Shown in pieces: positions 1-64,000 of a DNA stretch of 64,000 nt; position 1 is the stretch's first letter; each line of letters starts with the position of its first letter. The translations under genes were made by a program, and so were the position numbers. A model generated the notes under the pieces. It worked only from the letters and a program-made list of their open reading frames with translations, was not told the DNA's origin and made no database searches. The DNA is from a bacterium HR11. GTDB taxonomy: Bacteria; Acidobacteriota; HRBIN11. The stretch covers positions 1 to 64,000 of the forward strand of contig BEHN01000003.1 in assembly GCA_002898535.1 (NCBI GenBank), in the 5' to 3' direction.

Positions 1-1181
1 CCAGTATCGGGGATCCGCCACGTCGCCGGCCCGGCGGGCTGGAGGTCTTGCACCCAAAGGACGTCGCCCCGCTCGATACGCCGCAGGCGGGCGACCCCGT
101 CGGCGTCCAGGTGCCGCCGGAGGATTTCGTAAGTATATTTTTGACCGTCGCTGGCGCACCCGACCGTCTGGAACTTGCCCTTCATCTCGGCCATCGGGGC
201 GATGAGCCGAAACCAGGCTGGACCCGCAGGTAGGTCCGGCGGCGCCTGGGGACCAAGAGTCAGGAAGCTGAACTTCAGGACCTGAATCGTGCGATACAAT
301 CGGCGGTTAAGGTCGGCGAGGCTTGGGGGGACGGTCCATCGACGGACCTCGTGGCACCAGAAGCGGCCCTCGGCCAGAAGCGGACAGGGGCGATGATGCA
401 GGCAAGGGCCCCAGATGAAGGGCCGGCCGGCGCGGGTGACGGCGTCCCGCAGGCGCTCCAGCCGTTCGCTCGTCTCCCGCAAGGCGGGCTCCGTGATGAC
501 GAGGAGACCCTGGGGTGCCAGATACCGCAGGACGTGCTGGAGCCAGGCGTGGACCCGGGCGTCAGGCTGACCGTAAAAGGCTTCCCCGAGGGCAAAACTC
601 ACGACGATGAGGTCCCACGCCGTATCCGGCGGAGCGCCCCAAGTTGAGGGGTCCCGCAGGTCGCCGACCCGGAAGGTCCATCGGGTCCGAGGCCAATAGG
701 CCGAAAGGTCTCTCACGGTGGCGTGGAAGAACGCCAGGGCCGTCGGCGCTCGGTCCAGGGCCATAACCTCGATGACGGGGTTTTCCGTGGCTTTTTCCAA
801 TAGAGCGGCGACGGCCAAGCTGGCCGCCCCGGGTCCGGCCCCCAGGTCCAGGACCCGCACGGGCCGGTCCGACGGCGGATGCCACCCGTGGAGTCGCATC
901 GCCTCGACGAGCGGGAACTGGACCCGGACAAACGTTTGGGGGAAAAAGAAAAGGCCGTAGGCCAAAAGCAAGCGCTCGTCCCGGGCGTAGTCCCCGAAAC
1001 GGGGCGCCCGTTCGACCGTGAAGAGGTCGCTGAGCCGCTGGACCTCCCTTTCCAGGTCCCGCAGACAGGCGGCCGCATCCGGACGACCCAGCCGCTGGCA
1101 GGCAGATTCGACCCACCAGCGTTCCAGCCACGGCGGATAGGGCAGGACCTCGGGGGTCTGGACGGGGGTGCTACGGGGCAT
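1..1181 (-). CDS. Rsm22-family ribosomal small-subunit SAM methyltransferase (3' end cut by window edge)
   Basis: The frame starts at ATG 1181 and stays open to base 1, so at least 393 residues are present and the C-terminus lies outside. Near residue 105 is a Rossmann SAM-binding motif (VLDLGAGPGAASLA). Further on comes a Cys-rich stretch, PCLHHRPCPL then FWCHEVRRW, which matches the Cys-Pro-His and WCHF pattern of the Rsm22 family. These proteins are predicted rRNA methyltransferases acting on the small ribosomal subunit. The stop of the upstream coiled-coil gene overlaps this start (TGATG), so the two are probably translated together. The three Cys could hold an Fe-S cluster or zinc; that is inference. 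Confidence 0.8.
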   Translation of the reverse strand, partial: MPRSTPVQTPEVLPYPPWLERWWVESACQRLGRPDAAACLRDLEREVQRLSDLFTVERAPRFGDYARDERLLLAYGLFFFPQTFVRVQFPLVEAMRLHGWHPPSDRPVRVLDLGAGPGAASLAVAALLEKATENPVIEVMALDRAPTALAFFHATVRDLSAYWPRTRWTFRVGDLRDPSTWGAPPDTAWDLIVVSFALGEAFYGQPDARVHAWLQHVLRYLAPQGLLVITEPALRETSERLERLRDAVTRAGRPFIWGPCLHHRPCPLLAEGRFWCHEVRRWTVPPSLADLNRRLYRTIQVLKFSFLTLGPQAPPDLPAGPAWFRLIAPMAEMKGKFQTVGCASDGQKYTYEILRRHLDADGVARLRRIERGDVLWVQDLQPAGPATWRIPDT

Positions 1182-2524
1182 CAGATGTCCCACACTTGCG
1201 GGGCCACGATCTCTCCGATGTGGGCCTCGACCAGGCCGACGGCTTCCTTCTCCGCGGCCTCTTCCACGCCCATCGTCAGACCCAGACTGAAAACCCAGAC
1301 CAGGGCCTTTCCGTGAATGCCGAAGCGGTGAAGCTTTTCCCGCACGGACGACCGACGCAGGCGCCGGGCGAACTGCTGAATGTCCTTCGGATAGAGTTTC
1401 ACCTTGGCCTCGATCAAGACCCAGAGCCGTTCACCGTCCGGCGTTTCGACCTGGACGACGCCGTCGATTTCGCCCAAGGCGTTGAGGTGAAGCGTCCGGA
1501 TCGGGGTAAGGCGCTGAAAACCCCGATCGGCTAAAAACTGATAGAAGAACGTCCGCATGCGGTCTTCGGTCGTACTGCCCCGTACGTCGGCGATCAGGGC
1601 TTCGAGACGTCGGAACCGCCGGTCCGTCGTCTCCATAAACGTGTGGAGGGTCTGCGTCAGTTGTTGGACTTGAACGGTCAGGTCGTCGACCCGAGCCGTC
1701 AGTCGGTCGAGGCGGACCGTTAAGTCATCGACGCGGGCCGTCAACTGCTCCAGGCGAACCGTTAAGTCATCGACCCGGGCCGTCAGCTGGTCCATGCGGA
1801 CGGCCAGCTGCTGGACCTGAGCCGCCAGGTCATCGACGCGAGCCGTCAACTGCTCCAGGCGGACGGTCAGGTCGTCGACCCGAGCCGTCAGCTGGTCCAT
1901 GCGGACGGCCAGCTGCTGGACCTGAGCCGCCAGGTCGTCGACGCGGGCCGTCAATTGATCAAGGCGGACCGTTAAGTCATCGACGCGAGCCGTCAGCTGG
2001 TCCATGCGGACGGCCAGCTGCTGGACCTGAGCCGCCAGGTCGTCGACGCGAGCCGTCAATTGATCAAGGCGGACCGTTAAGTCATCGACGCGAGCCGTCA
2101 GCTGGTCCATGCGGACGGCCAGCTGTTGGACCTGGGCCGTCAGCTGCTGGACCTGAGCCGCCAGGTCATCGACGCGGGCCGTCAACTGCTCCAGGCGGAC
2201 CGTTAAGTCGTCGACCCGGGCCGTCAGCTGGTCCAGGCGGACGGCCAGTTGCTGGACCTGAGCCGCCAGTTGCTGGACTTGGGCCGCCAGGTCATCGATG
2301 CGGGCCGTCAGTCGTTGAAGTTGGACGCTATTCTGCTCCAAGCGCTGGCCGGTCTGATGGACGATGGCGGCGGTGTCGGCCAGGAGTTTCGAGGCCTCCC
2401 GGAATTCAGCCGGGAGGCGGAGGAACTCCTCCGACAGAAGCGTCTGCAAGAGTTCCCGTCTCCATTCCGGGTGCTCCTGCAGGAGTCGTAACAGGTCTTC
2501 CAGGTCATGTACGGTAAACGGCAA
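1181..2524 (-). CDS. Long coiled-coil protein with C-terminal PD-(D/E)XK nuclease-like domain (DUF3782-like)
   Basis: The start is TTG at 2524, because AGGAGG at 2531-2536 lies six bases upstream; longer in-frame starts would run into the mutase gene. The protein has 447 residues. About residues 60-285 are an almost perfect coiled coil built from 14-residue double heptads (QLTARVDDLTVRLD) alternating with 21-residue units, giving a ~35-residue (105-bp) higher-order repeat. The last ~130 residues hold GEIDGVV (Asp354) and VLIEAKVK (Glu372, Lys374), the D...ExK arrangement of PD-(D/E)XK nucleases. Proteins with this layout are usually called DUF3782; their function is unknown. Repeat number may vary by recombination. 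The gene overlaps the methyltransferase start downstream. Confidence 0.75.
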   Translation of the reverse strand: MPFTVHDLEDLLRLLQEHPEWRRELLQTLLSEEFLRLPAEFREASKLLADTAAIVHQTGQRLEQNSVQLQRLTARIDDLAAQVQQLAAQVQQLAVRLDQLTARVDDLTVRLEQLTARVDDLAAQVQQLTAQVQQLAVRMDQLTARVDDLTVRLDQLTARVDDLAAQVQQLAVRMDQLTARVDDLTVRLDQLTARVDDLAAQVQQLAVRMDQLTARVDDLTVRLEQLTARVDDLAAQVQQLAVRMDQLTARVDDLTVRLEQLTARVDDLTVRLDRLTARVDDLTVQVQQLTQTLHTFMETTDRRFRRLEALIADVRGSTTEDRMRTFFYQFLADRGFQRLTPIRTLHLNALGEIDGVVQVETPDGERLWVLIEAKVKLYPKDIQQFARRLRRSSVREKLHRFGIHGKALVWVFSLGLTMGVEEAAEKEAVGLVEAHIGEIVAPQVWDI

Positions 2525-2564
2525 GGGTGGCCTCCTGTTCGGATTCCCGACCCTCGGTCCGGTC

Positions 2565-4331
2565 TCAGATGACCTCCGGCTCTTCCCATTCGCCCCAGAC
2601 GTCCCGGAGGGTGTCACAGATCTCGCCGATAGTGGCGTAGTTCATGACGGCCTCCAGGATGTAGGGCATCAGGTTGTCGGTCCCCTGAGCGGCCCGACGG
2701 AGGGCCTGGAGCGACTCGACGACGGCTCGGTTGTCGCGCGTGCGCTTGACCTCGTTCATACGGGCGATCTGCTGTTCGGCGACCTTCTCGTCGATGTACA
2801 GGATCTCGATGGGCCGGTCTTCCTCGACGACGTACTCGTTGACGCCGACGATGATCTTCTCCTTGCTCTCAATTTGGCGCTGGTATCGGTACGCCGCCTC
2901 GGCGATCTCCCGCTGAGGGTAGCCCCGCTCGATGGCCGGGATCATGCCGCCCATGGCGTCCAGCTTGTCGAAGTACTCGTAGGCCTGCTCCTCCATCTTC
3001 TTCGTCAGGGCCTCGACGAAGTAGGACCCCCCGAGGGGGTCGACGGTATTGGCGACGCCGCTCTCAAAGGCGATGATCTGCTGGGTCCGGAGGGCCAGCA
3101 TAGCCGAGAACTCCGTCGGCAGGGCGTAGGCCTCGTCGAAGGCATTCGTGTGGAGCGACTGGGTCCCGCCGAGGACGGCCGCCAGGGCCTGGATGGTCGT
3201 CCGGATGAGGTTGTTGTACGGCTGTTGCCATGTCAGGGAGCAACCGGCCGTCTGGGTATGGAACCGGAGCCACCAGGACCGGGGGTTCTTGGCATGGAAG
3301 CGGTCCCGCATGACGTGGGCCCAGATCCGGCGGGCCGCCCGGAACTTGGCGATCTCCTCGAAGAAGTCGTTGTGACAGTTGAAGAAGAAGCTCAAGCGGG
3401 GCGCGAACTCGTCCACGTCAAGGCCGGCCTCGATACAGTGCCGCACGTACTCGATGCCGTCATACAATGTGAAGGCCAGCTCCTGGACGGCCGTCGAGCC
3501 GGCTTCTCGGATGTGGTAGCCGCTGATGCTGATGGGGTTCCACTTCGGCATGTGCCGGGCGCACCAGGCGATGGAGTCGACGACGAGTCGCATCGAGGGT
3601 CGGGGCGGATAGATGTACTCCTTCTGGGCGATGTATTCCTTGAGGATGTCGTTCTGGGTCGTCCCGCCGACCCGGTCCAGGGGAATGCCTCGCTTAAGGG
3701 CGACGGCGGCATACATGCAGATGAGGACGGCCGCCGGCGAGTTGATCGTCATCGACGTCGTGATGGACGCTAAGTCGATGCCGTCGAAGAGGATCTCCAT
3801 GTCCCGCAGGGTGACGATCGATACGCCGCACTTGCCGACCTCGCCGAGGCTCAGGGGGTGGTCGGGGTCCCGACCGTAGAGCGTCGGCAGGTCGAAGGCA
3901 ACGCTCAGGCCCGTCTGGCCCTGGGAGATGAGGAACTTATAGCGACGGTTCGTGTCCTCGGGCGTCCCAAAGCCCGAGAAGAGCCGAAAAGTCCATAAGC
4001 GGCCCCGGTACATCGTAGCGTGGATCCCCCGCGTGAAGGGGAACTCCCCGGGGAAGCCGATGTCCCGGAGGTAATCGATGTCGGCCACGTCCAAGGGCGT
4101 GTACAGCCGCTGGATCGGCTGGCTCGACAGGGTCGTGAACTCGGCCTGCCGCTCGGGCTGACGCTCCAGGGACTCCCGGAGGGTCGTCTGCGTCCAGCGT
4201 TCGTAAGCGGCCTGGATGGCTTCCAGGTCCCCGCCGGCCGAGCGGACCCGTCGGGTCGAGGCCATCCGGGACTTCTTGGGTCGAGGCGGCGCAATCGCCG
4301 TCCCTCCATTCCTCCGACGCTTACCGGCCAT
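2565..4331 (-). CDS. Adenosylcobalamin-dependent acyl-CoA mutase, large (catalytic) subunit; isobutyryl-CoA mutase-like active site
   Basis: The 588-residue protein aligns by eye along its whole length with the TIM-barrel subunit of methylmalonyl-CoA mutase-type enzymes ([53 protein letters not shown]). It lacks the C-terminal B12-binding domain, so a separate small subunit is needed; none lies nearby. The residue that is Tyr89 in methylmalonyl-CoA mutase is Phe118 here, and the substrate-binding Arg207 is Gln236 (EYIAQKEY); the spacing of 118 is the same. Phe/Gln is the isobutyryl-CoA mutase (IcmA) signature. ATG 4331 was chosen because GGGGGAG precedes it; the frame continues upstream, but only antisense to another gene. 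Confidence 0.88.
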
Positions 4332-4362
4332 AAACTCCCCCTTGGATGAAGGCTGTCCTTTC

Positions 4363-4390
4363 AGTTTAGGGCTTCCGGGGTGGGATGCAA
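4363..4390 (-). promoter_or_regulatory. Candidate promoter of the acyl-CoA mutase
   Basis: On the minus strand TTGCAT (4390-4385) and TAAACT (4368-4363) are 16 bases apart and 32 bases before the start codon. The -35 lies in a short GATRCAR repeat. Confidence 0.38.
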
Positions 4391-4423
4391 GATGGGAATG
4401 CGGATCGAGATGCCGGGATGTAT

Positions 4424-4535
4424 CCCAGCCCCGCTCGCAAGAGCGGGGTCCTGAGACGGACCCCCGACGCCAGACCAATGGGCGATTCACCGTTCGCGAT
4501 TCGCCATTCCAGAGCCCGCCGCCATGCAGGCGTCT
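4424..4535. repeat. GC-palindrome repeat, GCGARTG array and hairpin unit in the mutase/Ig-protein gap
   Basis: The 321-base gap 4332-4652 holds the mutase promoter, then a ~60-bp dispersed repeat with the palindrome CCCCGCTCGCAAGAGCGGGG. Related copies lie near 25238, 40128, 56733 and 61800. Inverse GCGARTG units (4479-4507) and one ATGAC-type hairpin half (4518-4535) follow. Confidence 0.6.
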
Positions 4536-4652
4536 GAAAACACGCCCCTGGGGGAGCCGGATGGCCGGGTCCTTATGGCCTGGATGCATCATGCAAATGA
4601 CTCGCCCGCCTGGTATGATCACGCCCCCATACCGGCAGACGGGGCGCAGGGT

Positions 4653-5066
4653 ATGAACCTTTGGAGATGGCTGGCCATCTTCGGGGCCTTCGTCGGGTTT
4701 GCGACGCCAGTCTTTCCGGTCTGCATCGAGGCCGATCCGGCGGCGGTAGGCACCCCCCTGGCTCGTCCGCCAGTCCCCAGGACCGGAAGCGCCCGGCTGG
4801 ACGGAACGGTCTACGACACCGAGAGCCGGCCCATCGCCGGGATCCGCCTGGTCCTGAAGCCCCGGGCCGAGGCCGACGTGACCTTCGAGACCGTCACGGA
4901 CGCTCAGGGCCGATATAGCTTCGACCGACTCGCGGGGGGTTACTACGACGTCTTGCTCCGATGGGGCGACCGCACGGTCGTCCAAGTCACCGTCTGGCTC
5001 GCCCACGGGCGGGCCCATCGGGTGGACTTCTACATCGACGGCCAGCGCCTCAAGGCCGACCGATGA
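4653..5066 (+). CDS. Exported protein with a carboxypeptidase-regulatory-like (CNA-B/Ig-like) domain
   Basis: The 137-residue product starts at ATG 4653 with a hydrophobic signal sequence (about residues 3-22, [18 protein letters not shown]). Residues ~45-130 form one carboxypeptidase-regulatory-like beta-sandwich: [18 protein letters not shown], then [19 protein letters not shown]. Such domains occur in secreted and outer-membrane proteins and bind or brace other surface proteins. The gene stands alone, divergent from the mutase. It lacks a good lipobox at its Cys (FPVC), so free periplasmic export is more likely than lipidation. Confidence 0.65.
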
Positions 5067-5068
5067 CG

Positions 5069-5320
5069 GGATACAGGATGCAAGATGCAGGATGGGAATA
5101 GGGTCCCAGGTCCTGGGATCGGGAATTCGGCAGTCCGGGAATTCGGGAGTCCGGCAGAGAGTCCAAAAAGCTCTGCCATCCAGGGCTCTATCGGCCTATC
5201 GGCCCAAGGCCGGGGCTCGTCCCTTCGTTACTCGTCACTCCGTCCCTTTGAAAAATCGTGCTTCCCGGGGGATGGGAAAGGCTGTTCTGATACCATTCTC
5301 ACGAACCGAGCGGCTCTGTC
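5069..5320 (+). repeat. GATRCAR array, GTTCGGCA-type units and dispersed ~75-bp element upstream of comB
   Basis: 5069-5099 is a GATRCAR heptamer array. 5147-5320 is homologous over ~170 bases to 7215-7392, including AAGCTCTGCCATCCAGGGCT and TCGTCACT units. The ~75-bp element itself is 5248-5320, from TTGAAAAATCG to GAACCGAGCGGCTCTGTC, in plus orientation just before the comB ribosome site. Confidence 0.7.
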
Positions 5321-5335
5321 TAAGGAGGTGGAACC

Positions 5336-6139
5336 GTGACGCTCCGAGCCCTCGACGAATGGCTCTACGTCGGCGCCGGCCGAGAAGCGGCTCAGGCGGC
5401 CGCGAGCCTCCAGGCCGAGGCCGTCGTATTCGACGTCCTGCGAGCCTGCGCCACCCTCACGACCCTCCTGGCCAGCCCCGTCCAGACACCCGTCTGGATC
5501 AGCGATTCGGTCGAAGCCTGTCGGCAGGTGCGGACCCGCTTCTGGCCCGACGCCTTACTCGGGGGCGAGCGGGACTCCCGGCCCATCCCGGGCTTTGACT
5601 TCGGGAACAGTCCCGTAGAGGTCCTCCGCCGGGCGGCCGAGTGGACCGGTCGGCGCGTCCTCCTGACGACGACCGGCGGGACCCGGACGCTGGTCGCCGG
5701 CCCCCGGGGCCACACCTGGGTCGGCAGTCTGACCAACCTGACCGCCGTGATCGAACGGGTCCGGGCATGGCACCGGACTGGGCGTCGGGTCCTGCTGGTC
5801 GCCGTGGGCGGTCGGCTCGACGACGACCCCCGGGCGAATGAAGACCTCTACGTGGTCTTGTACGTCCTGTGGCACGTCTGGCCGGCGGCGGTCCGGGCGT
5901 GGTCGCCGGACCTGGCGGCTCGATGGGAACGGCATCAGGGGGAACCGGACTGGCCCGGCGTCCTGCAAGCCACGCCGCATGGTCGGGAGCTGATCGACCT
6001 GGGCCTGGGCGAGGACGTCACGTGGATCGGAGCGTCCGTGAGCCTCTACCCCTGGGTCCCCGTCGTCGGGACCGACGACCCGCCAGACCCCCACCTGGCC
6101 CCCGTCCTCCGACTTCAGGACGACGTCCCCCCGGCATGA
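5336..6139 (+). CDS. comB: 2-phosphosulfolactate phosphatase-like protein (ComB family)
   Basis: The GTG start at 5336 follows a strong AAGGAGGTG. The 267-residue protein carries the ComB landmarks in order: AVVFDVLRACATL near residue 30, LLGGERDSRPIPGFDFGNSP near residue 75, and LLTTTGGTRTL near residue 108. ComB hydrolyses 2-phosphosulfolactate in coenzyme M or sulfolactate synthesis, with Mg and an acidic site. No other sulfolactate gene is nearby, so the physiological substrate is uncertain. A copy of the ~75-bp dispersed element ends just before the ribosome site. The 3' end overlaps the convergent epimerase gene by 25 bases. Confidence 0.82.
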   Translation: MTLRALDEWLYVGAGREAAQAAASLQAEAVVFDVLRACATLTTLLASPVQTPVWISDSVEACRQVRTRFWPDALLGGERDSRPIPGFDFGNSPVEVLRRAAEWTGRRVLLTTTGGTRTLVAGPRGHTWVGSLTNLTAVIERVRAWHRTGRRVLLVAVGGRLDDDPRANEDLYVVLYVLWHVWPAAVRAWSPDLAARWERHQGEPDWPGVLQATPHGRELIDLGLGEDVTWIGASVSLYPWVPVVGTDDPPDPHLAPVLRLQDDVPPA

Positions 6140-7122
6140 AGCTCGAGAAGCCATGCGACCGTTTGGCGGAGGCCCGTCTCGAAGGGCGTTACCGTGTAGC
6201 CCAGCTCCCGCCGGGCCCGCTCGCTGGTGAAGGCCCAGTCGTAGAGCATCAGACCCGCCGCCGAGGGCGACATCCGGGGGGCTCGACCCCGGAGGCGGTC
6301 AAGAGCGAACTGAAGTCCGGCGACGCTCCGGACGACCGGGCCGGGAATCGGCCATCGGGGCGGTCGACGACCCGTCCAGGCCGCCACGTAGTGGAAGAAC
6401 TCCCGGACCGTCCGGTTTTCGCCGCCCAGGATGTAGGCACCGCCCGGCGTGCCCCGCTCCAGGGCCTGGAGGAACCCGCCGACCACGTCGTGGATCCAGG
6501 CGAAGCACCACCGTTGATGCCCGCTCCCGATGTAGCCCGGCAGGCGACCCGCCAGGAAGTCCCGAATGAGGCCCGCCACGAAGTTCCCCTCGGTCATCCG
6601 ACCCGGCCCGTAGACGATCCCCGGGAAGAGGATGATGACCGGAGCGCCTTCGGACTGAAGACGACGGACGCGACGGAGGGCCTCGACCTTGGTCCGACGG
6701 TAAGGATTCCGCAGGGGCGGCCGCGTCGGGGCCGTCTCGTCGAGGACCTGACCGGGCCGCCCCGGGCCCAGGGCAAAGAAGGTCGACGTGTATAGAATGC
6801 GGGGCACGCCGGTCTCGGCCGCCCGCCGGATCAGGTGCTCGGTCGCTTCCACGTTGACCCGTCGGAAGGCCCGGGGGTCCGGCGACCACACGCGGACGAG
6901 GGCGGCCAGGTGGACGACGGCGTCCGCGTCCCGCAAGGCGGCTTCATAACTTTCCGGTTGCAGGAGGTCGCCCCGGACGACCCGCAAGCGGTACGACGAC
7001 TCCGCACGCTCCAGGCGGGCGGGGTCCCGCACGAGGACAGTCACGTCGGCGCCCTGCCGTAGAAGTGCCTCCAGCAAGGCCGAACCCAGATAACCGGTCG
7101 CACCCGTGAGGAAGACACGCAT
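6115..7122 (-). CDS. NAD(P)-dependent epimerase/dehydratase (extended SDR, HpnA/dihydroflavonol reductase-like)
   Basis: The 335-residue protein opens with the Rossmann motif MRVFLTGATGYLGSALLEAL and has the extended-SDR YxxxK motif (NPYRRTKVEAL) near residue 150. ILYTSTFFALGPG supplies the catalytic-region Ser/Thr. The profile is that of nucleotide-sugar epimerases and of hopanoid-associated HpnA or dihydroflavonol reductase-like enzymes; the substrate cannot be told. ATG 7122 was chosen because the Rossmann strand starts there. It has no clear ribosome site: the dispersed element (7123-7196) abuts the ATG directly. It overlaps comB tail to tail. Confidence 0.85.
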   Translation of the reverse strand: MRVFLTGATGYLGSALLEALLRQGADVTVLVRDPARLERAESSYRLRVVRGDLLQPESYEAALRDADAVVHLAALVRVWSPDPRAFRRVNVEATEHLIRRAAETGVPRILYTSTFFALGPGRPGQVLDETAPTRPPLRNPYRRTKVEALRRVRRLQSEGAPVIILFPGIVYGPGRMTEGNFVAGLIRDFLAGRLPGYIGSGHQRWCFAWIHDVVGGFLQALERGTPGGAYILGGENRTVREFFHYVAAWTGRRPPRWPIPGPVVRSVAGLQFALDRLRGRAPRMSPSAAGLMLYDWAFTSERARRELGYTVTPFETGLRQTVAWLLELHAGGTSS

Positions 7123-7685
7123 AACAGAGCCGTTCGGTTGGTGAAAAACCGCATGGATTCGGCTTTTCCGACCCTTCGGGAAGAATGGTTTTTCAAGCAA
7201 AGGGCAGTTCGGCAGTTGGGCAGTTCGGCAGTTCGGCCAAGGGTCCAAAAAGCCCTGCCATCCAGGGCTCTATCGGCCCAAGGCCGTGGATCGTCACTTT
7301 GTTACTCGTCACTTCGTCACTTTGAAAAATCGTGTTTCCTGGGCGTTGGGAAAGGTCGTGCCGACGCCATTCTCACGAACCGAACGGCTCTGATAAGGTA
7401 TCGGGTCCCGGGTCCCAGTGAACAGATCTGCTCGGTCCGTGAAAACCCGGATAGATTTGGCCCTTCCGACCTGCCGGGAAAGACGATTTTTCAGGCATCG
7501 GACAGATGGGCCGGTCGGCCGGACAGCCCCCCTCACTCATGGGTCATGTCAGCTCATGGGTCATGGCTCATAGCTCATGGCCCATATTGGCTCATAGCTC
7601 ATGGCTCATAGCTCATAGTCCCATGAGCCATCAGCCATGCGCCATGAGCTGATATGCGCCATGCGCCAACATGAGCTATGAGCCT
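7123..7685. repeat. Repeat mosaic between epimerase and aminotransferase genes
   Basis: This 587-base gap holds three copies of the ~75-bp element: 7123-7196 (minus, touching the epimerase ATG), 7322-7392 (plus) and 7421-7494 (minus). Between the first two are GTTCGGCA octamers (7203-7245) and GTCACTTC units (7288-7321). From 7541 to 7685 lies the window's longest CTCATRG heptamer array, present in both orientations. I see no gene here. Confidence 0.75.
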
Positions 7686-7709
7686 ATCTCACCGGGACCC
7701 TCTCGCATC

Positions 7710-9059
7710 TTACTTGTACTTTGCCGCCGCCATCTCGCACTCCCGCAGGACTTCTGAGAAGAGGGCCACGGCCGTGTCGATCTGTTCCTTTTCGACGACC
7801 AGGGGCGGGATGAAGCGGATCGTGCTGTCGCCGCAACCCAGCAGGAGGAGGCCCCGCTGGAAGCATCGGTGGACGACCTCATCCCGGAGGGCCGGGAAAG
7901 GCTGGCGGCCGGTCCGGTCCGTCACGAGTTCGACCCCGACCAGCAGGCCGAGGCCGTCCACACGGCCGATCGTCGGATGCCGGTCCATCAGGGCCCGCAG
8001 ACGGTCCCGCAGGTACTCCCCCAGGGTCCGGGCCCGTTCCATCAGGCCGCCCTGAAGGAGTTCCAGGGTTTTCAAGGCCGCCGCGCAGGCGATGGGGTTC
8101 GCCCCGAAGGTATTGGCGTGCGCGCCCGTCGGCCACGTCATCAGGTGGGACCGGGCGATGATGCAACCCAGGGGGAGGCCCGAGGCGATGCCCTTGGCGA
8201 CGGCGATGATGTCCGGCTGGATGCCGCTGTGCTGGTAGGCGAACCAGCGGCCCGTCCGGCCCATGCCCGTCTGGACCTCATCGACGATGAGCAGGATCCC
8301 ATACTTGTCCGTCAGGGCCCGCAGGCGGGGCAGGAAGTCCGGCGGCGGGAAGACGTAGCCGCCTTCGCCTTGAATCGGCTCGACGATGACGGCGGCGATG
8401 TCGTCCGGGTGGGCCGTCCGCTTCAGGATGTAGTCCTCGATGAACGCCAGGGTGGCGTCCGTGCATTTCTCGGGGGACACCTGGCCGAAGGGCCGGTAGG
8501 GGTTCGGATAAGGAGCATGGTGGACCACGCCGACCGAGGGGCCAAAGCGCCGTTTGTGGACGGCCTTGCTGGCCGTCAGCGCCAGCGATCCATACGTCCG
8601 ACCGTGGAAGGCCCCGTAAAAGGCGATGAAGTCCGTACGGCCCGTGACCCAGCGGGCCAGCTTCATGGCCGCCTCGATGGACTCCGTTCCCGAGTTCGTG
8701 AAGAAGACCCGCCACTCGCCCTCGCCGGGCAGACGGGCCAACCGCTCGGCCAGGTCGGCCATCAGGCTGTAGTAGAAGTCCGTCCCGGCCATGTGGACGA
8801 ACGTGGCCGCCTGTTGCTGGATGGCCCGGACGACCTCGGGATGACAGTGGCCCGTATTCAGGACGGCGACGCCCGACGTGAAGTCGAGATACACGTTGCC
8901 GTCCACGTCCTCGACGACGGCGCCCTCCCCCCGGGCCATCACGAAGGGATAGGGCCGGGTATAGGACGGCGAACAGAACCGGTGGTCCTTCTCGACGACC
9001 GCCCGGGCTTTGGGGCCCGGCGGTTCGACTCGGATAAGGGGCGCTTTCTCATAAGGCAT
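7710..9059 (-). CDS. Class III PLP-dependent aminotransferase (acetylornithine/4-aminobutyrate aminotransferase family)
   Basis: The 449-residue protein has the full class III fold: DGNVYLDFTSGVAVLNTGHCHPEV near residue 60, the glycine-rich NSGTESIEAAMKLAR, LLIVDEVQTGMGRTG with the cofactor Asp, and the Schiff-base Lys in VAKGIASGLPLG near residue 287. It transaminates an omega-amino acid such as GABA, ornithine or acetylornithine; the length and the long N-terminal arm resemble the thermophile/archaeal GABA and ornithine aminotransferase-like branch. GAGGAG lies seven bases before ATG 9059. It follows the homocysteine methyltransferase/MTHFR gene by 41 bases on the same strand, so they are likely one transcript. 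Confidence 0.87.
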   Translation of the reverse strand: MPYEKAPLIRVEPPGPKARAVVEKDHRFCSPSYTRPYPFVMARGEGAVVEDVDGNVYLDFTSGVAVLNTGHCHPEVVRAIQQQAATFVHMAGTDFYYSLMADLAERLARLPGEGEWRVFFTNSGTESIEAAMKLARWVTGRTDFIAFYGAFHGRTYGSLALTASKAVHKRRFGPSVGVVHHAPYPNPYRPFGQVSPEKCTDATLAFIEDYILKRTAHPDDIAAVIVEPIQGEGGYVFPPPDFLPRLRALTDKYGILLIVDEVQTGMGRTGRWFAYQHSGIQPDIIAVAKGIASGLPLGCIIARSHLMTWPTGAHANTFGANPIACAAALKTLELLQGGLMERARTLGEYLRDRLRALMDRHPTIGRVDGLGLLVGVELVTDRTGRQPFPALRDEVVHRCFQRGLLLLGCGDSTIRFIPPLVVEKEQIDTAVALFSEVLRECEMAAAKYK

Positions 9060-9100
9060 GATACGACTCCTCGGGGAATGCAGGATGCAAGATAGAAGCT

Positions 9101-11011
9101 TCATTCGGCCCTCCGTCGCTCCGCCCGGGCCTCCGGCCTGTGGGCCGACGCCTGACCGAGGAGGGCCCCGACCAGGTCGTACCGCCCCATCGGAAGCATC
9201 ACGTAGAATCCCTGCACGACGCCTCGCAGGCGCTCCATGAGGGCCTGACAGAGCTCGACGGCGGCCCGCTCGGCGTCCTCCCGGGACCGGCCCCGGAGCC
9301 GGTCGATCCAGGCCTCGGGGATGGAGATGCCGGGCACCTCGTTAGCCAGAAAACGGGCATACCGCTCACTGATAGGCGGACAGATGCCCACGATGAGGTC
9401 CACGGCCAGGTCCCCCAGGGCATCCTGAAAGCGAAGGATGACGTCGGGGTCGTAGATGGGCTGGGTCACCAGAAAGGAGGCGCCGTTCTCGACTTTCTGC
9501 CGGACCCGCTCGACCTCCCGCTCCATATCGGCGGCCAGGGGATTCGCGCTACCGCCGATGATGAAGTGCGTCCGGGTGTCGATGGGATTGCCCGCCAGGT
9601 TCCGGCCCTCGTTCAGGTTCCGGAGAATCCGGATCAGGCCGACGGCGTCCACGTCGAAGACGGACGTCGCTTTCGGGAACTCGCCGACCTCGACGGGTTC
9701 GCCCGTCAGGGCCAGGACGACCCGAAGGCCCAGGGCGGCCGCTCCCAGAAGCTCCGACTGCAGGGCGATGACGTTGCGGTCCCGGCACGTGAAGTGCACG
9801 ATGGGCTCGAGGCCGACCTCCCGTTTCAGGACGGCCGCCAGGGCGACCGGCGACATGCGGAGGCTCGCCAGGGGATTGTCCCCCACGTTGACGGCGTCTA
9901 CACCGAGAGACCGAAGGTACCGGACGTCCTCGACGACTCGCGTGTAGTCCCACCCCCGGGGCGGCTCGACGGCCACGGTCACGACCACATCCTTCGAGAA
10001 GAGGTCCCGCAGACGGGTCGGGAAAGTAACTTCCTCGGACGGGGTGGGCTTCTCGACGAGCTGAAGGGACGGCCGGGGGGCTTGCTCGGAGGTCGGCGCC
10101 GGTCGGACGACCGGACGGACCGGCGGGGCGCCCTTCACGACCCGGGCCATGGCGGCCGTATGCTCGGGCGTCGTGCCGCAACATGAGCCGATGAGGACGA
10201 CGCCGGCCTCGACGAAGAGGCGGGCGTACTCGGCAAAGTAGGCCGGCGTGGCCGCATAGGTCAACCGCCCGGATACATAAGTCGGATACCCGGCATTCGG
10301 CATGACACACAGGGGATGGGGAAAGTCTTTCAAATGACGAACGACCAGGTCATAGGCGTCCCCCGGCCCGATCCCACAGTTGAACCCGACGACATCGGCC
10401 CCGGCCTCGACCAGCTCGTACAGGGCATCCGGAAGCTCATTGCCCATCCGAGAACGGCCCTCCCGGTCGAAGGTCATCAAGCAGACGATGGGGATGCCCC
10501 GGCCGACCCGGCGGGCGGCCCGGACGGCGGCCTGGGCCTCGACGGTCGAGCTCTGCGTCTCGATGAACAGGAGGTCGACCCCGCTTTCGACCAAGGAGCC
10601 GATCTGCTCCTCATAGATGGCCTGGACGTCCTGAAGAGTCAGCCGACCGTAGGGCTGAAGCAGAGCCCCCAAGGGGCCGACAGAGCCGGCCACGAACACG
10701 CCCGTCCCGTGAGTAGCCACCTCTCGGGCGAGCTGAACGCCGGCCCGATTGATATCCCGGACCCGCTTTTCCAGGCCAAAGCGCTTCAATTGCACGTAGT
10801 TGGCCCCGAAGGTGTTCGTCTCGAGGACGTCGGCCCCGGCCCGGAGGTATTCCTCATGGATAGACAGGACCAGGGAAGGATTGTTCAGATTGAGCGCCTC
10901 CCGGCACTGGCCCTCGGGGAGGCCCCGCATGTGGAGATACGTCCCCATGGCGCCGTCGACGATCAGCACGCGCTCTCGGAGACCATCCCAAAAGGACGCC
11001 GATTTCTTCAC
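9101..11011 (-). CDS. Bifunctional homocysteine S-methyltransferase / 5,10-methylenetetrahydrofolate reductase
   Basis: The 636-residue fusion has an N-terminal homocysteine methyltransferase TIM barrel (VLIVDGAMGTYLHMRG; zinc ligands in GFNCGIGP near residue 208 and GSCCGTTPEH near residue 277). A short linker leads to a C-terminal FAD-dependent methylenetetrahydrofolate reductase (from about residue 335; HFTCRDRN, LALTGEPV, VTQPIYDP). It reduces methylene-THF and transfers a methyl group to homocysteine to make methionine. The family is normally ~600-620 residues, so this is full length. The GTG start at 11011 has GGAG nine bases upstream and a well-formed sigma70-like promoter at 11051-11079. 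Confidence 0.93.
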   Translation of the reverse strand: MKKSASFWDGLRERVLIVDGAMGTYLHMRGLPEGQCREALNLNNPSLVLSIHEEYLRAGADVLETNTFGANYVQLKRFGLEKRVRDINRAGVQLAREVATHGTGVFVAGSVGPLGALLQPYGRLTLQDVQAIYEEQIGSLVESGVDLLFIETQSSTVEAQAAVRAARRVGRGIPIVCLMTFDREGRSRMGNELPDALYELVEAGADVVGFNCGIGPGDAYDLVVRHLKDFPHPLCVMPNAGYPTYVSGRLTYAATPAYFAEYARLFVEAGVVLIGSCCGTTPEHTAAMARVVKGAPPVRPVVRPAPTSEQAPRPSLQLVEKPTPSEEVTFPTRLRDLFSKDVVVTVAVEPPRGWDYTRVVEDVRYLRSLGVDAVNVGDNPLASLRMSPVALAAVLKREVGLEPIVHFTCRDRNVIALQSELLGAAALGLRVVLALTGEPVEVGEFPKATSVFDVDAVGLIRILRNLNEGRNLAGNPIDTRTHFIIGGSANPLAADMEREVERVRQKVENGASFLVTQPIYDPDVILRFQDALGDLAVDLIVGICPPISERYARFLANEVPGISIPEAWIDRLRGRSREDAERAAVELCQALMERLRGVVQGFYVMLPMGRYDLVGALLGQASAHRPEARAERRRAE

Positions 11012-11050
11012 GGAAGCGCTCCGGCGGGAAGGATAGCGGGATGCTCTTTC

Positions 11051-11079
11051 ATTGTAGCCGATTCCGCACGTCCCGCCAA
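11051..11079 (-). promoter_or_regulatory. Sigma70-type promoter of the homocysteine methyltransferase/aminotransferase operon
   Basis: Read on the minus strand, TTGGCG at 11079-11074 and TACAAT at 11056-11051 are separated by 17 bases, and the GTG start lies 40 bases downstream. This is one of the best promoter matches in the window. Confidence 0.68.
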
Positions 11080-11184
11080 GCCGTGAATGACCTGGTGCCT
11101 GAGGTCGCTCCTGGACCCTGTCCCCGCTGGAATGGCCAAGGGCGAACGGCGCGTGGCCGATGATCTGTCGTCCGGGGTCCTTAT

Positions 11185-11232
11185 TCCCATCTTGTATCCC
11201 GCATCTTGCATCCTGTATCCTGCACCCCTCAT
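11185..11232. repeat. GATRCAR heptamer array before the HAD gene
   Basis: Six to seven inverse copies (CATCTTG, CATCCTG, TATCCTG) lie in the 307-base gap 11012-11318. The rest of the gap holds the leftward promoter at 11051-11079 and a GC-palindrome near 11235-11260. Confidence 0.65.
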
Positions 11233-11318
11233 CTCACGACCCCGCCCTCGGACGGGCGGGGCGGGGACGGGCCTCGCATCATCTCTCGAATCCCCGGTCT
11301 ATCGACGGAGGCGACACC

Positions 11319-11972
11319 GTGTGGGGCGTCCTGTGGGACCTGGACGGGGTCCTCATCGATTCGGCCCGATGGCATCTGGCCTCGTGGCAATGGCTGGCTC
11401 AGCAGTACGGCCGGACCTTTCCGATCGAGCTCTTCAAGGAAACCTTTGGTCTTCCGAACGCCGCCATCCTCCGGCGGCTCTTTTCGGACCGGGACCTGAC
11501 CGATGAAGACATCCGGGGCCTGAGCGAACAAAAGGAGGCCATGTACCGGACGCTCGTCCGGGCACATCTGACGTGGCAACCGGGGGCCGTCGAGCTCTTG
11601 GAGGACCTCCGGCGACACGGCGCTCGGCAAGGGTTGTTTACGTCCACGCCCCGGTCCAACGTCGTCTTCATCGACGAGGTCTTGGGTCTGTCCCGCTATT
11701 TAGAGGTCATCCTCACCGGCGACGACGTTCCCCGCGGCAAGCCCGCCCCAGACGGCTACGCCGCCCTCTGTCAGCGTCTGGGCCTGACGCCGGACCGGGC
11801 CGTCGTCATCGAGGACGCCCCGGCAGGGGTCGAGGCCGCCCACGCGGCCGGCCTGCGGTGTATCGCCGTGGCCACGACCCATCCGCCCGAGCGCCTCACG
11901 GCCGCCGACTGGGTCGTCCGAGACCTGACCGACCTGTCGGCCCGGCAGATTCAAGCCTGGCTGGGCCTTTGA
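11319..11972 (+). CDS. HAD-superfamily hydrolase, beta-phosphoglucomutase/phosphatase-like
   Basis: The GTG start at 11319 follows GGAGG at 11307-11311. The 217-residue protein shows all four HAD motifs: LWDLDGVLIDS (nucleophile and acid/base Asp), FTSTPRSN (motif II), RGKPAPDGY (motif III Lys) and VVIEDAPAGVEAA (motif IV). The helical cap between motifs I and II (WHLASWQWLAQQYGR) is of the beta-phosphoglucomutase type. It is a small-molecule phosphatase or phosphomutase; the substrate is unknown. It stands alone, convergent with the downstream barrel gene. Confidence 0.85.
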   Translation: MWGVLWDLDGVLIDSARWHLASWQWLAQQYGRTFPIELFKETFGLPNAAILRRLFSDRDLTDEDIRGLSEQKEAMYRTLVRAHLTWQPGAVELLEDLRRHGARQGLFTSTPRSNVVFIDEVLGLSRYLEVILTGDDVPRGKPAPDGYAALCQRLGLTPDRAVVIEDAPAGVEAAHAAGLRCIAVATTHPPERLTAADWVVRDLTDLSARQIQAWLGL

Positions 11973-11974
11973 GA

Positions 11975-12021
11975 TAGCGAATGGCGAGTGGTGGGTCGGG
12001 GGGTATCCATTCGCCACTCGC
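11975..12021. repeat. Inverted GCGARTG arrays between convergent genes
   Basis: GCGAATG-GCGAGTG units on one side and their reverse complements on the other could form a hairpin between the HAD gene and the barrel gene, and may act as a bidirectional terminator. Confidence 0.55.
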
Positions 12022-12022
12022 C

Positions 12023-13342
12023 TCACAGGAAGAAGACGAGGCTGGTCGCCACCTGGCGGATGAACTTGGAGTACGACAGGGCCACGTCGACCTGAAGCCG
12101 CCGGCGCAAGACCGTCCCGACGCCGGCCGACACGCCGACGTTCGTCTCGTCCGGCAAGCCGTTGTAAGTAAAGTCAAAGGCGTCGGCCTCGAAGTCCCGC
12201 ACGTCGGGCGGTCGCCGGTAGTGAATCCGCCGTTCCGGATTGACGAACAACCCGGCCCGCAAGGCGACGGGCGTCCGCCGGGCGAAGACGACGTATTCGA
12301 GACCGCCGTGAAATTCCCACCGGTCACGGATGAAAAACCGGTCCGGCGTCACGGCCGCCGTGTGCGCCGAAAAGACCCGGGCGTCCGGGTCGACGATCCG
12401 ACTGTACTGGACCCACAGGACGTCGGCCGCCAGTCGGAGCGTGTCCCGCAGACGATAGGCGACCCCGACCCCGACCCGGTTCGGGACCCCCATCGCCGCC
12501 TCGGTGACCTCCAAGGCATGGACAGACCCATCGGCCCGTTGGGCCCGCATCTGATTGCCCGTCCAGTGAACGCGGGGATTCAGCTCGCCGACGGCTCCCA
12601 CTTGAAGTCGTCGAGACAGCCGGAGGACGAGGCCGCCCGTGAGACCGACCCCCGTCGCCTGGTCATCCAGGTCAAAGAGTAGGGCCGTCTGTCCCTGTCG
12701 GCAGGCCGTGTCCGGGATCGGGTCGCAGTTGTCCCGTCGGATCGAGCTCAGGACCTGCAGTTGAACGAGCTTGGCCGCCGCCCCGACGTCGATCCGCCCG
12801 AGACGGACGGCGACGGCCAAGCCGTATTGGGTACCCGTCATCTCCAGCGTGCCCTCCGACCGGAACAGCCGCCCCAACTGACCCCGTTCGGGGTCCCACC
12901 ATCCCGGGACTTCCCGCATGTCCAGGGTGTAACGGTCCTTCAGGCGCAGGAACTCGTGCCGAAAGGCGGCGACCGTCCAGGCACCCGTCGGGTAAGTCAC
13001 GCTGAGAAACGACGGCGAGGCGACACTCCCGCCGAACCGGTCCGGCCGGAGGGTCCACAAGCTGTCGCGGGCGGCCAGGCGCTCGATGCCGTAATCGAGG
13101 ACTTTGAATTCGAAGGCGACTTCAGGCCGGGCCAGGACGACCAGGCCGGCCGGATTCGTCTGGGCGGCCGTGGCGTCGTCGGCCAGTCCCAGAAAGGTCC
13201 CGCCCATGGCCGTCGCCCGGGCCCCCGGCGGGACGAAGTTGAACTCCAACTGCTGGAAGGATTCCAGGTCGACCTGGGCGTAAGCGAAGGCACCCCCGAT
13301 GACCAGGGCCGCTCCCCAGACCCACGCGATTCGATGGGCCAT
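12023..13342 (-). CDS. Outer-membrane beta-barrel protein, PorV/OMPP1-FadL-like
   Basis: The 439-residue protein starts at ATG 13342 after GGGGAGG, with a signal peptide (WVWGAALVIGGAFAYAQ). The mature part begins with the hallmark of PorV/PorQ and OMPP1/FadL proteins: FNFVPPGARATAMGGTFLGLADDATAAQTNPAGL. After that, alternating beta-strand stretches continue to a C-terminal LSYSKFIRQVATSLVFFL ending in the aromatic residues typical of BAM substrates. It probably takes up hydrophobic compounds or acts as a surface-protein scaffold. The 3' end is touched by a GCGARTG array. Confidence 0.72.
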   Translation of the reverse strand: MAHRIAWVWGAALVIGGAFAYAQVDLESFQQLEFNFVPPGARATAMGGTFLGLADDATAAQTNPAGLVVLARPEVAFEFKVLDYGIERLAARDSLWTLRPDRFGGSVASPSFLSVTYPTGAWTVAAFRHEFLRLKDRYTLDMREVPGWWDPERGQLGRLFRSEGTLEMTGTQYGLAVAVRLGRIDVGAAAKLVQLQVLSSIRRDNCDPIPDTACRQGQTALLFDLDDQATGVGLTGGLVLRLSRRLQVGAVGELNPRVHWTGNQMRAQRADGSVHALEVTEAAMGVPNRVGVGVAYRLRDTLRLAADVLWVQYSRIVDPDARVFSAHTAAVTPDRFFIRDRWEFHGGLEYVVFARRTPVALRAGLFVNPERRIHYRRPPDVRDFEADAFDFTYNGLPDETNVGVSAGVGTVLRRRLQVDVALSYSKFIRQVATSLVFFL

Positions 13343-13378
13343 ACCCGCCTCCCCGGCCCCGATGAGGGCATCCGACAT

Positions 13379-13618
13379 GTGAAATGCAGGATGCAAGATA
13401 CAAGATGCAGAATGCAGGATGCAAGACGAGCATAAGGTCCCGGGGGCCGGGATGAAGGGCCAAGGGCATAGAGTTCCAGGCCCTATGCGCTTGGCGCTTG
13501 GCCCTTGATCCCGACCCCGCCCGCCCTAAGAGCGGGGCCGCCATTTTAACGTGACGGCGGGAGGCGTCCGGGAATGACCATGAACCCCATTCGCCACTCG
13601 CCATTCGCCACTCGCCGA
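13379..13618. repeat. GATRCAR array, GC palindrome and GCGARTG array between barrel and Ig-repeat genes
   Basis: The 367-base divergent gap 13343-13709 holds seven GATRCAR units (13379-13431), a GC palindrome near 13513-13545 and five inverse GCGARTG units (13584-13618). No convincing promoter was seen. Confidence 0.65.
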
Positions 13619-13709
13619 CCGGCCGGAATGAGGGGGTGGCGCCGGGGGCACTTGCTCCTCAGGGGGATTTCGTGTATTCATAGAGGGCGGACTCGAGGGA
13701 GCGGCGTTC

Positions 13710-14894
13710 GTGCCCCTACATCGACCGGCGGGCCATGCCCATCGGCGGAGGCCGCAGGCGATCGGGGACGGGTCCCGACGTCCCGGCCGTCCTCTATGGG
13801 CGGGTACGCTTTGCCCAGGTGCCGTCTTTGTCTTGGTGGTCGGGGGACTGTTCCTCGTCGGGGTAGGTTGCCGTCGGGGTCCCGGCCTGACCCGCCCAGA
13901 CAATGACAACACGACGGCCTTCCAAGTCCGGTGTGACCCCTCGGCCCTGAGTGTATCCCGCAACGGCCGCGGCTCGACGACCTGCACGGTCACCTCGACG
14001 GGCGACTTCACGGGCGACGTCCAGCTCGGCTGTACCGACCTACCGGCGGGCATTACCTGTGAACTGAACCCGGCGACGGTGACCGTCCCGGCGGGGGGCT
14101 CCGCTTCGAGTCAGCTCCAGATTAACGTCGGCCGAGTGAATCCTGGCAGTTATTCATTCCGCGTCGTGGGTAGCTTCATGAGCTCGGGGCCCGTCGGGAG
14201 CGTCGAACAGCGGAGTTCTTTCCCCCTTCAGTTGACGGTACCGCCGCCGGACTTTTCGGTCGCCTGCAGTCCATCGGCCCTGAGCGTGCCCCGGGGCGGG
14301 TCCGGCGCGACCCTGTGTAGCGTGAGCTCGACGGGCGGCTTCGACGAATCGGTCGGTTGGAGTTGTGCAGGTCAGCCGGTGGGGGTCACTTGTGACTTCA
14401 ATCCCGTCTCGGTCGCCCCGCCGCCGGATGGTTCGGCTTCCAGTGGTTTGGTGATTCGTGTCGCCGCCAGCGTCAATGCCGGAACTTACACCTTACAGGT
14501 TCAGGGGACGACCGGGGCGCAAACCCGGTCGGTCGACCTTCAACTGACGGTGACGGCCCCCGGCGGCGGGGGCGACTTCTCGATCGTCTGTAGCCCGTCT
14601 GTGTTGACCCTCCCGCAGGACGGCGAAGGCACGACGACGTGTACGGTCACGTCGGTCGGCGACTTCAACGGCCGGGTCCGCCTCAGTTGTGTGGGTCAAC
14701 CGGCCCGCGTCGACTGCCAGTTCGACCCCAATGCCGTCGAGCCCTCGCCGGGGAATCCGGCCGCCAGCACCCTGCGGCTGAAAGTCGATAAGGACGTCTC
14801 TCCGGGCACATACGTCTTTCAGGTCCAGGGTACCAGTGGGAATCTGACTCGCTCGACGTCGATTCAGCTCACGGTCACATCGTCCAAGGGGTAA
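13710..14894 (+). CDS. Exported protein of three tandem Cys-rich Ig-like repeats (possible lipoprotein)
   Basis: The start is taken as GTG 13710. An Arg-rich leader is followed by a hydrophobic segment (GAVFVLVVGGLFLVGVG) and a Cys that could be a weak lipobox. Three repeats of ~95-105 residues follow, each with four Cys at matching places, as in FSVACSPSALSVPRGG, ATLCSVSSTGGF, WSCAGQPVGVTCDFNP, and each ending in LQLTVT-like strands. The pattern resembles bacterial Ig/BACON-type domains of cell-surface proteins; two disulphides per domain are likely. The N-terminal start is uncertain. The gene has no functional partners nearby. Confidence 0.62.
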   Translation: MPLHRPAGHAHRRRPQAIGDGSRRPGRPLWAGTLCPGAVFVLVVGGLFLVGVGCRRGPGLTRPDNDNTTAFQVRCDPSALSVSRNGRGSTTCTVTSTGDFTGDVQLGCTDLPAGITCELNPATVTVPAGGSASSQLQINVGRVNPGSYSFRVVGSFMSSGPVGSVEQRSSFPLQLTVPPPDFSVACSPSALSVPRGGSGATLCSVSSTGGFDESVGWSCAGQPVGVTCDFNPVSVAPPPDGSASSGLVIRVAASVNAGTYTLQVQGTTGAQTRSVDLQLTVTAPGGGGDFSIVCSPSVLTLPQDGEGTTTCTVTSVGDFNGRVRLSCVGQPARVDCQFDPNAVEPSPGNPAASTLRLKVDKDVSPGTYVFQVQGTSGNLTRSTSIQLTVTSSKG

Positions 14895-15045
14895 GGCAAT
14901 AAGGCAGTAGGGCAGTAAGGCGGTAGGGGTCGTGGGGCGGTACGGCCATGGATGGTGGACCCTTCGGTCGGGGGCCCGGGCGCTATCGAGTCCGTCTCAA
15001 GGGCCCCGCGACTTCCCTGATTGCCTTACTGCCTCACTGCCCGAC
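14894..15045. repeat. Inverted GGCARTAR octamer arrays before the acyl-CoA synthetase
   Basis: GGCAATAA-GGCAGTAG-GGCAGTAA (14894-14928) and the reverse complement TTGCCTTACTGCCTCACTG (15018-15045) flank ~90 bases. They could form a long stem between the two genes. Confidence 0.6.
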
Positions 15046-15060
15046 CGAGGAGATGCGACC

Positions 15061-16883
<1,823 letters not shown>

Positions 16884-16887
<4 letters not shown>

Positions 16888-18485
16888 AAAAGGGGCTTCC
16901 CAGCTCGGGCCGCCTGGCGGACTATCCGGTCGTCACCCTGTTGGGCCTGGTCTATCAACGGCAAGACACGGGGAGCCTGCGCCTGATATGGAACAGCCTG
17001 GAGAAGATCTTCTGGGTCCGGTCTGGCCACGTCGTCGCCGCCGCGTCGGACTTGGAGGGCGAACACCTGCTGGACTTTCTGCTCCCGGACTTCAAGGAGG
17101 CGATCGTCTCGCGGTACGACCTGTGGCGGGAACTGCCCCTGCCGGCCGTCATGGAACAATGCCTCTCGGTCGCCGGCATCCCAACCGAGAAGATCCAGGC
17201 GGCTTTGGAGGCCTCTATCTACCTGAATCTGGGAAGCGCCCTCTCCTGGTACAGTGCTGAATTCACTTGGACGCCGGCCGACCCGCCGGACTTCCCGTGT
17301 GCCGTCCGGCTACCGATCCCGACCTTGCTGTGGAAGGTCCTTCAGGGCGTGCGGGACGTCGAGACCCTCTGGAAGCAGGTCCATTCGCCCGCAGGCGTGA
17401 TCCGCCTGAGTCCCGACTTTCTAACCGAGGCCCAGGGCCTGGGCCTGACCCCTCAAGACGCTTACTTCGTCCAACTCCTGGACGGTCGGGCCCACTGGGA
17501 CCACGCCGTGCAGGTCAGCGGCCTCTCGCCGACCCGGGCCGTTCAGATCGCCTGCCTGGCCATCGCCTGCGGATGGGCCGAATCCTCGCCGACGCCCGAC
17601 GCCGGTCGGGAACCTCCCCGGGCCTCGCCGACGCCGGCGCCGTCGCCGGCCCAGGCGGCCCTCCTGCAGGCGGCCTTGTACCGGCAGAAGGTCTTGAACT
17701 TTTACAAGAACTTATCCCGACTTTCTCCTCAGCAGATTCTGATGGTCACCCCCCAGACGACCCGCTCCGAGCTGGAAGCCAACTATCGTCGCCTCCTGGA
17801 GGAGTATGACCCGGACCGATGTCGGCGGGACCCGACCTTGCAGGACCTTCACACGATGGTCGTCGCCATCCAGGACGCCGTCCGACAGGCCTACGAGCAG
17901 GTCGTCCCGACGGTTCCCGAAGAAGCGACGCCCCCGCCGACGCACGCCCCGTCCCCGGCCTCGACGCCCCCCGAGGGTCTGGACCCCCGGACCCTGCGGT
18001 ACTGGAAGCTGAAGGACCAGGCCACGGGGGAAGCCCCGTCCTCCCGGCCGGGCCCGGCCGGGACTCCGCCGCCCCGGTCGGTCCCGAAGACGCCGCAAGA
18101 GATCGCCCGCTTCCTGCGGCTTCAGGCCCTGGACTACATCCGCGCCGGCGACAACTGGCAGGCCGCCCGGGCCTTGGAAAATGCCATCCGGCTCCAGCCG
18201 AATGATGCCGAACTTTACTTTTTGCTCGGGACCGTCTACGAGAAGCACCCCCGGCTCCATGCCCGGGCCGCCCAGGCCTATACGAAGGCCGTAGAACTCG
18301 AACCCGACAACGTTCAGTACATGTTCCATCTGGCCGTCCTGCTTTACCAAAACGGCCAGTTTCTCCGGGCCGCCCGCTACCTCGAACGGCTGGCGACCCT
18401 GGACCCCCTCAATGTGAGGGCCCATGAGCTCCTGGCCGACGTCCGTCGACGCTTGGCTCGGGGGCAGGGAGAGGATGAAGCTTGA
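16884..18485 (+). CDS. DUF4388-type N-terminal domain, degenerate J-like segment and C-terminal TPRs
   Basis: The TTG start at 16884 overlaps the previous stop and has AGAGG upstream. Of 533 residues, the first ~100 (GRLADYPVVTLLGLVYQRQDTGSLRL) look like the DUF4388/PATAN-type domain common in two-component and gliding-motility proteins. Around residue 277, LSPQQILMVTPQTTRSEL followed by EANYRRLLEEYDPDRC resembles a J-domain in which HPD has become YDPD. From residue ~400 there are TPR helices (LYFLLGTVYEKHP). A Pro/Ala-rich linker joins the parts. It is probably a scaffold; coupling to an acyl-CoA synthetase is unusual. Confidence 0.7.
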
Positions 18486-18564
18486 GTGCTGGATCTTCAG
18501 TGGTTCAGAAACCAGGGATTCCCAGAACCTTAATCCCCAACACTGGACCGAATCAGGGATGCCT

Positions 18565-19164
18565 ATGGGATGGACGCAGGCCTTCCAACGCGGTCGGTGG
18601 GGCTACGACTTGATGTGGGTCCTCTTCCTGGCCTTCATCTTGGGAAGCCCCGTCCGCTTCCCGAAGACGAACCGTCACATGGCCTACCAACTGCTCCTTC
18701 AGAGCTGGCAGGCCGTCAGCCAGGGCGCTTTCCACGTTCGCTTCCGGGGCTTTGCCGGGCTGGGCGAGCACCTGCACGTCATCTGGGGCGAGGTCCTGAC
18801 CCGTCAGGGCCGGATCGTCCGGTTGAACGTCGACGGGGAGCCGGCCCTCTCGGTCGAGACCAAGCGCTATATCGCCGACCAGATCCGCCAGTTCTTCCAG
18901 GCCTACGGCGCGTCTCGCCCCGAGACCCGTCCCGACTTCGAGGGCTGGATGGTCCAGGAAAGCGACCTGGTGCCCCAGTTGTACTTCCCCGAGTTCCCCC
19001 TGGGCGGACCGGCGGACCGGTCCTCGGCCCTGGAGGACCTCCACCTGTGGCTGAGTCCCCTGGGGCTTCCCCTCCAAGTCGCCTTCCAGGCGCCGGACCG
19101 CCAGACGTACATCCTGTTCATCGAATGGCGACCGACGGACGAGACGTCGCCGGATGCCTCGTAG
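18565..19164 (+). CDS. Membrane-anchored protein of unknown function
   Basis: No family was recognised. From ATG 18565 (AGGGA five bases upstream; ATG 18475 or 18559 are alternatives) the product has 199 residues. One N-terminal membrane segment (YDLMWVLFLAFILGSP) is followed by a soluble domain with mixed alpha/beta character that contains FHVRFRGFAGLGEHLHV, LSVETKRYIADQIRQFF and LYFPEFPLGGPADR. It follows the DUF4388/TPR gene at once and is likely the last gene of the acyl-CoA synthetase operon. Confidence 0.6.
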   Translation: MGWTQAFQRGRWGYDLMWVLFLAFILGSPVRFPKTNRHMAYQLLLQSWQAVSQGAFHVRFRGFAGLGEHLHVIWGEVLTRQGRIVRLNVDGEPALSVETKRYIADQIRQFFQAYGASRPETRPDFEGWMVQESDLVPQLYFPEFPLGGPADRSSALEDLHLWLSPLGLPLQVAFQAPDRQTYILFIEWRPTDETSPDAS

Positions 19165-19467
19165 GGCGAGTGGCGGATGGCGAGTGGCGAGTAGCGAGTG
19201 GCGAGTGGCGGATGGAGGGGAGGATAAGCTATGAAGGCGGTCCGATCATTTCAGGATTTGGAAGTGTGGCAACGGTTCGTTGGTTGAATTAGAAACTCAC
19301 CTGATAATTGCGCATCGTCTCGGCTATCTTTCGGAGGAAGCCCTCCGTTCACTACGAGAACAGATGGAAAGCATCAGCCGCGGTTCGCCTGAGCCGTTCC
19401 CTCAAGCAGAAGGATGGATAGCGCCTTTCTTACCCACCACTCGCCACTCGCTACTCGCCACTCGCCC
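19165..19467. repeat. GCGARTG arrays flanking the S23 pseudogene
   Basis: A direct array (19165-19217, seven units) begins at the stop of the upstream gene. An inverted array (19436-19467) ends next to the polymerase stop. Confidence 0.7.
19231..19421 (+). pseudogene. Remnant of a 23S rRNA intervening-sequence (four-helix bundle, S23) protein gene
   Basis: After a good ribosome site (GGAGGGGAGG), ATG 19231 opens MKAVRSFQDLEVWQRF, the conserved N-terminus of the S23/IVP four-helix-bundle family, but the frame stops after 18 codons. In the next frame, LVELETHLIIAHRLGYL followed by SEEALRSLREQMESI matches the family's third and fourth helices. A further shift near 19375 gives AAVRLSRSLKQKDG and the stop at 19419-19421. 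About 60 central residues are missing. The remnant sits between GCGARTG arrays in opposite orientations (19165-19217 and 19436-19467), which may have caused the deletion. Confidence 0.72.
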
Positions 19468-21804
19468 CTACGGCAAAAGCCGAGACTCGGGGACGCCCAG
19501 GACGTTCAGGATGCGGCCGGCCGCCGGGATGACCTGATTCTGGACGTAGTACTCGACGTCGATACGGTCGACCGGGACGAAGGGATAGGGCGCCACTCGA
19601 CGGTACAGGGGCCCCGTCCCCCGCAGGACGACGTAGCCGACCTTGTTGCCGGCCGTCAGGCGATGGCCCCGCTCGAGGAGGACTTGAGCGGCGGCGACGT
19701 GGGGCGTGTTGGCCTTGTACTCGTCGGGACGCTTCGTCAGGGTCTTCCAGATCACGAGCTTCCGCCAGTCCATCCGGCCGGCCCGGAGGTCCTGGACGGC
19801 CGACCGCACGATGCCGACGGCCCGGTCGACGTCCCGGTCCCGGAGGACGGCCGTCAGGACGGCTTCCTGGATTTCTTGGGCCACGGGGGCCCAGTCGCCG
19901 CGTACGACTTCCAGGCCGACGATGTCGAGCGTCCCGGCCTCGGTCAGGCCGGCGTAGCGCTTTTTGGCCTCGGTGAACAGGATCCGCCGGTACACCCGCT
20001 CAAGCTCGATGTCCATCTGGAGACGGCTTCGGATGCGGTCGATGAGGGCCCGAATCCGGTCGGGCTCGTGGACGACGAAGAGGGAGTCCGTGTCGCCGTA
20101 AATGACGGTCAGGCCCAGTTCGCCGGCCCATTCGATGGCCTGCCGGATCGTCCAGCGGCCCCAATCGGCGGCCGCCTCGGCGACGGGCCGGGCGTACCAG
20201 CGGGCACCCGGCCAACCGGCGTAGCCGTAGACGGCATTCGTGATGACCTTGACGGCTTTCTCCTGGGCCGCTAAGAGACGGGCATGGGGGCCGTCCGGCG
20301 GCAGGCGCCGGCGTCGCTCTTTAATGGCCTGTCGGGCCTCCAAGAGCCGTCGCAGGACGGTCCGGTACACGCCGTCGGGGTGTTTCCGGAAGCGGTGGCC
20401 CGTCGTCGGGGCCTGGAAGACCTCGTCGGCCGAGACTTTCTCCGACGGCGGGACATACGTATCGGGAGAGATGTTGTAAAGGAGCATGAGGGTCGGGTAC
20501 ATGGACTTAAAGTCCAGGACGGCGACGTTCTCGTGGATGCCTAAGCGAGGTTCCAAGACGTACCCTCCGACGTAAGGCACGTAGGGCTGTTCCCGTCGCT
20601 TGGGGGCCAACTCGCCCGCCCGGCGAGCCTCCCGGAGGAGGAAGTGCTCGACCCGAAAGCCGGCCGCCGCCGGTCCGACCTGATCGAGGGGAATGCCCGT
20701 CAGGCGAGACAGCTCGACGGCGTAATGCCAGAATTCCTGGCTCACCTGCCATAGCGTCTGAAGCCGTCGTTCGAACCACGCCCGGGCCGCCGCCGGGTCC
20801 TGCTTCCAGCGTTGCGCCCACGTCCAGTCGTCCCATTCCTCGAAGTCGGTCGCCAGTCCCAGGTAACGGGCGACCCGTTCGAGCGTCTCGAGCTTCACTT
20901 CCGAGATTTCGGTCGCGAAGTCCAAGACGTCCACGTTGGCCCGGCCCGTGATGGAGATGTGGCCGTAGAGGCTCGGATGAGGCTCGGACCCGTCCCGGCC
21001 GACGGCCAGGGCAAGGCCGTGGCGGTGGAAGCGTTCCAGCAGGTATGGCCAGTCCCACCGGTTGACGCCGTATCCGAAGACGACGTCCGGCTGGAGGCGG
21101 GACCAAATGGCCAGAAACTGCTCGAGCAGGCTTCGTTCCTCACCGGTCAGCACGTAGCACGTCTGACCGTCGTACAGACCGATGATGACGACGGGGTCCC
21201 GCTCGGGGAGCATGATGCCCTCGGCCTGCCAAGGGAGCATGCCCCAGGCGACGAAGCGCAGGTCCGGCGGTGGGAGCGTCTCGTCGACGAGGGCCGGGTC
21301 CTCGGCCACGACCCGACCGACCCGAAGACCCGCTTCGGCCGCCGGTCGGTCGAGTCCTTCCATCGGTTCGAACAGGCAGGCCCACCAAGTGGAGGGGGTC
21401 AGCTGACAGTCCAGGAGGTACTGGACGGACCACCGGATGTCGTCCTCCAGGGCCGTCTCGATGCCGGGGATCTTGCGAAACGCCTGGGCGAGCCGTCCCA
21501 TGGCGGCCGCATCGACGGCCCGGGTCTGGACCTCGATGACCCGTCGGGGCCGACCCTGCCAACGGCGTTCGGCGACCCGGGCGGCGACGAAGTCTTTCAG
21601 ACGTTGCCCCTGGGCCGTGACCTGGACCTGCAGGCCCTCGACGTCGGCATCCTCTCGGGGGAGCAGGTAAAAGCGGGGCCACCGCCGGTCATCGATCAGC
21701 AGGACCCGCGGGCCGTCTTCCGTCACGCCCCACAGCCACATCTCGGGGCGTCCGGACCGGACTTCATAGTTGAGGTCCAGGAGCCAGAAGCGTAGCCGTT
21801 CCAT
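19468..21804 (-). CDS. Family B DNA polymerase with intact polymerase but degenerate exonuclease motifs
   Basis: The 778-residue protein has the polymerase motifs DFKSMYPTLMLLYN (motif A, Asp431), KVITNAVYGYAG (motif B, ~519-530) and YGDTDS (motif C, 569-574), so catalysis should be intact. In the N-terminal exonuclease domain the Exo I DIE is replaced by GML (188-190 in LRFVAWGMLPW). Exo II keeps its Asp (NRWDWPYL, D251), and Exo III YxxxD is lost (WFERRL near 343). It is therefore probably without proofreading. The gene lies 30 bases behind cheW on the same strand. It resembles the archaeal-type PolB of some thermophilic bacteria; replication, repair or translesion roles are all possible. 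Confidence 0.85.
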   Translation of the reverse strand: MERLRFWLLDLNYEVRSGRPEMWLWGVTEDGPRVLLIDDRRWPRFYLLPREDADVEGLQVQVTAQGQRLKDFVAARVAERRWQGRPRRVIEVQTRAVDAAAMGRLAQAFRKIPGIETALEDDIRWSVQYLLDCQLTPSTWWACLFEPMEGLDRPAAEAGLRVGRVVAEDPALVDETLPPPDLRFVAWGMLPWQAEGIMLPERDPVVIIGLYDGQTCYVLTGEERSLLEQFLAIWSRLQPDVVFGYGVNRWDWPYLLERFHRHGLALAVGRDGSEPHPSLYGHISITGRANVDVLDFATEISEVKLETLERVARYLGLATDFEEWDDWTWAQRWKQDPAAARAWFERRLQTLWQVSQEFWHYAVELSRLTGIPLDQVGPAAAGFRVEHFLLREARRAGELAPKRREQPYVPYVGGYVLEPRLGIHENVAVLDFKSMYPTLMLLYNISPDTYVPPSEKVSADEVFQAPTTGHRFRKHPDGVYRTVLRRLLEARQAIKERRRRLPPDGPHARLLAAQEKAVKVITNAVYGYAGWPGARWYARPVAEAAADWGRWTIRQAIEWAGELGLTVIYGDTDSLFVVHEPDRIRALIDRIRSRLQMDIELERVYRRILFTEAKKRYAGLTEAGTLDIVGLEVVRGDWAPVAQEIQEAVLTAVLRDRDVDRAVGIVRSAVQDLRAGRMDWRKLVIWKTLTKRPDEYKANTPHVAAAQVLLERGHRLTAGNKVGYVVLRGTGPLYRRVAPYPFVPVDRIDVEYYVQNQVIPAAGRILNVLGVPESRLLP

Positions 21805-21834
21805 GGCATCCCCGTCACGGGATGACCGCGCCGG

Positions 21835-22368
21835 TCAGGCCGGCCGGTCGACCGATTCAGCCGACGGGGGTGACGCCTCCGTCGCCGGCTGGAATTCGAC
21901 CCACAACTGGCGTTCGTGGGGCTGGAGCAGGAGGTCCAGGTCCGGCAGGAGGACGATCTGATCGCCGTCCAGGAGCGCTCCGACGATGAGGTCGGCCAGC
22001 GCCGTATCCGGTAGAGGCGGGACCGGCTGGATTTGATGGAGGGCGACCCGCAGCAAGGCATGCGCCTCGTCGGCGACCAGGCCGACGGGGTACTGCTGGA
22101 CCCACGTCACGACGATGCGGGTCCGGCGCGTCACGTCCGCCGCGAAGCCGAAGCGCTTGCGAAGGTCCAAAATGGGGATCAGCTCGCCCCGTACTTCGAT
22201 CAGGCCCTCGATGAAGGGCGGGGCGTTCGGCACGGGCTGGGCCGGTCGGTACCGCAGGACTTCTCGTAGGCGTTCGATCGGCTGAGCCATCGTCAGGGCG
22301 CCGACCCGAAAGGCCAGAAAGACGTACTCGGGCACTTCCAGGAGGGGCCAAGGAGCCGCCGCGGCCAT
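21835..22368 (-). CDS. CheW-like chemotaxis coupling domain protein
   Basis: The 177-residue protein is a single CheW domain: YVFLAFRVGALTMAQPIERLREVL, then FIEGLIEVRGELIPILDLRKRFG and later VGLVADEAHALLRV. CheW proteins link chemoreceptors to the histidine kinase CheA. No receptor, CheA or other chemotaxis gene is in the window, and its closest partner is the polymerase gene, so it may serve another signalling system. Its start at 22368 has GGAG upstream and an extended -10 promoter inside an inverted repeat. Confidence 0.82.
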   Translation of the reverse strand: MAAAAPWPLLEVPEYVFLAFRVGALTMAQPIERLREVLRYRPAQPVPNAPPFIEGLIEVRGELIPILDLRKRFGFAADVTRRTRIVVTWVQQYPVGLVADEAHALLRVALHQIQPVPPLPDTALADLIVGALLDGDQIVLLPDLDLLLQPHERQLWVEFQPATEASPPSAESVDRPA

Positions 22369-22391
22369 CCGCTTGCTCCATCATGAGGATC

Positions 22392-22432
22392 GCCGGCCCT
22401 ATGATAATACCACAGGGCCGGCCGTGGGGTCA
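22392..22432 (-). promoter_or_regulatory. Extended -10 promoter within a 9-bp inverted repeat upstream of cheW-like gene
   Basis: On the minus strand TGG precedes TATTAT (22409-22404), with TGACCC 17 bases further up (22432-22427). The -10 lies in the 13-base loop of a perfect inverted repeat, GCCGGCCCT (22392-22400) and AGGGCCGGC (22414-22422). This could be an operator, or the hairpin may end transcription of the YtxH gene; no T-run follows it. Confidence 0.5.
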
Positions 22433-22473
22433 TCCGCTCGAACCGTCCAGCGGGTCGGGGCGCCCCTGTCGAC

Positions 22474-22737
22474 TCAGTCCTCCACGTCGGTGGCGCTTTC
22501 GGCGGCCATCGGGGCTTCTTCGGCGATGGCCCGCTTGACGCGGCGGACACGAGACTTGGCTTGCTCGACGGCCAGCTCGGCCTTATCCCGAAGGGATTCG
22601 GCCTTCTCTCGCAGGTACCGACGGGTTTCCCGGCCCGAGGCCGGCGCATAGAGTAGAGCCACGGCGGCCCCGACGATGGCGCCGACGACGAAGGACAGGG
22701 CCACTTCTAAAAAAGTCGCTCCATTCCGTTCCGCCAT
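22474..22737 (-). CDS. YtxH-domain small membrane protein
   Basis: The 87-residue protein has one membrane segment (FLEVALSFVVGAIVGAAVALLYAP) followed by the YtxH motif APASGRETRRYLREKAE and an amphipathic basic helix that ends in an acidic tail. YtxH proteins are general-stress and envelope-associated proteins of unknown mechanism. ATG 22737 lies eight bases after GAGGAGG. A near-consensus promoter precedes it at 22777-22806, so it is probably transcribed on its own. Confidence 0.85.
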   Translation of the reverse strand: MAERNGATFLEVALSFVVGAIVGAAVALLYAPASGRETRRYLREKAESLRDKAELAVEQAKSRVRRVKRAIAEEAPMAAESATDVED

Positions 22738-22776
22738 GTCGAGTTCCTCCTCACATCCAGCAATGGGACCGATTCT

Positions 22777-22806
22777 ATCTTAGGAAAGAAAGGGCTCGGA
22801 TGTCAA
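22777..22806 (-). promoter_or_regulatory. Sigma70 promoter of the YtxH gene
   Basis: On the minus strand a perfect TTGACA (22806-22801) and TAAGAT (22782-22777) are 18 bases apart, 40 bases upstream of the ATG. Confidence 0.66.
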
Positions 22807-22830
22807 AAGATCGATTGGCCTCACCGGAAA

Positions 22831-23752
22831 AGACCATAGACCATGGACCATAGACCATGGACCATGGACTTGCCTGTGGAAGGCGAATCACCTCGTCTTG
22901 AGACCTGACAGTGCCGTTTGGTTCGTGAAAATCCGCATGAATCCGGCTTTTCCGACCCTTCGGGGAGGATGGTTTTTCAAGCTTCGTGACGTCGTAATGA
23001 CGTGACGGCGTGACAAAGTTTAGGCAGAAGCCAGCGTCGAGGCCGAGCGGCTCGGGTCGGCTTCGTCACGTCGTCACGACGTCACGCCATCACGAAGCTT
23101 GAAAAGTCGTGCTTTCCGGGCGATGGAAAGGGCCGTCCTGACACCATTCTCACGAATCGAACAGAGCTGTTCGGGAGGTGAGAAGTGAGATGGAGAGCGG
23201 GAAGGGCACCTCCACGAAAGCACGATGTTTCAAGCATTCGGCAGATGGGCAGGTCGGCAGATAGGCAGATGGCAGATAGGCAGATGGGCAGGTGGGCAGG
23301 TCGGCCGATGGGCCGGTCGGGCGACGGGCGTCGATCCCCGGCCCACCGGCCGTCATGCCGGTGTCCCCCGGTCTTGGTGTCGCCCGTCATGGCGGTGTCA
23401 TCCTTAACAAGCTTGAAAAATCGAGATCGCCGGATCACCGTTTTCCCGGATGGGAGCCGCATTTCTCCCAACCGACCAGCTCTGCTAACAGAGCCGTTCG
23501 GTTCGGGAGAACGGCGTCCGATCAACTTTTCCCACCGCCCCGGAAGCACGATTTTTCAAGGATACGGGATACGAGATGCGAGATGCGGGATCCCGAGGAG
23601 CTTGGGGCCTCGGGGACGGCTTTTCCCGTCCCGTGGCCCTATCGGCCGACGGCCGACCGGCCCATCGGCCGAATGCTTGAAAAATCGTATTTCTCGGAGA
23701 GTCCGAAAAGCTGAATTCATGAGGATTTTCCCGATCCGAACGGTTCTGCTAA
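22831..23752. repeat. Dense 0.9-kb repeat mosaic between ytxH and the amidohydrolase
   Basis: The largest gap (22738-23748) holds CCAYRGA heptamers (22831-22869); copies of the ~75-bp element at 22910-22981 (minus), 23099-23172 (plus), 23173-23245 (minus, variant), 23413-23486 (plus), 23487-23559 (minus) and 23676-23752 (plus); mirror GTGACG/CGTCAC units (22985-23096); a GGCAGRTN octamer array (23238-23330); and ATGAC hairpin units (23328-23400). No reading frame here looks real. Confidence 0.75.
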
Positions 23753-25134
23753 TGAAGGTCTTCAGCGCGGAGGGAGCCTGAAGATGGGCATGAATGCGGT
23801 CCTCGACGCCCCGCCCCTCCGAAAGAGCCCCTTCCAGGTCCCCACCTCGTGTCTCCCGACGAGGCCATTCCGCTTGCCCAGGCCAGTCCATGGTCCATGG
23901 TCCATGGTCTGAGGAAGACCGTCCGGCCGGCCCGGACGACCCGACGGATGCGGCGGAGGTCCCGGACGGACCGAAGCCCCGTCGTGCCTAAAAGGACGAA
24001 GTCGGCCGGACTCCCGACCTGGAGGGGCGTCGGCCAGCCGAGGGCTTCGTAGGGGCGCCAGCAGGCCATCCGGACGACGTCCCGGAGGGGGATACCGGCC
24101 CGTTCGAGCCAGCGAAGCTCCCAGTGGAAGCTCCAGCCGGGCGGCGTATGCACGTTCGGCGTGTCGGTCCCGACGACGACCCGGACGCCGGCCCGATGGG
24201 CCATGGCGACCAGCCGCAGGATGCGGGGCCAGACGGACCGGGCTTGCTTCTGGACGCTTGGGTCTTGGAACCGATAGGACCTGGCCTGCCAACGCTCTCG
24301 AAGCCATCGGGGCATGAACCGCTCGCCCGGCGTCTGGCGGACGAGGGCCACGGCCAAGACCGTCAGCGTCGGCGTCCAGAGGACGCCCCGGCGGGCCATC
24401 TCGTCGAGGAGTCGCCGGAGGCGGTCGCTCTGGAGATTCACGAAGGCCCAGAACCGGAAGTCCTTCATCGGCCACGGCGTGGCGTCCACCTCGGCGGCGA
24501 ACCGTCGGGGGATGAGGCCGTCGACTGTCCCGAGACGGACATGTTCGAGGCTGTCGATGCCCCAGGCGAGGACCGTCCGCCAGGGGACCTGGCCGAGGTG
24601 GCCCATCACACGGAGGCCCTGGCCGTGGGCTTCCCGGATCAAGGCCGCCAGGAGCTCGGGCGGCAGGCGGTGATACGCCTTGACCCATTCGACGCCGGCG
24701 TCTCGATGTTGGCGGACGACGGCCCGGACGTCCTCGACGCTCCGGACGACGACGCTGAGGGCCGGCCATCGGGGCGGGTCCCCGTCGACGAGGGGGCCCG
24801 CCGACGAGACGGCCGACCGTTCGGCTTCCGGGATCGCCCGAAGCGCCTGCACGGCCGGAAAGGGGCTTCCCGCTTCCCGCAGGCCCGTGATGCCCCACCG
24901 GAGCATGTCCGGCAGGAACTCCCGGTAACGGGCCAGGTGCACGTGCATGTCGATGAATCCGGGCAGGAGGACCCGCCCCCGACCGTCGTAGACGACGGCA
25001 CCTTCAGGGAATTCCGATGCCGCCGGCCGAACCCAGGCGATGCGGCCAGCCTCGACGGCCACGTCGGATTCGACGTCCGACACCGAGCCGTCGGGCTGTC
25101 CCAATCGGACGCGTCGGAGGACCCACAGACCCAT
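23749..25134 (-). CDS. Metal-dependent amidohydrolase with a repeat-derived C-terminal tail
   Basis: The 461-residue protein has the amidohydrolase metal-site motifs in order: LLPGFIDMHVHLARY (HxH), VEWVKAYHRL (probable carboxylated Lys), RVMGHLGQVP, DSLEHVRLGT and VVVGTDTPNVHTPP (catalytic Asp). It should hydrolyse a cyclic amide or similar bond, as imidazolonepropionase- or prolidase-like members do. Conserved sequence ends near VVRAGRTVF; the last ~55 residues begin with RPWTMDHGLAW, a translated CCAYRGA repeat (23886-23909), and look non-native. The start at 25134 lies next to a GATRCAR array and has no ribosome site. Confidence 0.8.
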   Translation of the reverse strand: MGLWVLRRVRLGQPDGSVSDVESDVAVEAGRIAWVRPAASEFPEGAVVYDGRGRVLLPGFIDMHVHLARYREFLPDMLRWGITGLREAGSPFPAVQALRAIPEAERSAVSSAGPLVDGDPPRWPALSVVVRSVEDVRAVVRQHRDAGVEWVKAYHRLPPELLAALIREAHGQGLRVMGHLGQVPWRTVLAWGIDSLEHVRLGTVDGLIPRRFAAEVDATPWPMKDFRFWAFVNLQSDRLRRLLDEMARRGVLWTPTLTVLAVALVRQTPGERFMPRWLRERWQARSYRFQDPSVQKQARSVWPRILRLVAMAHRAGVRVVVGTDTPNVHTPPGWSFHWELRWLERAGIPLRDVVRMACWRPYEALGWPTPLQVGSPADFVLLGTTGLRSVRDLRRIRRVVRAGRTVFLRPWTMDHGLAWASGMASSGDTRWGPGRGSFGGAGRRGPHSCPSSGSLRAEDLH

Positions 25135-25137
25135 AGG

Positions 25138-25411
25138 GATGCAAGATGCAGGATGGGGATAAGGTCTCAGGTCCCGGGGGCCGGGATGAAGGGCATAGAG
25201 TTCCGGGCCCTATGCCTTTTGCGCTTGGCCCTTGATCCCGGCCCCACCCGCCAGAGCGGGGTCCCGAGATGGACTCCAGATGCCAGGCCATTGGCTATTT
25301 GTCATTTGAATAATTTGAATAGAGCCGCCCGTCATGGCGGCGTCCAAAGGGCTCACCGACCGCCCGCCGTCATGCAGGCGTCTGTTCGTATCTTGCATCC
25401 TGCCTACCTGA
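25138..25411. repeat. Repeat mosaic between amidohydrolase and VPS10-like genes
   Basis: The 303-base gap 25135-25437 contains GATRCAR units at both ends (25138-25160, 25391-25411), a copy of the ~60-bp GC-palindrome repeat (25238-25298) and two ATGAC hairpin units (25329-25385). Confidence 0.62.
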
Positions 25412-25437
25412 TGACTGGCACCCGGGACCTTTCATAC

Positions 25438-28400
25438 TCACTCCTGCGGGGGCTTGCCGACGAGGAGGCCGCCGCCGAGGCCGTGCTTCTGCAGGAGGCC
25501 ATTAACCTGCTGGGCTACATCCCGCAGGGACTCATAGACCTTTCCGACCTGGGCCTTATACTCGGCCTGCAGTTGCCGGAAGAACGCCATCTGGTAGGGC
25601 GTCGGGGCGGCCAGGACCGAGTCGATACCTGAGAAGAGCGACCGCACATGCTCGAAGAGCTTGGGTCCGTAGCCGTAAGCGAGCGACGTATCCCGGACGA
25701 GCTCCTTGCGACGCGTCTCGACCTCTTGGAGGGCGTCCGCGAGGGCCTTCGTGACCTCGTCGGGCACCTTGTCGGTGACCGTCCGGAGGGCGCTTTGGAG
25801 CTGTTTGACCTGGGCCTCGACGCTGTCCAGGGCCCGGAGGGCGTCGTTGATTCCGGACATCATGTCCCGGAGCCGCAGGGCCGTATCGTGGGCCGTCTGG
25901 AGGTCCGCGGCCGAAACGTCGAGGGTGGGGTCGAGCCGAACCTCCACGGGCTGGGTCCATGCCTCCGACCCGACGATGAGCTTGACCGTGTAAGTCCCCG
26001 GCAGGACTCGAGGTCCCCGAGGGGCGCCGAAGAAAGTAGTCTCGTCTTCCTCCGCCTCCCGCCGCGGCCGGGGCGGTTCATATCGCAGGTCCCAATTCGT
26101 CCGGTTCAGGCCCTTCTCACGGGGCGGCTTCTTCAATTCCCGAATGACTTTTCCGCTTGAGTCCAAGATTTGAATTTTGACCTCGACCTTCTCGTCGGGC
26201 TTCTCCCGCAGGTAATACGTGATCAGCGCCCCGTAAGGCGGATTTTCAGCCCGGAACGGTTTGTCCCCGAGGGTGACCCGGGTCCGGAGGGTATCGAACA
26301 GAAGCGCCGGCCGCAGGGGGAACAGGTGGGCCGTCTTTTGGAGGTCGGCCGTCGGAAGCGCCTGGAGGAACGTGATGTCGTCCAGGATCCAAATCCCCCG
26401 GCCATGCGTCCCGATGATCAGGTCGTTGTCCCGGGGGTGGACCTGGATGTCGTGAACGGCGACCGTCGGGAGGTTCTTCATCCGGAGGGGGACCCACTGA
26501 CGGCCGCCGGTGAAGGACACGAAGATGCCCAGCTCGGTCCCGACGTACAGGACGTTCGGGTTTCTGGGGTCTTCTCGGAGGACGTGGACGTAGCCTTTCT
26601 CGGGGAGATTCCCCGTGATGTTCGTCCAGGTCCGGCCGAAATCGGTCGTCTTGAAGACGTAGGGCCGGAAGTCGTCGAACATGTGGCGGTCGAAGGTCAC
26701 GTAGGCCGTGCCGGCGCCGGTCCGGGAAGGTTCCACGTGGGAGACGGGCGAATTTGGGGGCAGGCCCTTGATGTTTTGGACGACGTTGGCCCAGGTCTGG
26801 CCGCCGTCGGGCGACACCTGGACGTTACCGTCGTCGGTCCCGACCCAGAGGACGCCCTTCTGGACGGGCGACTCCCCGACGGTCGTGATCGTGCAGTGGT
26901 ACTCGGCCGTCGTATTCTCAGGGAAGACGGGGCCGCCGGCCGTCTTCTGCTTTTCGGGGTCGTTCGTCGTCAGGTCCGGGCTGATGGCCCGCCAGGTCCG
27001 GCCAAAGTCGGTCGACTGAAACAGGACGTTGGCCCCGAAGTAGACCGTATCGGGGTCGTGGGGCGACGGGACGATGGGGGCGTTCCAGTTGAAGCGGTAC
27101 GTCAGCTCCCCGACGGGGCCGCCGTCGTTGCGTTTCGGCTGGGGGCTCGCGTCCTGCTGGCGAGCCTTGGACAGTTCGGTTCGCAAAATCCCGCCGCCCT
27201 GGAACTCGGTCAGATAGAGGTCCGGATTCTTGGGATGAATCGCGACGTGGAAGCCGTCCCCGTAGCTGACGAGGTACCAGAAGTCGTTGGGGATGACGGA
27301 GAAGTGCCGGGTCCGGCTCGGCCCGCACCAGGTCCCGTTGTCCTGGAGGCCGCCGCACACGTAGTAGAAGGGCTCCCGGAAGTCGTAGGCGACCTGATAG
27401 AACTGGCCGAGGGGGATCGTATTGACGTACTCCCAGGTCTCGCCCCGGTCGTGGGACACAAAGAGGCCGCCGTCGTCGCCGACCCACAGGCGGCTCGGGT
27501 CCTTGGGGTCGATCCACAGCGTGTGGAAGTCCCCGTGGGCCGAGCGGGCGATCCGCCGGAAGGTCTTGCCCCCGTCGATGGACACGAAGAGGCCCAGAGA
27601 CATGGCGTAGACCCGGTTTTCGTCGGCCGGGTCGACCCGAATCTCCGTATAGTAGAAGCCCCGGTTCACGATGTTGGGGTCCTTATACACGAGCCGGAAC
27701 GTCTCGCCCCGGTCGTCCGACCGGTAGAGCGAGCCCTCCCGAGCCTCGACGATGACGTACACGACGTTCGGTCGGCTCGGGGCGACCTTGATGCCGATCC
27801 GGCCCATCAGCTTGGGAAGGCCGTTCGTCAGCTTCTTCCACGTGCGGCCGCCGTCGACGGACTTGTAGACGCCGCCGGCCTCGTCACCGCTCTCAAACTT
27901 CCAGGGCTTCCGCTCGAAGTGCCACAGGCCCGCATACAAGACGTTGGGATTCGAGGGGTCCATCTCCAGGTCCGACGCCCCGTGGCGGTCGTCCGTGTAG
28001 AGGACCTTCTGCCAAGTCTTCCCGCCGTCGGTCGTCATGAAGACGCCCCGCTCGGGATTCGGCCCGAAAGCGTGACCGATGGCCGCCACGTAAACGACGT
28101 TGGGATTCGTCGGATGGACGATGATCCGAGAGATGCGCTCCGTGTCCCGCAGGCCCATGGGTTGCCAGGTTTTCCCGCCGTCCGTCGACTTGTAGACGCC
28201 GTCCCCGAAGGACACGCTGTTCCGGGGGTTGTCCTCCCCGGTCCCGACCCAGATGACGTCGGGGTTCCCCGGCTCGAGGGCGATGTCCCCGATCGAGATC
28301 GTCCCCTGCCGGTCAAAGATGGGCGTCCACGTGATCCCCCCGTTGGTCGTCTTCCAGAGGCCCCCGGAGGCCGAGGCCACGTACACGATGTCGGGATTCC

Positions 28401-28602
28401 CCGGGACGCCCTCGATGTCCGTCAAACGCCCGCCCATGATGCCCGGGCCGATATTCCGCCATGTCAGGTTTTCAAACAGTGAAGCGTCGATCGTCGGGAC
28501 AGACGGCTTCTGGGGCCAGCCGAGAGGACTTAGAAGAGCCCCGAGGCCGAGCAGGAAGCACCCCCATAAGAACGACCGCCGAAGTCCTGGCATGAAACGC
28601 AT
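25438..28602 (-). CDS. Large secreted BNR/Asp-box beta-propeller protein (VPS10/sortilin-like)
   Basis: A signal peptide (SFLWGCFLLGLGALLSPLGW) precedes WRNIGPGIMGGRLTDIEG, the usual start of this family. At least ten Asp-boxes follow, such as KTTNGGITW, KSTDGGKTW, MTTDGGKTW, KSVDGGRTW, VSPDGGQTW and KTTDFGRTW, giving two stacked propellers over residues ~40-700. The last ~300 residues have an Ig-like then a helical region (TAHDTALRLRDMMSG). Proteins of ~1050 residues with this layout are common in Acidobacteriota and are labelled glycosyl hydrolase or VPS10-domain, but substrates are unproven. AAGGAGG precedes ATG 28602. Confidence 0.85.
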   Translation of the reverse strand: MRFMPGLRRSFLWGCFLLGLGALLSPLGWPQKPSVPTIDASLFENLTWRNIGPGIMGGRLTDIEGVPGNPDIVYVASASGGLWKTTNGGITWTPIFDRQGTISIGDIALEPGNPDVIWVGTGEDNPRNSVSFGDGVYKSTDGGKTWQPMGLRDTERISRIIVHPTNPNVVYVAAIGHAFGPNPERGVFMTTDGGKTWQKVLYTDDRHGASDLEMDPSNPNVLYAGLWHFERKPWKFESGDEAGGVYKSVDGGRTWKKLTNGLPKLMGRIGIKVAPSRPNVVYVIVEAREGSLYRSDDRGETFRLVYKDPNIVNRGFYYTEIRVDPADENRVYAMSLGLFVSIDGGKTFRRIARSAHGDFHTLWIDPKDPSRLWVGDDGGLFVSHDRGETWEYVNTIPLGQFYQVAYDFREPFYYVCGGLQDNGTWCGPSRTRHFSVIPNDFWYLVSYGDGFHVAIHPKNPDLYLTEFQGGGILRTELSKARQQDASPQPKRNDGGPVGELTYRFNWNAPIVPSPHDPDTVYFGANVLFQSTDFGRTWRAISPDLTTNDPEKQKTAGGPVFPENTTAEYHCTITTVGESPVQKGVLWVGTDDGNVQVSPDGGQTWANVVQNIKGLPPNSPVSHVEPSRTGAGTAYVTFDRHMFDDFRPYVFKTTDFGRTWTNITGNLPEKGYVHVLREDPRNPNVLYVGTELGIFVSFTGGRQWVPLRMKNLPTVAVHDIQVHPRDNDLIIGTHGRGIWILDDITFLQALPTADLQKTAHLFPLRPALLFDTLRTRVTLGDKPFRAENPPYGALITYYLREKPDEKVEVKIQILDSSGKVIRELKKPPREKGLNRTNWDLRYEPPRPRREAEEDETTFFGAPRGPRVLPGTYTVKLIVGSEAWTQPVEVRLDPTLDVSAADLQTAHDTALRLRDMMSGINDALRALDSVEAQVKQLQSALRTVTDKVPDEVTKALADALQEVETRRKELVRDTSLAYGYGPKLFEHVRSLFSGIDSVLAAPTPYQMAFFRQLQAEYKAQVGKVYESLRDVAQQVNGLLQKHGLGGGLLVGKPPQE

Positions 28603-28723
28603 GCCGACCTCCTTCCTGCGATACGAACCGGACCGTCATCATTTCAACGTTTGATCCCGACCCGGGGTTCCCCCACGTCAGGACGCAGGAACGCTGGAGC
28701 CTGAGCTCCCGGAACTCGGTCTG

Positions 28724-29100
28724 CATCTTGCATCCCGCACCCTGCATCTTGTATCTTGCATACCAGAGTCGTTCGGTTGGTGAAAACCCGCATGGATTCG
28801 GCTTTTCCGACCCTTCGGGAAGGACGGTTTTTCAAGCAAAGGGCAGTTCGGCAGGTCGGCAGTTCGGCAGGTCGGCAGTTCGGGAATCCGGGCAGGCCGT
28901 TCGGCGGCCGACGTAGAAGACAAGGGGGCATCCATCGTTCCAAGTCCCCACGTCTGCCGGAAGCTTTTTGACTCTTCGCCTCTCCCTGTCGCCGACCGCC
29001 GGCCCCGGCCTCCAGGCCTTATCCCTGCCCCGGCCGGCCCCCCATGCCCGGGTTCCCGAACTCCCGAATTCCCGAACTGCCGAATTCCCGAACTCCCGAA
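28724..29100. repeat. GATRCAR array, ~75-bp element and GTTCGGCA arrays upstream of glyQ
   Basis: The 762-base divergent gap 28603-29364 contains six inverse GATRCAR units (28724-28765), the dispersed element in minus orientation (28764-28835), GTTCGGCA octamers (28841-28895) and their inverse form (29045-29100). Confidence 0.7.
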
Positions 29101-29227
29101 GGATGACGCGGCCATGACGGGCGGTTCATGAGGATGACGCCAGCATGACTGCTGGCTCTCTAAGGAAGACACCGGCATGACGGCCGGTTCTCTGAGGAAG
29201 ACACCGGCATGACGGCCGGTGTTCCGA
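29101..29227 (+). repeat. Four tandem 32-bp hairpin units with ATGAC loops
   Basis: Units 29101-29131, 29132-29163, 29164-29195 and 29196-29227 each start GGATGAC or GGAAGAC and contain a stem around ATGAC. Unit 2 pairs GCCAGC with GCTGGC; units 3 and 4 pair ACCGGC with GCCGGT. The changes are compensatory, which points to selection for the stem. Confidence 0.7.
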
Positions 29228-29242
29228 GGATAGACGCCCGTC

Positions 29243-29336
29243 TCCCGACCTGCCCACCTGCCGACCTGCCCATCTGCCGAATGCTTGAAAAATCGTGCTT
29301 TCGTGGAGGTGCCCTTTCCGCTCTCCATTATCCCGT
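29243..29336 (+). repeat. GGCAGRTN inverse array and variant of the ~75-bp element before glyQ
   Basis: The stretch 29284-29336 is the inverted counterpart of 23173-23245, including the neighbouring octamer array, so a ~100-bp block occurs twice in opposite orientation. Confidence 0.62.
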
Positions 29337-29364
29337 CGAGGCTTCGTACGCGGAGCGCTCTATC

Positions 29365-30252
<888 letters not shown>

Positions 30253-30379
30253 ACCATAGACCTGCCTCGGGGCTTCGGGCCTCCTCGTCTCGAGACGAGG
30301 AGGACCCGGCCTGCCCGGGTAGGTCTGCAGTCTATGGTCTGGGGTCTATAGTCTGTGGTCCGTGGTTTGGGGTCTACCC

Positions 30380-31048
30380 ATGAAGACGCCCCTGGCTCCC
30401 TTTGAACGCTCGCCGTGGGTCCTGCCCGATTCGGGCGCCGTCGTCCGGCTGGTCGTCACGGACTGGAAGCCCCTGCGGCTGTCCGGCTGGCGGGGCTTCC
30501 GCATCCAGTGGACGCATGGGGACCATCCGCCGGCCGAGCCGCCCCTGTTTTGGGGCATTTATAGCTATGGGGGCCGCGGCATTGCTCCTTGGGCCGACAT
30601 GGCCTTCCACCTGCAGACGGCCTGCCCGGCGTGCGGTCAGACGTGGGCCGTCGACGATGAGTCGGCAATTCGACTGTTTCAAGTCTGGGCCGCCGTCATC
30701 CCCCCGAACGGGCACGTCGCCGTCGAGTACGAAAGCCCGGAGCATCATGAGACCCTGATGGGTCTCCAGCGGGGCTTTCCGCCCGTCGTCACGCCTATCG
30801 GCTTCTGGGCCTACATGGGCGGGTTCCGGGGCGGCTTCAAGGACTGGTACATCTCGGAGGGCGGCCACGAGGGCCCCCGGAAGCTTCAGGCCAATCAGGC
30901 CGCCGACGCCGGTCATGCCGAGCGGGTCCGACAAGCGATGAAGGCGGACGTACAGGCCTTCTTAGAGCATGCCGTCGGGGACACGGACGAATGGACCCGG
31001 CGGGCCCGAGACCGGGCCGTCCGCTGGCTGTCATCGGAGTTTGGGTGA
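30380..31048 (+). CDS. Conserved protein of unknown function, DUF1122-like
   Basis: The 222-residue product has a region PNGHVAVEYESPEHHETL, then GLQRGFPPVVTPIGFWA and GFRGGFKDWYISEGGHEGPRK, which I recall as the signature of the DUF1122 family of thermophilic bacteria and archaea; that assignment is from memory. A CPACG pair (TACPACGQTW near residue 85) could bind metal. No catalytic role is known. It follows glyQ behind a 24-bp palindrome, with the start codon flush against a wobble-repeat array. Confidence 0.6.
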   Translation: MKTPLAPFERSPWVLPDSGAVVRLVVTDWKPLRLSGWRGFRIQWTHGDHPPAEPPLFWGIYSYGGRGIAPWADMAFHLQTACPACGQTWAVDDESAIRLFQVWAAVIPPNGHVAVEYESPEHHETLMGLQRGFPPVVTPIGFWAYMGGFRGGFKDWYISEGGHEGPRKLQANQAADAGHAERVRQAMKADVQAFLEHAVGDTDEWTRRARDRAVRWLSSEFG

Positions 31049-31099
31049 TCGCGAATCTCCGATGTGAATTACAGATTGGGAAAGACCGGAAAGCCTCCC

Positions 31100-33634
31100 C
31101 TACATGGAACATCCGGGACTGAGCTTCCTACTCTTGAATTCTGCGTCCATCCCGTATCTCGCATCCTGTAGCCCGCATTCTGAACGCCAAGCCTCGATGA
31201 GATTTTCCGGTGGGAACCACTGCCGCCGTCCATCCCGGTCAGTGCCGACCAGGTTAAGATACAACGTGCACCGCCCGTATCGGTCGGGAAGGGGTACGAA
31301 CACCCGTCGGGTCCCGGTGTCTCCGGGTGCCAGGTCGTGAGGCAGTGGAAAGACGTGAACCTGGAGCCGACCGTTGCAGACGAGGACCGCTCCGATCTGA
31401 ACGCCCCGAACCCGATGAGCCGGCCAGTAGAAGGGGCCGGGGTTCGTCACCCGAACGTCCCCCTCGAGTACGTCGCCGGGCAGGACCTTTTCCGGAAAGC
31501 GGACTTCCCAATGCACCCGCAAGTCCAGGGGTGGCTTCGGATCTGAGTCTGCGGGCAGACGAAGATCGGCGCCCTGGGCCACCGGACTTGGCCGGGCCGG
31601 TCGGACTTCCAAGACCTTCTCCAGGCGGACCTCCCGAGACGGGAGCTGGAGCCTCAGGACGATGCGCCGGCGTCCCGGCCGGACGTCGACAGAGACAGGA
31701 TTTCGGCACAGCCGCGGATGAAACAAGCCGGGGGCGTACCACCGGACGACCGGGCCTTCAGGTTGCCCGTCGACCTCGACCCGGAGCGTCCACGGCCGGG
31801 CCAGGTCGAAGGACCACAGGGGCGTCCCGTAGGGATTCCACAGGACCGACCGGCAGGCCCGGGGGATCTCGACGTCCAGCGTGAGGGTCCCCTCGACGGC
31901 CTGGCTCGGGCCTCCCAGTCGAAAGTCCGTCGCCGGGTCCAGCGTAGACCGAGGCGGGCCCGGTCGCAGTCGCCACAGGGTCGCATGCAGGCCGTCGTGA
32001 AACAGGTCCAATTCCGGCCTTCGTCGGAGCCGCTCCCGGCGCCCTATATCGTAGGCCCGGTCCATCACGATCGTGTCCACGTCCAGGGCCTGTAAGAGTC
32101 GGACGGTGTGAGTCGAGGGGAACTCAGCAAGCTCTCGGCTCAATTGATACTGGAGGGCCGGCCACACGCCCGAGATGCCGTTCACGATCTTCTTCCAATG
32201 GTAGGTCGACCCCAGCTGATGACGGGGCTCTCGAACCCATTCAGTCCACTGCTGGGCCATCGGGAGATGCAGGACGACCGAGGCATGCGGGATGCGGCCG
32301 ATGGACCGGTACAGGGCGACTTCGTTGGGTTGGAACTGGGGACTCGGTCGGACGGTCATCCAAGTCTCCCCGAAGACGCCCAGCAGGAGACCCAACAGGA
32401 GGCCCGTCCGGGCCCGCCGGCTCATTCGGAGCCGGTGAACCCAGTAAGCCCCGAGGACGCTCCAAGCGAAGGCCGCCAGTAAGGCGAACCGGTGGGGTCC
32501 CCGGGTGCCCCAAAGGGGCGGGAAGATCGGCCATATCCAGGCCAATGGGAAGGGGAGCCGCCAGGGCAAGCCCTGGGGGCGGGGGCCTATCGCCAAGAGC
32601 ATCATGACGAGTCCCGCCCATCGGAGACTCCTCAGCCAGCCGGGGACGTCCCGCAGTCGGTAACTGGCCAAGAAGAGGCCTAAGGGAATTAGACCCGGGA
32701 AAATGGCGTCTTCCTCAAATAGAAAGCGGGATTGGGGGAGCACCCGGAGGGCCTTGCCCCACAGCCAGACGTCCGACGGCGGCGTGAGCCAGCCCCATAC
32801 GAAGCCCGTGTAATAGTCCTGGACTTCTGAGGTCCGCACGACGCCGGTCGCTCGACCGGTCTGATAGTAGACCCAAAAGACGGGTCCCATGGCCGCCCAG
32901 ACGAGACCCAGGACCGTCATCCACCTCAGGACCTTAGAGGTCGAGAATCGGGGCCTCTCGGTCAGACTCCAGGCGACCTGCCAGACGATGAGGAACAGTG
33001 TCAAGTAAATGCCTACGTAGAGGCTCATCAGGAACGTCCCGTACCATCCGACCGCCAGCAAGACGAGGTCCCGCCGCCGCCCTTCTATCCCGTACCGCCA
33101 TTGTGCGTAGATGACCAGAGGTACGAGCCAAAGGGCCGCCACGTGAAAGTGACCGGCCCAGAGATGGAGACGGAGATATGGGTAGGCCGCCACCAGGGCG
33201 CCCCCCAGCAAGGCCGCCCCTACGTCGAGCCCCATCGCCCGGAGGGCGCCAAACATGCCGACGGCCAGGAGCGCCACGGCAAAGATCATCACGATGTTAG
33301 CCGTCAGGACCGGATTTCCCGTCGACCACCAGATGGGACAGGCGATCGGACTCCAGCCCATCAGGTTCTCCGAAAAGGCAAAGGCGTGAGGCGACGGATG
33401 CATGGCATTGCTGGCCCAGTAATCGGAGAACCTCAGGGTCTCCAGCGTACGGCAATTCCATAACATGACCCACGTCATCATCGCATAGTCGGCGTCCGGG
33501 TGGTACGTGTGGGTCGAAAGGCGGGGAAGCAAAGGGGCAAAGCTCAGGAGGGTCCACGTCAGGAGCAAGCCGATGGCCAGCGCCGTCGGTCCGGTCCGCC
33601 AAGGGTTGACTTTAGGGGTGGCCATTCTCCCCAT
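31100..33634 (-). CDS. Polytopic membrane protein with a C-terminal beta-rich domain (GT-C-like architecture)
   Basis: ATG 33634 was chosen (GGGGA six bases upstream) over an upstream in-frame codon, giving 844 residues. About eleven membrane helices fill residues ~15-450. The first loop contains HTYHPDADYAMMTWVMLWN, with an acidic pair as in GT-C glycosyltransferases. The remaining ~370 residues are soluble, with Ig-like strands (VRVTNPGPFYWPAH). It may glycosylate a lipid-linked or surface polysaccharide, which suits its place after kdsA, but no specific family was recognised. The last residues (LQDARYGMDAEF) are read from a GATRCAR array. Confidence 0.62.
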   Translation of the reverse strand: MGRMATPKVNPWRTGPTALAIGLLLTWTLLSFAPLLPRLSTHTYHPDADYAMMTWVMLWNCRTLETLRFSDYWASNAMHPSPHAFAFSENLMGWSPIACPIWWSTGNPVLTANIVMIFAVALLAVGMFGALRAMGLDVGAALLGGALVAAYPYLRLHLWAGHFHVAALWLVPLVIYAQWRYGIEGRRRDLVLLAVGWYGTFLMSLYVGIYLTLFLIVWQVAWSLTERPRFSTSKVLRWMTVLGLVWAAMGPVFWVYYQTGRATGVVRTSEVQDYYTGFVWGWLTPPSDVWLWGKALRVLPQSRFLFEEDAIFPGLIPLGLFLASYRLRDVPGWLRSLRWAGLVMMLLAIGPRPQGLPWRLPFPLAWIWPIFPPLWGTRGPHRFALLAAFAWSVLGAYWVHRLRMSRRARTGLLLGLLLGVFGETWMTVRPSPQFQPNEVALYRSIGRIPHASVVLHLPMAQQWTEWVREPRHQLGSTYHWKKIVNGISGVWPALQYQLSRELAEFPSTHTVRLLQALDVDTIVMDRAYDIGRRERLRRRPELDLFHDGLHATLWRLRPGPPRSTLDPATDFRLGGPSQAVEGTLTLDVEIPRACRSVLWNPYGTPLWSFDLARPWTLRVEVDGQPEGPVVRWYAPGLFHPRLCRNPVSVDVRPGRRRIVLRLQLPSREVRLEKVLEVRPARPSPVAQGADLRLPADSDPKPPLDLRVHWEVRFPEKVLPGDVLEGDVRVTNPGPFYWPAHRVRGVQIGAVLVCNGRLQVHVFPLPHDLAPGDTGTRRVFVPLPDRYGRCTLYLNLVGTDRDGRRQWFPPENLIEAWRSECGLQDARYGMDAEFKSRKLSPGCSM

Positions 33635-33675
33635 TCCCAATCCCCATGCCGTTTTCAGGCAACTGCATGGCTCGG

Positions 33676-36223
<2,548 letters not shown>

Positions 36224-36251
36224 TCAAGGTGCGAATGGCGTATCTCCTTCC

Positions 36252-36280
36252 AGCTTACATTCCCCCGTCCAGCCCTGCAA
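36252..36280 (-). promoter_or_regulatory. Candidate promoter upstream of pyrG
   Basis: On the minus strand TTGCAG (36280-36275) and TAAGCT (36257-36252) are 17 bases apart, 125 bases before the start codon. The hexamers match only moderately. Confidence 0.32.
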
Positions 36281-36319
36281 GACACCCGAAATCGGGACGA
36301 ACCGACGCCCGACACCGGG

Positions 36320-37729
36320 TCACGGGAAGACCTTCCCCGGGTTCATGATACCCCGGGGGTCGAAGAGGCGCTTGATCCGCCGTTGCAGGCGGAGGCTCTC
36401 GGGCGGCAGGGCGATGGGCAGGTACGGCCGCTGGACCCAGCCGACGCCGTGTTCGCCCGTGATCGTCCCGCCCATGGCGACGACGGCCTCGAACAGCTCC
36501 CGGATGGCCCGGGGCAGGACCTCCTGCCAGGTCGTCTCGTCGAGGCCCGTCTTCAAGATGTTCACGTGGATGTTGCCGTCACCGGCGTGGCCGTAGCAGA
36601 CGGCCCGGAAGCCGTACCGCTCGGCCAAGCCCCGGACCGTCGCCAGGAGGTCCGGCAGGCGGTCCCGGGGGACGACCGTATCTTCCTCTTTGTAAATCGA
36701 AGTCTTCTTGACGGCCTCGCCCATCGCCCGGCGGAAGGCCCAGAGCGCCTCCTGACGGCCCGGCGTGTCGGCGACCTGCACGTCGCGGGCGCCGGCCCGC
36801 TCGCAGACGTCCCCGACCCGCAGGGCCTGCCGCTCGACGACGGCCGGGTCGTCCCCGTCGAGCTGGATGAGGAGGAGGGCCGCCGCGCCTGTATAGGGGA
36901 ACGGCTTCTGCGTGCGCTCAGCCGTGAGGACGACGGCTTCCCGGTCCATAAATTCAAGGGCGGCCGGCAGGAGCCGGGCCTCGAAGATACCCCGGATCGC
37001 CTGGAAGGCCCCTTCCCAGGCGTCGAAGGGCACCAGGAGGGTCCACTGGACGGCCGGCTTGGGGATGAGTCGAAGGACGATGCGGGTGAAGACGCCGAGC
37101 GTTCCTTCGGAGCCGACGAAGAGGCGGGTCAGGTCGTAGCCGGCCACGTTTTTGTACAGTTTGCCGCCGGTCCGGAGGAGCCGTCCGTTCGGCAGGACGA
37201 CGTCGAGGCCGTAGACGTAATCCCGCGTAACGCCGTATTTCAAAGCCCGGGGGCCCCCGGCGTTCTCGGCGACGTTCCCCCCGATGCAGCACACGAAGCG
37301 GGACGCCGGGTCGGGCGGGTAAAAGAGGCCCCGTTCCTCGACAGCCTGCTGAAGGTCGGCCGTGACGACGCCCGGCTCGACGACGGCCATCATGTTGACG
37401 TCGTCGATCTCCAGGATGCGGTTCATCCGTTCGACGGACAGGACGACGCCGCCGAAGACGGGCAAGGCGCCGCCGCTCAGGCCCGTCCCGCCAGCCCGGG
37501 GCGTGAGGGGAATCCGCCGTCGGTCGCAGTACCGGACGACGGCCTGGACCTCCTCGGTCGAGCCGGGAAGGACGACGACCTCCGGGGGAAAGGCCAGGTC
37601 TTCCGTCTCGTCCCGGGCGTATTTTTCAAGCGATGCCGAGTCCATCCGCACGTGGACCGGCCCGACGATGCGTTCAAAGGCTTGGACGTCGGCGTCGGTC
37701 ACGGGAGCATATCCGAGCTTGGCGGCCAT
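36320..37729 (-). CDS. FAD-linked oxidase, GlcD/D-lactate dehydrogenase-like
   Basis: The 469-residue protein has a PCMH-type FAD-binding domain (VVLPGSTEEVQAVVRYC, PLTPRAGGTGLSGGALP, CIGGNVAENAGGPRALKYG) and the C-terminal substrate domain ending in CYGHAGDGNIHVNIL and GTITGEHGVGWVQR, whose His residues mark the GlcD/DLD group. It oxidises a 2-hydroxy acid such as glycolate or D-lactate. GlcE and the Fe-S subunit GlcF are absent here, so it may act alone or with unlinked partners. A TTG at 37747 that overlaps the previous stop is an alternative start. Confidence 0.88.
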   Translation of the reverse strand: MAAKLGYAPVTDADVQAFERIVGPVHVRMDSASLEKYARDETEDLAFPPEVVVLPGSTEEVQAVVRYCDRRRIPLTPRAGGTGLSGGALPVFGGVVLSVERMNRILEIDDVNMMAVVEPGVVTADLQQAVEERGLFYPPDPASRFVCCIGGNVAENAGGPRALKYGVTRDYVYGLDVVLPNGRLLRTGGKLYKNVAGYDLTRLFVGSEGTLGVFTRIVLRLIPKPAVQWTLLVPFDAWEGAFQAIRGIFEARLLPAALEFMDREAVVLTAERTQKPFPYTGAAALLLIQLDGDDPAVVERQALRVGDVCERAGARDVQVADTPGRQEALWAFRRAMGEAVKKTSIYKEEDTVVPRDRLPDLLATVRGLAERYGFRAVCYGHAGDGNIHVNILKTGLDETTWQEVLPRAIRELFEAVVAMGGTITGEHGVGWVQRPYLPIALPPESLRLQRRIKRLFDPRGIMNPGKVFP

Positions 37730-37743
37730 TACGGGTCCGGGCG

Positions 37744-38124
37744 TCAAGCGCCGAGGCGACGAATGAAAGTTTTAGCCATTGTGAAGACTTCCCGAAGGAT
37801 CTTCACGTCATCCAGCAGGGCACGGTAGTAACCGGCGATATGAAGAAGTTTATACAGTTTCTCGAAATCGCGGAGCAATTTCCCGTCCTTAGGGGCCAAG
37901 TGTTTCTGCAGAGCCTCTCGGTAAGCCTCCACGGATTGAGGCAAGTCCTTCTCATCGACACCCCGCCGGATCAAGGCGGCATCGATAGCCTTCAGGACGG
38001 CCAGGTAAGCCGTTCCACATGCCTCTTGGACATACTTGATGTCGGTATACGTCCCGCCTTCGACGAGGGCCTGACGCAGGCAAGCTTTGGCATTTTCTAA
38101 ATAACGTCGGGCTTCTCCACGCAT
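37744..38124 (-). CDS. DUF5618 (HEPN-like) small helical protein
   Basis: The 126-residue all-helical protein contains YTDIKYVQEACGTAYLAVLKAID and LLHIAGYYRALLDDVKILREVF, which match my recollection of DUF5618, a HEPN-related family often found near stress or toxin loci. Its function is unknown. The last codons overlap a possible TTG start of the oxidase gene (TTGA). No ribosome site is evident before ATG 38124, which follows remains of the dispersed element. Confidence 0.7.
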   Translation of the reverse strand: MRGEARRYLENAKACLRQALVEGGTYTDIKYVQEACGTAYLAVLKAIDAALIRRGVDEKDLPQSVEAYREALQKHLAPKDGKLLRDFEKLYKLLHIAGYYRALLDDVKILREVFTMAKTFIRRLGA

Positions 38125-38139
38125 AGTTCAGGTGACTGT

Positions 38140-38430
38140 TTGTCCTTCGTTTCGGGCAGCGGGCAAAACCATCCCAACGGCATTCTCTCGAACCGAACGG
38201 CTCTGTCAAGTTGGGGATTGGAAGGATGGAACATGGGACATCGCCCGAGTGTGCCGGCCCTCATCGTCCTATACTCTTTGCCCTTTGCCGGCCGTCATGT
38301 CGGAGCCGGAGGCCATACCAGCCTCCAACTTCCAAGGGGTAGGACGACGGGCCCGGTCTCTCGGGTTCCGCCTCGGAACCCCTTTTTCCCGACTTCGTCA
38401 CTCCATCACTCGTCACTTCGTTACTTCTTG
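38140..38430. repeat. Partial ~75-bp element, hairpin unit and GTCACTYC array
   Basis: The 288-base gap 38125-38412 holds a partial element (38140-38210), an ATGAC-like unit (38287-38320) and GTCACTYC units (38391-38430) that reach the amidase C-terminus. Confidence 0.55.
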
Positions 38431-39882
38431 CTGCCTGACTAGCTCCGGAATGGGCGGGGGGCCGACGACCTCGGCGATCCGCTCGGCGACCCCCAGCAGA
38501 CGCAGGTCCTCCCACCGGCGACCGACGACCTGGACGCCGATGGGGAGACCCTCCGACGACCGCCCGACGGGGACGACGACGACGGGATGCCCCGTCAGGT
38601 TGAAGATGCACGTATACCCGATGCCGACGATCCAGTAGGGGACCCGCCGGCCATCGACCGGGATGGGGCGGCCCGTCTTCCAGTGGGGAAAGGCCGGCCG
38701 CAGGGCCACCGGGCAGATCCAGGCGTCCCAATCCGACAGGAATCGCTCGACGACCCCGATGAGACGGTCCCGACGGGTGAGGGCCTCGGCGTAACGGGTC
38801 ATCTGCAAAGCCGCGCCCTGCACGGCCGCCCGAATCATCGGAGACCCCCGAGACCAAAGGCGGAATTGAATCCGGAGGAGGCGCCGCAGGAGCGTCGGCG
38901 TGGCCGACCCGATTTCGGTGCCGACGATAAGGCCCCAGGTCTCCCAGGCCGTCCGCACGTCCAGGTCCGGCGGACGGGTCCGTTCGACCCGGGCGCCGGC
39001 CCGGGCCAGGGCGTCGGCGAGGGCCTCCAAGGCCGACCGGGTGTCGGCGCTGACCGGAGCCTCGGGGAATTCGTCGGTCCATGCGATCCGACAGGCCCGG
39101 AGGTCCGGCCCCGGGACGGGTTCGACCGGTACAGGCGGGACCTCCCAGTGACGTCCGTCCGGACCGGCCAGGACGAGCAGGGCCAGCCGCAGGTCCTCGA
39201 CCGACCGGGCCAGGGGGCCGGCGACCAGCATGTGGCGGATGCCGCGGGGCCGGCCCGGAAGTTCGGGGATGTGGCCGGCCGTCGAGACGAGGCCCTCCGT
39301 CGGCTTGAAGCCGAACACGCCGCAAAAGTGGGCCGGGACCCGAATCGACCCCCCGATGTCGCTTCCGACGTCTAAGGGCGAGAGCCCGGCCGCCACGGCC
39401 GCCGCGCCCCCGCCGGTACTCCCGCCGGCCGTCCGGTCCGGCGACCACGGGTTGCGGGTCAGCCCGAATACAGGGCTCCGGGTCTGGAAGTCCATCGCCA
39501 GCATGGGCGTATTCGTCTTGCCCAGGACGATGGCCCCGGCCGCCCGCAGGCGGGCGACGACCGTGGCGTCCCGCCCCGGGACGTACCGGGCCAGGGGCGG
39601 ATAGCTGGCCGTCGTCCGCAGGCCGACCGTCTCGAAGACGTCCTTGACGGTCACGGGGACCCCGTGGAGGGGTCCCCAGGTCTCGCCCCGGGCGAGGGCG
39701 GCGTCGGCCTCCCGGGCCATCCGGAGGGCCCGCTCGGCGTCCAGCGTGACGACGGCATTCAACATGGGGTTGTACGTCTCGATCCGCTTCAGGAGCGCCT
39801 CGACCAGTTCCTGGGAAGACACCCGCCGCTCCCGGATGACCCGGGCCATCGTCATGACTGTAAGGGAAGCCAGATCGTCCAT
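38413..39882 (-). CDS. Amidase (amidase-signature family)
   Basis: The 489-residue enzyme carries the Ser-cisSer-Lys triad: PVTVKDVFET (Lys near residue 79), TAGGSTGGGAAAV (cis-Ser near 153) and GSDIGGSIRVPAHFCG (nucleophile near 177), with the normal 24-residue spacing between the two serines. It hydrolyses an amide or transfers an amide group; it is not GatA-like enough to call, and GatB/GatC are absent. The gene is alone between two repeat-filled gaps. Confidence 0.9.
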   Translation of the reverse strand: MDDLASLTVMTMARVIRERRVSSQELVEALLKRIETYNPMLNAVVTLDAERALRMAREADAALARGETWGPLHGVPVTVKDVFETVGLRTTASYPPLARYVPGRDATVVARLRAAGAIVLGKTNTPMLAMDFQTRSPVFGLTRNPWSPDRTAGGSTGGGAAAVAAGLSPLDVGSDIGGSIRVPAHFCGVFGFKPTEGLVSTAGHIPELPGRPRGIRHMLVAGPLARSVEDLRLALLVLAGPDGRHWEVPPVPVEPVPGPDLRACRIAWTDEFPEAPVSADTRSALEALADALARAGARVERTRPPDLDVRTAWETWGLIVGTEIGSATPTLLRRLLRIQFRLWSRGSPMIRAAVQGAALQMTRYAEALTRRDRLIGVVERFLSDWDAWICPVALRPAFPHWKTGRPIPVDGRRVPYWIVGIGYTCIFNLTGHPVVVVPVGRSSEGLPIGVQVVGRRWEDLRLLGVAERIAEVVGPPPIPELVRQQEVTK

Positions 39883-39994
39883 GCCCCCAGCCTTCCACCT
39901 CTACTTCGAGGCGTCGTGACGGCGTGATGAGGTCTCGTCAGGACTCCAGACTCGAACCAGTCTCATAGATCCGACGGGACGGGATCGGACCCCG

Positions 39995-40185
39995 ATATCT
40001 GACCCCAGACCATAGACCCTAGAACCCCTGGGCCCAAGCTGGTCTGTGGTCTATGGTCCATGGTCGGATTTATGAGATCGCTTGTAATAGGACTACCTCC
40101 CAGGATAGGCATGAAGAATGAGGCGTGGGAATCCAAGCTCCGCTCGCCCGAGCGGGGTCGCCAGCCTCCAGACCATTCGCTATTC
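39995..40185. repeat. Inverted CCAYRGA units and GC-palindrome repeat
   Basis: The 409-base gap 39883-40291 between amidase and the 13-heme cytochrome has CCAYRGA units (39995-40017), their inverse (40041-40065) and a GC-palindrome copy (40128-40185). The remainder shows nothing I can name. Confidence 0.5.
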
Positions 40186-40291
40186 GCAGACTTGTCAGAT
40201 GGGCATCGTCACGAAGCTTGCCTGTTAAGGGCTCCGCATCTCCAAAGTCTAAAGGTCTCTCACCCGATATCCAAGACCCGGCCTGGGGCCC

Positions 40292-42214
40292 TTACAAATC
40301 CCGCCCGTGGTGGTGGCATCCGGAGGCAAAGCAGTTCTTTTTGTTCGTCCCCATGCTCCCGGTATGGCACGTGTTGCACCAGCACCAGCCGTTGACCTTC
40401 GTGTCCGTCGTATTGTTGTTCGTGACCGAGTAGCCCGGCCCGCAGTCCGAAGGGACGGCTTGGGTCCCGTCCTTGCTGAGGACGACGGTCCGGAGATGGA
40501 AGAGGTTGGTAGACTGGTGACGGGGGTCATGGCAGGCTGTACAGGGTAGGGTATCTCCCTTCGCCCATCCGTAACCGGACTTGAGGGAGGGACTTCCAGT
40601 ATCCGTACCGTGCACGTCGGGACCGTAGCTTCCGCCGGCCGTATAGGCGTCCCGGATGTCCATGAGGGCGTTCGTCGGGGGTCGGACTGTAGGTGGGTAA
40701 GACCCGTCGTGGCAGTCCAGGCACCACTCGCTCTGGAAATCCGAGCCGGCCCACGTCTGACCCGGGGCGGGGACGCGGCCGTCGGTGGAATCCGGGTCGG
40801 CCACCAGGCGGGAGGCCGGGGGGTTCGTACCCGAAGCCCGGTGGGGGTCATGACAGTGGACGCACTCGATCTTGGCCCCGCTTCGGGCTTGGTCGGCATC
40901 CCTCACGTCGTGACGTGTATTGAGGTTCAGATTGTTCCACTGGCCAGCCCCGGCGGCGACCCAGAGGTCATTCTCAAAGGCGGTTCGCACGTCGGTGGCG
41001 GCCGGACTTCCGTCGTGGCACGTGTAGCAGAGCCGCTCCTCCCGGTCGACCGTCAGGCGCGGGTAGACGCCGCCAGCGCCGTCCGGCCATCCGTGGGGCC
41101 AGTGACACGAAAAGCAGGTCCCCGTCAGAGATGCGGGAATCGGGCGGTTCCTCAGGGCCGAGGCGCCCCGGGCCGGGGGCCACAGCTCGGTGCCCGTCGA
41201 GTCCGTATAGGCGTAGTCCGAACCGTACTGGCCGCCGGGCCAGCGGGCCGCCAGGCTCGTGAAGTGGGAGCCGCCCGGCGGGAGCGAATGACACTGCGTG
41301 CACAGGGCGGCCAGGGACTGACTCAGCAGGTAGCCATCGCCAGTCCCCCGTTCTTTCAGGACATAAGGGTCGCCGGCCGTGATGGGAGCGGCCAGGGGGT
41401 CGCTCCAGCAGACCGTGTTTGTCGTATTCGATACGACGATCCGCCGTTGGTACCATTTCCTGAGGTCCGACCCAGCCGTGTTAAGGACCTTCAGCTCCCA
41501 CCCGACGAGGGCGTTCGGCGTCCAGGCGGCGTCGCTGTCGGTCAGGCACACGTCACTGCCGGCCTCGGCGATGCCCCGGTACTGGGTCCGGCTGTAGGTG
41601 TAGTGGACGCCGTGACAGCTCAGGCAGGCGACCTTCCCGTCGAGGAGCTCCAGGTGGGGTGGCGTCCGGTAGTCCGGTCGGCTGGGGATAGGGACGTCGA
41701 CGGGATGGGACGAATACGGAGGCGTCGGGCTCCACCGGACCCCGTGACACTGCTGGCACATCAGGGTCCGGGAGACCCACAGGAAGGGAAAGCCGTTCCG
41801 ATGGTTGTGGACGTCGTGACACGTCGAGCAGACGACCTTTCCGTCCTCCAGGTTCCGGGCCATGTTCGAGTCCAGGGGCGGCTGGGCACCGTAGCCGGGC
41901 TGGTCGGCAGGGACCTCAAATCCGTGGCTGGTCCCCGACGTACCCGGCAGGCCCTGGTCTCCGTAGTCCAGGGTGAACCGGGCGGCCGACCCCGTCGGGG
42001 AGTGACACAGCTTACACAGGTTCACGATCCCTCCGACGAGGGTCAGCCGGGTCCCGGGGGCGCCTTTGATACGGTGGCAACTCGTGCACTGGATCCAGTT
42101 CTCAGGGCTATGGGGATAGTCTGTCGCCCCGGTCTTTCGGGGGCATCCCCCCACGCCGATGAGCACGACGAGAAGGACGAAACGTCCGAGCGAGAGGCCC
42201 CTTCGTCCCTTCAT
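40292..42214 (-). CDS. Dodecaheme-plus c-type cytochrome, probable outer-membrane lipoprotein
   Basis: The 640-residue protein has twelve CXXCH motifs (CTSCH, CKLCH, CSTCH, CQQCH, CLSCH, CTQCH, CFSCH, CYTCH, CVHCH, CLDCH, CTACH, CNTCH) and a thirteenth CX4CH variant near its end (CFASGCHHHG). The N-terminus RFVLLVVLIGVGGC looks like a lipoprotein signal, putting it at the outer membrane or cell surface. Large heme-free insertions (about residues 215-280) suggest a folded adhesion or binding part. Its start overlaps the stop of the NHL gene before it (ATGA). It is the last and largest cytochrome of the cluster, a candidate terminal electron-exchange protein. Confidence 0.88.
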   Translation of the reverse strand: MKGRRGLSLGRFVLLVVLIGVGGCPRKTGATDYPHSPENWIQCTSCHRIKGAPGTRLTLVGGIVNLCKLCHSPTGSAARFTLDYGDQGLPGTSGTSHGFEVPADQPGYGAQPPLDSNMARNLEDGKVVCSTCHDVHNHRNGFPFLWVSRTLMCQQCHGVRWSPTPPYSSHPVDVPIPSRPDYRTPPHLELLDGKVACLSCHGVHYTYSRTQYRGIAEAGSDVCLTDSDAAWTPNALVGWELKVLNTAGSDLRKWYQRRIVVSNTTNTVCWSDPLAAPITAGDPYVLKERGTGDGYLLSQSLAALCTQCHSLPPGGSHFTSLAARWPGGQYGSDYAYTDSTGTELWPPARGASALRNRPIPASLTGTCFSCHWPHGWPDGAGGVYPRLTVDREERLCYTCHDGSPAATDVRTAFENDLWVAAGAGQWNNLNLNTRHDVRDADQARSGAKIECVHCHDPHRASGTNPPASRLVADPDSTDGRVPAPGQTWAGSDFQSEWCLDCHDGSYPPTVRPPTNALMDIRDAYTAGGSYGPDVHGTDTGSPSLKSGYGWAKGDTLPCTACHDPRHQSTNLFHLRTVVLSKDGTQAVPSDCGPGYSVTNNNTTDTKVNGWCWCNTCHTGSMGTNKKNCFASGCHHHGRDL

Positions 42215-43278
42215 GGCCGCACTTCTCCGGCGACGCGCTCGACCCGAGCACGCGCCGAGTCGGCGATCACACTCCCGACGGGTTCACAACGGTTCAGCCG
42301 AGCGTGCCATTCGACTAAGGGCGGCCCCGAAGCCCACCGGCAGGTCTCGACCGGGACCCGCTCGGCCTCGATGACCAGCCGGTCATTGCCGGTATCGGCG
42401 ACCACCCGGCAGGCCGCGGCTTTTGCCATGTCCGAGGGATTCCGCCACTGGCCGGGTCCTGTCCCGTACTCGCCCGTCCGTCCCAGCAGGCCGCCCGTAG
42501 CCAGGTCGAACTGGAGCCGCTGGCTTAAGTGCCCGTCCAGGACGTCCAGGGTATCGTCCTGCACGACGAGAGCGACCGGATATTCCAGGAGCCCCTGGCC
42601 GTACGTCCCCAGGGCCTGGGCCCATCGCAGGTCCGTCTGGTAGACCCGCACGACGGGCTGGTTCTTCTGGAAATAAGAGGGCAGACCCATGTCGGTCACG
42701 AGGAGTCGATATTCGAGGCCCATCGGCTCCTGGACCAACTGAAGGGCTGTCGGGAATATCAGACCCCCGATTAGGACTTCCCGGCGGCCGTCCATATCCA
42801 TCCGTAGGACGTGGCCCTTGCCGTTGTCCAGAATCAGGACGGCCTCTTCGCCAAAGGCAAAATCCACGGGCCGGTCCAGCAGACCGGCGTCCTGCCAGCA
42901 TCGAAAGTCCAACTGACGGCCCCGGGCCGATACCGAGAAGACGGCGTTCAGGGCATCGTCGCCGACCCAGAGGCGACCGGCCCCGTCCAGGGCCACGCCG
43001 ACGGGCCGAAGGAATTCCAAGACATACCGGACGCGGGGATGGGTCCACCAGAAGACCTGGCCCCGCTCGGTCTGGGCGACCGCCAGCATCGGGGGACCCT
43101 CTTCCGGGGATGCCGCATCCGCTTCGGGCCGAACGCCCAGGGCCACGGACGTCGGAGCCGCCAGGGCGATAAAGGGTCCGTCCCCCGGAGGGGTTCCCCA
43201 CAAGACGCCCAGGGTCGCGCCCAGAAGTCCCAGACTTTCTATCAGCCATGCAATCTCCCACCGACGCCACCGTCCCAT
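42211..43278 (-). CDS. NHL/six-bladed beta-propeller protein with N-terminal membrane anchor
   Basis: ATG 43278 follows AAGGAG at a long spacing, with GAGGA closer. Of 355 residues, the first ~35 hold a hydrophobic anchor (AWLIESLGLLGATLGVLW). The rest repeats an NHL pattern: PVGVALDGAGRLWVGDD, VDFAFGEEAVLILDN, PVALVVQDDTLDVLDGH and MAKAAACRVVADTGNDRLVIE. Such propellers carry no cofactor and usually bind proteins or sugars. Its ATGA overlap with the 13-heme cytochrome argues for a stoichiometric partnership outside the inner membrane. Confidence 0.75.
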   Translation of the reverse strand: MGRWRRWEIAWLIESLGLLGATLGVLWGTPPGDGPFIALAAPTSVALGVRPEADAASPEEGPPMLAVAQTERGQVFWWTHPRVRYVLEFLRPVGVALDGAGRLWVGDDALNAVFSVSARGRQLDFRCWQDAGLLDRPVDFAFGEEAVLILDNGKGHVLRMDMDGRREVLIGGLIFPTALQLVQEPMGLEYRLLVTDMGLPSYFQKNQPVVRVYQTDLRWAQALGTYGQGLLEYPVALVVQDDTLDVLDGHLSQRLQFDLATGGLLGRTGEYGTGPGQWRNPSDMAKAAACRVVADTGNDRLVIEAERVPVETCRWASGPPLVEWHARLNRCEPVGSVIADSARARVERVAGEVRP

Positions 43279-43337
43279 GTCCTCGGTCTCCTTTTCAGTC
43301 TCCCAGGCAGATGGACAGTAGGCCCGTAGAGAGTCCC

Positions 43338-43425
43338 TCAGAACGCCGGGCGTCATACCGGCGTCCCGACCGACTCCCCACCTTCCCGTCGGCCTGTCTG
43401 CCGATGTCCCACCTGCCCATTGCAC
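43338..43425. repeat. ATGAC hairpin unit and inverse GGCAGRTN array inside the cytochrome cluster
   Basis: These fill the gap between the barrel stop and the second NHL gene. Confidence 0.5.
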
Positions 43426-45054
43426 TCACCGATAGATCGGCGGCCGCTCGGGGCCCTGGACGAAGGGGAGAGGCCGCTGGACCAAGAACCGCACGTCCCA
43501 CCAGGCCCGCCCGGCCGGCCCCGAGATCTGATAGTTAGTCCCGACCACCGTGAACCGGAATCGGCCGACCTGCCACCGAAGGTCTCCCCGGGCCGTCCGA
43601 TAGCGGGTCCCGTTCGCCCGGCCAGCGGTGTAGGTCAGACCCGCCGTGACTGGACCCAGACGGAGAGGTGCCAGGGTCGCGCTCCAGAACCGCTGACGGT
43701 GGGGGACTCCATTCCAAACCGTATCCGAGGCCTCGGCCCGAAGCTGAACCCGGAGTCGAGGCCAGTTGAGTTGAGCCCCGACGTGGGGCCGCTTTAGCGT
43801 GGCCTGGACCGAACCGGAGGTCACTTGCTCCCATCCCCAGCGGGCAAACGCAAAGAGGTGGACCCGGTCGACCAGGAAGCCCGTCCATGAAATCCCGCTC
43901 CGGAAGGACCGGCTCTCATAGCCGGGCCCGATCGGACGGAAGGCGTAGTCCCCGCCGGCCTCCCCGCGAAGCCGTCCCCGCCCGAGAGCGTGCTCGGCCG
44001 ACCCCGTCAAGCCGGCGCCGTAGCCCAGGCCCTCGGATTCGGTCCCCGTATAGTACGAGACTTCCACGCTGGGCGTCAGGTAGAAGGACCATCCCCGCCA
44101 GGTGGGGCCCCATCCCAGGCCTGTACGGACCGAGCCGGTGCTCGCGTAGGTGCCCCGAAACGTCTGAAGACTCACGGCGGGCTCTATCACGAAGCGAAGA
44201 TTCGCCCTGAGGGGGGCTTCATAGCGACCAGTCCCGTTCGCCCAGAGGAAGTCGGGCATCCGGGTCAGCTGGACGTTCCCGAAGAGGTACTTTCGGCGTG
44301 CTTCGTCGGTGCGATTGAAGTCGGCCCAGAAGAACGTCGTGTCCCGCCAGAACTGAAGTGTCGCCAGGAGATAGGCGGGGACGTCGACCCGCCGGGTCCA
44401 GGTGGTTTGAATTTGAAAGGTCTGAAACCGTTCCGGCGCTTCATAGCGGAAGAGGTCAGCCTGCAAGGTCCATCGATATCGCGGTCGGGACCGGTAGAGA
44501 GCGGCCATCCAGTGCTGAAATCGGCTCTCCCGGGAAAAGTCTAATGTCTCGAAGTTCACGGACGTCCGGTCGTACCGGAATTCCGCCCACCGGGAGGCCA
44601 GACCTGCAGAGAGCGTCTGCTCTATGCGGGTCGTCTCGAAGGGGACCGCCCAGGGGGTCTCCGTATCGCTGGACTGTTCGGTCGTATCGACTTGACGAAA
44701 GGCCCGAAGGTTCAGGGTCACGGGCCGGTACGGCAGGAACGTCAACCGGAGGTCGTACGGAGAACGGCGGGCAATCGTGAAGCGCTGAACAGGTTGGCCC
44801 CGCCATCGTTCCCCCTCCAAGAATCCCCGGCCGTAAAAGCTCAAGAACCGGCGGTGATAGATGTAGCCCCGCCCCTCCAAGAAGACGCCCCACATCATGC
44901 GGTCGGCCAGGAGCCTCTGGTCGCCCCATCGGAGGCGGGTTCGCTGGAATTCGTAGCGGAGGTCGGCCGAGAGGCTTCGAATCCGGCCCGGTGAGGGCGT
45001 GGCCCCGAGGATGCCGGCCAAAACGCCAACCATGAGGAAGAGTGGCCGCTTCAT
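43426..45054 (-). CDS. Large outer-membrane beta-barrel, probable porin of the cytochrome conduit
   Basis: The 542-residue protein has a signal peptide (PLFLMVGVLAGILGATPSPG) and from then on alternates polar and aromatic residues in strands of 9-13 (WGVFLEGRGYIYHRRFLSFYGRG, then TWRGWSFYLTPSVEVSYYTG), with Arg/Tyr-rich strands throughout. I count roughly twenty or more strand-like stretches. It belongs to no family I can name, but its size and place among multiheme cytochromes parallel MtrB/OmbB porins that hold a cytochrome across the outer membrane. That role is inference. Confidence 0.7.
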   Translation of the reverse strand: MKRPLFLMVGVLAGILGATPSPGRIRSLSADLRYEFQRTRLRWGDQRLLADRMMWGVFLEGRGYIYHRRFLSFYGRGFLEGERWRGQPVQRFTIARRSPYDLRLTFLPYRPVTLNLRAFRQVDTTEQSSDTETPWAVPFETTRIEQTLSAGLASRWAEFRYDRTSVNFETLDFSRESRFQHWMAALYRSRPRYRWTLQADLFRYEAPERFQTFQIQTTWTRRVDVPAYLLATLQFWRDTTFFWADFNRTDEARRKYLFGNVQLTRMPDFLWANGTGRYEAPLRANLRFVIEPAVSLQTFRGTYASTGSVRTGLGWGPTWRGWSFYLTPSVEVSYYTGTESEGLGYGAGLTGSAEHALGRGRLRGEAGGDYAFRPIGPGYESRSFRSGISWTGFLVDRVHLFAFARWGWEQVTSGSVQATLKRPHVGAQLNWPRLRVQLRAEASDTVWNGVPHRQRFWSATLAPLRLGPVTAGLTYTAGRANGTRYRTARGDLRWQVGRFRFTVVGTNYQISGPAGRAWWDVRFLVQRPLPFVQGPERPPIYR

Positions 45055-45083
45055 GGGACCCCTCCCCGCCGGCCGGGCTACTC

Positions 45084-45148
45084 CCCCGCCTTGAAAGGGC
45101 GGGGCGTCCCAACGGGCCGCGGGCCATCACCCGTGACGACCCGCGGCC
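45084..45148 (-). terminator. Two GC-rich hairpins between the tetraheme cytochrome and the barrel gene
   Basis: GGCCGCGGG (45115-45123) pairs with CCCGCGGCC (45140-45148), and CCCCGCC (45084-45090) pairs with GGCGGGG (45098-45104). They lie after the stop of the four-heme cytochrome. There is no T-tract, so they may slow rather than end transcription. Confidence 0.4.
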
Positions 45149-45184
45149 GTCCAAAGGTGTACGTTCAGAATTCCCGATTCAGGG

Positions 45185-45862
45185 TTACAGGTTGTGACAG
45201 CTCTCGCAGAGGCCTCTACCGGACGTGAGGTTCCGGAGGAGCGGGCCGTGCGTATTTTTCGCATGCGGCTCGTGGCAGGTCGCGCAGGTCATGACGTCCG
45301 TGTTGGTCCCGAAATTGAACAGCCGAAAGCCCCAGCCTTTGATCTGATCGGCCGGGAAGAAGAAATCCGAGGGCAGGGGCGGCGTTGCATAGACGAGGTC
45401 GATCGGGTGGTCATTCTGGAGTTCCGTCCCGTCCTCCGTCAGGTCGGCGCTCCCGGTGACGTAAACGGTATCCTGCGAATGGTTATAGTCATAGGGCGGG
45501 TTCAGGAACTGGCCGATGGCCGTCGTCGTCCCGTCATGGCAGGACATGCACATGAGCGTATGGGCCGTGTTCTGGGGAAGCGGGTTCGTCCATGTAGCGT
45601 CGTACACGGCATAGTCCGTCGCCCGAACGGCACGGTTCCACAGGTACGTCGGTACCAGGCGGGGGTCCGTGTTGGCGTGGTGGGGCGTATGGCAGTAAAC
45701 GCATACAAACTGGGTCGCGGGCGTCGTCAAGTTCGGATAGTACCGCAGGTCGTGGGCGCTACCCACGATATCCGCCAGGCTCGGTCCGCCCCATAAGACC
45801 AAGAATGCCAGGGCGGTCACGAGAGCCAGACCGACGATGATGAAAGAATCATGAGGCTTCAT
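45185..45862 (-). CDS. Tetraheme c-type cytochrome
   Basis: The 225-residue exported protein (signal FIIVGLALVTALAFLVLWGG) has four CXXCH motifs: CVYCHTPHHAN, CMSCHDGTTTA, CATCHEPHAKN and CESCHNL at the very C-terminus. IVGSAHDLRYY and NDHPIDLVYATP are typical of the doubled-CXXCH group of periplasmic cytochromes. It should carry electrons through the periplasm. ATG 45862 follows GGGGAGG, and an extended -10 box lies at 45900-45908. Confidence 0.88.
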   Translation of the reverse strand: MKPHDSFIIVGLALVTALAFLVLWGGPSLADIVGSAHDLRYYPNLTTPATQFVCVYCHTPHHANTDPRLVPTYLWNRAVRATDYAVYDATWTNPLPQNTAHTLMCMSCHDGTTTAIGQFLNPPYDYNHSQDTVYVTGSADLTEDGTELQNDHPIDLVYATPPLPSDFFFPADQIKGWGFRLFNFGTNTDVMTCATCHEPHAKNTHGPLLRNLTSGRGLCESCHNL

Positions 45863-45899
45863 GTCTGACCTCCCCCATGGGGACTTACCTGCGTAGGCT

Positions 45900-45908
45900 T
45901 CTATAGCA
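45900..45908 (-). promoter_or_regulatory. Candidate extended -10 promoter of the tetraheme cytochrome gene
   Basis: On the minus strand TGC directly precedes TATAGA, about 40 bases upstream of the ATG. No -35 box is visible, as allowed for extended -10 promoters. Confidence 0.35.
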
Positions 45909-46094
45909 ACTTTTGTGCCCAAACGGAGATGCGAGTCGGCCTTACAGGTCAAGCCATCTGGCCCGGGGGGACGGGACGACCCGGGATCTCGGACGATGGG
46001 CAGGTCGACAGCCGGTCAAGAGGTAGCAGAACTGGCCCGCGGAGAACACCAGGTCCTTTCCGCCTGCGGAATTTCACCCGCCGGCCGTGGCAAA

Positions 46095-47186
46095 TCACCC
46101 ACCCAACGCAGAGACGACCTGAGAGGGCGCCGGGGCCTTCTCGCCGGAGGCAAGGTACTGGAAGACCTGCAGGCGCATGTTTCGCTGGTCCACGACATAG
46201 ACCCGGTCCTGGTCGTCGATGTGGAGGCCCGCCGGCAGGAGGAATTGACCCGGTCCCGTGCCCGGCTCGCCGACGGCGAGGTAGACCCGTCCGAAGACGT
46301 CAAAGACCTGGACGTTGTTGAACATGGCGTCGACGACGTAGATGTGATACTCCGAGTCGACGGCGATCCCCTTCGGCCGCATGAGGTCACCTGGCCGGCG
46401 GCCCGGCTGGCCAAAAGTATTGACGACCTGGCCCTCGGGCGTCAGGACCTGGACCCGGAAGTTGCCCATGTCGGAGACATACAGGAAGCCGTCCCGGTCC
46501 ACGGCGATGTAGTTTGGGAAATTGAATTCCCCGGGGGCCTCGCCCCGGCGGCCGATAGTCCGGACCCATCGGCCCTGGAGGTCGAACACGTCGATGTGGT
46601 GGCCCTGGACGTCCACGACATAGAGGCGTCCCCGGCCCTCATCGACGGCCAGCCCGCCGGGCCGGTCCAGCTTCTGCGTGATGACGAGCTGGACCTTGCC
46701 CTGGTCGTCGAAGGCCAGGACCCGCTTGGCGTTGGAATCGGACACGAACAGCCGCCGGACCTTGCGGGCGTAGGCCAGGCCGGTCGGTCCGGTCAGGCGG
46801 GGGTTGCGGCCTGTCCAGAGGTCGATCTTCCGCCGCCGGGTGTCCAGGACGACGACCCGGCCGCCGCCCGTGTCGCTGACGAAAATGCGGCCCCCGTCGT
46901 CGGTCGTCACGTCGCTGGGATAGACGAACAAACGCCGCTTGCCCTCGCCGGCGAATTTCCGCAGGATTTGACGGACCGCACTTTCGCCCATGAAGTCCTC
47001 GGCGAAGAAGATGGATTCGACCCATCGGATTCGGGCTTTTTCCGGCGGCGGCGGCCAGACGAGAGCCTCGCCCGGCGTCGTCGGGCCCCGCCGGGACGTC
47101 TGACTTCTGAGCGGCGGGGGTCCGATGAGGGCTAAAACCAGGACTGCCGTCCAGACGGTATGAATCCAATACTTGTGGGCCTTCAT
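46095..47186 (-). CDS. Exported NHL-repeat beta-propeller protein
   Basis: GAGGAGG precedes ATG 47186. The 363-residue product has a signal peptide (TAVLVLALIGPPPLRSQ) and at least six NHL blades: DVTTDDGGRIFVSDTGGGRV, GLAYARKVRRLFVSDSNAKRV, GLAVDEGRGRLYVVDVQGHHI, YIAVDRDGFLYVSDMGNFRV, GIAVDSEYHIYVVDAMFNNV and LHIDDQDRVYVVDQRNMRL. NHL proteins next to multiheme cytochromes are known in Geobacter, where their role is unclear. Its start overlaps the stop of the heptaheme cytochrome gene (ATGA). Confidence 0.85.
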   Translation of the reverse strand: MKAHKYWIHTVWTAVLVLALIGPPPLRSQTSRRGPTTPGEALVWPPPPEKARIRWVESIFFAEDFMGESAVRQILRKFAGEGKRRLFVYPSDVTTDDGGRIFVSDTGGGRVVVLDTRRRKIDLWTGRNPRLTGPTGLAYARKVRRLFVSDSNAKRVLAFDDQGKVQLVITQKLDRPGGLAVDEGRGRLYVVDVQGHHIDVFDLQGRWVRTIGRRGEAPGEFNFPNYIAVDRDGFLYVSDMGNFRVQVLTPEGQVVNTFGQPGRRPGDLMRPKGIAVDSEYHIYVVDAMFNNVQVFDVFGRVYLAVGEPGTGPGQFLLPAGLHIDDQDRVYVVDQRNMRLQVFQYLASGEKAPAPSQVVSALGG

Positions 47187-48028
47187 GGCCGTCCTCCTCG
47201 GGTCGGCTGATGGAACCGATGGCATTTCGAACACGTCAAGGTGTCGACGGGCGGCGTCGGGCCGGGCACCGGGGCGTCCGCCGCGGGGCCCATCGGCTTG
47301 AGGACTCGGGTCGGCCTTGGGGGCGAGGGTCGCGGTCCGCTGGCCGGGTGGTCCGGAGGGACGTCCGGATGACACACAGCACAGGCCGCCTGGACCTTGG
47401 CAGGGTCCAATAGGGGCGGCTGGACGGCCCCGTGGAGTCGATGACACGAGACGCAGGCCGTCACCGAGTGCCCGTAGTGGATGTCGTCGGCCGTATGGCA
47501 TCCTCGGCACAGCTCGGGCGCGGGCCGTCGGAGGAGGGGTCGATGCTCGCTCTGGTGGGGTTCGTGACAGGTGACGCAGAGGAGCCGGTCCTCTTCTAAG
47601 GGCGTCTGGACACCCCGGACCAGGCCCACGGGTGTGGGCGCCCGAACGTCCACCGGATGGTCGTCGGTGAGGTCGAATTCCAGGAAACGGGTCTCCGGCA
47701 TAGGACCCTGAAGGTCCGGGATCTCTTGCCGGAGGATGCTCCATCGGGTGTGACATCGCAAGCAGGCCAGGTTGCGGTCCGAGACGCCGGCCGCCCGGGT
47801 CAGAAAGGTCTGGGCATTTAAAAAACGCGGCCGAAGGGTCAGGGACCGAACTTCGCCCCCGTGGGTTGCATGACAGACCTCGCAGGTCGATGAGGCACCG
47901 GGGACCCAGACTCGCCCGGGTCGGGTCAGGTCATGGGGTCCTCCGGCCAATGGGAGGGCGGCCCCCAGGAGGGTGAGCACGACGGCTCGGTCGAGGAACG
48001 CGTAGCCGACAGTTCTGTTTCGGACCAT
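47183..48028 (-). CDS. Heptaheme c-type cytochrome
   Basis: The 281-residue exported protein has seven CXXCH motifs (CEVCH, CLRCH, CVTCH, CRGCH, CVSCH, CAVCH, CSKCH), several followed by PH or LHG as in doubled-CXXCH domains. A Pro-rich stretch (PPDHPASGPRPSPPRPTR) separates the last heme, a possible flexible tether. The N-terminal hydrophobic stretch FLDRAVVLTLLGAALPLAGG is a signal peptide. It is 115 bases after the octaheme gene and overlaps the NHL gene start. Confidence 0.87.
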   Translation of the reverse strand: MVRNRTVGYAFLDRAVVLTLLGAALPLAGGPHDLTRPGRVWVPGASSTCEVCHATHGGEVRSLTLRPRFLNAQTFLTRAAGVSDRNLACLRCHTRWSILRQEIPDLQGPMPETRFLEFDLTDDHPVDVRAPTPVGLVRGVQTPLEEDRLLCVTCHEPHQSEHRPLLRRPAPELCRGCHTADDIHYGHSVTACVSCHRLHGAVQPPLLDPAKVQAACAVCHPDVPPDHPASGPRPSPPRPTRVLKPMGPAADAPVPGPTPPVDTLTCSKCHRFHQPTRGGRP

Positions 48029-48143
48029 CCTTGGGACCTTCTCACGACGGTTAAGAAGCGGTCGCTGCGATCGAATGACCGGGTTTCGACCCGGCAGGAA
48101 GCCCTCTGGGGCGACCGAATCCCGAGATCGAACGCTTTCGTCT

Positions 48144-48959
48144 TCACGAACCCTTATGGCACTGGTCGCAGAACACCTCCGGGGCCCACCGCAGGTATCC
48201 TGGGAAGGGCCCGCCGTGAGGCTGATGGCAGGAGACGCACGTCAGCCCCCGAGACTCTATCGGATGTTGGGCGACTGGATGGACGGCCTCCCGGTAGTCC
48301 TCGGCCCGGTGGCACTGAGCGCAAAGCTCGGGGATCTCCGCCGTCAGGAGCCGTTTCCGGGCGGCCCCGTGGGGGTCGTGGCATAGCCGGCAATCCCCGA
48401 CGGCGTAAGGGGCATGCAGGCGGCCGGTAACCGCCTCATGGCATTCGGCGCAGGCGGCGGCCGGTGCCGGCCCCGTGCCCTTCGCATGGCAAGTCCCGCA
48501 GTCCTTTGGGTCGTAGCCCTCGTGGGGGACCTCGGCCTGACCCGTCTTGTCCGTGTGACATCGCAGGCACGCCTCGGTCCCGGTGCCGTCCGAGTGACAG
48601 CCCGCACAGACCGCCAGGGTCTGGGCGTCGTCATGAAAGGCGTAAGGGGGCACGTCCGGATAATGACGAGACGGGAACACATGGACCGCCCGGGTCTGGC
48701 GGCGGACCTGCCCCTTCTGGACGGTCACCAGCCGGAGTTCGTGCTTCCCCGCCGGCAAGGCCAAGATGAGGTGGACGAACGCATCGGTCCGGACCTTTTT
48801 CAGGACCGACCCAGTCGTCTGGATGTCCTCGGCTTCGGCCACGACCACGACACGGGAACTCAGGAGGTGGGCGCCCGGGGGCGGATAGCGGACCGGGTCC
48901 GGGGGCTGGACCTGAAGGAGCAGGACGACAAGAACACTCAATAGGGCCCACGGCTTCAT
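48144..48959 (-). CDS. Octaheme c-type cytochrome with N-terminal Ig-like domain
   Basis: The 271-residue protein starts at ATG 48959 overlapping the preceding stop. After a signal (WALLSVLVVLLLQVQ), residues ~25-105 look like a heme-free beta-sandwich (LLSSRVVVVAEAED, AGKHELRLVTVQKG). Eight CXXCH motifs follow: CAGCH, CLRCH, CGTCH, CAECH, CRLCH, CAQCH, CVSCH, CDQCH. The sandwich could dock onto a partner cytochrome or the barrel. It is the second gene of the cluster. Confidence 0.87.
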   Translation of the reverse strand: MKPWALLSVLVVLLLQVQPPDPVRYPPPGAHLLSSRVVVVAEAEDIQTTGSVLKKVRTDAFVHLILALPAGKHELRLVTVQKGQVRRQTRAVHVFPSRHYPDVPPYAFHDDAQTLAVCAGCHSDGTGTEACLRCHTDKTGQAEVPHEGYDPKDCGTCHAKGTGPAPAAACAECHEAVTGRLHAPYAVGDCRLCHDPHGAARKRLLTAEIPELCAQCHRAEDYREAVHPVAQHPIESRGLTCVSCHQPHGGPFPGYLRWAPEVFCDQCHKGS

Positions 48960-49837
48960 CGTCCGTACTCCTCGGCCTGATGGCACGCCGGCTGGCACGC
49001 TTTCTGCTTCTCCCGAACCTGCAGACGCAGGGGAATGGCCCATAGGGGGCCGTATCGAATCCACGACCGGAGCAGGTGCGATTGCGCAGTTCCATGGGGC
49101 TCGTGGCAGACCAGGCAGTTATGACCCCGAGGGCGCTGGACGTGGACCCGGTGGAGGTTCTTGGGACCCCGGACAAATCCGCTGTCAGGGCCGAATACCT
49201 CCGCCGCCGGATGGCACTGCAAGCACAGGGAGTACTGAAGTGGCGTGTAGCGCTCGTAAAACTGGGTCGACAGATGAGACTTCAGGATCCGGGGAAAGTC
49301 GGAGCCGTGAGGCGCATGACAGGTCGCACACTCGTCCTGGGCCGGGGCATGGGGATGGGACTGCTCGAGTCGCTCGCCGATGGCGTCATGACAGGTCATG
49401 CACGTTTCCGGCTCGGGGCCTGCCAGATGGGCCTTATGAGAACTCCCGTGGGGCGTATGGCAGGCCGTGCAGGACCCCTCTTCATAGGGGGGATGGGAAA
49501 AGACCGGGGAGGGCCCCGCAGGGTGACACTTCTGGCACAGCGCGGGCACGGACTGGTTCAGGAGGGGACGCAGGCGGGAAGCGTGGGGGTCGTGGCAGGC
49601 CGTGCAGACAGCCTTTTCCTTGGGCGGATGCTGTGTCGCTACGTCGTGACAATCCACACAGAGGTTCCGAATGGCCTCCGGCGTTAGCGTCGGAAACGTA
49701 TGATCCCCCTGCTCCTCATGGCAAGTCGTGCAGTCTTCTAAGACCTCATGCTTCACGGGGAGCTTCTGGAAGTCCTTATGACACTTCAGGCACGGCGACG
49801 TAGCCTGCAGGAGGAGCCCGATAAGGAGCCACTGCAT
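48956..49837 (-). CDS. Decaheme-plus c-type cytochrome (one CX3CH variant)
   Basis: ATG 49837 is used; a TTG directly before it has better spacing to AGAGG. The 293-residue exported protein has ten CXXCH motifs (CLKCH, CTTCH, CVDCH, CTACH, CQKCH, CTACH, CMTCH, CATCH, CLQCH, CLVCH) and a last CX3CH, CQPACH, near the C-terminus. The mature protein begins with a heme only ~15 residues in. Repeating CxxCHxPHG units place it in the doubled-CXXCH family. It is the first gene of the cluster. Confidence 0.88.
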   Translation of the reverse strand: MQWLLIGLLLQATSPCLKCHKDFQKLPVKHEVLEDCTTCHEEQGDHTFPTLTPEAIRNLCVDCHDVATQHPPKEKAVCTACHDPHASRLRPLLNQSVPALCQKCHPAGPSPVFSHPPYEEGSCTACHTPHGSSHKAHLAGPEPETCMTCHDAIGERLEQSHPHAPAQDECATCHAPHGSDFPRILKSHLSTQFYERYTPLQYSLCLQCHPAAEVFGPDSGFVRGPKNLHRVHVQRPRGHNCLVCHEPHGTAQSHLLRSWIRYGPLWAIPLRLQVREKQKACQPACHQAEEYGR

Positions 49838-49878
49838 CAAGGCGAGCCTCTCCCTCGTGCACGGGTCTACCTCTCGGA

Positions 49879-49890
49879 AATATATGTAAC
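49879..49890 (-). promoter_or_regulatory. Candidate promoter of the cytochrome cluster
   Basis: An AT-rich island in GC-rich DNA contains TATATT on the minus strand (49884-49879), about 40 bases before the first cytochrome start. TTGGCA (49904-49899) lies only 14 bases upstream of it, so the match is imperfect. Confidence 0.33.
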
Positions 49891-50016
49891 AACTACCGTG
49901 CCAACCTAAAATCCGGGCTCCTGACCCCTTGTTCCCAGAGGCGGGGACAGGCTACGGAGGGGCGACCCCGGCAAGTCGTCCCCCGCGTCCCCTGAGGAGG
50001 GGCCGGGCGAGAAGGG

Positions 50017-50997
50017 TCATGCGGCCGAGCGGGCCAGGGCCGACACCGTAGGCCGGACGGCGGGCCGATTCCCCGACTGGGGCGCCATCCGGCTCGAGAC
50101 GCCGACGAGGGCCCCGCCGAGGAGCAGGCCGCCGGCCCACTGGACGGCGCTCAGCCGCTCGCCCAGCAGGAGGACCGACAGGAGGGCCCCCTGCAGGGGC
50201 TCCAGGGCATAGACGAAACTCGCCAGGAACGTCTGCAGGCAGGGCTGGGCCGCCATCTGCCACTCGAAGGCAAGCCACGAGGGGAACACGGCCAGGAGGG
50301 CGACGAGCACCCACGCCCATGCCGGCCTCACCGGAGCGGCCAGGGATTCCCCGGTCAGGACGCCCCAGAGGGCCGTCAGGAACGTCATCCCGACCAACTG
50401 CCAGGCCGCATACCACCGGGCCTGGGTCGGCTTCACCCACCGGTCGATCAGGACCGATTCGACGGCAAAAGCTACCGAGGCCGTCACGCACAGGACGTCG
50501 CCCACGTTCCAACGCCACGTCCAGTCCTCGTGGATCGTGACCAGGCCGGTCCCGACCAGGACGAGGAGCCAGTAGAAGCCCAGCGCCCGCACCCGGAGGC
50601 CGGTGGCCCGGATGGCCCGGCGCCCGAAGACCAGGAGGGCCAGCACGGGTCCGAAGAGGACCGCCAGGGACGTCAGAAAGGCCGCCTTCGAAGCCGTCGT
50701 CCACCGAATGCCATAGGCCTGGGCCGTAAAACCGATCCACAGCGTCAGGCTCAGGAGGAGGGCCCGGCCGTAGTCCCGGCCGGTCCGCCTCGGCCCCCGG
50801 AGTCGGCCGAGTCCGACGACCAGCAGGGTCGCCAGGGCATACCGCCAGAACTGAACTTGGAGGGGCGTCCAGACCGTCAGCAGGAGCTTGTACGCTGGTA
50901 GGGTCAGGGCCCACACGAACGTCGCCAGCCAGAGAAGCCCGACGGCCCAAAGCCGGGTCGAAACGACACGACGTCGGCTTAAGGTCCAGCGCCGCAT
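50017..50997 (-). CDS. DMT-superfamily (EamA) transporter
   Basis: The 326-residue protein has ten hydrophobic segments in two EamA halves (WAVGLLWLATFVWALTLPAY at the start; the second half ends with LEPLQGALLSVLLLGERLS and AGGLLLGGALVGVSS). The ALEPLQGALLSVLLLGE motif is typical of drug/metabolite exporters of the RhaT/EamA group. The substrate cannot be told. GGAGGT is five bases before ATG 50997. It is separated from the cytochrome genes and probably transcribed on its own. Confidence 0.85.
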   Translation of the reverse strand: MRRWTLSRRRVVSTRLWAVGLLWLATFVWALTLPAYKLLLTVWTPLQVQFWRYALATLLVVGLGRLRGPRRTGRDYGRALLLSLTLWIGFTAQAYGIRWTTASKAAFLTSLAVLFGPVLALLVFGRRAIRATGLRVRALGFYWLLVLVGTGLVTIHEDWTWRWNVGDVLCVTASVAFAVESVLIDRWVKPTQARWYAAWQLVGMTFLTALWGVLTGESLAAPVRPAWAWVLVALLAVFPSWLAFEWQMAAQPCLQTFLASFVYALEPLQGALLSVLLLGERLSAVQWAGGLLLGGALVGVSSRMAPQSGNRPAVRPTVSALARSAA

Positions 50998-51194
50998 CGT
51001 CCACCTCCCGACGCAAAGGGGCCAGGCCCTTCGTGTCGCTGGGTCGGCCGGACGTCCGGCCCTTGGTCGAAGAGGCGGAGCGTCGAGACGAAGGCCCTCG
51101 GGGTGCGAGACGCGGATTGGCCGGTACCCCGGCCCTCCGGGAAAGGCGGCCGGGTTTACCGGCCCGACAAGGGGGGGATCAAGGGATGGAGTCT

Positions 51195-51733
51195 GTGGAG
51201 TGACGGGTGTAGGGGTTCAGCCCTGGACGTAACCACTACTCTCGTCACTCCATCCCGGCATCCCCGCCTCTACAAAGTCTCTGGACCCGGCCCCCCTCGT
51301 AGAATCCACTTGAACTCTTTCAAAATTAGGCCCCTCCATGAAGCCGGTCAACGAGTGGCGAGGAGCGGGTGGCGAATAGCGAATGGCGAGTGGCGAATGG
51401 TGTGTGTAGAACCAGTCTAGCTCTGTTGACATCCCTGAGCCATCGTCTCAAAGCCCCCCGCGGCGTCCATCCCATCCGAACGCCGGGCGTCATCCCGGCG
51501 TCCCTTGGTCCCGGCGCCGCCGGTGACGGCGGCGTCCATCCCCTCTGAATGTTTTGGGCTCCCCTCGGCGGGCCCAGGGCCTCCCCAGAAGCCTGAAGAG
51601 GGTATCAACAGAGCCTGAGGGGGCTTGGGTCCAACCGGCCCATCTGCCTATCGGCCGAATTCCCGAACGCCCGATTCTGGGGCCCGGGACCCTGGACCCA
51701 TCCCGTATCCTGCATTTTGTAGCCTGTCTGTAT
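51195..51733. repeat. Repeat mosaic upstream of the DMT gene and downstream of gpgS
   Basis: The 753-base gap 50998-51750 contains GTCACTYC-like units (51195-51260), a GCGARTG array (51343-51410), two ATGAC/GTCAT hairpin units with GC-rich stems (51465-51550), octamers (51640-51670) and inverse GATRCAR units (51699-51733). No gene is evident. Confidence 0.65.
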
Positions 51734-51750
51734 TGAGGTGAACCGCCCGG

Positions 51751-52965
51751 TTACCCCCGTCCGGCCTCCCGGAGGTCGGCCTGGACGGCCTCGACGAGGG
51801 CGTCCAGGATGCCGGGCAGGGCCGACTCGAGGCGGTGCCACGTCGGGAGTCGGGGCAGGCCCGTCGGTTGTTCCCGAAACTCCTGGACGGCCCGGTCGAT
51901 GCACTGACCGAACAGCTCGATCATCGAGCGTTCTTCGTGGAGGTTGTACGCCAGGTCGCACCACTCGCTCATGGCTCCATACACGGTCGAGTATTCCCGG
52001 GCCCGGGCGATGAAGGTCAGCCGCAGGGTCTGAAAGAAGTCGGCCGGCAGGACGACGCCCCGGCTGGCGACCTCCACGAAGAAGGCCCGGGCGATGTCGA
52101 CGACCATCCGGGTCAGGCCGCCCGAGAAGTCGGGCGGCCCCGTCGTCTGGTGCTTGTGGTCGTAGCGGTCCGTGATTTCGACCTGACAGATGTTCCGAAC
52201 GTTCAGGAGACGGTAGGCCTCGGCGAGCAGGCCGACCTCGATGCCCCAGTCGGCCGGGACGGGGATATCCCGCAGGATGCTCGTGAAGGTCGCCATTTCT
52301 CCGGCCAGGGGATACCGGAAGTCGCCCATGTACTCCAGGAAGTCTAAAGACCCCAGGATCTGCTTGAGGGCCCGTACAAAGGGGAAGTAGAACAGGCGGG
52401 CGACCCGTCCGTAGAGCTGGTCCCGATACCGGACATAGAAGCCTTTGGCGAACTGGAAGCCGAGGACGACGACGGGGTAGAGGAGCCGTCCGAGGAAGGG
52501 CCGGTCGTAAGTCAGGACGTCGGCGTCGTGAAAAGCCAGGACGGCGACCTGGCCCTCCCCGAGGGCATAGCCCAGGGCCGTCCAGACGGCCCGACCCTTG
52601 CCCCGGGGCCCCAGGGGGAGGACGGTTTCGACGGACTGGATATGGGCCTGCAGACGGGGGCTGTCATTCCAGACGACGACGCCCCGAGGACCCAGGACGT
52701 CGGCGACGGCCCGGACGGCCGTCTCGAATTCGGCGGCCTCGGCCCGGTCCAGGCTGATGTAAACCCTCTTCACGTAAGGGATGCCGGCCAGGACTTCCAA
52801 GATGTGGGTCATCGCCGGCGCTTGAAAGTCCGAGTACAGACAGGGGATCAGGACCCCTACGGGCTTTCGCCGGGCCACCGCCGCGAGACGCTCCTCCAAG
52901 CGGGGCCAAACGTCCGGCCGGATCAACGGCAGGGTCGGTACGTAGTTCTGCCAAAAGTCTCCCAT
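51751..52965 (-). CDS. Glucosyl-3-phosphoglycerate synthase-like glycosyltransferase (GT81)
   Basis: The 404-residue protein has a GT-A fold start (GVLIPCLYSDFQAPAMTHIL), the phosphoglycerate-binding-type GPRGKGRAVWTALGYAL and a metal-binding DxD in LAFHDADVLTYDR. The GEMATFTSILRDIPVPADWGIEVGLLAEAY region is typical of GT81 and GpgS. It should transfer glucose to 3-phosphoglycerate. The phosphatase for that product lies directly upstream, so the pair makes glucosylglycerate, a compatible solute. ATG 52965 has GGAGG five bases before it; a GTG at 52986 lies inside the octamer repeat. Confidence 0.82.
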   Translation of the reverse strand: MGDFWQNYVPTLPLIRPDVWPRLEERLAAVARRKPVGVLIPCLYSDFQAPAMTHILEVLAGIPYVKRVYISLDRAEAAEFETAVRAVADVLGPRGVVVWNDSPRLQAHIQSVETVLPLGPRGKGRAVWTALGYALGEGQVAVLAFHDADVLTYDRPFLGRLLYPVVVLGFQFAKGFYVRYRDQLYGRVARLFYFPFVRALKQILGSLDFLEYMGDFRYPLAGEMATFTSILRDIPVPADWGIEVGLLAEAYRLLNVRNICQVEITDRYDHKHQTTGPPDFSGGLTRMVVDIARAFFVEVASRGVVLPADFFQTLRLTFIARAREYSTVYGAMSEWCDLAYNLHEERSMIELFGQCIDRAVQEFREQPTGLPRLPTWHRLESALPGILDALVEAVQADLREAGRG

Positions 52966-52977
52966 GGAGGCCTCCGA

Positions 52978-53045
52978 ACTGCCCACCTGCCCATCTGCCT
53001 ATCTGCCTACCTGCCCACCTGCCTACCTGCCCATCTGCCCACGAC
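52978..53045. repeat. GGCAGRTN octamer array across the gpgP-gpgS junction
   Basis: Eight inverse units (CTGCCCAC, CTGCCTAT) begin 13 bases upstream of the gpgS ATG and run 39 bases into gpgP, forming its last codons. Confidence 0.72.
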
Positions 53046-53786
53046 CCTGAGTACCCATCGTCGCCACACCCGGGGATGGTCGACCCGGACGAAGGGGATG
53101 CCCCGGCGGGCCATCCGGCGGTCGGACGCCGTGTCGCCGACGGCCCAGAAGGCGGCTCGGGGCCATATCCGGCGGAGGCCCGGATAGAGGGCATCCACGG
53201 CGTGGCCCTTGTGAACGGGCGTCAACGTGAAAAGAAGTTTCCCCCGCAGGAGGTACCAGCCTCGCGCCCGGGCCCGCGCCGCCAAGGTCTTCGGAGAGCC
53301 GGCCTCGATGACGAAAGGCGGCGGTCCCCGCCGCCGGTAAGCCCGCTCGACGGCCTCCGGCGGAAGCCCGCTCCAGCGGGTAAACGTCTGGGGCGGGATC
53401 TCCGACAGGAGACGAATGCGTACGCCCGTCGCCTCCGCCGCCCGCCGCAGGTCTGCCGCCTCCGGCCGCTGGGGCCATTCGTAGAGAGCGAGGCCGTCGG
53501 ACTCACCGGCGAACTGATAGCCCCGCCGTCGGGCCGCCGCCTGCCAAGTCGAACGATACGGCCCGTCGGCCGGGACGGCAACGCCCCAGCCGCTCTCGTA
53601 AGCAAAGCAGGGCAGGAAGGCCGGCAGCCGCCGCCAGGCCATCATCTCGTCCAGCGTCTTGCTGGTGACGGCCACGATGCCGACGCCGTGGGCCTCGCAG
53701 ACCCGGAGCGTCTCCAGCGTCGTTTCCCATGGAAAGTCCGGGGCCGTCATCGTCCCGTCGATGTCCGAAAATACGACGGCTTTCAT
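53007..53786 (-). CDS. Glucosyl-3-phosphoglycerate / mannosyl-3-phosphoglycerate phosphatase (HAD, Cof-type)
   Basis: The 259-residue protein opens with MKAVVFSDIDGTMTA (catalytic Asp-x-Asp), then IVAVTSKTLDEMMAWRR and FAYESGWGVAVP, as in MpgP/GpgP, and has the Lys/Asp motifs in TPVHKGHAVDALY and AFWAVGDTASDRRM. It removes phosphate from the sugar-phosphoglycerate made by the next gene. The last residues ([11 protein letters not shown]) come from the GGCAGRTN octamer array (52978-53045). The dispersed element (53789-53863) ends three bases before the ATG. Confidence 0.8.
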   Translation of the reverse strand: MKAVVFSDIDGTMTAPDFPWETTLETLRVCEAHGVGIVAVTSKTLDEMMAWRRLPAFLPCFAYESGWGVAVPADGPYRSTWQAAARRRGYQFAGESDGLALYEWPQRPEAADLRRAAEATGVRIRLLSEIPPQTFTRWSGLPPEAVERAYRRRGPPPFVIEAGSPKTLAARARARGWYLLRGKLLFTLTPVHKGHAVDALYPGLRRIWPRAAFWAVGDTASDRRMARRGIPFVRVDHPRVWRRWVLRVVGRWAGRQVGR

Positions 53787-53788
53787 CG

Positions 53789-53863
53789 CAGGTCCGTTCG
53801 ATTCGGGAGAATGGCGTCGGACCGGCTTGGCCATCATCCCGAGGAGGAAGATTTTACAAGCTT
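53789..53863 (-). repeat. Dispersed ~75-bp element abutting the gpgP start codon
   Basis: Same orientation relative to the gene as at comB and the epimerase gene; it ends three bases before the ATG. Confidence 0.6.
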
Positions 53864-53970
53864 CGGGACGGCGTGACGACGCCGACCCGGGTCCCTTTCG
53901 CCGGAGCCGACGGTTTTGATAGTCTTATGCGCTACCGGGGAGCCGGGCCATTCCGCAGGAGACGTCCTCG

Positions 53971-54360
53971 ATGGGCCGTCGAGTCGCCGACTGGTTTCGT
54001 CAGGCCGAGGCCGACTTACGACACGCACGGCACGCAATGGAGGACGGTGATTTCGAGTGGAGTTGCTTTGCGGCACAACAGGCGGCCGAAAAAGCCCTAA
54101 AGGCCCTGTTCCAGAAACTCGGGATGGAAGCTTGGGGCCATACCCTGACGGCCTTGGTCGGCAACCTGCCGCCGGAAGTCGGGCCGACGGCCGACCTGAT
54201 CGACTGTGCCCGGACGCTGGACAAGCACTACATACCGACCCGTTATCCTAACAGCTTTGATTCGGGAGCGCCGACTGATTTTTACACTCGAGCCGACGCT
54301 GAGACGGCCATCCAATGCGCGGAGGTCATCCTTGAGTTCTGTCGTCGTCAGATCGGCTGA
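53971..54360 (+). CDS. HEPN-domain protein, probable RNase toxin of an MNT/HEPN pair
   Basis: The 129-residue helical protein begins WFRQAEADLRHARHAMED and has CFAAQQAAEKALKALF, the classic HEPN helices, then ARTLDKHYIPTRYPNSF, which contains the RX4H motif used by HEPN ribonucleases and the YIPTRYP signature of the COG1895/2250 group. It overlaps the nucleotidyltransferase gene by 29 bases. In such pairs the MNT protein usually neutralises the HEPN toxin by nucleotidylation. Whether this pair is toxic is unknown. Confidence 0.84.
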   Translation: MGRRVADWFRQAEADLRHARHAMEDGDFEWSCFAAQQAAEKALKALFQKLGMEAWGHTLTALVGNLPPEVGPTADLIDCARTLDKHYIPTRYPNSFDSGAPTDFYTRADAETAIQCAEVILEFCRRQIG

Positions 54361-54679
54361 CCGGGCGCGCATCGCGCAGGCCGTCCAGGCCTACGTCGCC
54401 CGCCTCCGGGCCGAGCATCCGGAGGTCCTGCGGGTCATCTGGTTCGGGTCGTGGGTCCGTGGCGAGGCGACGCCGGGCAGTGACGTGGACCTGTGTATCA
54501 TCGTGGCCCGGTCCGACAAGCCCCGATGGGCGCGGGCGGCCGACTTTCTGCCCGTCGGGTTCCCTGTAGGAATCGACCTGTTTGTCTATACGCCCGAGGA
54601 ATTCGAGCGATTGCGGACCGAGGCACCCGGGTGGTATGCGGCCATCCAGGCGGGCTGGGAAGTCAAGGGGGACGAATAG
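54332..54679 (+). CDS. Minimal nucleotidyltransferase (MNT), antitoxin partner of HEPN
   Basis: TTG at 54332 was chosen because GGAGGT at 54321-54326 precedes it by five bases; the 115-residue protein then begins just before the domain. WFGSWVRGEATPGSDVDLCIIV has the nucleotidyltransferase GSxxRG and DxD metal motifs, followed later by PVGIDLFVYTPEEFERL with the third acidic residue. It likely adds nucleotides to the HEPN partner. The start lies inside the HEPN coding region. Confidence 0.82.
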   Translation: MSSVVVRSADRARIAQAVQAYVARLRAEHPEVLRVIWFGSWVRGEATPGSDVDLCIIVARSDKPRWARAADFLPVGFPVGIDLFVYTPEEFERLRTEAPGWYAAIQAGWEVKGDE

Positions 54680-54819
54680 GGCTTTGCTGACGGAGCCGTC
54701 CGCCTGGCTGGGGTCTGGGGTCCGTGTGCGACCCCGTCCCGCCGTCACCTTGCTTGTAGAATCGTGTCCCCCGAGGGGTCCCCAATCCACCCCCCTTTCG
54801 TCGAGGTGAACCGCTCTAT

Positions 54820-55581
54820 CTAATGAGCAGGGCGGGGATTTCCTATGTAAACGTCCGTATCGTAGGGGACGGGCAAGTCCCGAAGGCTTCCATGGCCCTG
54901 CCGCCAGATGTACAGCCAGACCTGGACGACCCGGCTGACGCCCCGCTGGAGCCGGAGGGCGGCGATCCCGAAGGCCGTGCTCCGGAAGTCCAGGTCGGCC
55001 CACGCTGGGGGCTCCGCCGGGAGCCCGAACTCGGCGGGCCGGGCCAGCATCTGCGCATATTCCCGGGACTCGGTCCGGACTTTCTGAAGCCATCGGTCCC
55101 AGCGGCCGGCCTCGAGGTCGGGGTCCCGGTAGCCATAGAAGACCGGCGGGATTTCCTCGAGATGCCGCCGGGTGAATTCGTAGAAGGCTTGTCGGACGGC
55201 GGGGTCGACTTCCCGATAGACGGCCGGGTCGTGGAGCCACAGGACCCATCGGGCGCTTTCCGAGAAGGTCTGAAGGACCGGGGTCAGCCGGCCCGTCTGG
55301 TAAAAGCGCTGGGGGACCTCCCTCAGCCAGTAGGGCAGGAGGCGGGGGAGGGTCTGCGCCTCCTCAGGCGTCGGAGGCCGGCAGAGGGTCGCCCGGGCGG
55401 CGTCTTCCTGAAGCGTGACCAGACGCCGGAGGGCCGGCGGGAGCCACGGGTACGTCTGCCGGTACGCCCAGACCTGAATGTCGCAATCCCAGGCCCCTCC
55501 CTCGCGAGGGGCGCACACCAGCGTCAGACCGACCAGGCCGAAGACCCAACCGAGCTTCATCCCCCGTCTTCCGGGACTCAT
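54820..55581 (-). CDS. Exported protein of unknown function
   Basis: No family was firmly recognised. The start ATG 55581 overlaps the STAS stop (ATGA). The 253-residue product has a signal peptide (KLGWVFGLVGLTLVCAPREGGA), and the mature part begins WDCDIQVWAYRQTYPWLPPAL. The Trp start and LPPAL helix recall the N-terminus of zinc-dependent phospholipase C-like proteins, but the His ligands are not evident, so this is a weak hint. The rest is helical with several Trp and Tyr. It is the last gene of the CBS-STAS operon. Confidence 0.6.
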   Translation of the reverse strand: MSPGRRGMKLGWVFGLVGLTLVCAPREGGAWDCDIQVWAYRQTYPWLPPALRRLVTLQEDAARATLCRPPTPEEAQTLPRLLPYWLREVPQRFYQTGRLTPVLQTFSESARWVLWLHDPAVYREVDPAVRQAFYEFTRRHLEEIPPVFYGYRDPDLEAGRWDRWLQKVRTESREYAQMLARPAEFGLPAEPPAWADLDFRSTAFGIAALRLQRGVSRVVQVWLYIWRQGHGSLRDLPVPYDTDVYIGNPRPAH

Positions 55582-55934
55582 CCTGCCGCCCCGGAGAGGC
55601 CCAGATGGGTCCGGGCCGTTTCCAGGGAGTCGAAGATCGGGAAGACCTGGTCCAAACCCGTGATCCGCAAGAGGGTCAAGATGCGGTCCCGGGGCTGAAC
55701 GAGGACGAGGCGGGCCGAGGTCCCCCGGAGTCGTTCCAGGAAGCCGACCAGCTCGCCGAGCCCCGTACTGTCGATGTAATCGACGCCCCGCAAGTCTACC
55801 AGGACGCAGGCCACGCCGGCGTCGAGGACTTCGCTCATCAGCTCGTAAAACTTCCGAGCGCTCTCCCCGACCCGGATCGGGCCCTCGATGGCCAGGACCG
55901 TGTGATCGGGGAAATCCTGGCGGGACACTTGCAT
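55578..55934 (-). CDS. STAS-domain protein (anti-sigma-factor antagonist-like)
   Basis: The 118-residue protein is one STAS domain: HTVLAIEGPIRVGESARKF, then CVLVDLRGVDYIDSTGLGELVGFL with the phosphorylatable Ser of SpoIIAA-type antagonists. It should bind an anti-sigma factor kinase or another STAS partner; none is nearby. GAGAGG lies seven bases before ATG 55934. It follows the CBS-domain gene by 14 bases, so both respond to the same promoter. Confidence 0.87.
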   Translation of the reverse strand: MQVSRQDFPDHTVLAIEGPIRVGESARKFYELMSEVLDAGVACVLVDLRGVDYIDSTGLGELVGFLERLRGTSARLVLVQPRDRILTLLRITGLDQVFPIFDSLETARTHLGLSGAAG

Positions 55935-55948
55935 GCCCTGGCCTCTCT

Positions 55949-56479
55949 TCAAGCCAATGAAAACCGGAAGCTGTTAAAGGCCCCACAGCGGGGGCATTCG
56001 TCGGGCGGCATCCAAGCCGTCAGCCGAAAGTCGCACTGCAGGCAGACCCAGGTATGCACCTCGGCCGAGGAAGCCTCCCCGGCCGACGCCGCCTGCTGAC
56101 GACGGAGCTCGGCCCACAGGATGTCCTTGATCGACAGCATGCCGACGACCTGGTTGTCGTGCACGACCGGCAGGTGGCGGCACCGGCGAGTACTCATCTT
56201 GTAAAGGGCCTGGAGGGAGGAGTCGTCCAGGTCGACGACCTCCACATCCCGGGTCATGATGTCGGCGACCGACGTCTGACGGGGATCCCGTTCCCGGGCG
56301 ACGACCTGGTAGAGCACGTCCCGCTCGGTCACGATGCCGATGAGTTGCCCGTATTCGTTGACGACCGGCAGGGCCCCGACCTGGTGCTCGGCCATCAGGC
56401 GGGCGGCTTCGAGGACCGTGGCCTCGGGGAAGGTGACCCAGACTTCAAGGCTCGGCAGGATGTCCCGAACTTTCAGCAT
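55949..56479 (-). CDS. CBS-domain pair with C-terminal zinc ribbon
   Basis: The 176-residue protein has two CBS repeats (VLEAARLMAEHQVGALPVVN, IVTERDVLYQV; ADIMTRDVEVVDLDDSSLQ, HLPVVHDNQVVGMLSIKDI) that bind adenine nucleotides. Its tail, VCLQCDFRLTAW followed by ECPRCGAFNSF, is a four-Cys rubredoxin- or ribbon-like metal site. Together it may sense energy state and report to the STAS protein next to it; that is inference. A good promoter lies at 56524-56552. Confidence 0.87.
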   Translation of the reverse strand: MLKVRDILPSLEVWVTFPEATVLEAARLMAEHQVGALPVVNEYGQLIGIVTERDVLYQVVARERDPRQTSVADIMTRDVEVVDLDDSSLQALYKMSTRRCRHLPVVHDNQVVGMLSIKDILWAELRRQQAASAGEASSAEVHTWVCLQCDFRLTAWMPPDECPRCGAFNSFRFSLA

Positions 56480-56523
56480 AAACTGCCCCACCTTGGCAGA
56501 CGCCGTGAGAACGCCGCCTCATC

Positions 56524-56552
56524 ATGATAGGTCAAAAGGGAATCTTTGTCAT
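56524..56552 (-). promoter_or_regulatory. Sigma70 promoter of the CBS-STAS operon
   Basis: On the minus strand ATGACA (56552-56547) and TATCAT (56529-56524) are 17 bases apart; each differs from consensus at one base. The ATG is 45 bases downstream. Confidence 0.68.
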
Positions 56553-56660
56553 CTCGACCGGTCGTGATTGGGCCCCGGACCGCGAGCTTCGTGACGTCGG
56601 GACGACACCGATCCGGACCCTTCCGCCCGGGCGACGGCTTCTCTTCCGACCCCATCCCGT

Positions 56661-57038
56661 CGGAATGGCGAATGGTGAATAGCGAATAGCGAACGGCGAG
56701 TGGCGAATCGCGAAGGGCTGGCCGTCTGGGGTCCATCTCGGGGGCCCCGCTCGGACGAGCGAGGCTGGGATAAAAACGGCCGACCTGCCCATCGGCCGAG
56801 TGCCCGAACTGCCGGATTCCCGAATTGCCGAAAGGGCCGTGGCTCGTCACTTCCCCAACTGCCGGGCGGCCGGATGGCCGCGACCCCGCTCTGGCGAGCG
56901 GGGCTGGGATAAAAACGGCCCATCGGCCCGCCGGGTTCCTTCGTCACTCCATCACTCCGTCACTTTGAAACATCATGCTTCCCGGGGCGTTGGGAAAGGT
57001 CGTTCTGACACCATTCTCACGAACCGAACGGCTCTGCT
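56661..57038. repeat. Repeat mosaic between the CBS gene and mfd
   Basis: The 567-base gap 56480-57046 contains, after the CBS promoter, a GCGARTG array (56661-56710), two GC-palindrome repeats (56733-56775, 56880-56912), octamers (56775-56870), GTCACTYC units (56935-56965) and the ~75-bp element in plus orientation (56965-57038). Confidence 0.7.
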
Positions 57039-57046
57039 ATGCCCTT

Positions 57047-60000
57047 TCAGGCCAGCACGTGGGTCCGAAGCCAGTCGACCAGCTCGGTCACCGGGGCCGT
57101 CCGGGGCCATCCGGGGAGGACGACCCGGTCGGGGGGCTCGACGCGGGCCTTCGGGAGCCGGGCCAGTCGTCGGAGCCACGTCTGCAGGCGGGCGTCGTCG
57201 GGGACGTCCAGCCGCAGGACGAGGGCGTCTTGCTGGACGCTCAGTTCCGTCACGCCCTCCCGTTGGAGCTCCACCCGCAGGCGGGCCAGGTGAAGGAGGT
57301 TCTCGACGGCTTCGGGGAGGGGGCCGTAGCAGTCCCGGAGTTCCTGGGCGAGGGCCTCGACCCGTTCGACCGTATCGGCCTCGGCCAAGGCCCGGTAGTA
57401 GTACATGCGGTGGCGCTCCGACGGCATGTAGTCGTCGGGAATCTCGGCATGGACAGGGAGACGGAGAGTCGTCCGACGCGGCGGCCGGTACGGCTCGTTT
57501 TTCAGCTCGGCGACGGCCTGCCGGATGACCTCGACGTAGGCGTCCAGACCGAGGGCCTGCATGTGGCCGTGTTGCCGCCGACCCAGGAGCTCCCCGGCTC
57601 CCCGCAGTTCCAGGTCCAGGGCCGCCAGCCGAAAGCCCGAGCCCAGTTCGGTAAACTCCCGTAGGGCCGCCAGGCGCCGCCGGGCGACTTCCGAGAGCTC
57701 GGCCATCGGGGGGACCATCAAGTACGCGTAGGCCCGCCGGTAGGAGCGGCCGACCCGTCCCCGGAGCTGGTAGAGCTGGGCCAGGCCAAAGCGGTGGGCG
57801 TTGTTCACGATGAGCGTGTTGACGTTCGGGATGTCGACGCCGTTCTCGATGATCGTCGTCGTCACCAGGACGTCGACGTCGCCCTGCATAAACCGGAGCA
57901 TCGTGTCTTCCAGCCGCCGGGGCGGCATCTGGCCATGCGTGACGGCGACCCGGGCCATCGGGCACAGGTCCTGCACGAGGGCGGCCATCCGGTCTAACGT
58001 CTCGACCTCGTTGTGGACGAAGTAGACCTGGCCCCCGCGACTGAGTTCGTGCTCGATGGCCGAACGGATGACCTCCGGGGAGAAGTGGACGACGTGCGTC
58101 TGGACGGCCAAGCGGTCCCGGGGCGGTGTCCGAATCAGGCTGATCTCCATCAGCCCCGACAGGGCCATCTGGAGCGTCCGGGGGATGGGCGTCGCCGTCA
58201 TCGACAGGACGTCGGCCTCCCGACGGAGCTGTTTGAGCTTTTCCTTCTGGAGGACGCCGAAACGCTGTTCCTCGTCGATGACGACGAGGCCCAGGTCGAA
58301 GAACTCGACGTCGTCCGACAAGAGACGATGGGTCCCGATGATGATGTCGATGTCGCCCCGCTTGAGGGCCTGCAGGATAGACCGCTGTTCGGCCTCCGGG
58401 ACGAGCCGGCTCAGCATGGCGACCCGGACGGGAAACTCGGCAAACCGCCGGGTGAACGTCATGTAGTGCTGGAAGGCCAGGACCGTCGTCGGGACCAGGA
58501 CGGCGACCTGCTTGCCGCCCAGGACGGCTTTCATGGCCGCCCGCATGGCGACCTCCGTCTTGCCGAAGCCCACGTCCCCACACAGGAGCCGGTCCATCGC
58601 CCGGGGCCGCTCCATGTCCCGCTTGACCTCTTCGATGGCCCGCCTCTGGTCGGGCGTCAGCTCGTAGGGGAAGGCCGCCTCGAAGGCCTGTTGAACGCCG
58701 TCGTCGGGCGGAAAGGCAAAGCCCTCGATGACCTGCCGGGCCGCATACAGCTCGACGAGCTCCCGCAGGATGCCCTCGACGGCCTGCCGGGCCCGGCGTT
58801 GCTTGGCCTGCCAGGTCCGACCGCCGAGTCGGTCCAGGGCCGGCGGTTCGTCGGACGGGCCGACGTACTTGCGGACCAGGTCGAGACGGTCGACCGGGAC
58901 GTACAGCCGGTCGCCTCCGGCATACTCGATGGCGACGGTCTCGACGGACCGCTCCCCGTACTGAAGCCGTTGGAGGCCGATGAAGCGGCCGATGCCATGT
59001 TCGGTATGGACGACGTAGTCGCCGGGCCGAAGCTCCGACAGGTCCATCGCTTGCGAGCGTTCCAGGGGCACATGGTGACGAACTTCCAGGGCGATGCGAC
59101 GCCCAAAGATGGCGTCCTCGGGGACGACCCACAGGCCGAGGCCCGGGGCCTCGAGGCCCCAGTGGAGGGGATGGTACGTGAGGACGAGGGCATCGTCCCG
59201 CAAGGCGGGGCCCAGTGCTTCCGGCGGGACGACGGGGCCCGCCTGCATGAGACGCTCCCGCAGGAGGGCCTGGAGCCGCTCGGCCCGGAGCCGGGAGCTC
59301 AGGACGGGAACGACCCGGACACCGGACCGCAGGAAGGCTTGCGTGTCCCGGAGGAACCGGTCGATGTGACCCTCGTAAGAAGCCGGCGCCCGCCACCCCA
59401 GGCGCTGCGCTCCCGCCGCGGCGGACGACGGTCCACTCTCGGCCGTCATCCGTTGCACGCACCGGCCGCCCGCCTGGAAGGCCGACCACGCATCAGACGG
59501 CGTGAGCCACTCCCGGGGGACCGGCGCCGGGATGCCCTGCTCGAGGGCGTGCCGAGCGGCCTCCTCGGCATGGCGGTACAGGGCTTCCCACTGGGCCTGG
59601 ACGGCGGCCGGCTCGGAGACGACCCACTCGGCCGTCGGGAAGACTTCCCACCAGGCGTGAAGCGTCTCGAAGGCCCAGGCCAGGTAGTCCTCGTAGCCCG
59701 GAAACCGCCCCTGCTCGGTCCATGCCTCCAGGGCCGCCTCCCAGGCCGGCGCCCACTGCTTCGGCGGGACGACTTCGGCGGCCCGCTGAAACCACCGGTC
59801 CGTCTGCGCCCGGGTCAGGGGGAACTCGACCCAGGGAAGGACCCGTAAGGTTCCCAGCCGGGCCTTGCTCCGCTGGGTCTCCACGTCGAAGGCCCGGAGC
59901 TCCTCCAGCCGCTCGTCGAAGAATTCCATCCGGACGGGGTCGTCGTAGCCGGGCGGGAAGACGTCCACGATGGCGCCCCGGACGGCAAAGTCGCCGGCCT

Positions 60001-60502
60001 GCTGGACCTGGTCGGTCCGCCGGTAGCCGTACTGCACGAGGAGCTCGATCAGGAAGTCCCGGGGGATTTCCATCCCAGGCGTGAAATCCCACTGAAGGCT
60101 CTGGAAGAACGTCAGGGGCGGGACCCGCCGGACGGCCGAACCCACGGGCAGGACGAGGACCCATCGGGGAGCCCGAATCAGCGTGGACCACGCCCGCAGA
60201 CGGGTCGCCACGATGTCCGGATGGGTCTCGACCAGCAGGAAGGGCGTGCGCTCATAGTCGGGGAGCGAGACGACCGGGACCGACCGGGTCGCATCGCCCG
60301 CCAAGACGGTCTGCCAGAACCGGACCTCGTCCTCCCGCTCGGCCAAGCGCCGGTCGTCCGGGACGAGCCATACGATGGGCCGGTCCGCCTGAAGCGCCCG
60401 GGTCGCTACGAGCAAGGCCTGACCCCCGGGGGCCACGTCGTACACGACCACGGCCTTCAAGGCTTCCTCGACGCTCCATGTCGAGACGGTTCGGGTCTCC
60501 AT
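57047..60502 (-). CDS. mfd: Transcription-repair coupling factor
   Basis: The 1151-residue protein has the Mfd order: an N-terminal UvrB-like module, the RNA-polymerase-interacting CarD-like domain (RPGDYVVHTEHGIGRFIGLQ near residue 490), then RecG-like helicase motifs: LCGDVGFGKTEVAMRA (Walker A near 642), VVIDEEQRFGVLQ (DEEQ near 741) and QLRGRVGRSYRRAYAY (motif VI). It removes stalled RNA polymerase and recruits UvrA. Length is normal. A copy of the dispersed element ends nine bases beyond its stop. Confidence 0.97.
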   Translation of the reverse strand: METRTVSTWSVEEALKAVVVYDVAPGGQALLVATRALQADRPIVWLVPDDRRLAEREDEVRFWQTVLAGDATRSVPVVSLPDYERTPFLLVETHPDIVATRLRAWSTLIRAPRWVLVLPVGSAVRRVPPLTFFQSLQWDFTPGMEIPRDFLIELLVQYGYRRTDQVQQAGDFAVRGAIVDVFPPGYDDPVRMEFFDERLEELRAFDVETQRSKARLGTLRVLPWVEFPLTRAQTDRWFQRAAEVVPPKQWAPAWEAALEAWTEQGRFPGYEDYLAWAFETLHAWWEVFPTAEWVVSEPAAVQAQWEALYRHAEEAARHALEQGIPAPVPREWLTPSDAWSAFQAGGRCVQRMTAESGPSSAAAGAQRLGWRAPASYEGHIDRFLRDTQAFLRSGVRVVPVLSSRLRAERLQALLRERLMQAGPVVPPEALGPALRDDALVLTYHPLHWGLEAPGLGLWVVPEDAIFGRRIALEVRHHVPLERSQAMDLSELRPGDYVVHTEHGIGRFIGLQRLQYGERSVETVAIEYAGGDRLYVPVDRLDLVRKYVGPSDEPPALDRLGGRTWQAKQRRARQAVEGILRELVELYAARQVIEGFAFPPDDGVQQAFEAAFPYELTPDQRRAIEEVKRDMERPRAMDRLLCGDVGFGKTEVAMRAAMKAVLGGKQVAVLVPTTVLAFQHYMTFTRRFAEFPVRVAMLSRLVPEAEQRSILQALKRGDIDIIIGTHRLLSDDVEFFDLGLVVIDEEQRFGVLQKEKLKQLRREADVLSMTATPIPRTLQMALSGLMEISLIRTPPRDRLAVQTHVVHFSPEVIRSAIEHELSRGGQVYFVHNEVETLDRMAALVQDLCPMARVAVTHGQMPPRRLEDTMLRFMQGDVDVLVTTTIIENGVDIPNVNTLIVNNAHRFGLAQLYQLRGRVGRSYRRAYAYLMVPPMAELSEVARRRLAALREFTELGSGFRLAALDLELRGAGELLGRRQHGHMQALGLDAYVEVIRQAVAELKNEPYRPPRRTTLRLPVHAEIPDDYMPSERHRMYYYRALAEADTVERVEALAQELRDCYGPLPEAVENLLHLARLRVELQREGVTELSVQQDALVLRLDVPDDARLQTWLRRLARLPKARVEPPDRVVLPGWPRTAPVTELVDWLRTHVLA

Positions 60503-60552
60503 CGGCCGAATGGTCCTCGGAGTCCGGCAGTCGGAGATCGTCCCGGCGTCAA

Positions 60553-60581
60553 GATATAGGGTTCCGACTCCCGGGATGCAA
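60553..60581 (-). promoter_or_regulatory. Candidate promoter of mfd
   Basis: On the minus strand TTGCAT (60581-60576) and TATATC (60558-60553) are 17 bases apart, 50 bases before the start codon. Confidence 0.45.
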
Positions 60582-60705
60582 ACCCGTCGAGGCGCGAAAA
60601 GCGGGTCGGCGTCGGACCTGATGCACGGCCGGTCATGGGGGAGGCCCCGACAGGACCGGGGCCCGGTCGTGCTTCAGGCGGACACACGTGTGAGATTATG
60701 AGACA

Positions 60706-60731
60706 CGCGGGGCGCCCGGAGCCGCCCCGCG
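60706..60731. other. GC-rich hairpin in the mfd/unknown-gene divergent gap
   Basis: CGCGGGGCG (60706-60714) and CGCCCCGCG (60723-60731) form a perfect 9-bp stem with an 8-base loop. The 390-base gap 60503-60892 otherwise holds only the mfd promoter candidate and, unusually for this window, no wobble-repeat array. Confidence 0.5.
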
Positions 60732-60892
60732 AGGCTTCGTCAGACCTACCCTTTTCGGCTCGGACCTCATTGGAATGAAATTTGCTACCTTACTGGGGTC
60801 ATCGACCGTATCCAGGACAGACCCCGGACAGGTAGCGACTCGAAGGTGCAAGGGGGGCTGTGCCTGGAAATGAAAAGTATGGAGATGTGACC

Positions 60893-61504
60893 ATGAAGAG
60901 TATGGCGTTTATCGAGCTGATCGGTATCCTGCGCCAGTACCGGTCTCGGCTCCGAAACGTGGACACCGAGACGATCGAGCGCACGATCCGGCTGGCCGAC
61001 GAAGCGGGTGACTTCTGGTCCCGACGGGAGGTCATCTCGTGGGTGGCCCAGGTCCAGCCGGGGGCGACCGCTTGGCTCGTGACCTTCGTGAATTGGATGG
61101 TTCAGGCGGCGGGGCGGCGTTCGCCTTGGACGTCGGAGATGGCCTTCGAGATCTTGAAGGGATGGCCGGACGTCGCACTGCAGGACCCCCAGTGGCTGGA
61201 CGCCGTCGAGCTGTATCCGAGCGCCATCGCTGAAGCCCTTTTGCAGGCTCTGGACGCTAAGGCCCTGCAGGGTTCGAGCATCCCCGAGGCCCTCATCGAG
61301 CGGCTCGCCCAGGCCGCCCTGAAATTCGGGGGCACCGCCGCGGCCGCCGTCGTTCGCCTGATCGCTCGGGTCTATCCGGAAGACCCCCGGTGGGGCCGGA
61401 CGGTCCTGGAGTGGCTGAATCAGGAGCCGACCGAGGAGCTTCGGGCCGAATTCCAGCGGGCGCTTCAGAGTGCGTGGCCCGACCTGGACACGTGGGTCCA
61501 CTGA
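60893..61504 (+). CDS. Conserved-looking soluble protein of unknown function
   Basis: No family was recognised. From ATG 60893 (GGAG nine bases upstream) the 203-residue product is mostly helical, with amphipathic segments such as TIERTIRLADEAGDFWSRREV and EALIERLAQAALKFGG, and no signal peptide, membrane segment or Cys. Codon use matches its neighbours, and the third positions are strongly GC, which supports coding. It stands alone between two repeat-bearing gaps. Confidence 0.6.
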   Translation: MKSMAFIELIGILRQYRSRLRNVDTETIERTIRLADEAGDFWSRREVISWVAQVQPGATAWLVTFVNWMVQAAGRRSPWTSEMAFEILKGWPDVALQDPQWLDAVELYPSAIAEALLQALDAKALQGSSIPEALIERLAQAALKFGGTAAAAVVRLIARVYPEDPRWGRTVLEWLNQEPTEELRAEFQRALQSAWPDLDTWVH

Positions 61505-61669
61505 CCGTGATGGCCGGCGGGACGCCGGCGCCTCTATCCCCTCCACTCCCCGACCTGCGTCCCCCGAAACTTTCCAGACCTCGGGACGTTAAATGATCTG
61601 GGACACGAAGGGGGGTCTCTCTGCCCGCATCGCCCCTGGGCCGACCCGTCTGCGCGGACGAACTTTATG

Positions 61670-61905
61670 TGCGAGATAGGGGATCCGACTCTGATCGGCC
61701 CGGCCTTTCCGACCCTTCGGGAAAGACGGCTTTCAAGCAGAGGGACGGCGTGACGACGCCGACTCGGCCGATCAGCCAACGGCGAGTGGGGAATGGCAGG
61801 CCGCGAAGGGTCGGGGTCCGGGAGCCGTCTCGGGACCCCGCGCCCCGAGGGGCGGAGTTTGGATGAAAACGGCCGACCTGCCCATCTGCCTGTCTGCCAA
61901 ATTCC
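61670..61905. repeat. ~75-bp element, GCGARTG units, GC palindrome and octamers before the MacA gene
   Basis: The 474-base gap 61505-61978 holds a GTGATGGCCGGC hairpin unit at its start, the element in minus orientation (61670-61738), GCGARTG units (61780-61797), a GC-palindrome copy (61800-61862) and GGCAGRTN units (61863-61905). Confidence 0.6.
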
Positions 61906-61978
61906 CGGGGTCCCGACCCCTGGGACCCGGGGCCGAGTTTTGGAGATGCGTGGACTCTCATCGAGGTGAAGGGTTCCG

Positions 61979-63256
61979 ATGAAAAGAGCCGCATGGTGGG
62001 TGACCGCTCTCGTCTTGATCGCCGGCGGGACCGGCGTGGCCTGGTACGTTCGGAACAATCGGGCGGCGGACTTCAACTTTCGGACCGTCCCGGTCGAGCG
62101 GGGACCCCTCCGGGTGACCGTGACGGCGACGGGGACCCTGAGCGCCATCACGACGGTTCAGGTCGGGACCCAGGTGTCGGGCACGATCGCCCGGATTTAC
62201 GTGGACTTCAACGACCGTGTCCGGAAGGGGCAGGTCCTGGCCGAGCTGGACAAGCGGCCGCTGATCGCCGCCCTGAACGACGCCGAGGCCGCCTATGAAC
62301 GGGCCTTGGCGGAAGTCCGGCAGACGGAGCGCAACTTAGAGCGGGCCAAGCGTCTGCTGGCCCAAAACCTCATCGCCCAGGCCGACTACGACGCGGCCCT
62401 GTCGAACTACGAGACGGCCGTCGCCAACCTGAAGTCGGCCGAGGCCAACCTGAGTCGGGCCCGGACGAATCTGTTCTATGCGACCATCACGTCGCCCATC
62501 GACGGGGTCGTCGTCTCCCGGAACGTCGACGTGGGTCAGACGGTCGCGGCGAGCTTCAACACGCCGACCCTTTTTGTCATCGCCAACGACCTCCGCAAGA
62601 TGCAGGTCCTGGCCAACGTCGATGAGGCGGACGTCGGCCGCGTCCGGGTCGGCCAATCGGTGACCTTTACGGTGGATTCTTACCCGGACCGGGTCTTTCA
62701 CGGGCGGGTCGAGCAGATCCGGCTTCAGCCGACGGTCAACCAGAACGTCGTCACGTACACGGTCGTCATCGACGCCCCGAATCCGGAGGGCCTGCTTCTG
62801 CCGGGGATGACGGCCAACGTGACGATCCTGGTCGCCGAGAAGCCGGACGTCGTGAAGGTCCCGATGATGGCCCTGCGGTTTATGCCGCCGCGGGAGTACC
62901 TGGAGCGACTCCGGTCCGAAGGCCCGGGGTGGGGTCGCCGACGGGAGCCGACGGCGGCCCGGGACGATAGACGGTCGGCCATGTCGTCGGCCTCCGACGG
63001 GACCGAGGGCCGACCGGCGTGGTTCGGACCCCGGGACCCCTCGCGGGGCCTCCTGTGGGTCCTGGACCCGGCGACCCAGCGCATTCGGCCCGTCCCGGTC
63101 CGGACGGGTCTTTCCGACGGGACTTACGTCGAGGTCCAGGGGGACGTGGCGCCCGGCATGGAAGTCGTCGTCGGCATGGTGAGCACCTCGGAGCGGGCGG
63201 CCCGGGGTCCCAACCCGCCACAGTCGCCGAATCCCTTCATGTTCCGCAGATTCTGA
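61979..63256 (+). CDS. Periplasmic adaptor protein of a MacAB-type efflux system (HlyD/MFP family)
   Basis: The 425-residue protein has an N-terminal anchor ([22 protein letters not shown]), a split lipoyl domain ([20 protein letters not shown], and [20 protein letters not shown]) around a coiled-coil hairpin (residues ~95-165), and a beta-barrel ([19 protein letters not shown]). This is the MacA/RND-adaptor layout. A charged, low-complexity insertion (residues ~310-350) interrupts the membrane-proximal domain. The ABC gene follows by one base, so they form a tripartite pump with an outer-membrane channel elsewhere. Confidence 0.92.
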
Positions 63257-63257
63257 T

Positions 63258-64000
63258 ATGGCTGAAGCGCCGATCATTTCGATCCGTAACTTGACGAAGG
63301 TCTATCGTCTCGGCGAAGTCGAATTCCCGGCCCTCCGCGGGGTCGACCTCGACATCTATCGGGGGGAGTTTGTCGCCATCATGGGGCCCAGCGGGTCGGG
63401 CAAGTCCACGCTGATGAACCTGATCGGCTGTATGGACGTGCCGACGAGCGGCGAATATTACCTGGACGGCGTCGACGTCCGGCGCCTGTCGAAGAACGAC
63501 CTGGCCCGCATCCGAAACAAGAAAATCGGCTTTGTCTTTCAGGCCTTCAACCTCTTGGCCCGGGCGACGGTCCTGGAAAACGTCGAACTCCCCCTGATCT
63601 ATGCGGACGGGATCCCCGGTCGAGAGCGTCGGGCTCGGGCCCTCCGGGCCCTCGAACTCGTCGGGTTGGCCGACCGGGCGCACTCCTACCCGACCCAGCT
63701 ATCGGGCGGCCAACAGCAACGGGTCGCCATCGCCCGGGCCATCGTCAACGAACCCCTGTTGATCCTGGCGGACGAGCCGACGGGCAACCTGGACACGCAG
63801 ACGAGCGTCGAGATCATGGGCGTTTTTCAGGACCTCAATGAGCGGGGCATTACGATCGTCTTGGTGACGCACGAGCCGGACATCGCCCAGTTTGCCATGC
63901 GGGTCGTGGAGATGCGGGACGGCCGGATTCATCGGATCCGGCCCGTCGAGAACCGTCGGCGGGCCAAAGCCGCGGGAGCGGTATTGGGGGTTGGGTCTTA
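63258..64000 (+). CDS. MacB/LolD-type ABC transporter ATPase (3' end cut by window edge)
   Basis: ATG 63258 opens a frame that stays open to the last base (247 complete codons), so the end is outside. It has Walker [19 protein letters not shown], the Q-loop [15 protein letters not shown], signature [16 protein letters not shown], Walker [17 protein letters not shown] and the switch His in [27 protein letters not shown] is typical of the MacB/LolD group. The permease should follow, fused or separate. Together with the adaptor it exports a peptide, lipid or drug. Confidence 0.93.

Follow-up and report, generated by a model that had tools for sequence, protein, structure and literature searches.

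A putative OmcE-type nanowire locus with a predicted wide, family-less outer-membrane barrel in the acidobacteriotal bacterium HR11

Eight adjacent genes of bacterium HR11 (Acidobacteriota; HRBIN11) probably form a locus for an extracellular cytochrome nanowire of the OmcE type, together with the machinery that anchors the filament in the outer membrane or lets it exit; we give this reading a probability of about 0.72. The cluster is best read as a relative of the Uet (undecaheme electron transfer) locus and of the Geobacter omcE and osc loci, with a periplasmic set split into cytochromes of 11, 8 and 7 hemes. It occupies positions 40292-49837 on the minus strand of the window, which is the whole 64,000-nucleotide stretch of contig BEHN01000003.1 analysed here (Table 1).

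Table 1. Genes of the cluster in order of transcription
Gene	Position in the window	Strand	Product and prediction
g1	48956..49837	-	Multiheme cytochrome, 10 CXXCH + C-terminal CX3CH = 11 hemes; MtrA-related; probably periplasmic or candidate barrel plug
g2	48144..48959	-	Octaheme cytochrome; N-terminal part of ~120 residues without heme
g3	47183..48028	-	Heptaheme cytochrome
g4	46095..47186	-	Secreted NHL beta-propeller; PF01436 E 2e-30
g5	45185..45862	-	Tetraheme cytochrome, OmcE homolog; predicted nanowire subunit
g6	43426..45054	-	Outer-membrane beta-barrel, 28 strands predicted; without known family
g7	42211..43278	-	Divergent NHL propeller; likely start 43278
g8	40292..42214	-	Large cytochrome, 12 CXXCH + CX4CH = 13 hemes; Geothrix 13-heme family

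An earlier note on this DNA had described eight co-oriented genes, cytochromes with 11, 8, 7, 4 and 13 heme motifs and ATGA overlaps between several gene pairs, and these observations are confirmed. The open reading frames lie where they were first placed, the overlaps occur at the g1/g2, g3/g4 and g7/g8 junctions, and most starts are preceded by a ribosome-binding-like sequence. CXXCH motifs alone number 10, 8, 7, 4 and 12 in g1, g2, g3, g5 and g8, respectively, and the noted heme counts are reached when the CX3CH of g1 and the CX4CH of g8 are included. A Pfam search places doubled-CXXCH domains in all five cytochromes.

The central component of the cluster is g5, whose identity had been overlooked. 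It matches OmcE, the subunit of a Geobacter sulfurreducens filament (PDB 7tfs), with E 1e-19 over residues 8-224 of 225, as well as PDB entry 9yuq with E 1e-20 over nearly its whole length; the latter contains 16 chains of one sequence and thus appears to be a filament. Eight histidines, and no others, are conserved throughout 18 g5 homologs of many phyla, namely those of the four CXXCH motifs plus H37, H61, H152 and H200; all of them align with OmcE and are candidate ligands for bis-histidine coordination of the hemes. The OmcE fold of g5 is inferred from sequence only because the AlphaFold single-chain model, in which hemes cannot be included, is unusable (pLDDT 43). Although OmcE is a homologous tetraheme subunit that shares the four motifs and four additional conserved histidines over the full length, its sequence is only moderately similar to that of g5. 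The protein is an OmcE homolog and is predicted to polymerise as the subunit of a nanowire. A published caution that not every OmcS paralog need polymerise (PMC12977616) is extended here to OmcE-like proteins.

The barrel of the cluster is predicted from g6. A large outer-membrane barrel unlike MtrB had been proposed, and both parts of that proposal stand, the first as a prediction. The g6 model contains 28 strands (pLDDT 89.4, pTM 0.74), with modelled turns of no more than 11 residues on both sides and no plug, and standard barrel geometry leads to an estimated diameter of ~5 nm across the backbone of the predicted ring. No sequence match to g6 was found in Pfam, NCBIfam or the PDB, the MtrB/PioB families PF11854 and TIGR03509 included, while hhalign against the MtrB proteins of its own genome and of two other genomes of the phylum (G060 and G153) returned a probability of 1%. 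Foldseek found generic barrels with TM-scores below 0.4, which inform on size only. Among the matches listed, the top query-normalised TM-score belonged to MtrB (6r2q_B), at only 0.37, and none of the solved barrels resembles g6 well.

Relatives of g6 were collected with an iterative profile seeded from four close members and searched against 1337 open reading frames plus the window genes, from loci preselected for OmcE. It gathered 51 barrel homologs, including g6 and its close relatives, all of them in OmcE loci by virtue of that preselection, and reversed and shuffled sequence controls gave no match below 1e-3. In profile-profile comparisons, the g6 group matched a mixed set with Geobacteraceae among its members (96%, E 4e-9); its match to a second group, in which Chlorobiota, Bacteroidota and Calditrichota are represented, was weaker (75%, E 2e-5). 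Direct hhalign comparison with gammaproteobacterial barrels was not significant, and these are joined to the g6 group through intermediates only. Members of the g6 group are ~120 residues shorter than most of their barrel relatives, including the gammaproteobacterial ones.

A linkage test free of this bias was performed by running the barrel profile on 396 genomes of the same phylum that were unselected for OmcE. The profile hit 35 of them, and 32 of these 35 carry an OmcE-like gene no more than ~4 kb away; in two of the remaining three the contig ends close to the hit, and the last one matches the profile weakly. Moreover, barrel and OmcE-like gene share the same strand in every pair examined (57/57). 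From this near-obligate linkage we infer that g6 may serve as the exit or anchor of the filament and/or hold a cytochrome. A bolder proposal, which we put forward tentatively and do not favour, is that g6 founds an unnamed family of wide outer-membrane rings of about 28 strands that would act as both dedicated exit port and anchor of OmcE-type nanowires in many phyla, with split MtrA-like periplasmic cytochromes supplying the wire through the ring.

The gene order is conserved beyond HR11. Two genomes of the same genus keep the order of the cluster, on short partial contigs, and G060 and G153, which belong to other families of the phylum, retain NHL-g1-g2-g3-g4-g5-g6-NHL, that is, only g1-g6 of the eight-gene order; a genome of the same class retains barrel-g7-g8. 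In a further genome of the phylum, G064, syntenic proteins are 60-81% identical to those of Geothrix and Holophagaceae, in keeping with a probable placement in Acidobacteriota. An OmcE alignment scan of 84,980 species genomes confirmed at least 552 relatives. The best 80 of these at least 552, which were retained, come from Proteobacteria, Chlorobiota, Bacteroidota, Planctomycetota, Nitrospirota, WOR-3 and others, and the recurrent layout among the relatives listed is OmcE, NHL, one or more small multihemes, barrel, NHL and an 11-heme cytochrome. In gammaproteobacterial loci the order is NHL-OmcE-3h-3h-barrel-NHL-11h, which fits the published description of Uet. The earlier note had suggested a new conduit resembling MtrCAB; the barrel indeed lies outside the MtrB family, but this reading passes over the OmcE-type filament cytochrome g5, the MtrAB pair elsewhere in the genome and the wide occurrence of the combination of barrel, NHL and OmcE, which fits Uet. 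The pairing with NHL propellers, regarded as distinctive, is not so either, as an NHL gene was found within 6 kb in all 50 barrel loci examined. Of the two propellers proposed, g4 is secure from its PF01436 match and resembles NHL propellers in the PDB, whereas g7 is weak by itself (PF01436 E 0.013, below the cut-off) and is recognised by homology to NHL proteins of related loci, with an ortholog in locus L167.

Several known systems resemble the cluster in part. As outlined in the published account, the Uet locus of Tenderiales and Gallionella comprises an extracellular tetraheme cytochrome (UetA), a barrel (UetC), NHL proteins (UetHI), trihemes (UetDEG), a PPIase (UetB) and an undecaheme cytochrome (UetJ) (PMC10734462). 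To the extent of that account, both systems combine a tetraheme cytochrome, a barrel, two NHL proteins and one large cytochrome in a single locus. In contrast to Uet, the eight genes include neither trihemes, in place of which the 11+8+7-heme set is found, nor a PPIase, and the large cytochrome has 13 sites and is of the Geothrix type, while UetJ is an undecaheme with an OmcE-like N-terminus. In Geobacter sulfurreducens, OmcE is GSU0618 and is described as adjoining gsu0615-gsu0617, and a locus of a Geobacteraceae metagenome-assembled genome (L055) shows the same run of multiheme-multiheme-NHL-OmcE-NHL; the present cluster differs from the Geobacter omcE locus by combining a further 7-heme gene with a short barrel and with a 13-heme partner. 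Another locus of the Geobacteraceae, from Geomonas (L106), has the layout OmcE-NHL-5h-barrel. In G. sulfurreducens, the osc (omcS companion) operon, with a proposed function in OmcS folding and secretion (Shen 2025, as cited in PMC13194489), is similar as far as its description goes, with a filament cytochrome, proposed folding and secretion genes and large periplasmic multihemes; its filament subunit, however, is the hexaheme OmcS, which has no sequence similarity to OmcE (PMC12977616).

The participation of the cluster in extracellular electron transfer, proposed from the beginning, is well supported. Electron flow is most likely outward, although sequence alone cannot give the direction. 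The same wire and conduit might instead import electrons from Fe(II) minerals or partner organisms, as proposed for Uet, whose published hosts are Tenderiales that oxidise cathodes and Gallionella that oxidise iron (PMC10734462), and the two heme-copper oxidase genes of the HR11 genome would suit such a role. On the other hand, Geobacter also uses OmcE homologs to reduce Fe(III), and the cytochrome-b/NapC-type multiheme module of the genome fits quinol oxidation, which makes import a somewhat unlikely direction.

A porin-cytochrome conduit operating without any filament, in which g6 would sheathe g1 and pass electrons to g8 and g5 as monomeric surface cytochromes, is clearly less probable. The cluster resembles MtrCAB and MtrAB in having a large barrel and an MtrA-related multiheme. 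A single PDB match to g1 reaches E<=1e-3, namely MtrA of the Mtr complex (chain 6r2q_A, E 1e-11), the molecule name in the file being wrong; against NCBIfam TIGR03508 (MtrA/DmsE decaheme) g1 scores 86.6 bits, below the cut-off of 192.2, and its GSU2203/DmsE-like matches are also below cut-off. The CX3CH of g1 is kept in 4/4 homologs, one of them from WOR-3. A conduit is favoured by the PDB match of g1, by the g1-like cytochrome with at least 7 hemes that lies within 8 kb of the barrel in 35 of 50 loci, and by the first rank of MtrB among the listed structural matches. However, no relationship between g6 and MtrB is detectable, the characterised member of the g5 family is a filament subunit, the cluster has no lipoprotein of the OmcA/MtrC type, and Uet-like loci of Gammaproteobacteria carry the barrel with triheme cytochromes where g1 would be. 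In addition, the genome already possesses a genuine MtrAB: contig C1 carries a decaheme of the MtrA family (282 vs 192 bits) beside an MtrB barrel (PF11854 E 2e-99), accompanied by NapC- and cytochrome-b-linked multihemes, an inner-membrane module. With this pair found, the idea that the cluster replaces MtrAB as an MtrCAB stand-in was dropped. In G060, a set of MtrA-like protein, MtrB and a 19-heme cytochrome adjoins the nanowire cluster, and so conduit and wire locus are kept as separate modules in these organisms. The g6 barrel might nevertheless have a conduit role with the MtrA-like g1 inside it.

A periplasmic or soluble reductase complex with a small-molecule acceptor and the barrel as substrate porin is highly improbable: doubled-CXXCH multihemes also occur in reductase systems, but Pfam and NCBIfam searches placed none of the eight genes above cut-off in a terminal reductase family, whether for nitrite, hydroxylamine or sulfite, in agreement with the first inspection, the barrel is modelled as a wide, plug-free, OmcE-linked ring, and both g5 and g8 belong to types of extracellular cytochrome.

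Turning to the remaining cytochromes of the presumed nanowire locus, orthologs of g2 (40% identity) and g3 are present in G060, and g1, g2 and g3 together contain 26 heme sites. In related loci, a single g1-like cytochrome of 20-42 hemes takes the place of this trio, and Geobacter GSU2495 (OscI) has 26 hemes; the trio may thus be a split version of a large feeder cytochrome. The g8 protein belongs to a family of Geothrix 13-heme cytochromes encoded beside NHL genes. It aligns with its ortholog from a genome of the same class at 55% over 657 aa, and its CX4CH corresponds to an ordinary CXXCH there. An apparent lipoprotein cytochrome had been reported, and g8 does contain the VGGC motif, but its cysteine is absent from this ortholog and from that of the same genus, and the assignment was rejected as weak. 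Identification of g8 with UetJ was likewise rejected, as its N-terminus lacks an OmcE-like start and the protein aligns with the Geothrix 13-heme cytochromes.

These elements suggest the following model. By homology to the solved OmcE subunit, g5 would be exported and polymerise into a heme-stacked filament. The wide, short-looped and plug-free ring predicted for g6 may anchor or release this filament and/or hold a cytochrome; the MtrA-like g1 is the strongest candidate for entry into the ring. Electrons would be carried through the periplasm to the g6 site by g1, g2 and g3, whereas g4 and g7 may act as scaffold or assembly factors and g8 as a further large cytochrome at the base of the wire or on the cell surface. 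The genome encodes the cytochrome c assembly proteins.

According to the accounts available of the Uet, osc and omcE loci, the wire type, its association with NHL proteins and the presence of a barrel in such loci are already known. What is new is the composition of this cluster variant and the quantified, cross-phylum link between a wide barrel without known family and OmcE. The exit of nanowires, their anchoring site and the entry of electrons are stated open questions (PMC12307469), and a wide, plug-free barrel tied to OmcE-type genes by near-obligate linkage across phyla bears upon them. The compact eight-gene set with its conserved six-gene core allows barrel, propellers and feeder cytochromes to be tested together. 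The finding also adds a nanowire-type locus to a probably under-studied class of Acidobacteriota, in a genome that carries a separate MtrAB conduit.

The MtrA-related cytochrome g1, encoded at window 48956-49837, ends in a non-canonical heme motif, CX3CH, which is invariant among the four g1 homologs compared (one of them from WOR-3) and also forms the terminus of 11-heme proteins in the related loci L038, L044, and L046. The OmcE-like protein, a predicted nanowire subunit, usually gives one to five match stretches per genome; in G009, a genome of the same phylum (locus L171, contig C155 and other contigs), the number is far higher, reaching 17, several of them closely spaced. The nanowire-type loci L031 (genome G060) and L158 (G153) are nearly identical, yet their genomes are placed in different families, which may reflect recent transfer or a binning or taxonomy issue.

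Among the other window frames, four long ORFs had no Pfam match at 1e-3, and an open frame antisense to the genes for CTP synthase and FAD-oxidase is most likely a GC-rich shadow ORF. A second extracellular-electron-transfer locus is found in the same genome (L145, contig C1:318001-338000).

Features of the window and of locus L145
Feature	Location	Strand
Sortilin/Asp-box (BNR) repeat protein, 1054 residues	window 25438-28602	-
Long ORF	window 31100-33679	-
Open frame, 1141 codons	window 34403-37828	+
Long ORF	window 51751-52986	-
Long ORF	window 53007-53837	-
Long ORF	window 54820-55986	-
MtrA-type decaheme and MtrB/PioB barrel	L145, within 4253-19451	
27-heme NapC-like protein	L145, within 4253-19451	
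13-heme cytochrome-b561 fusion	L145, within 4253-19451	
11-heme protein	L145, within 4253-19451	
Histidine kinase and sigma-54 regulator, accompanying the cytochromes	L145, within 4253-19451
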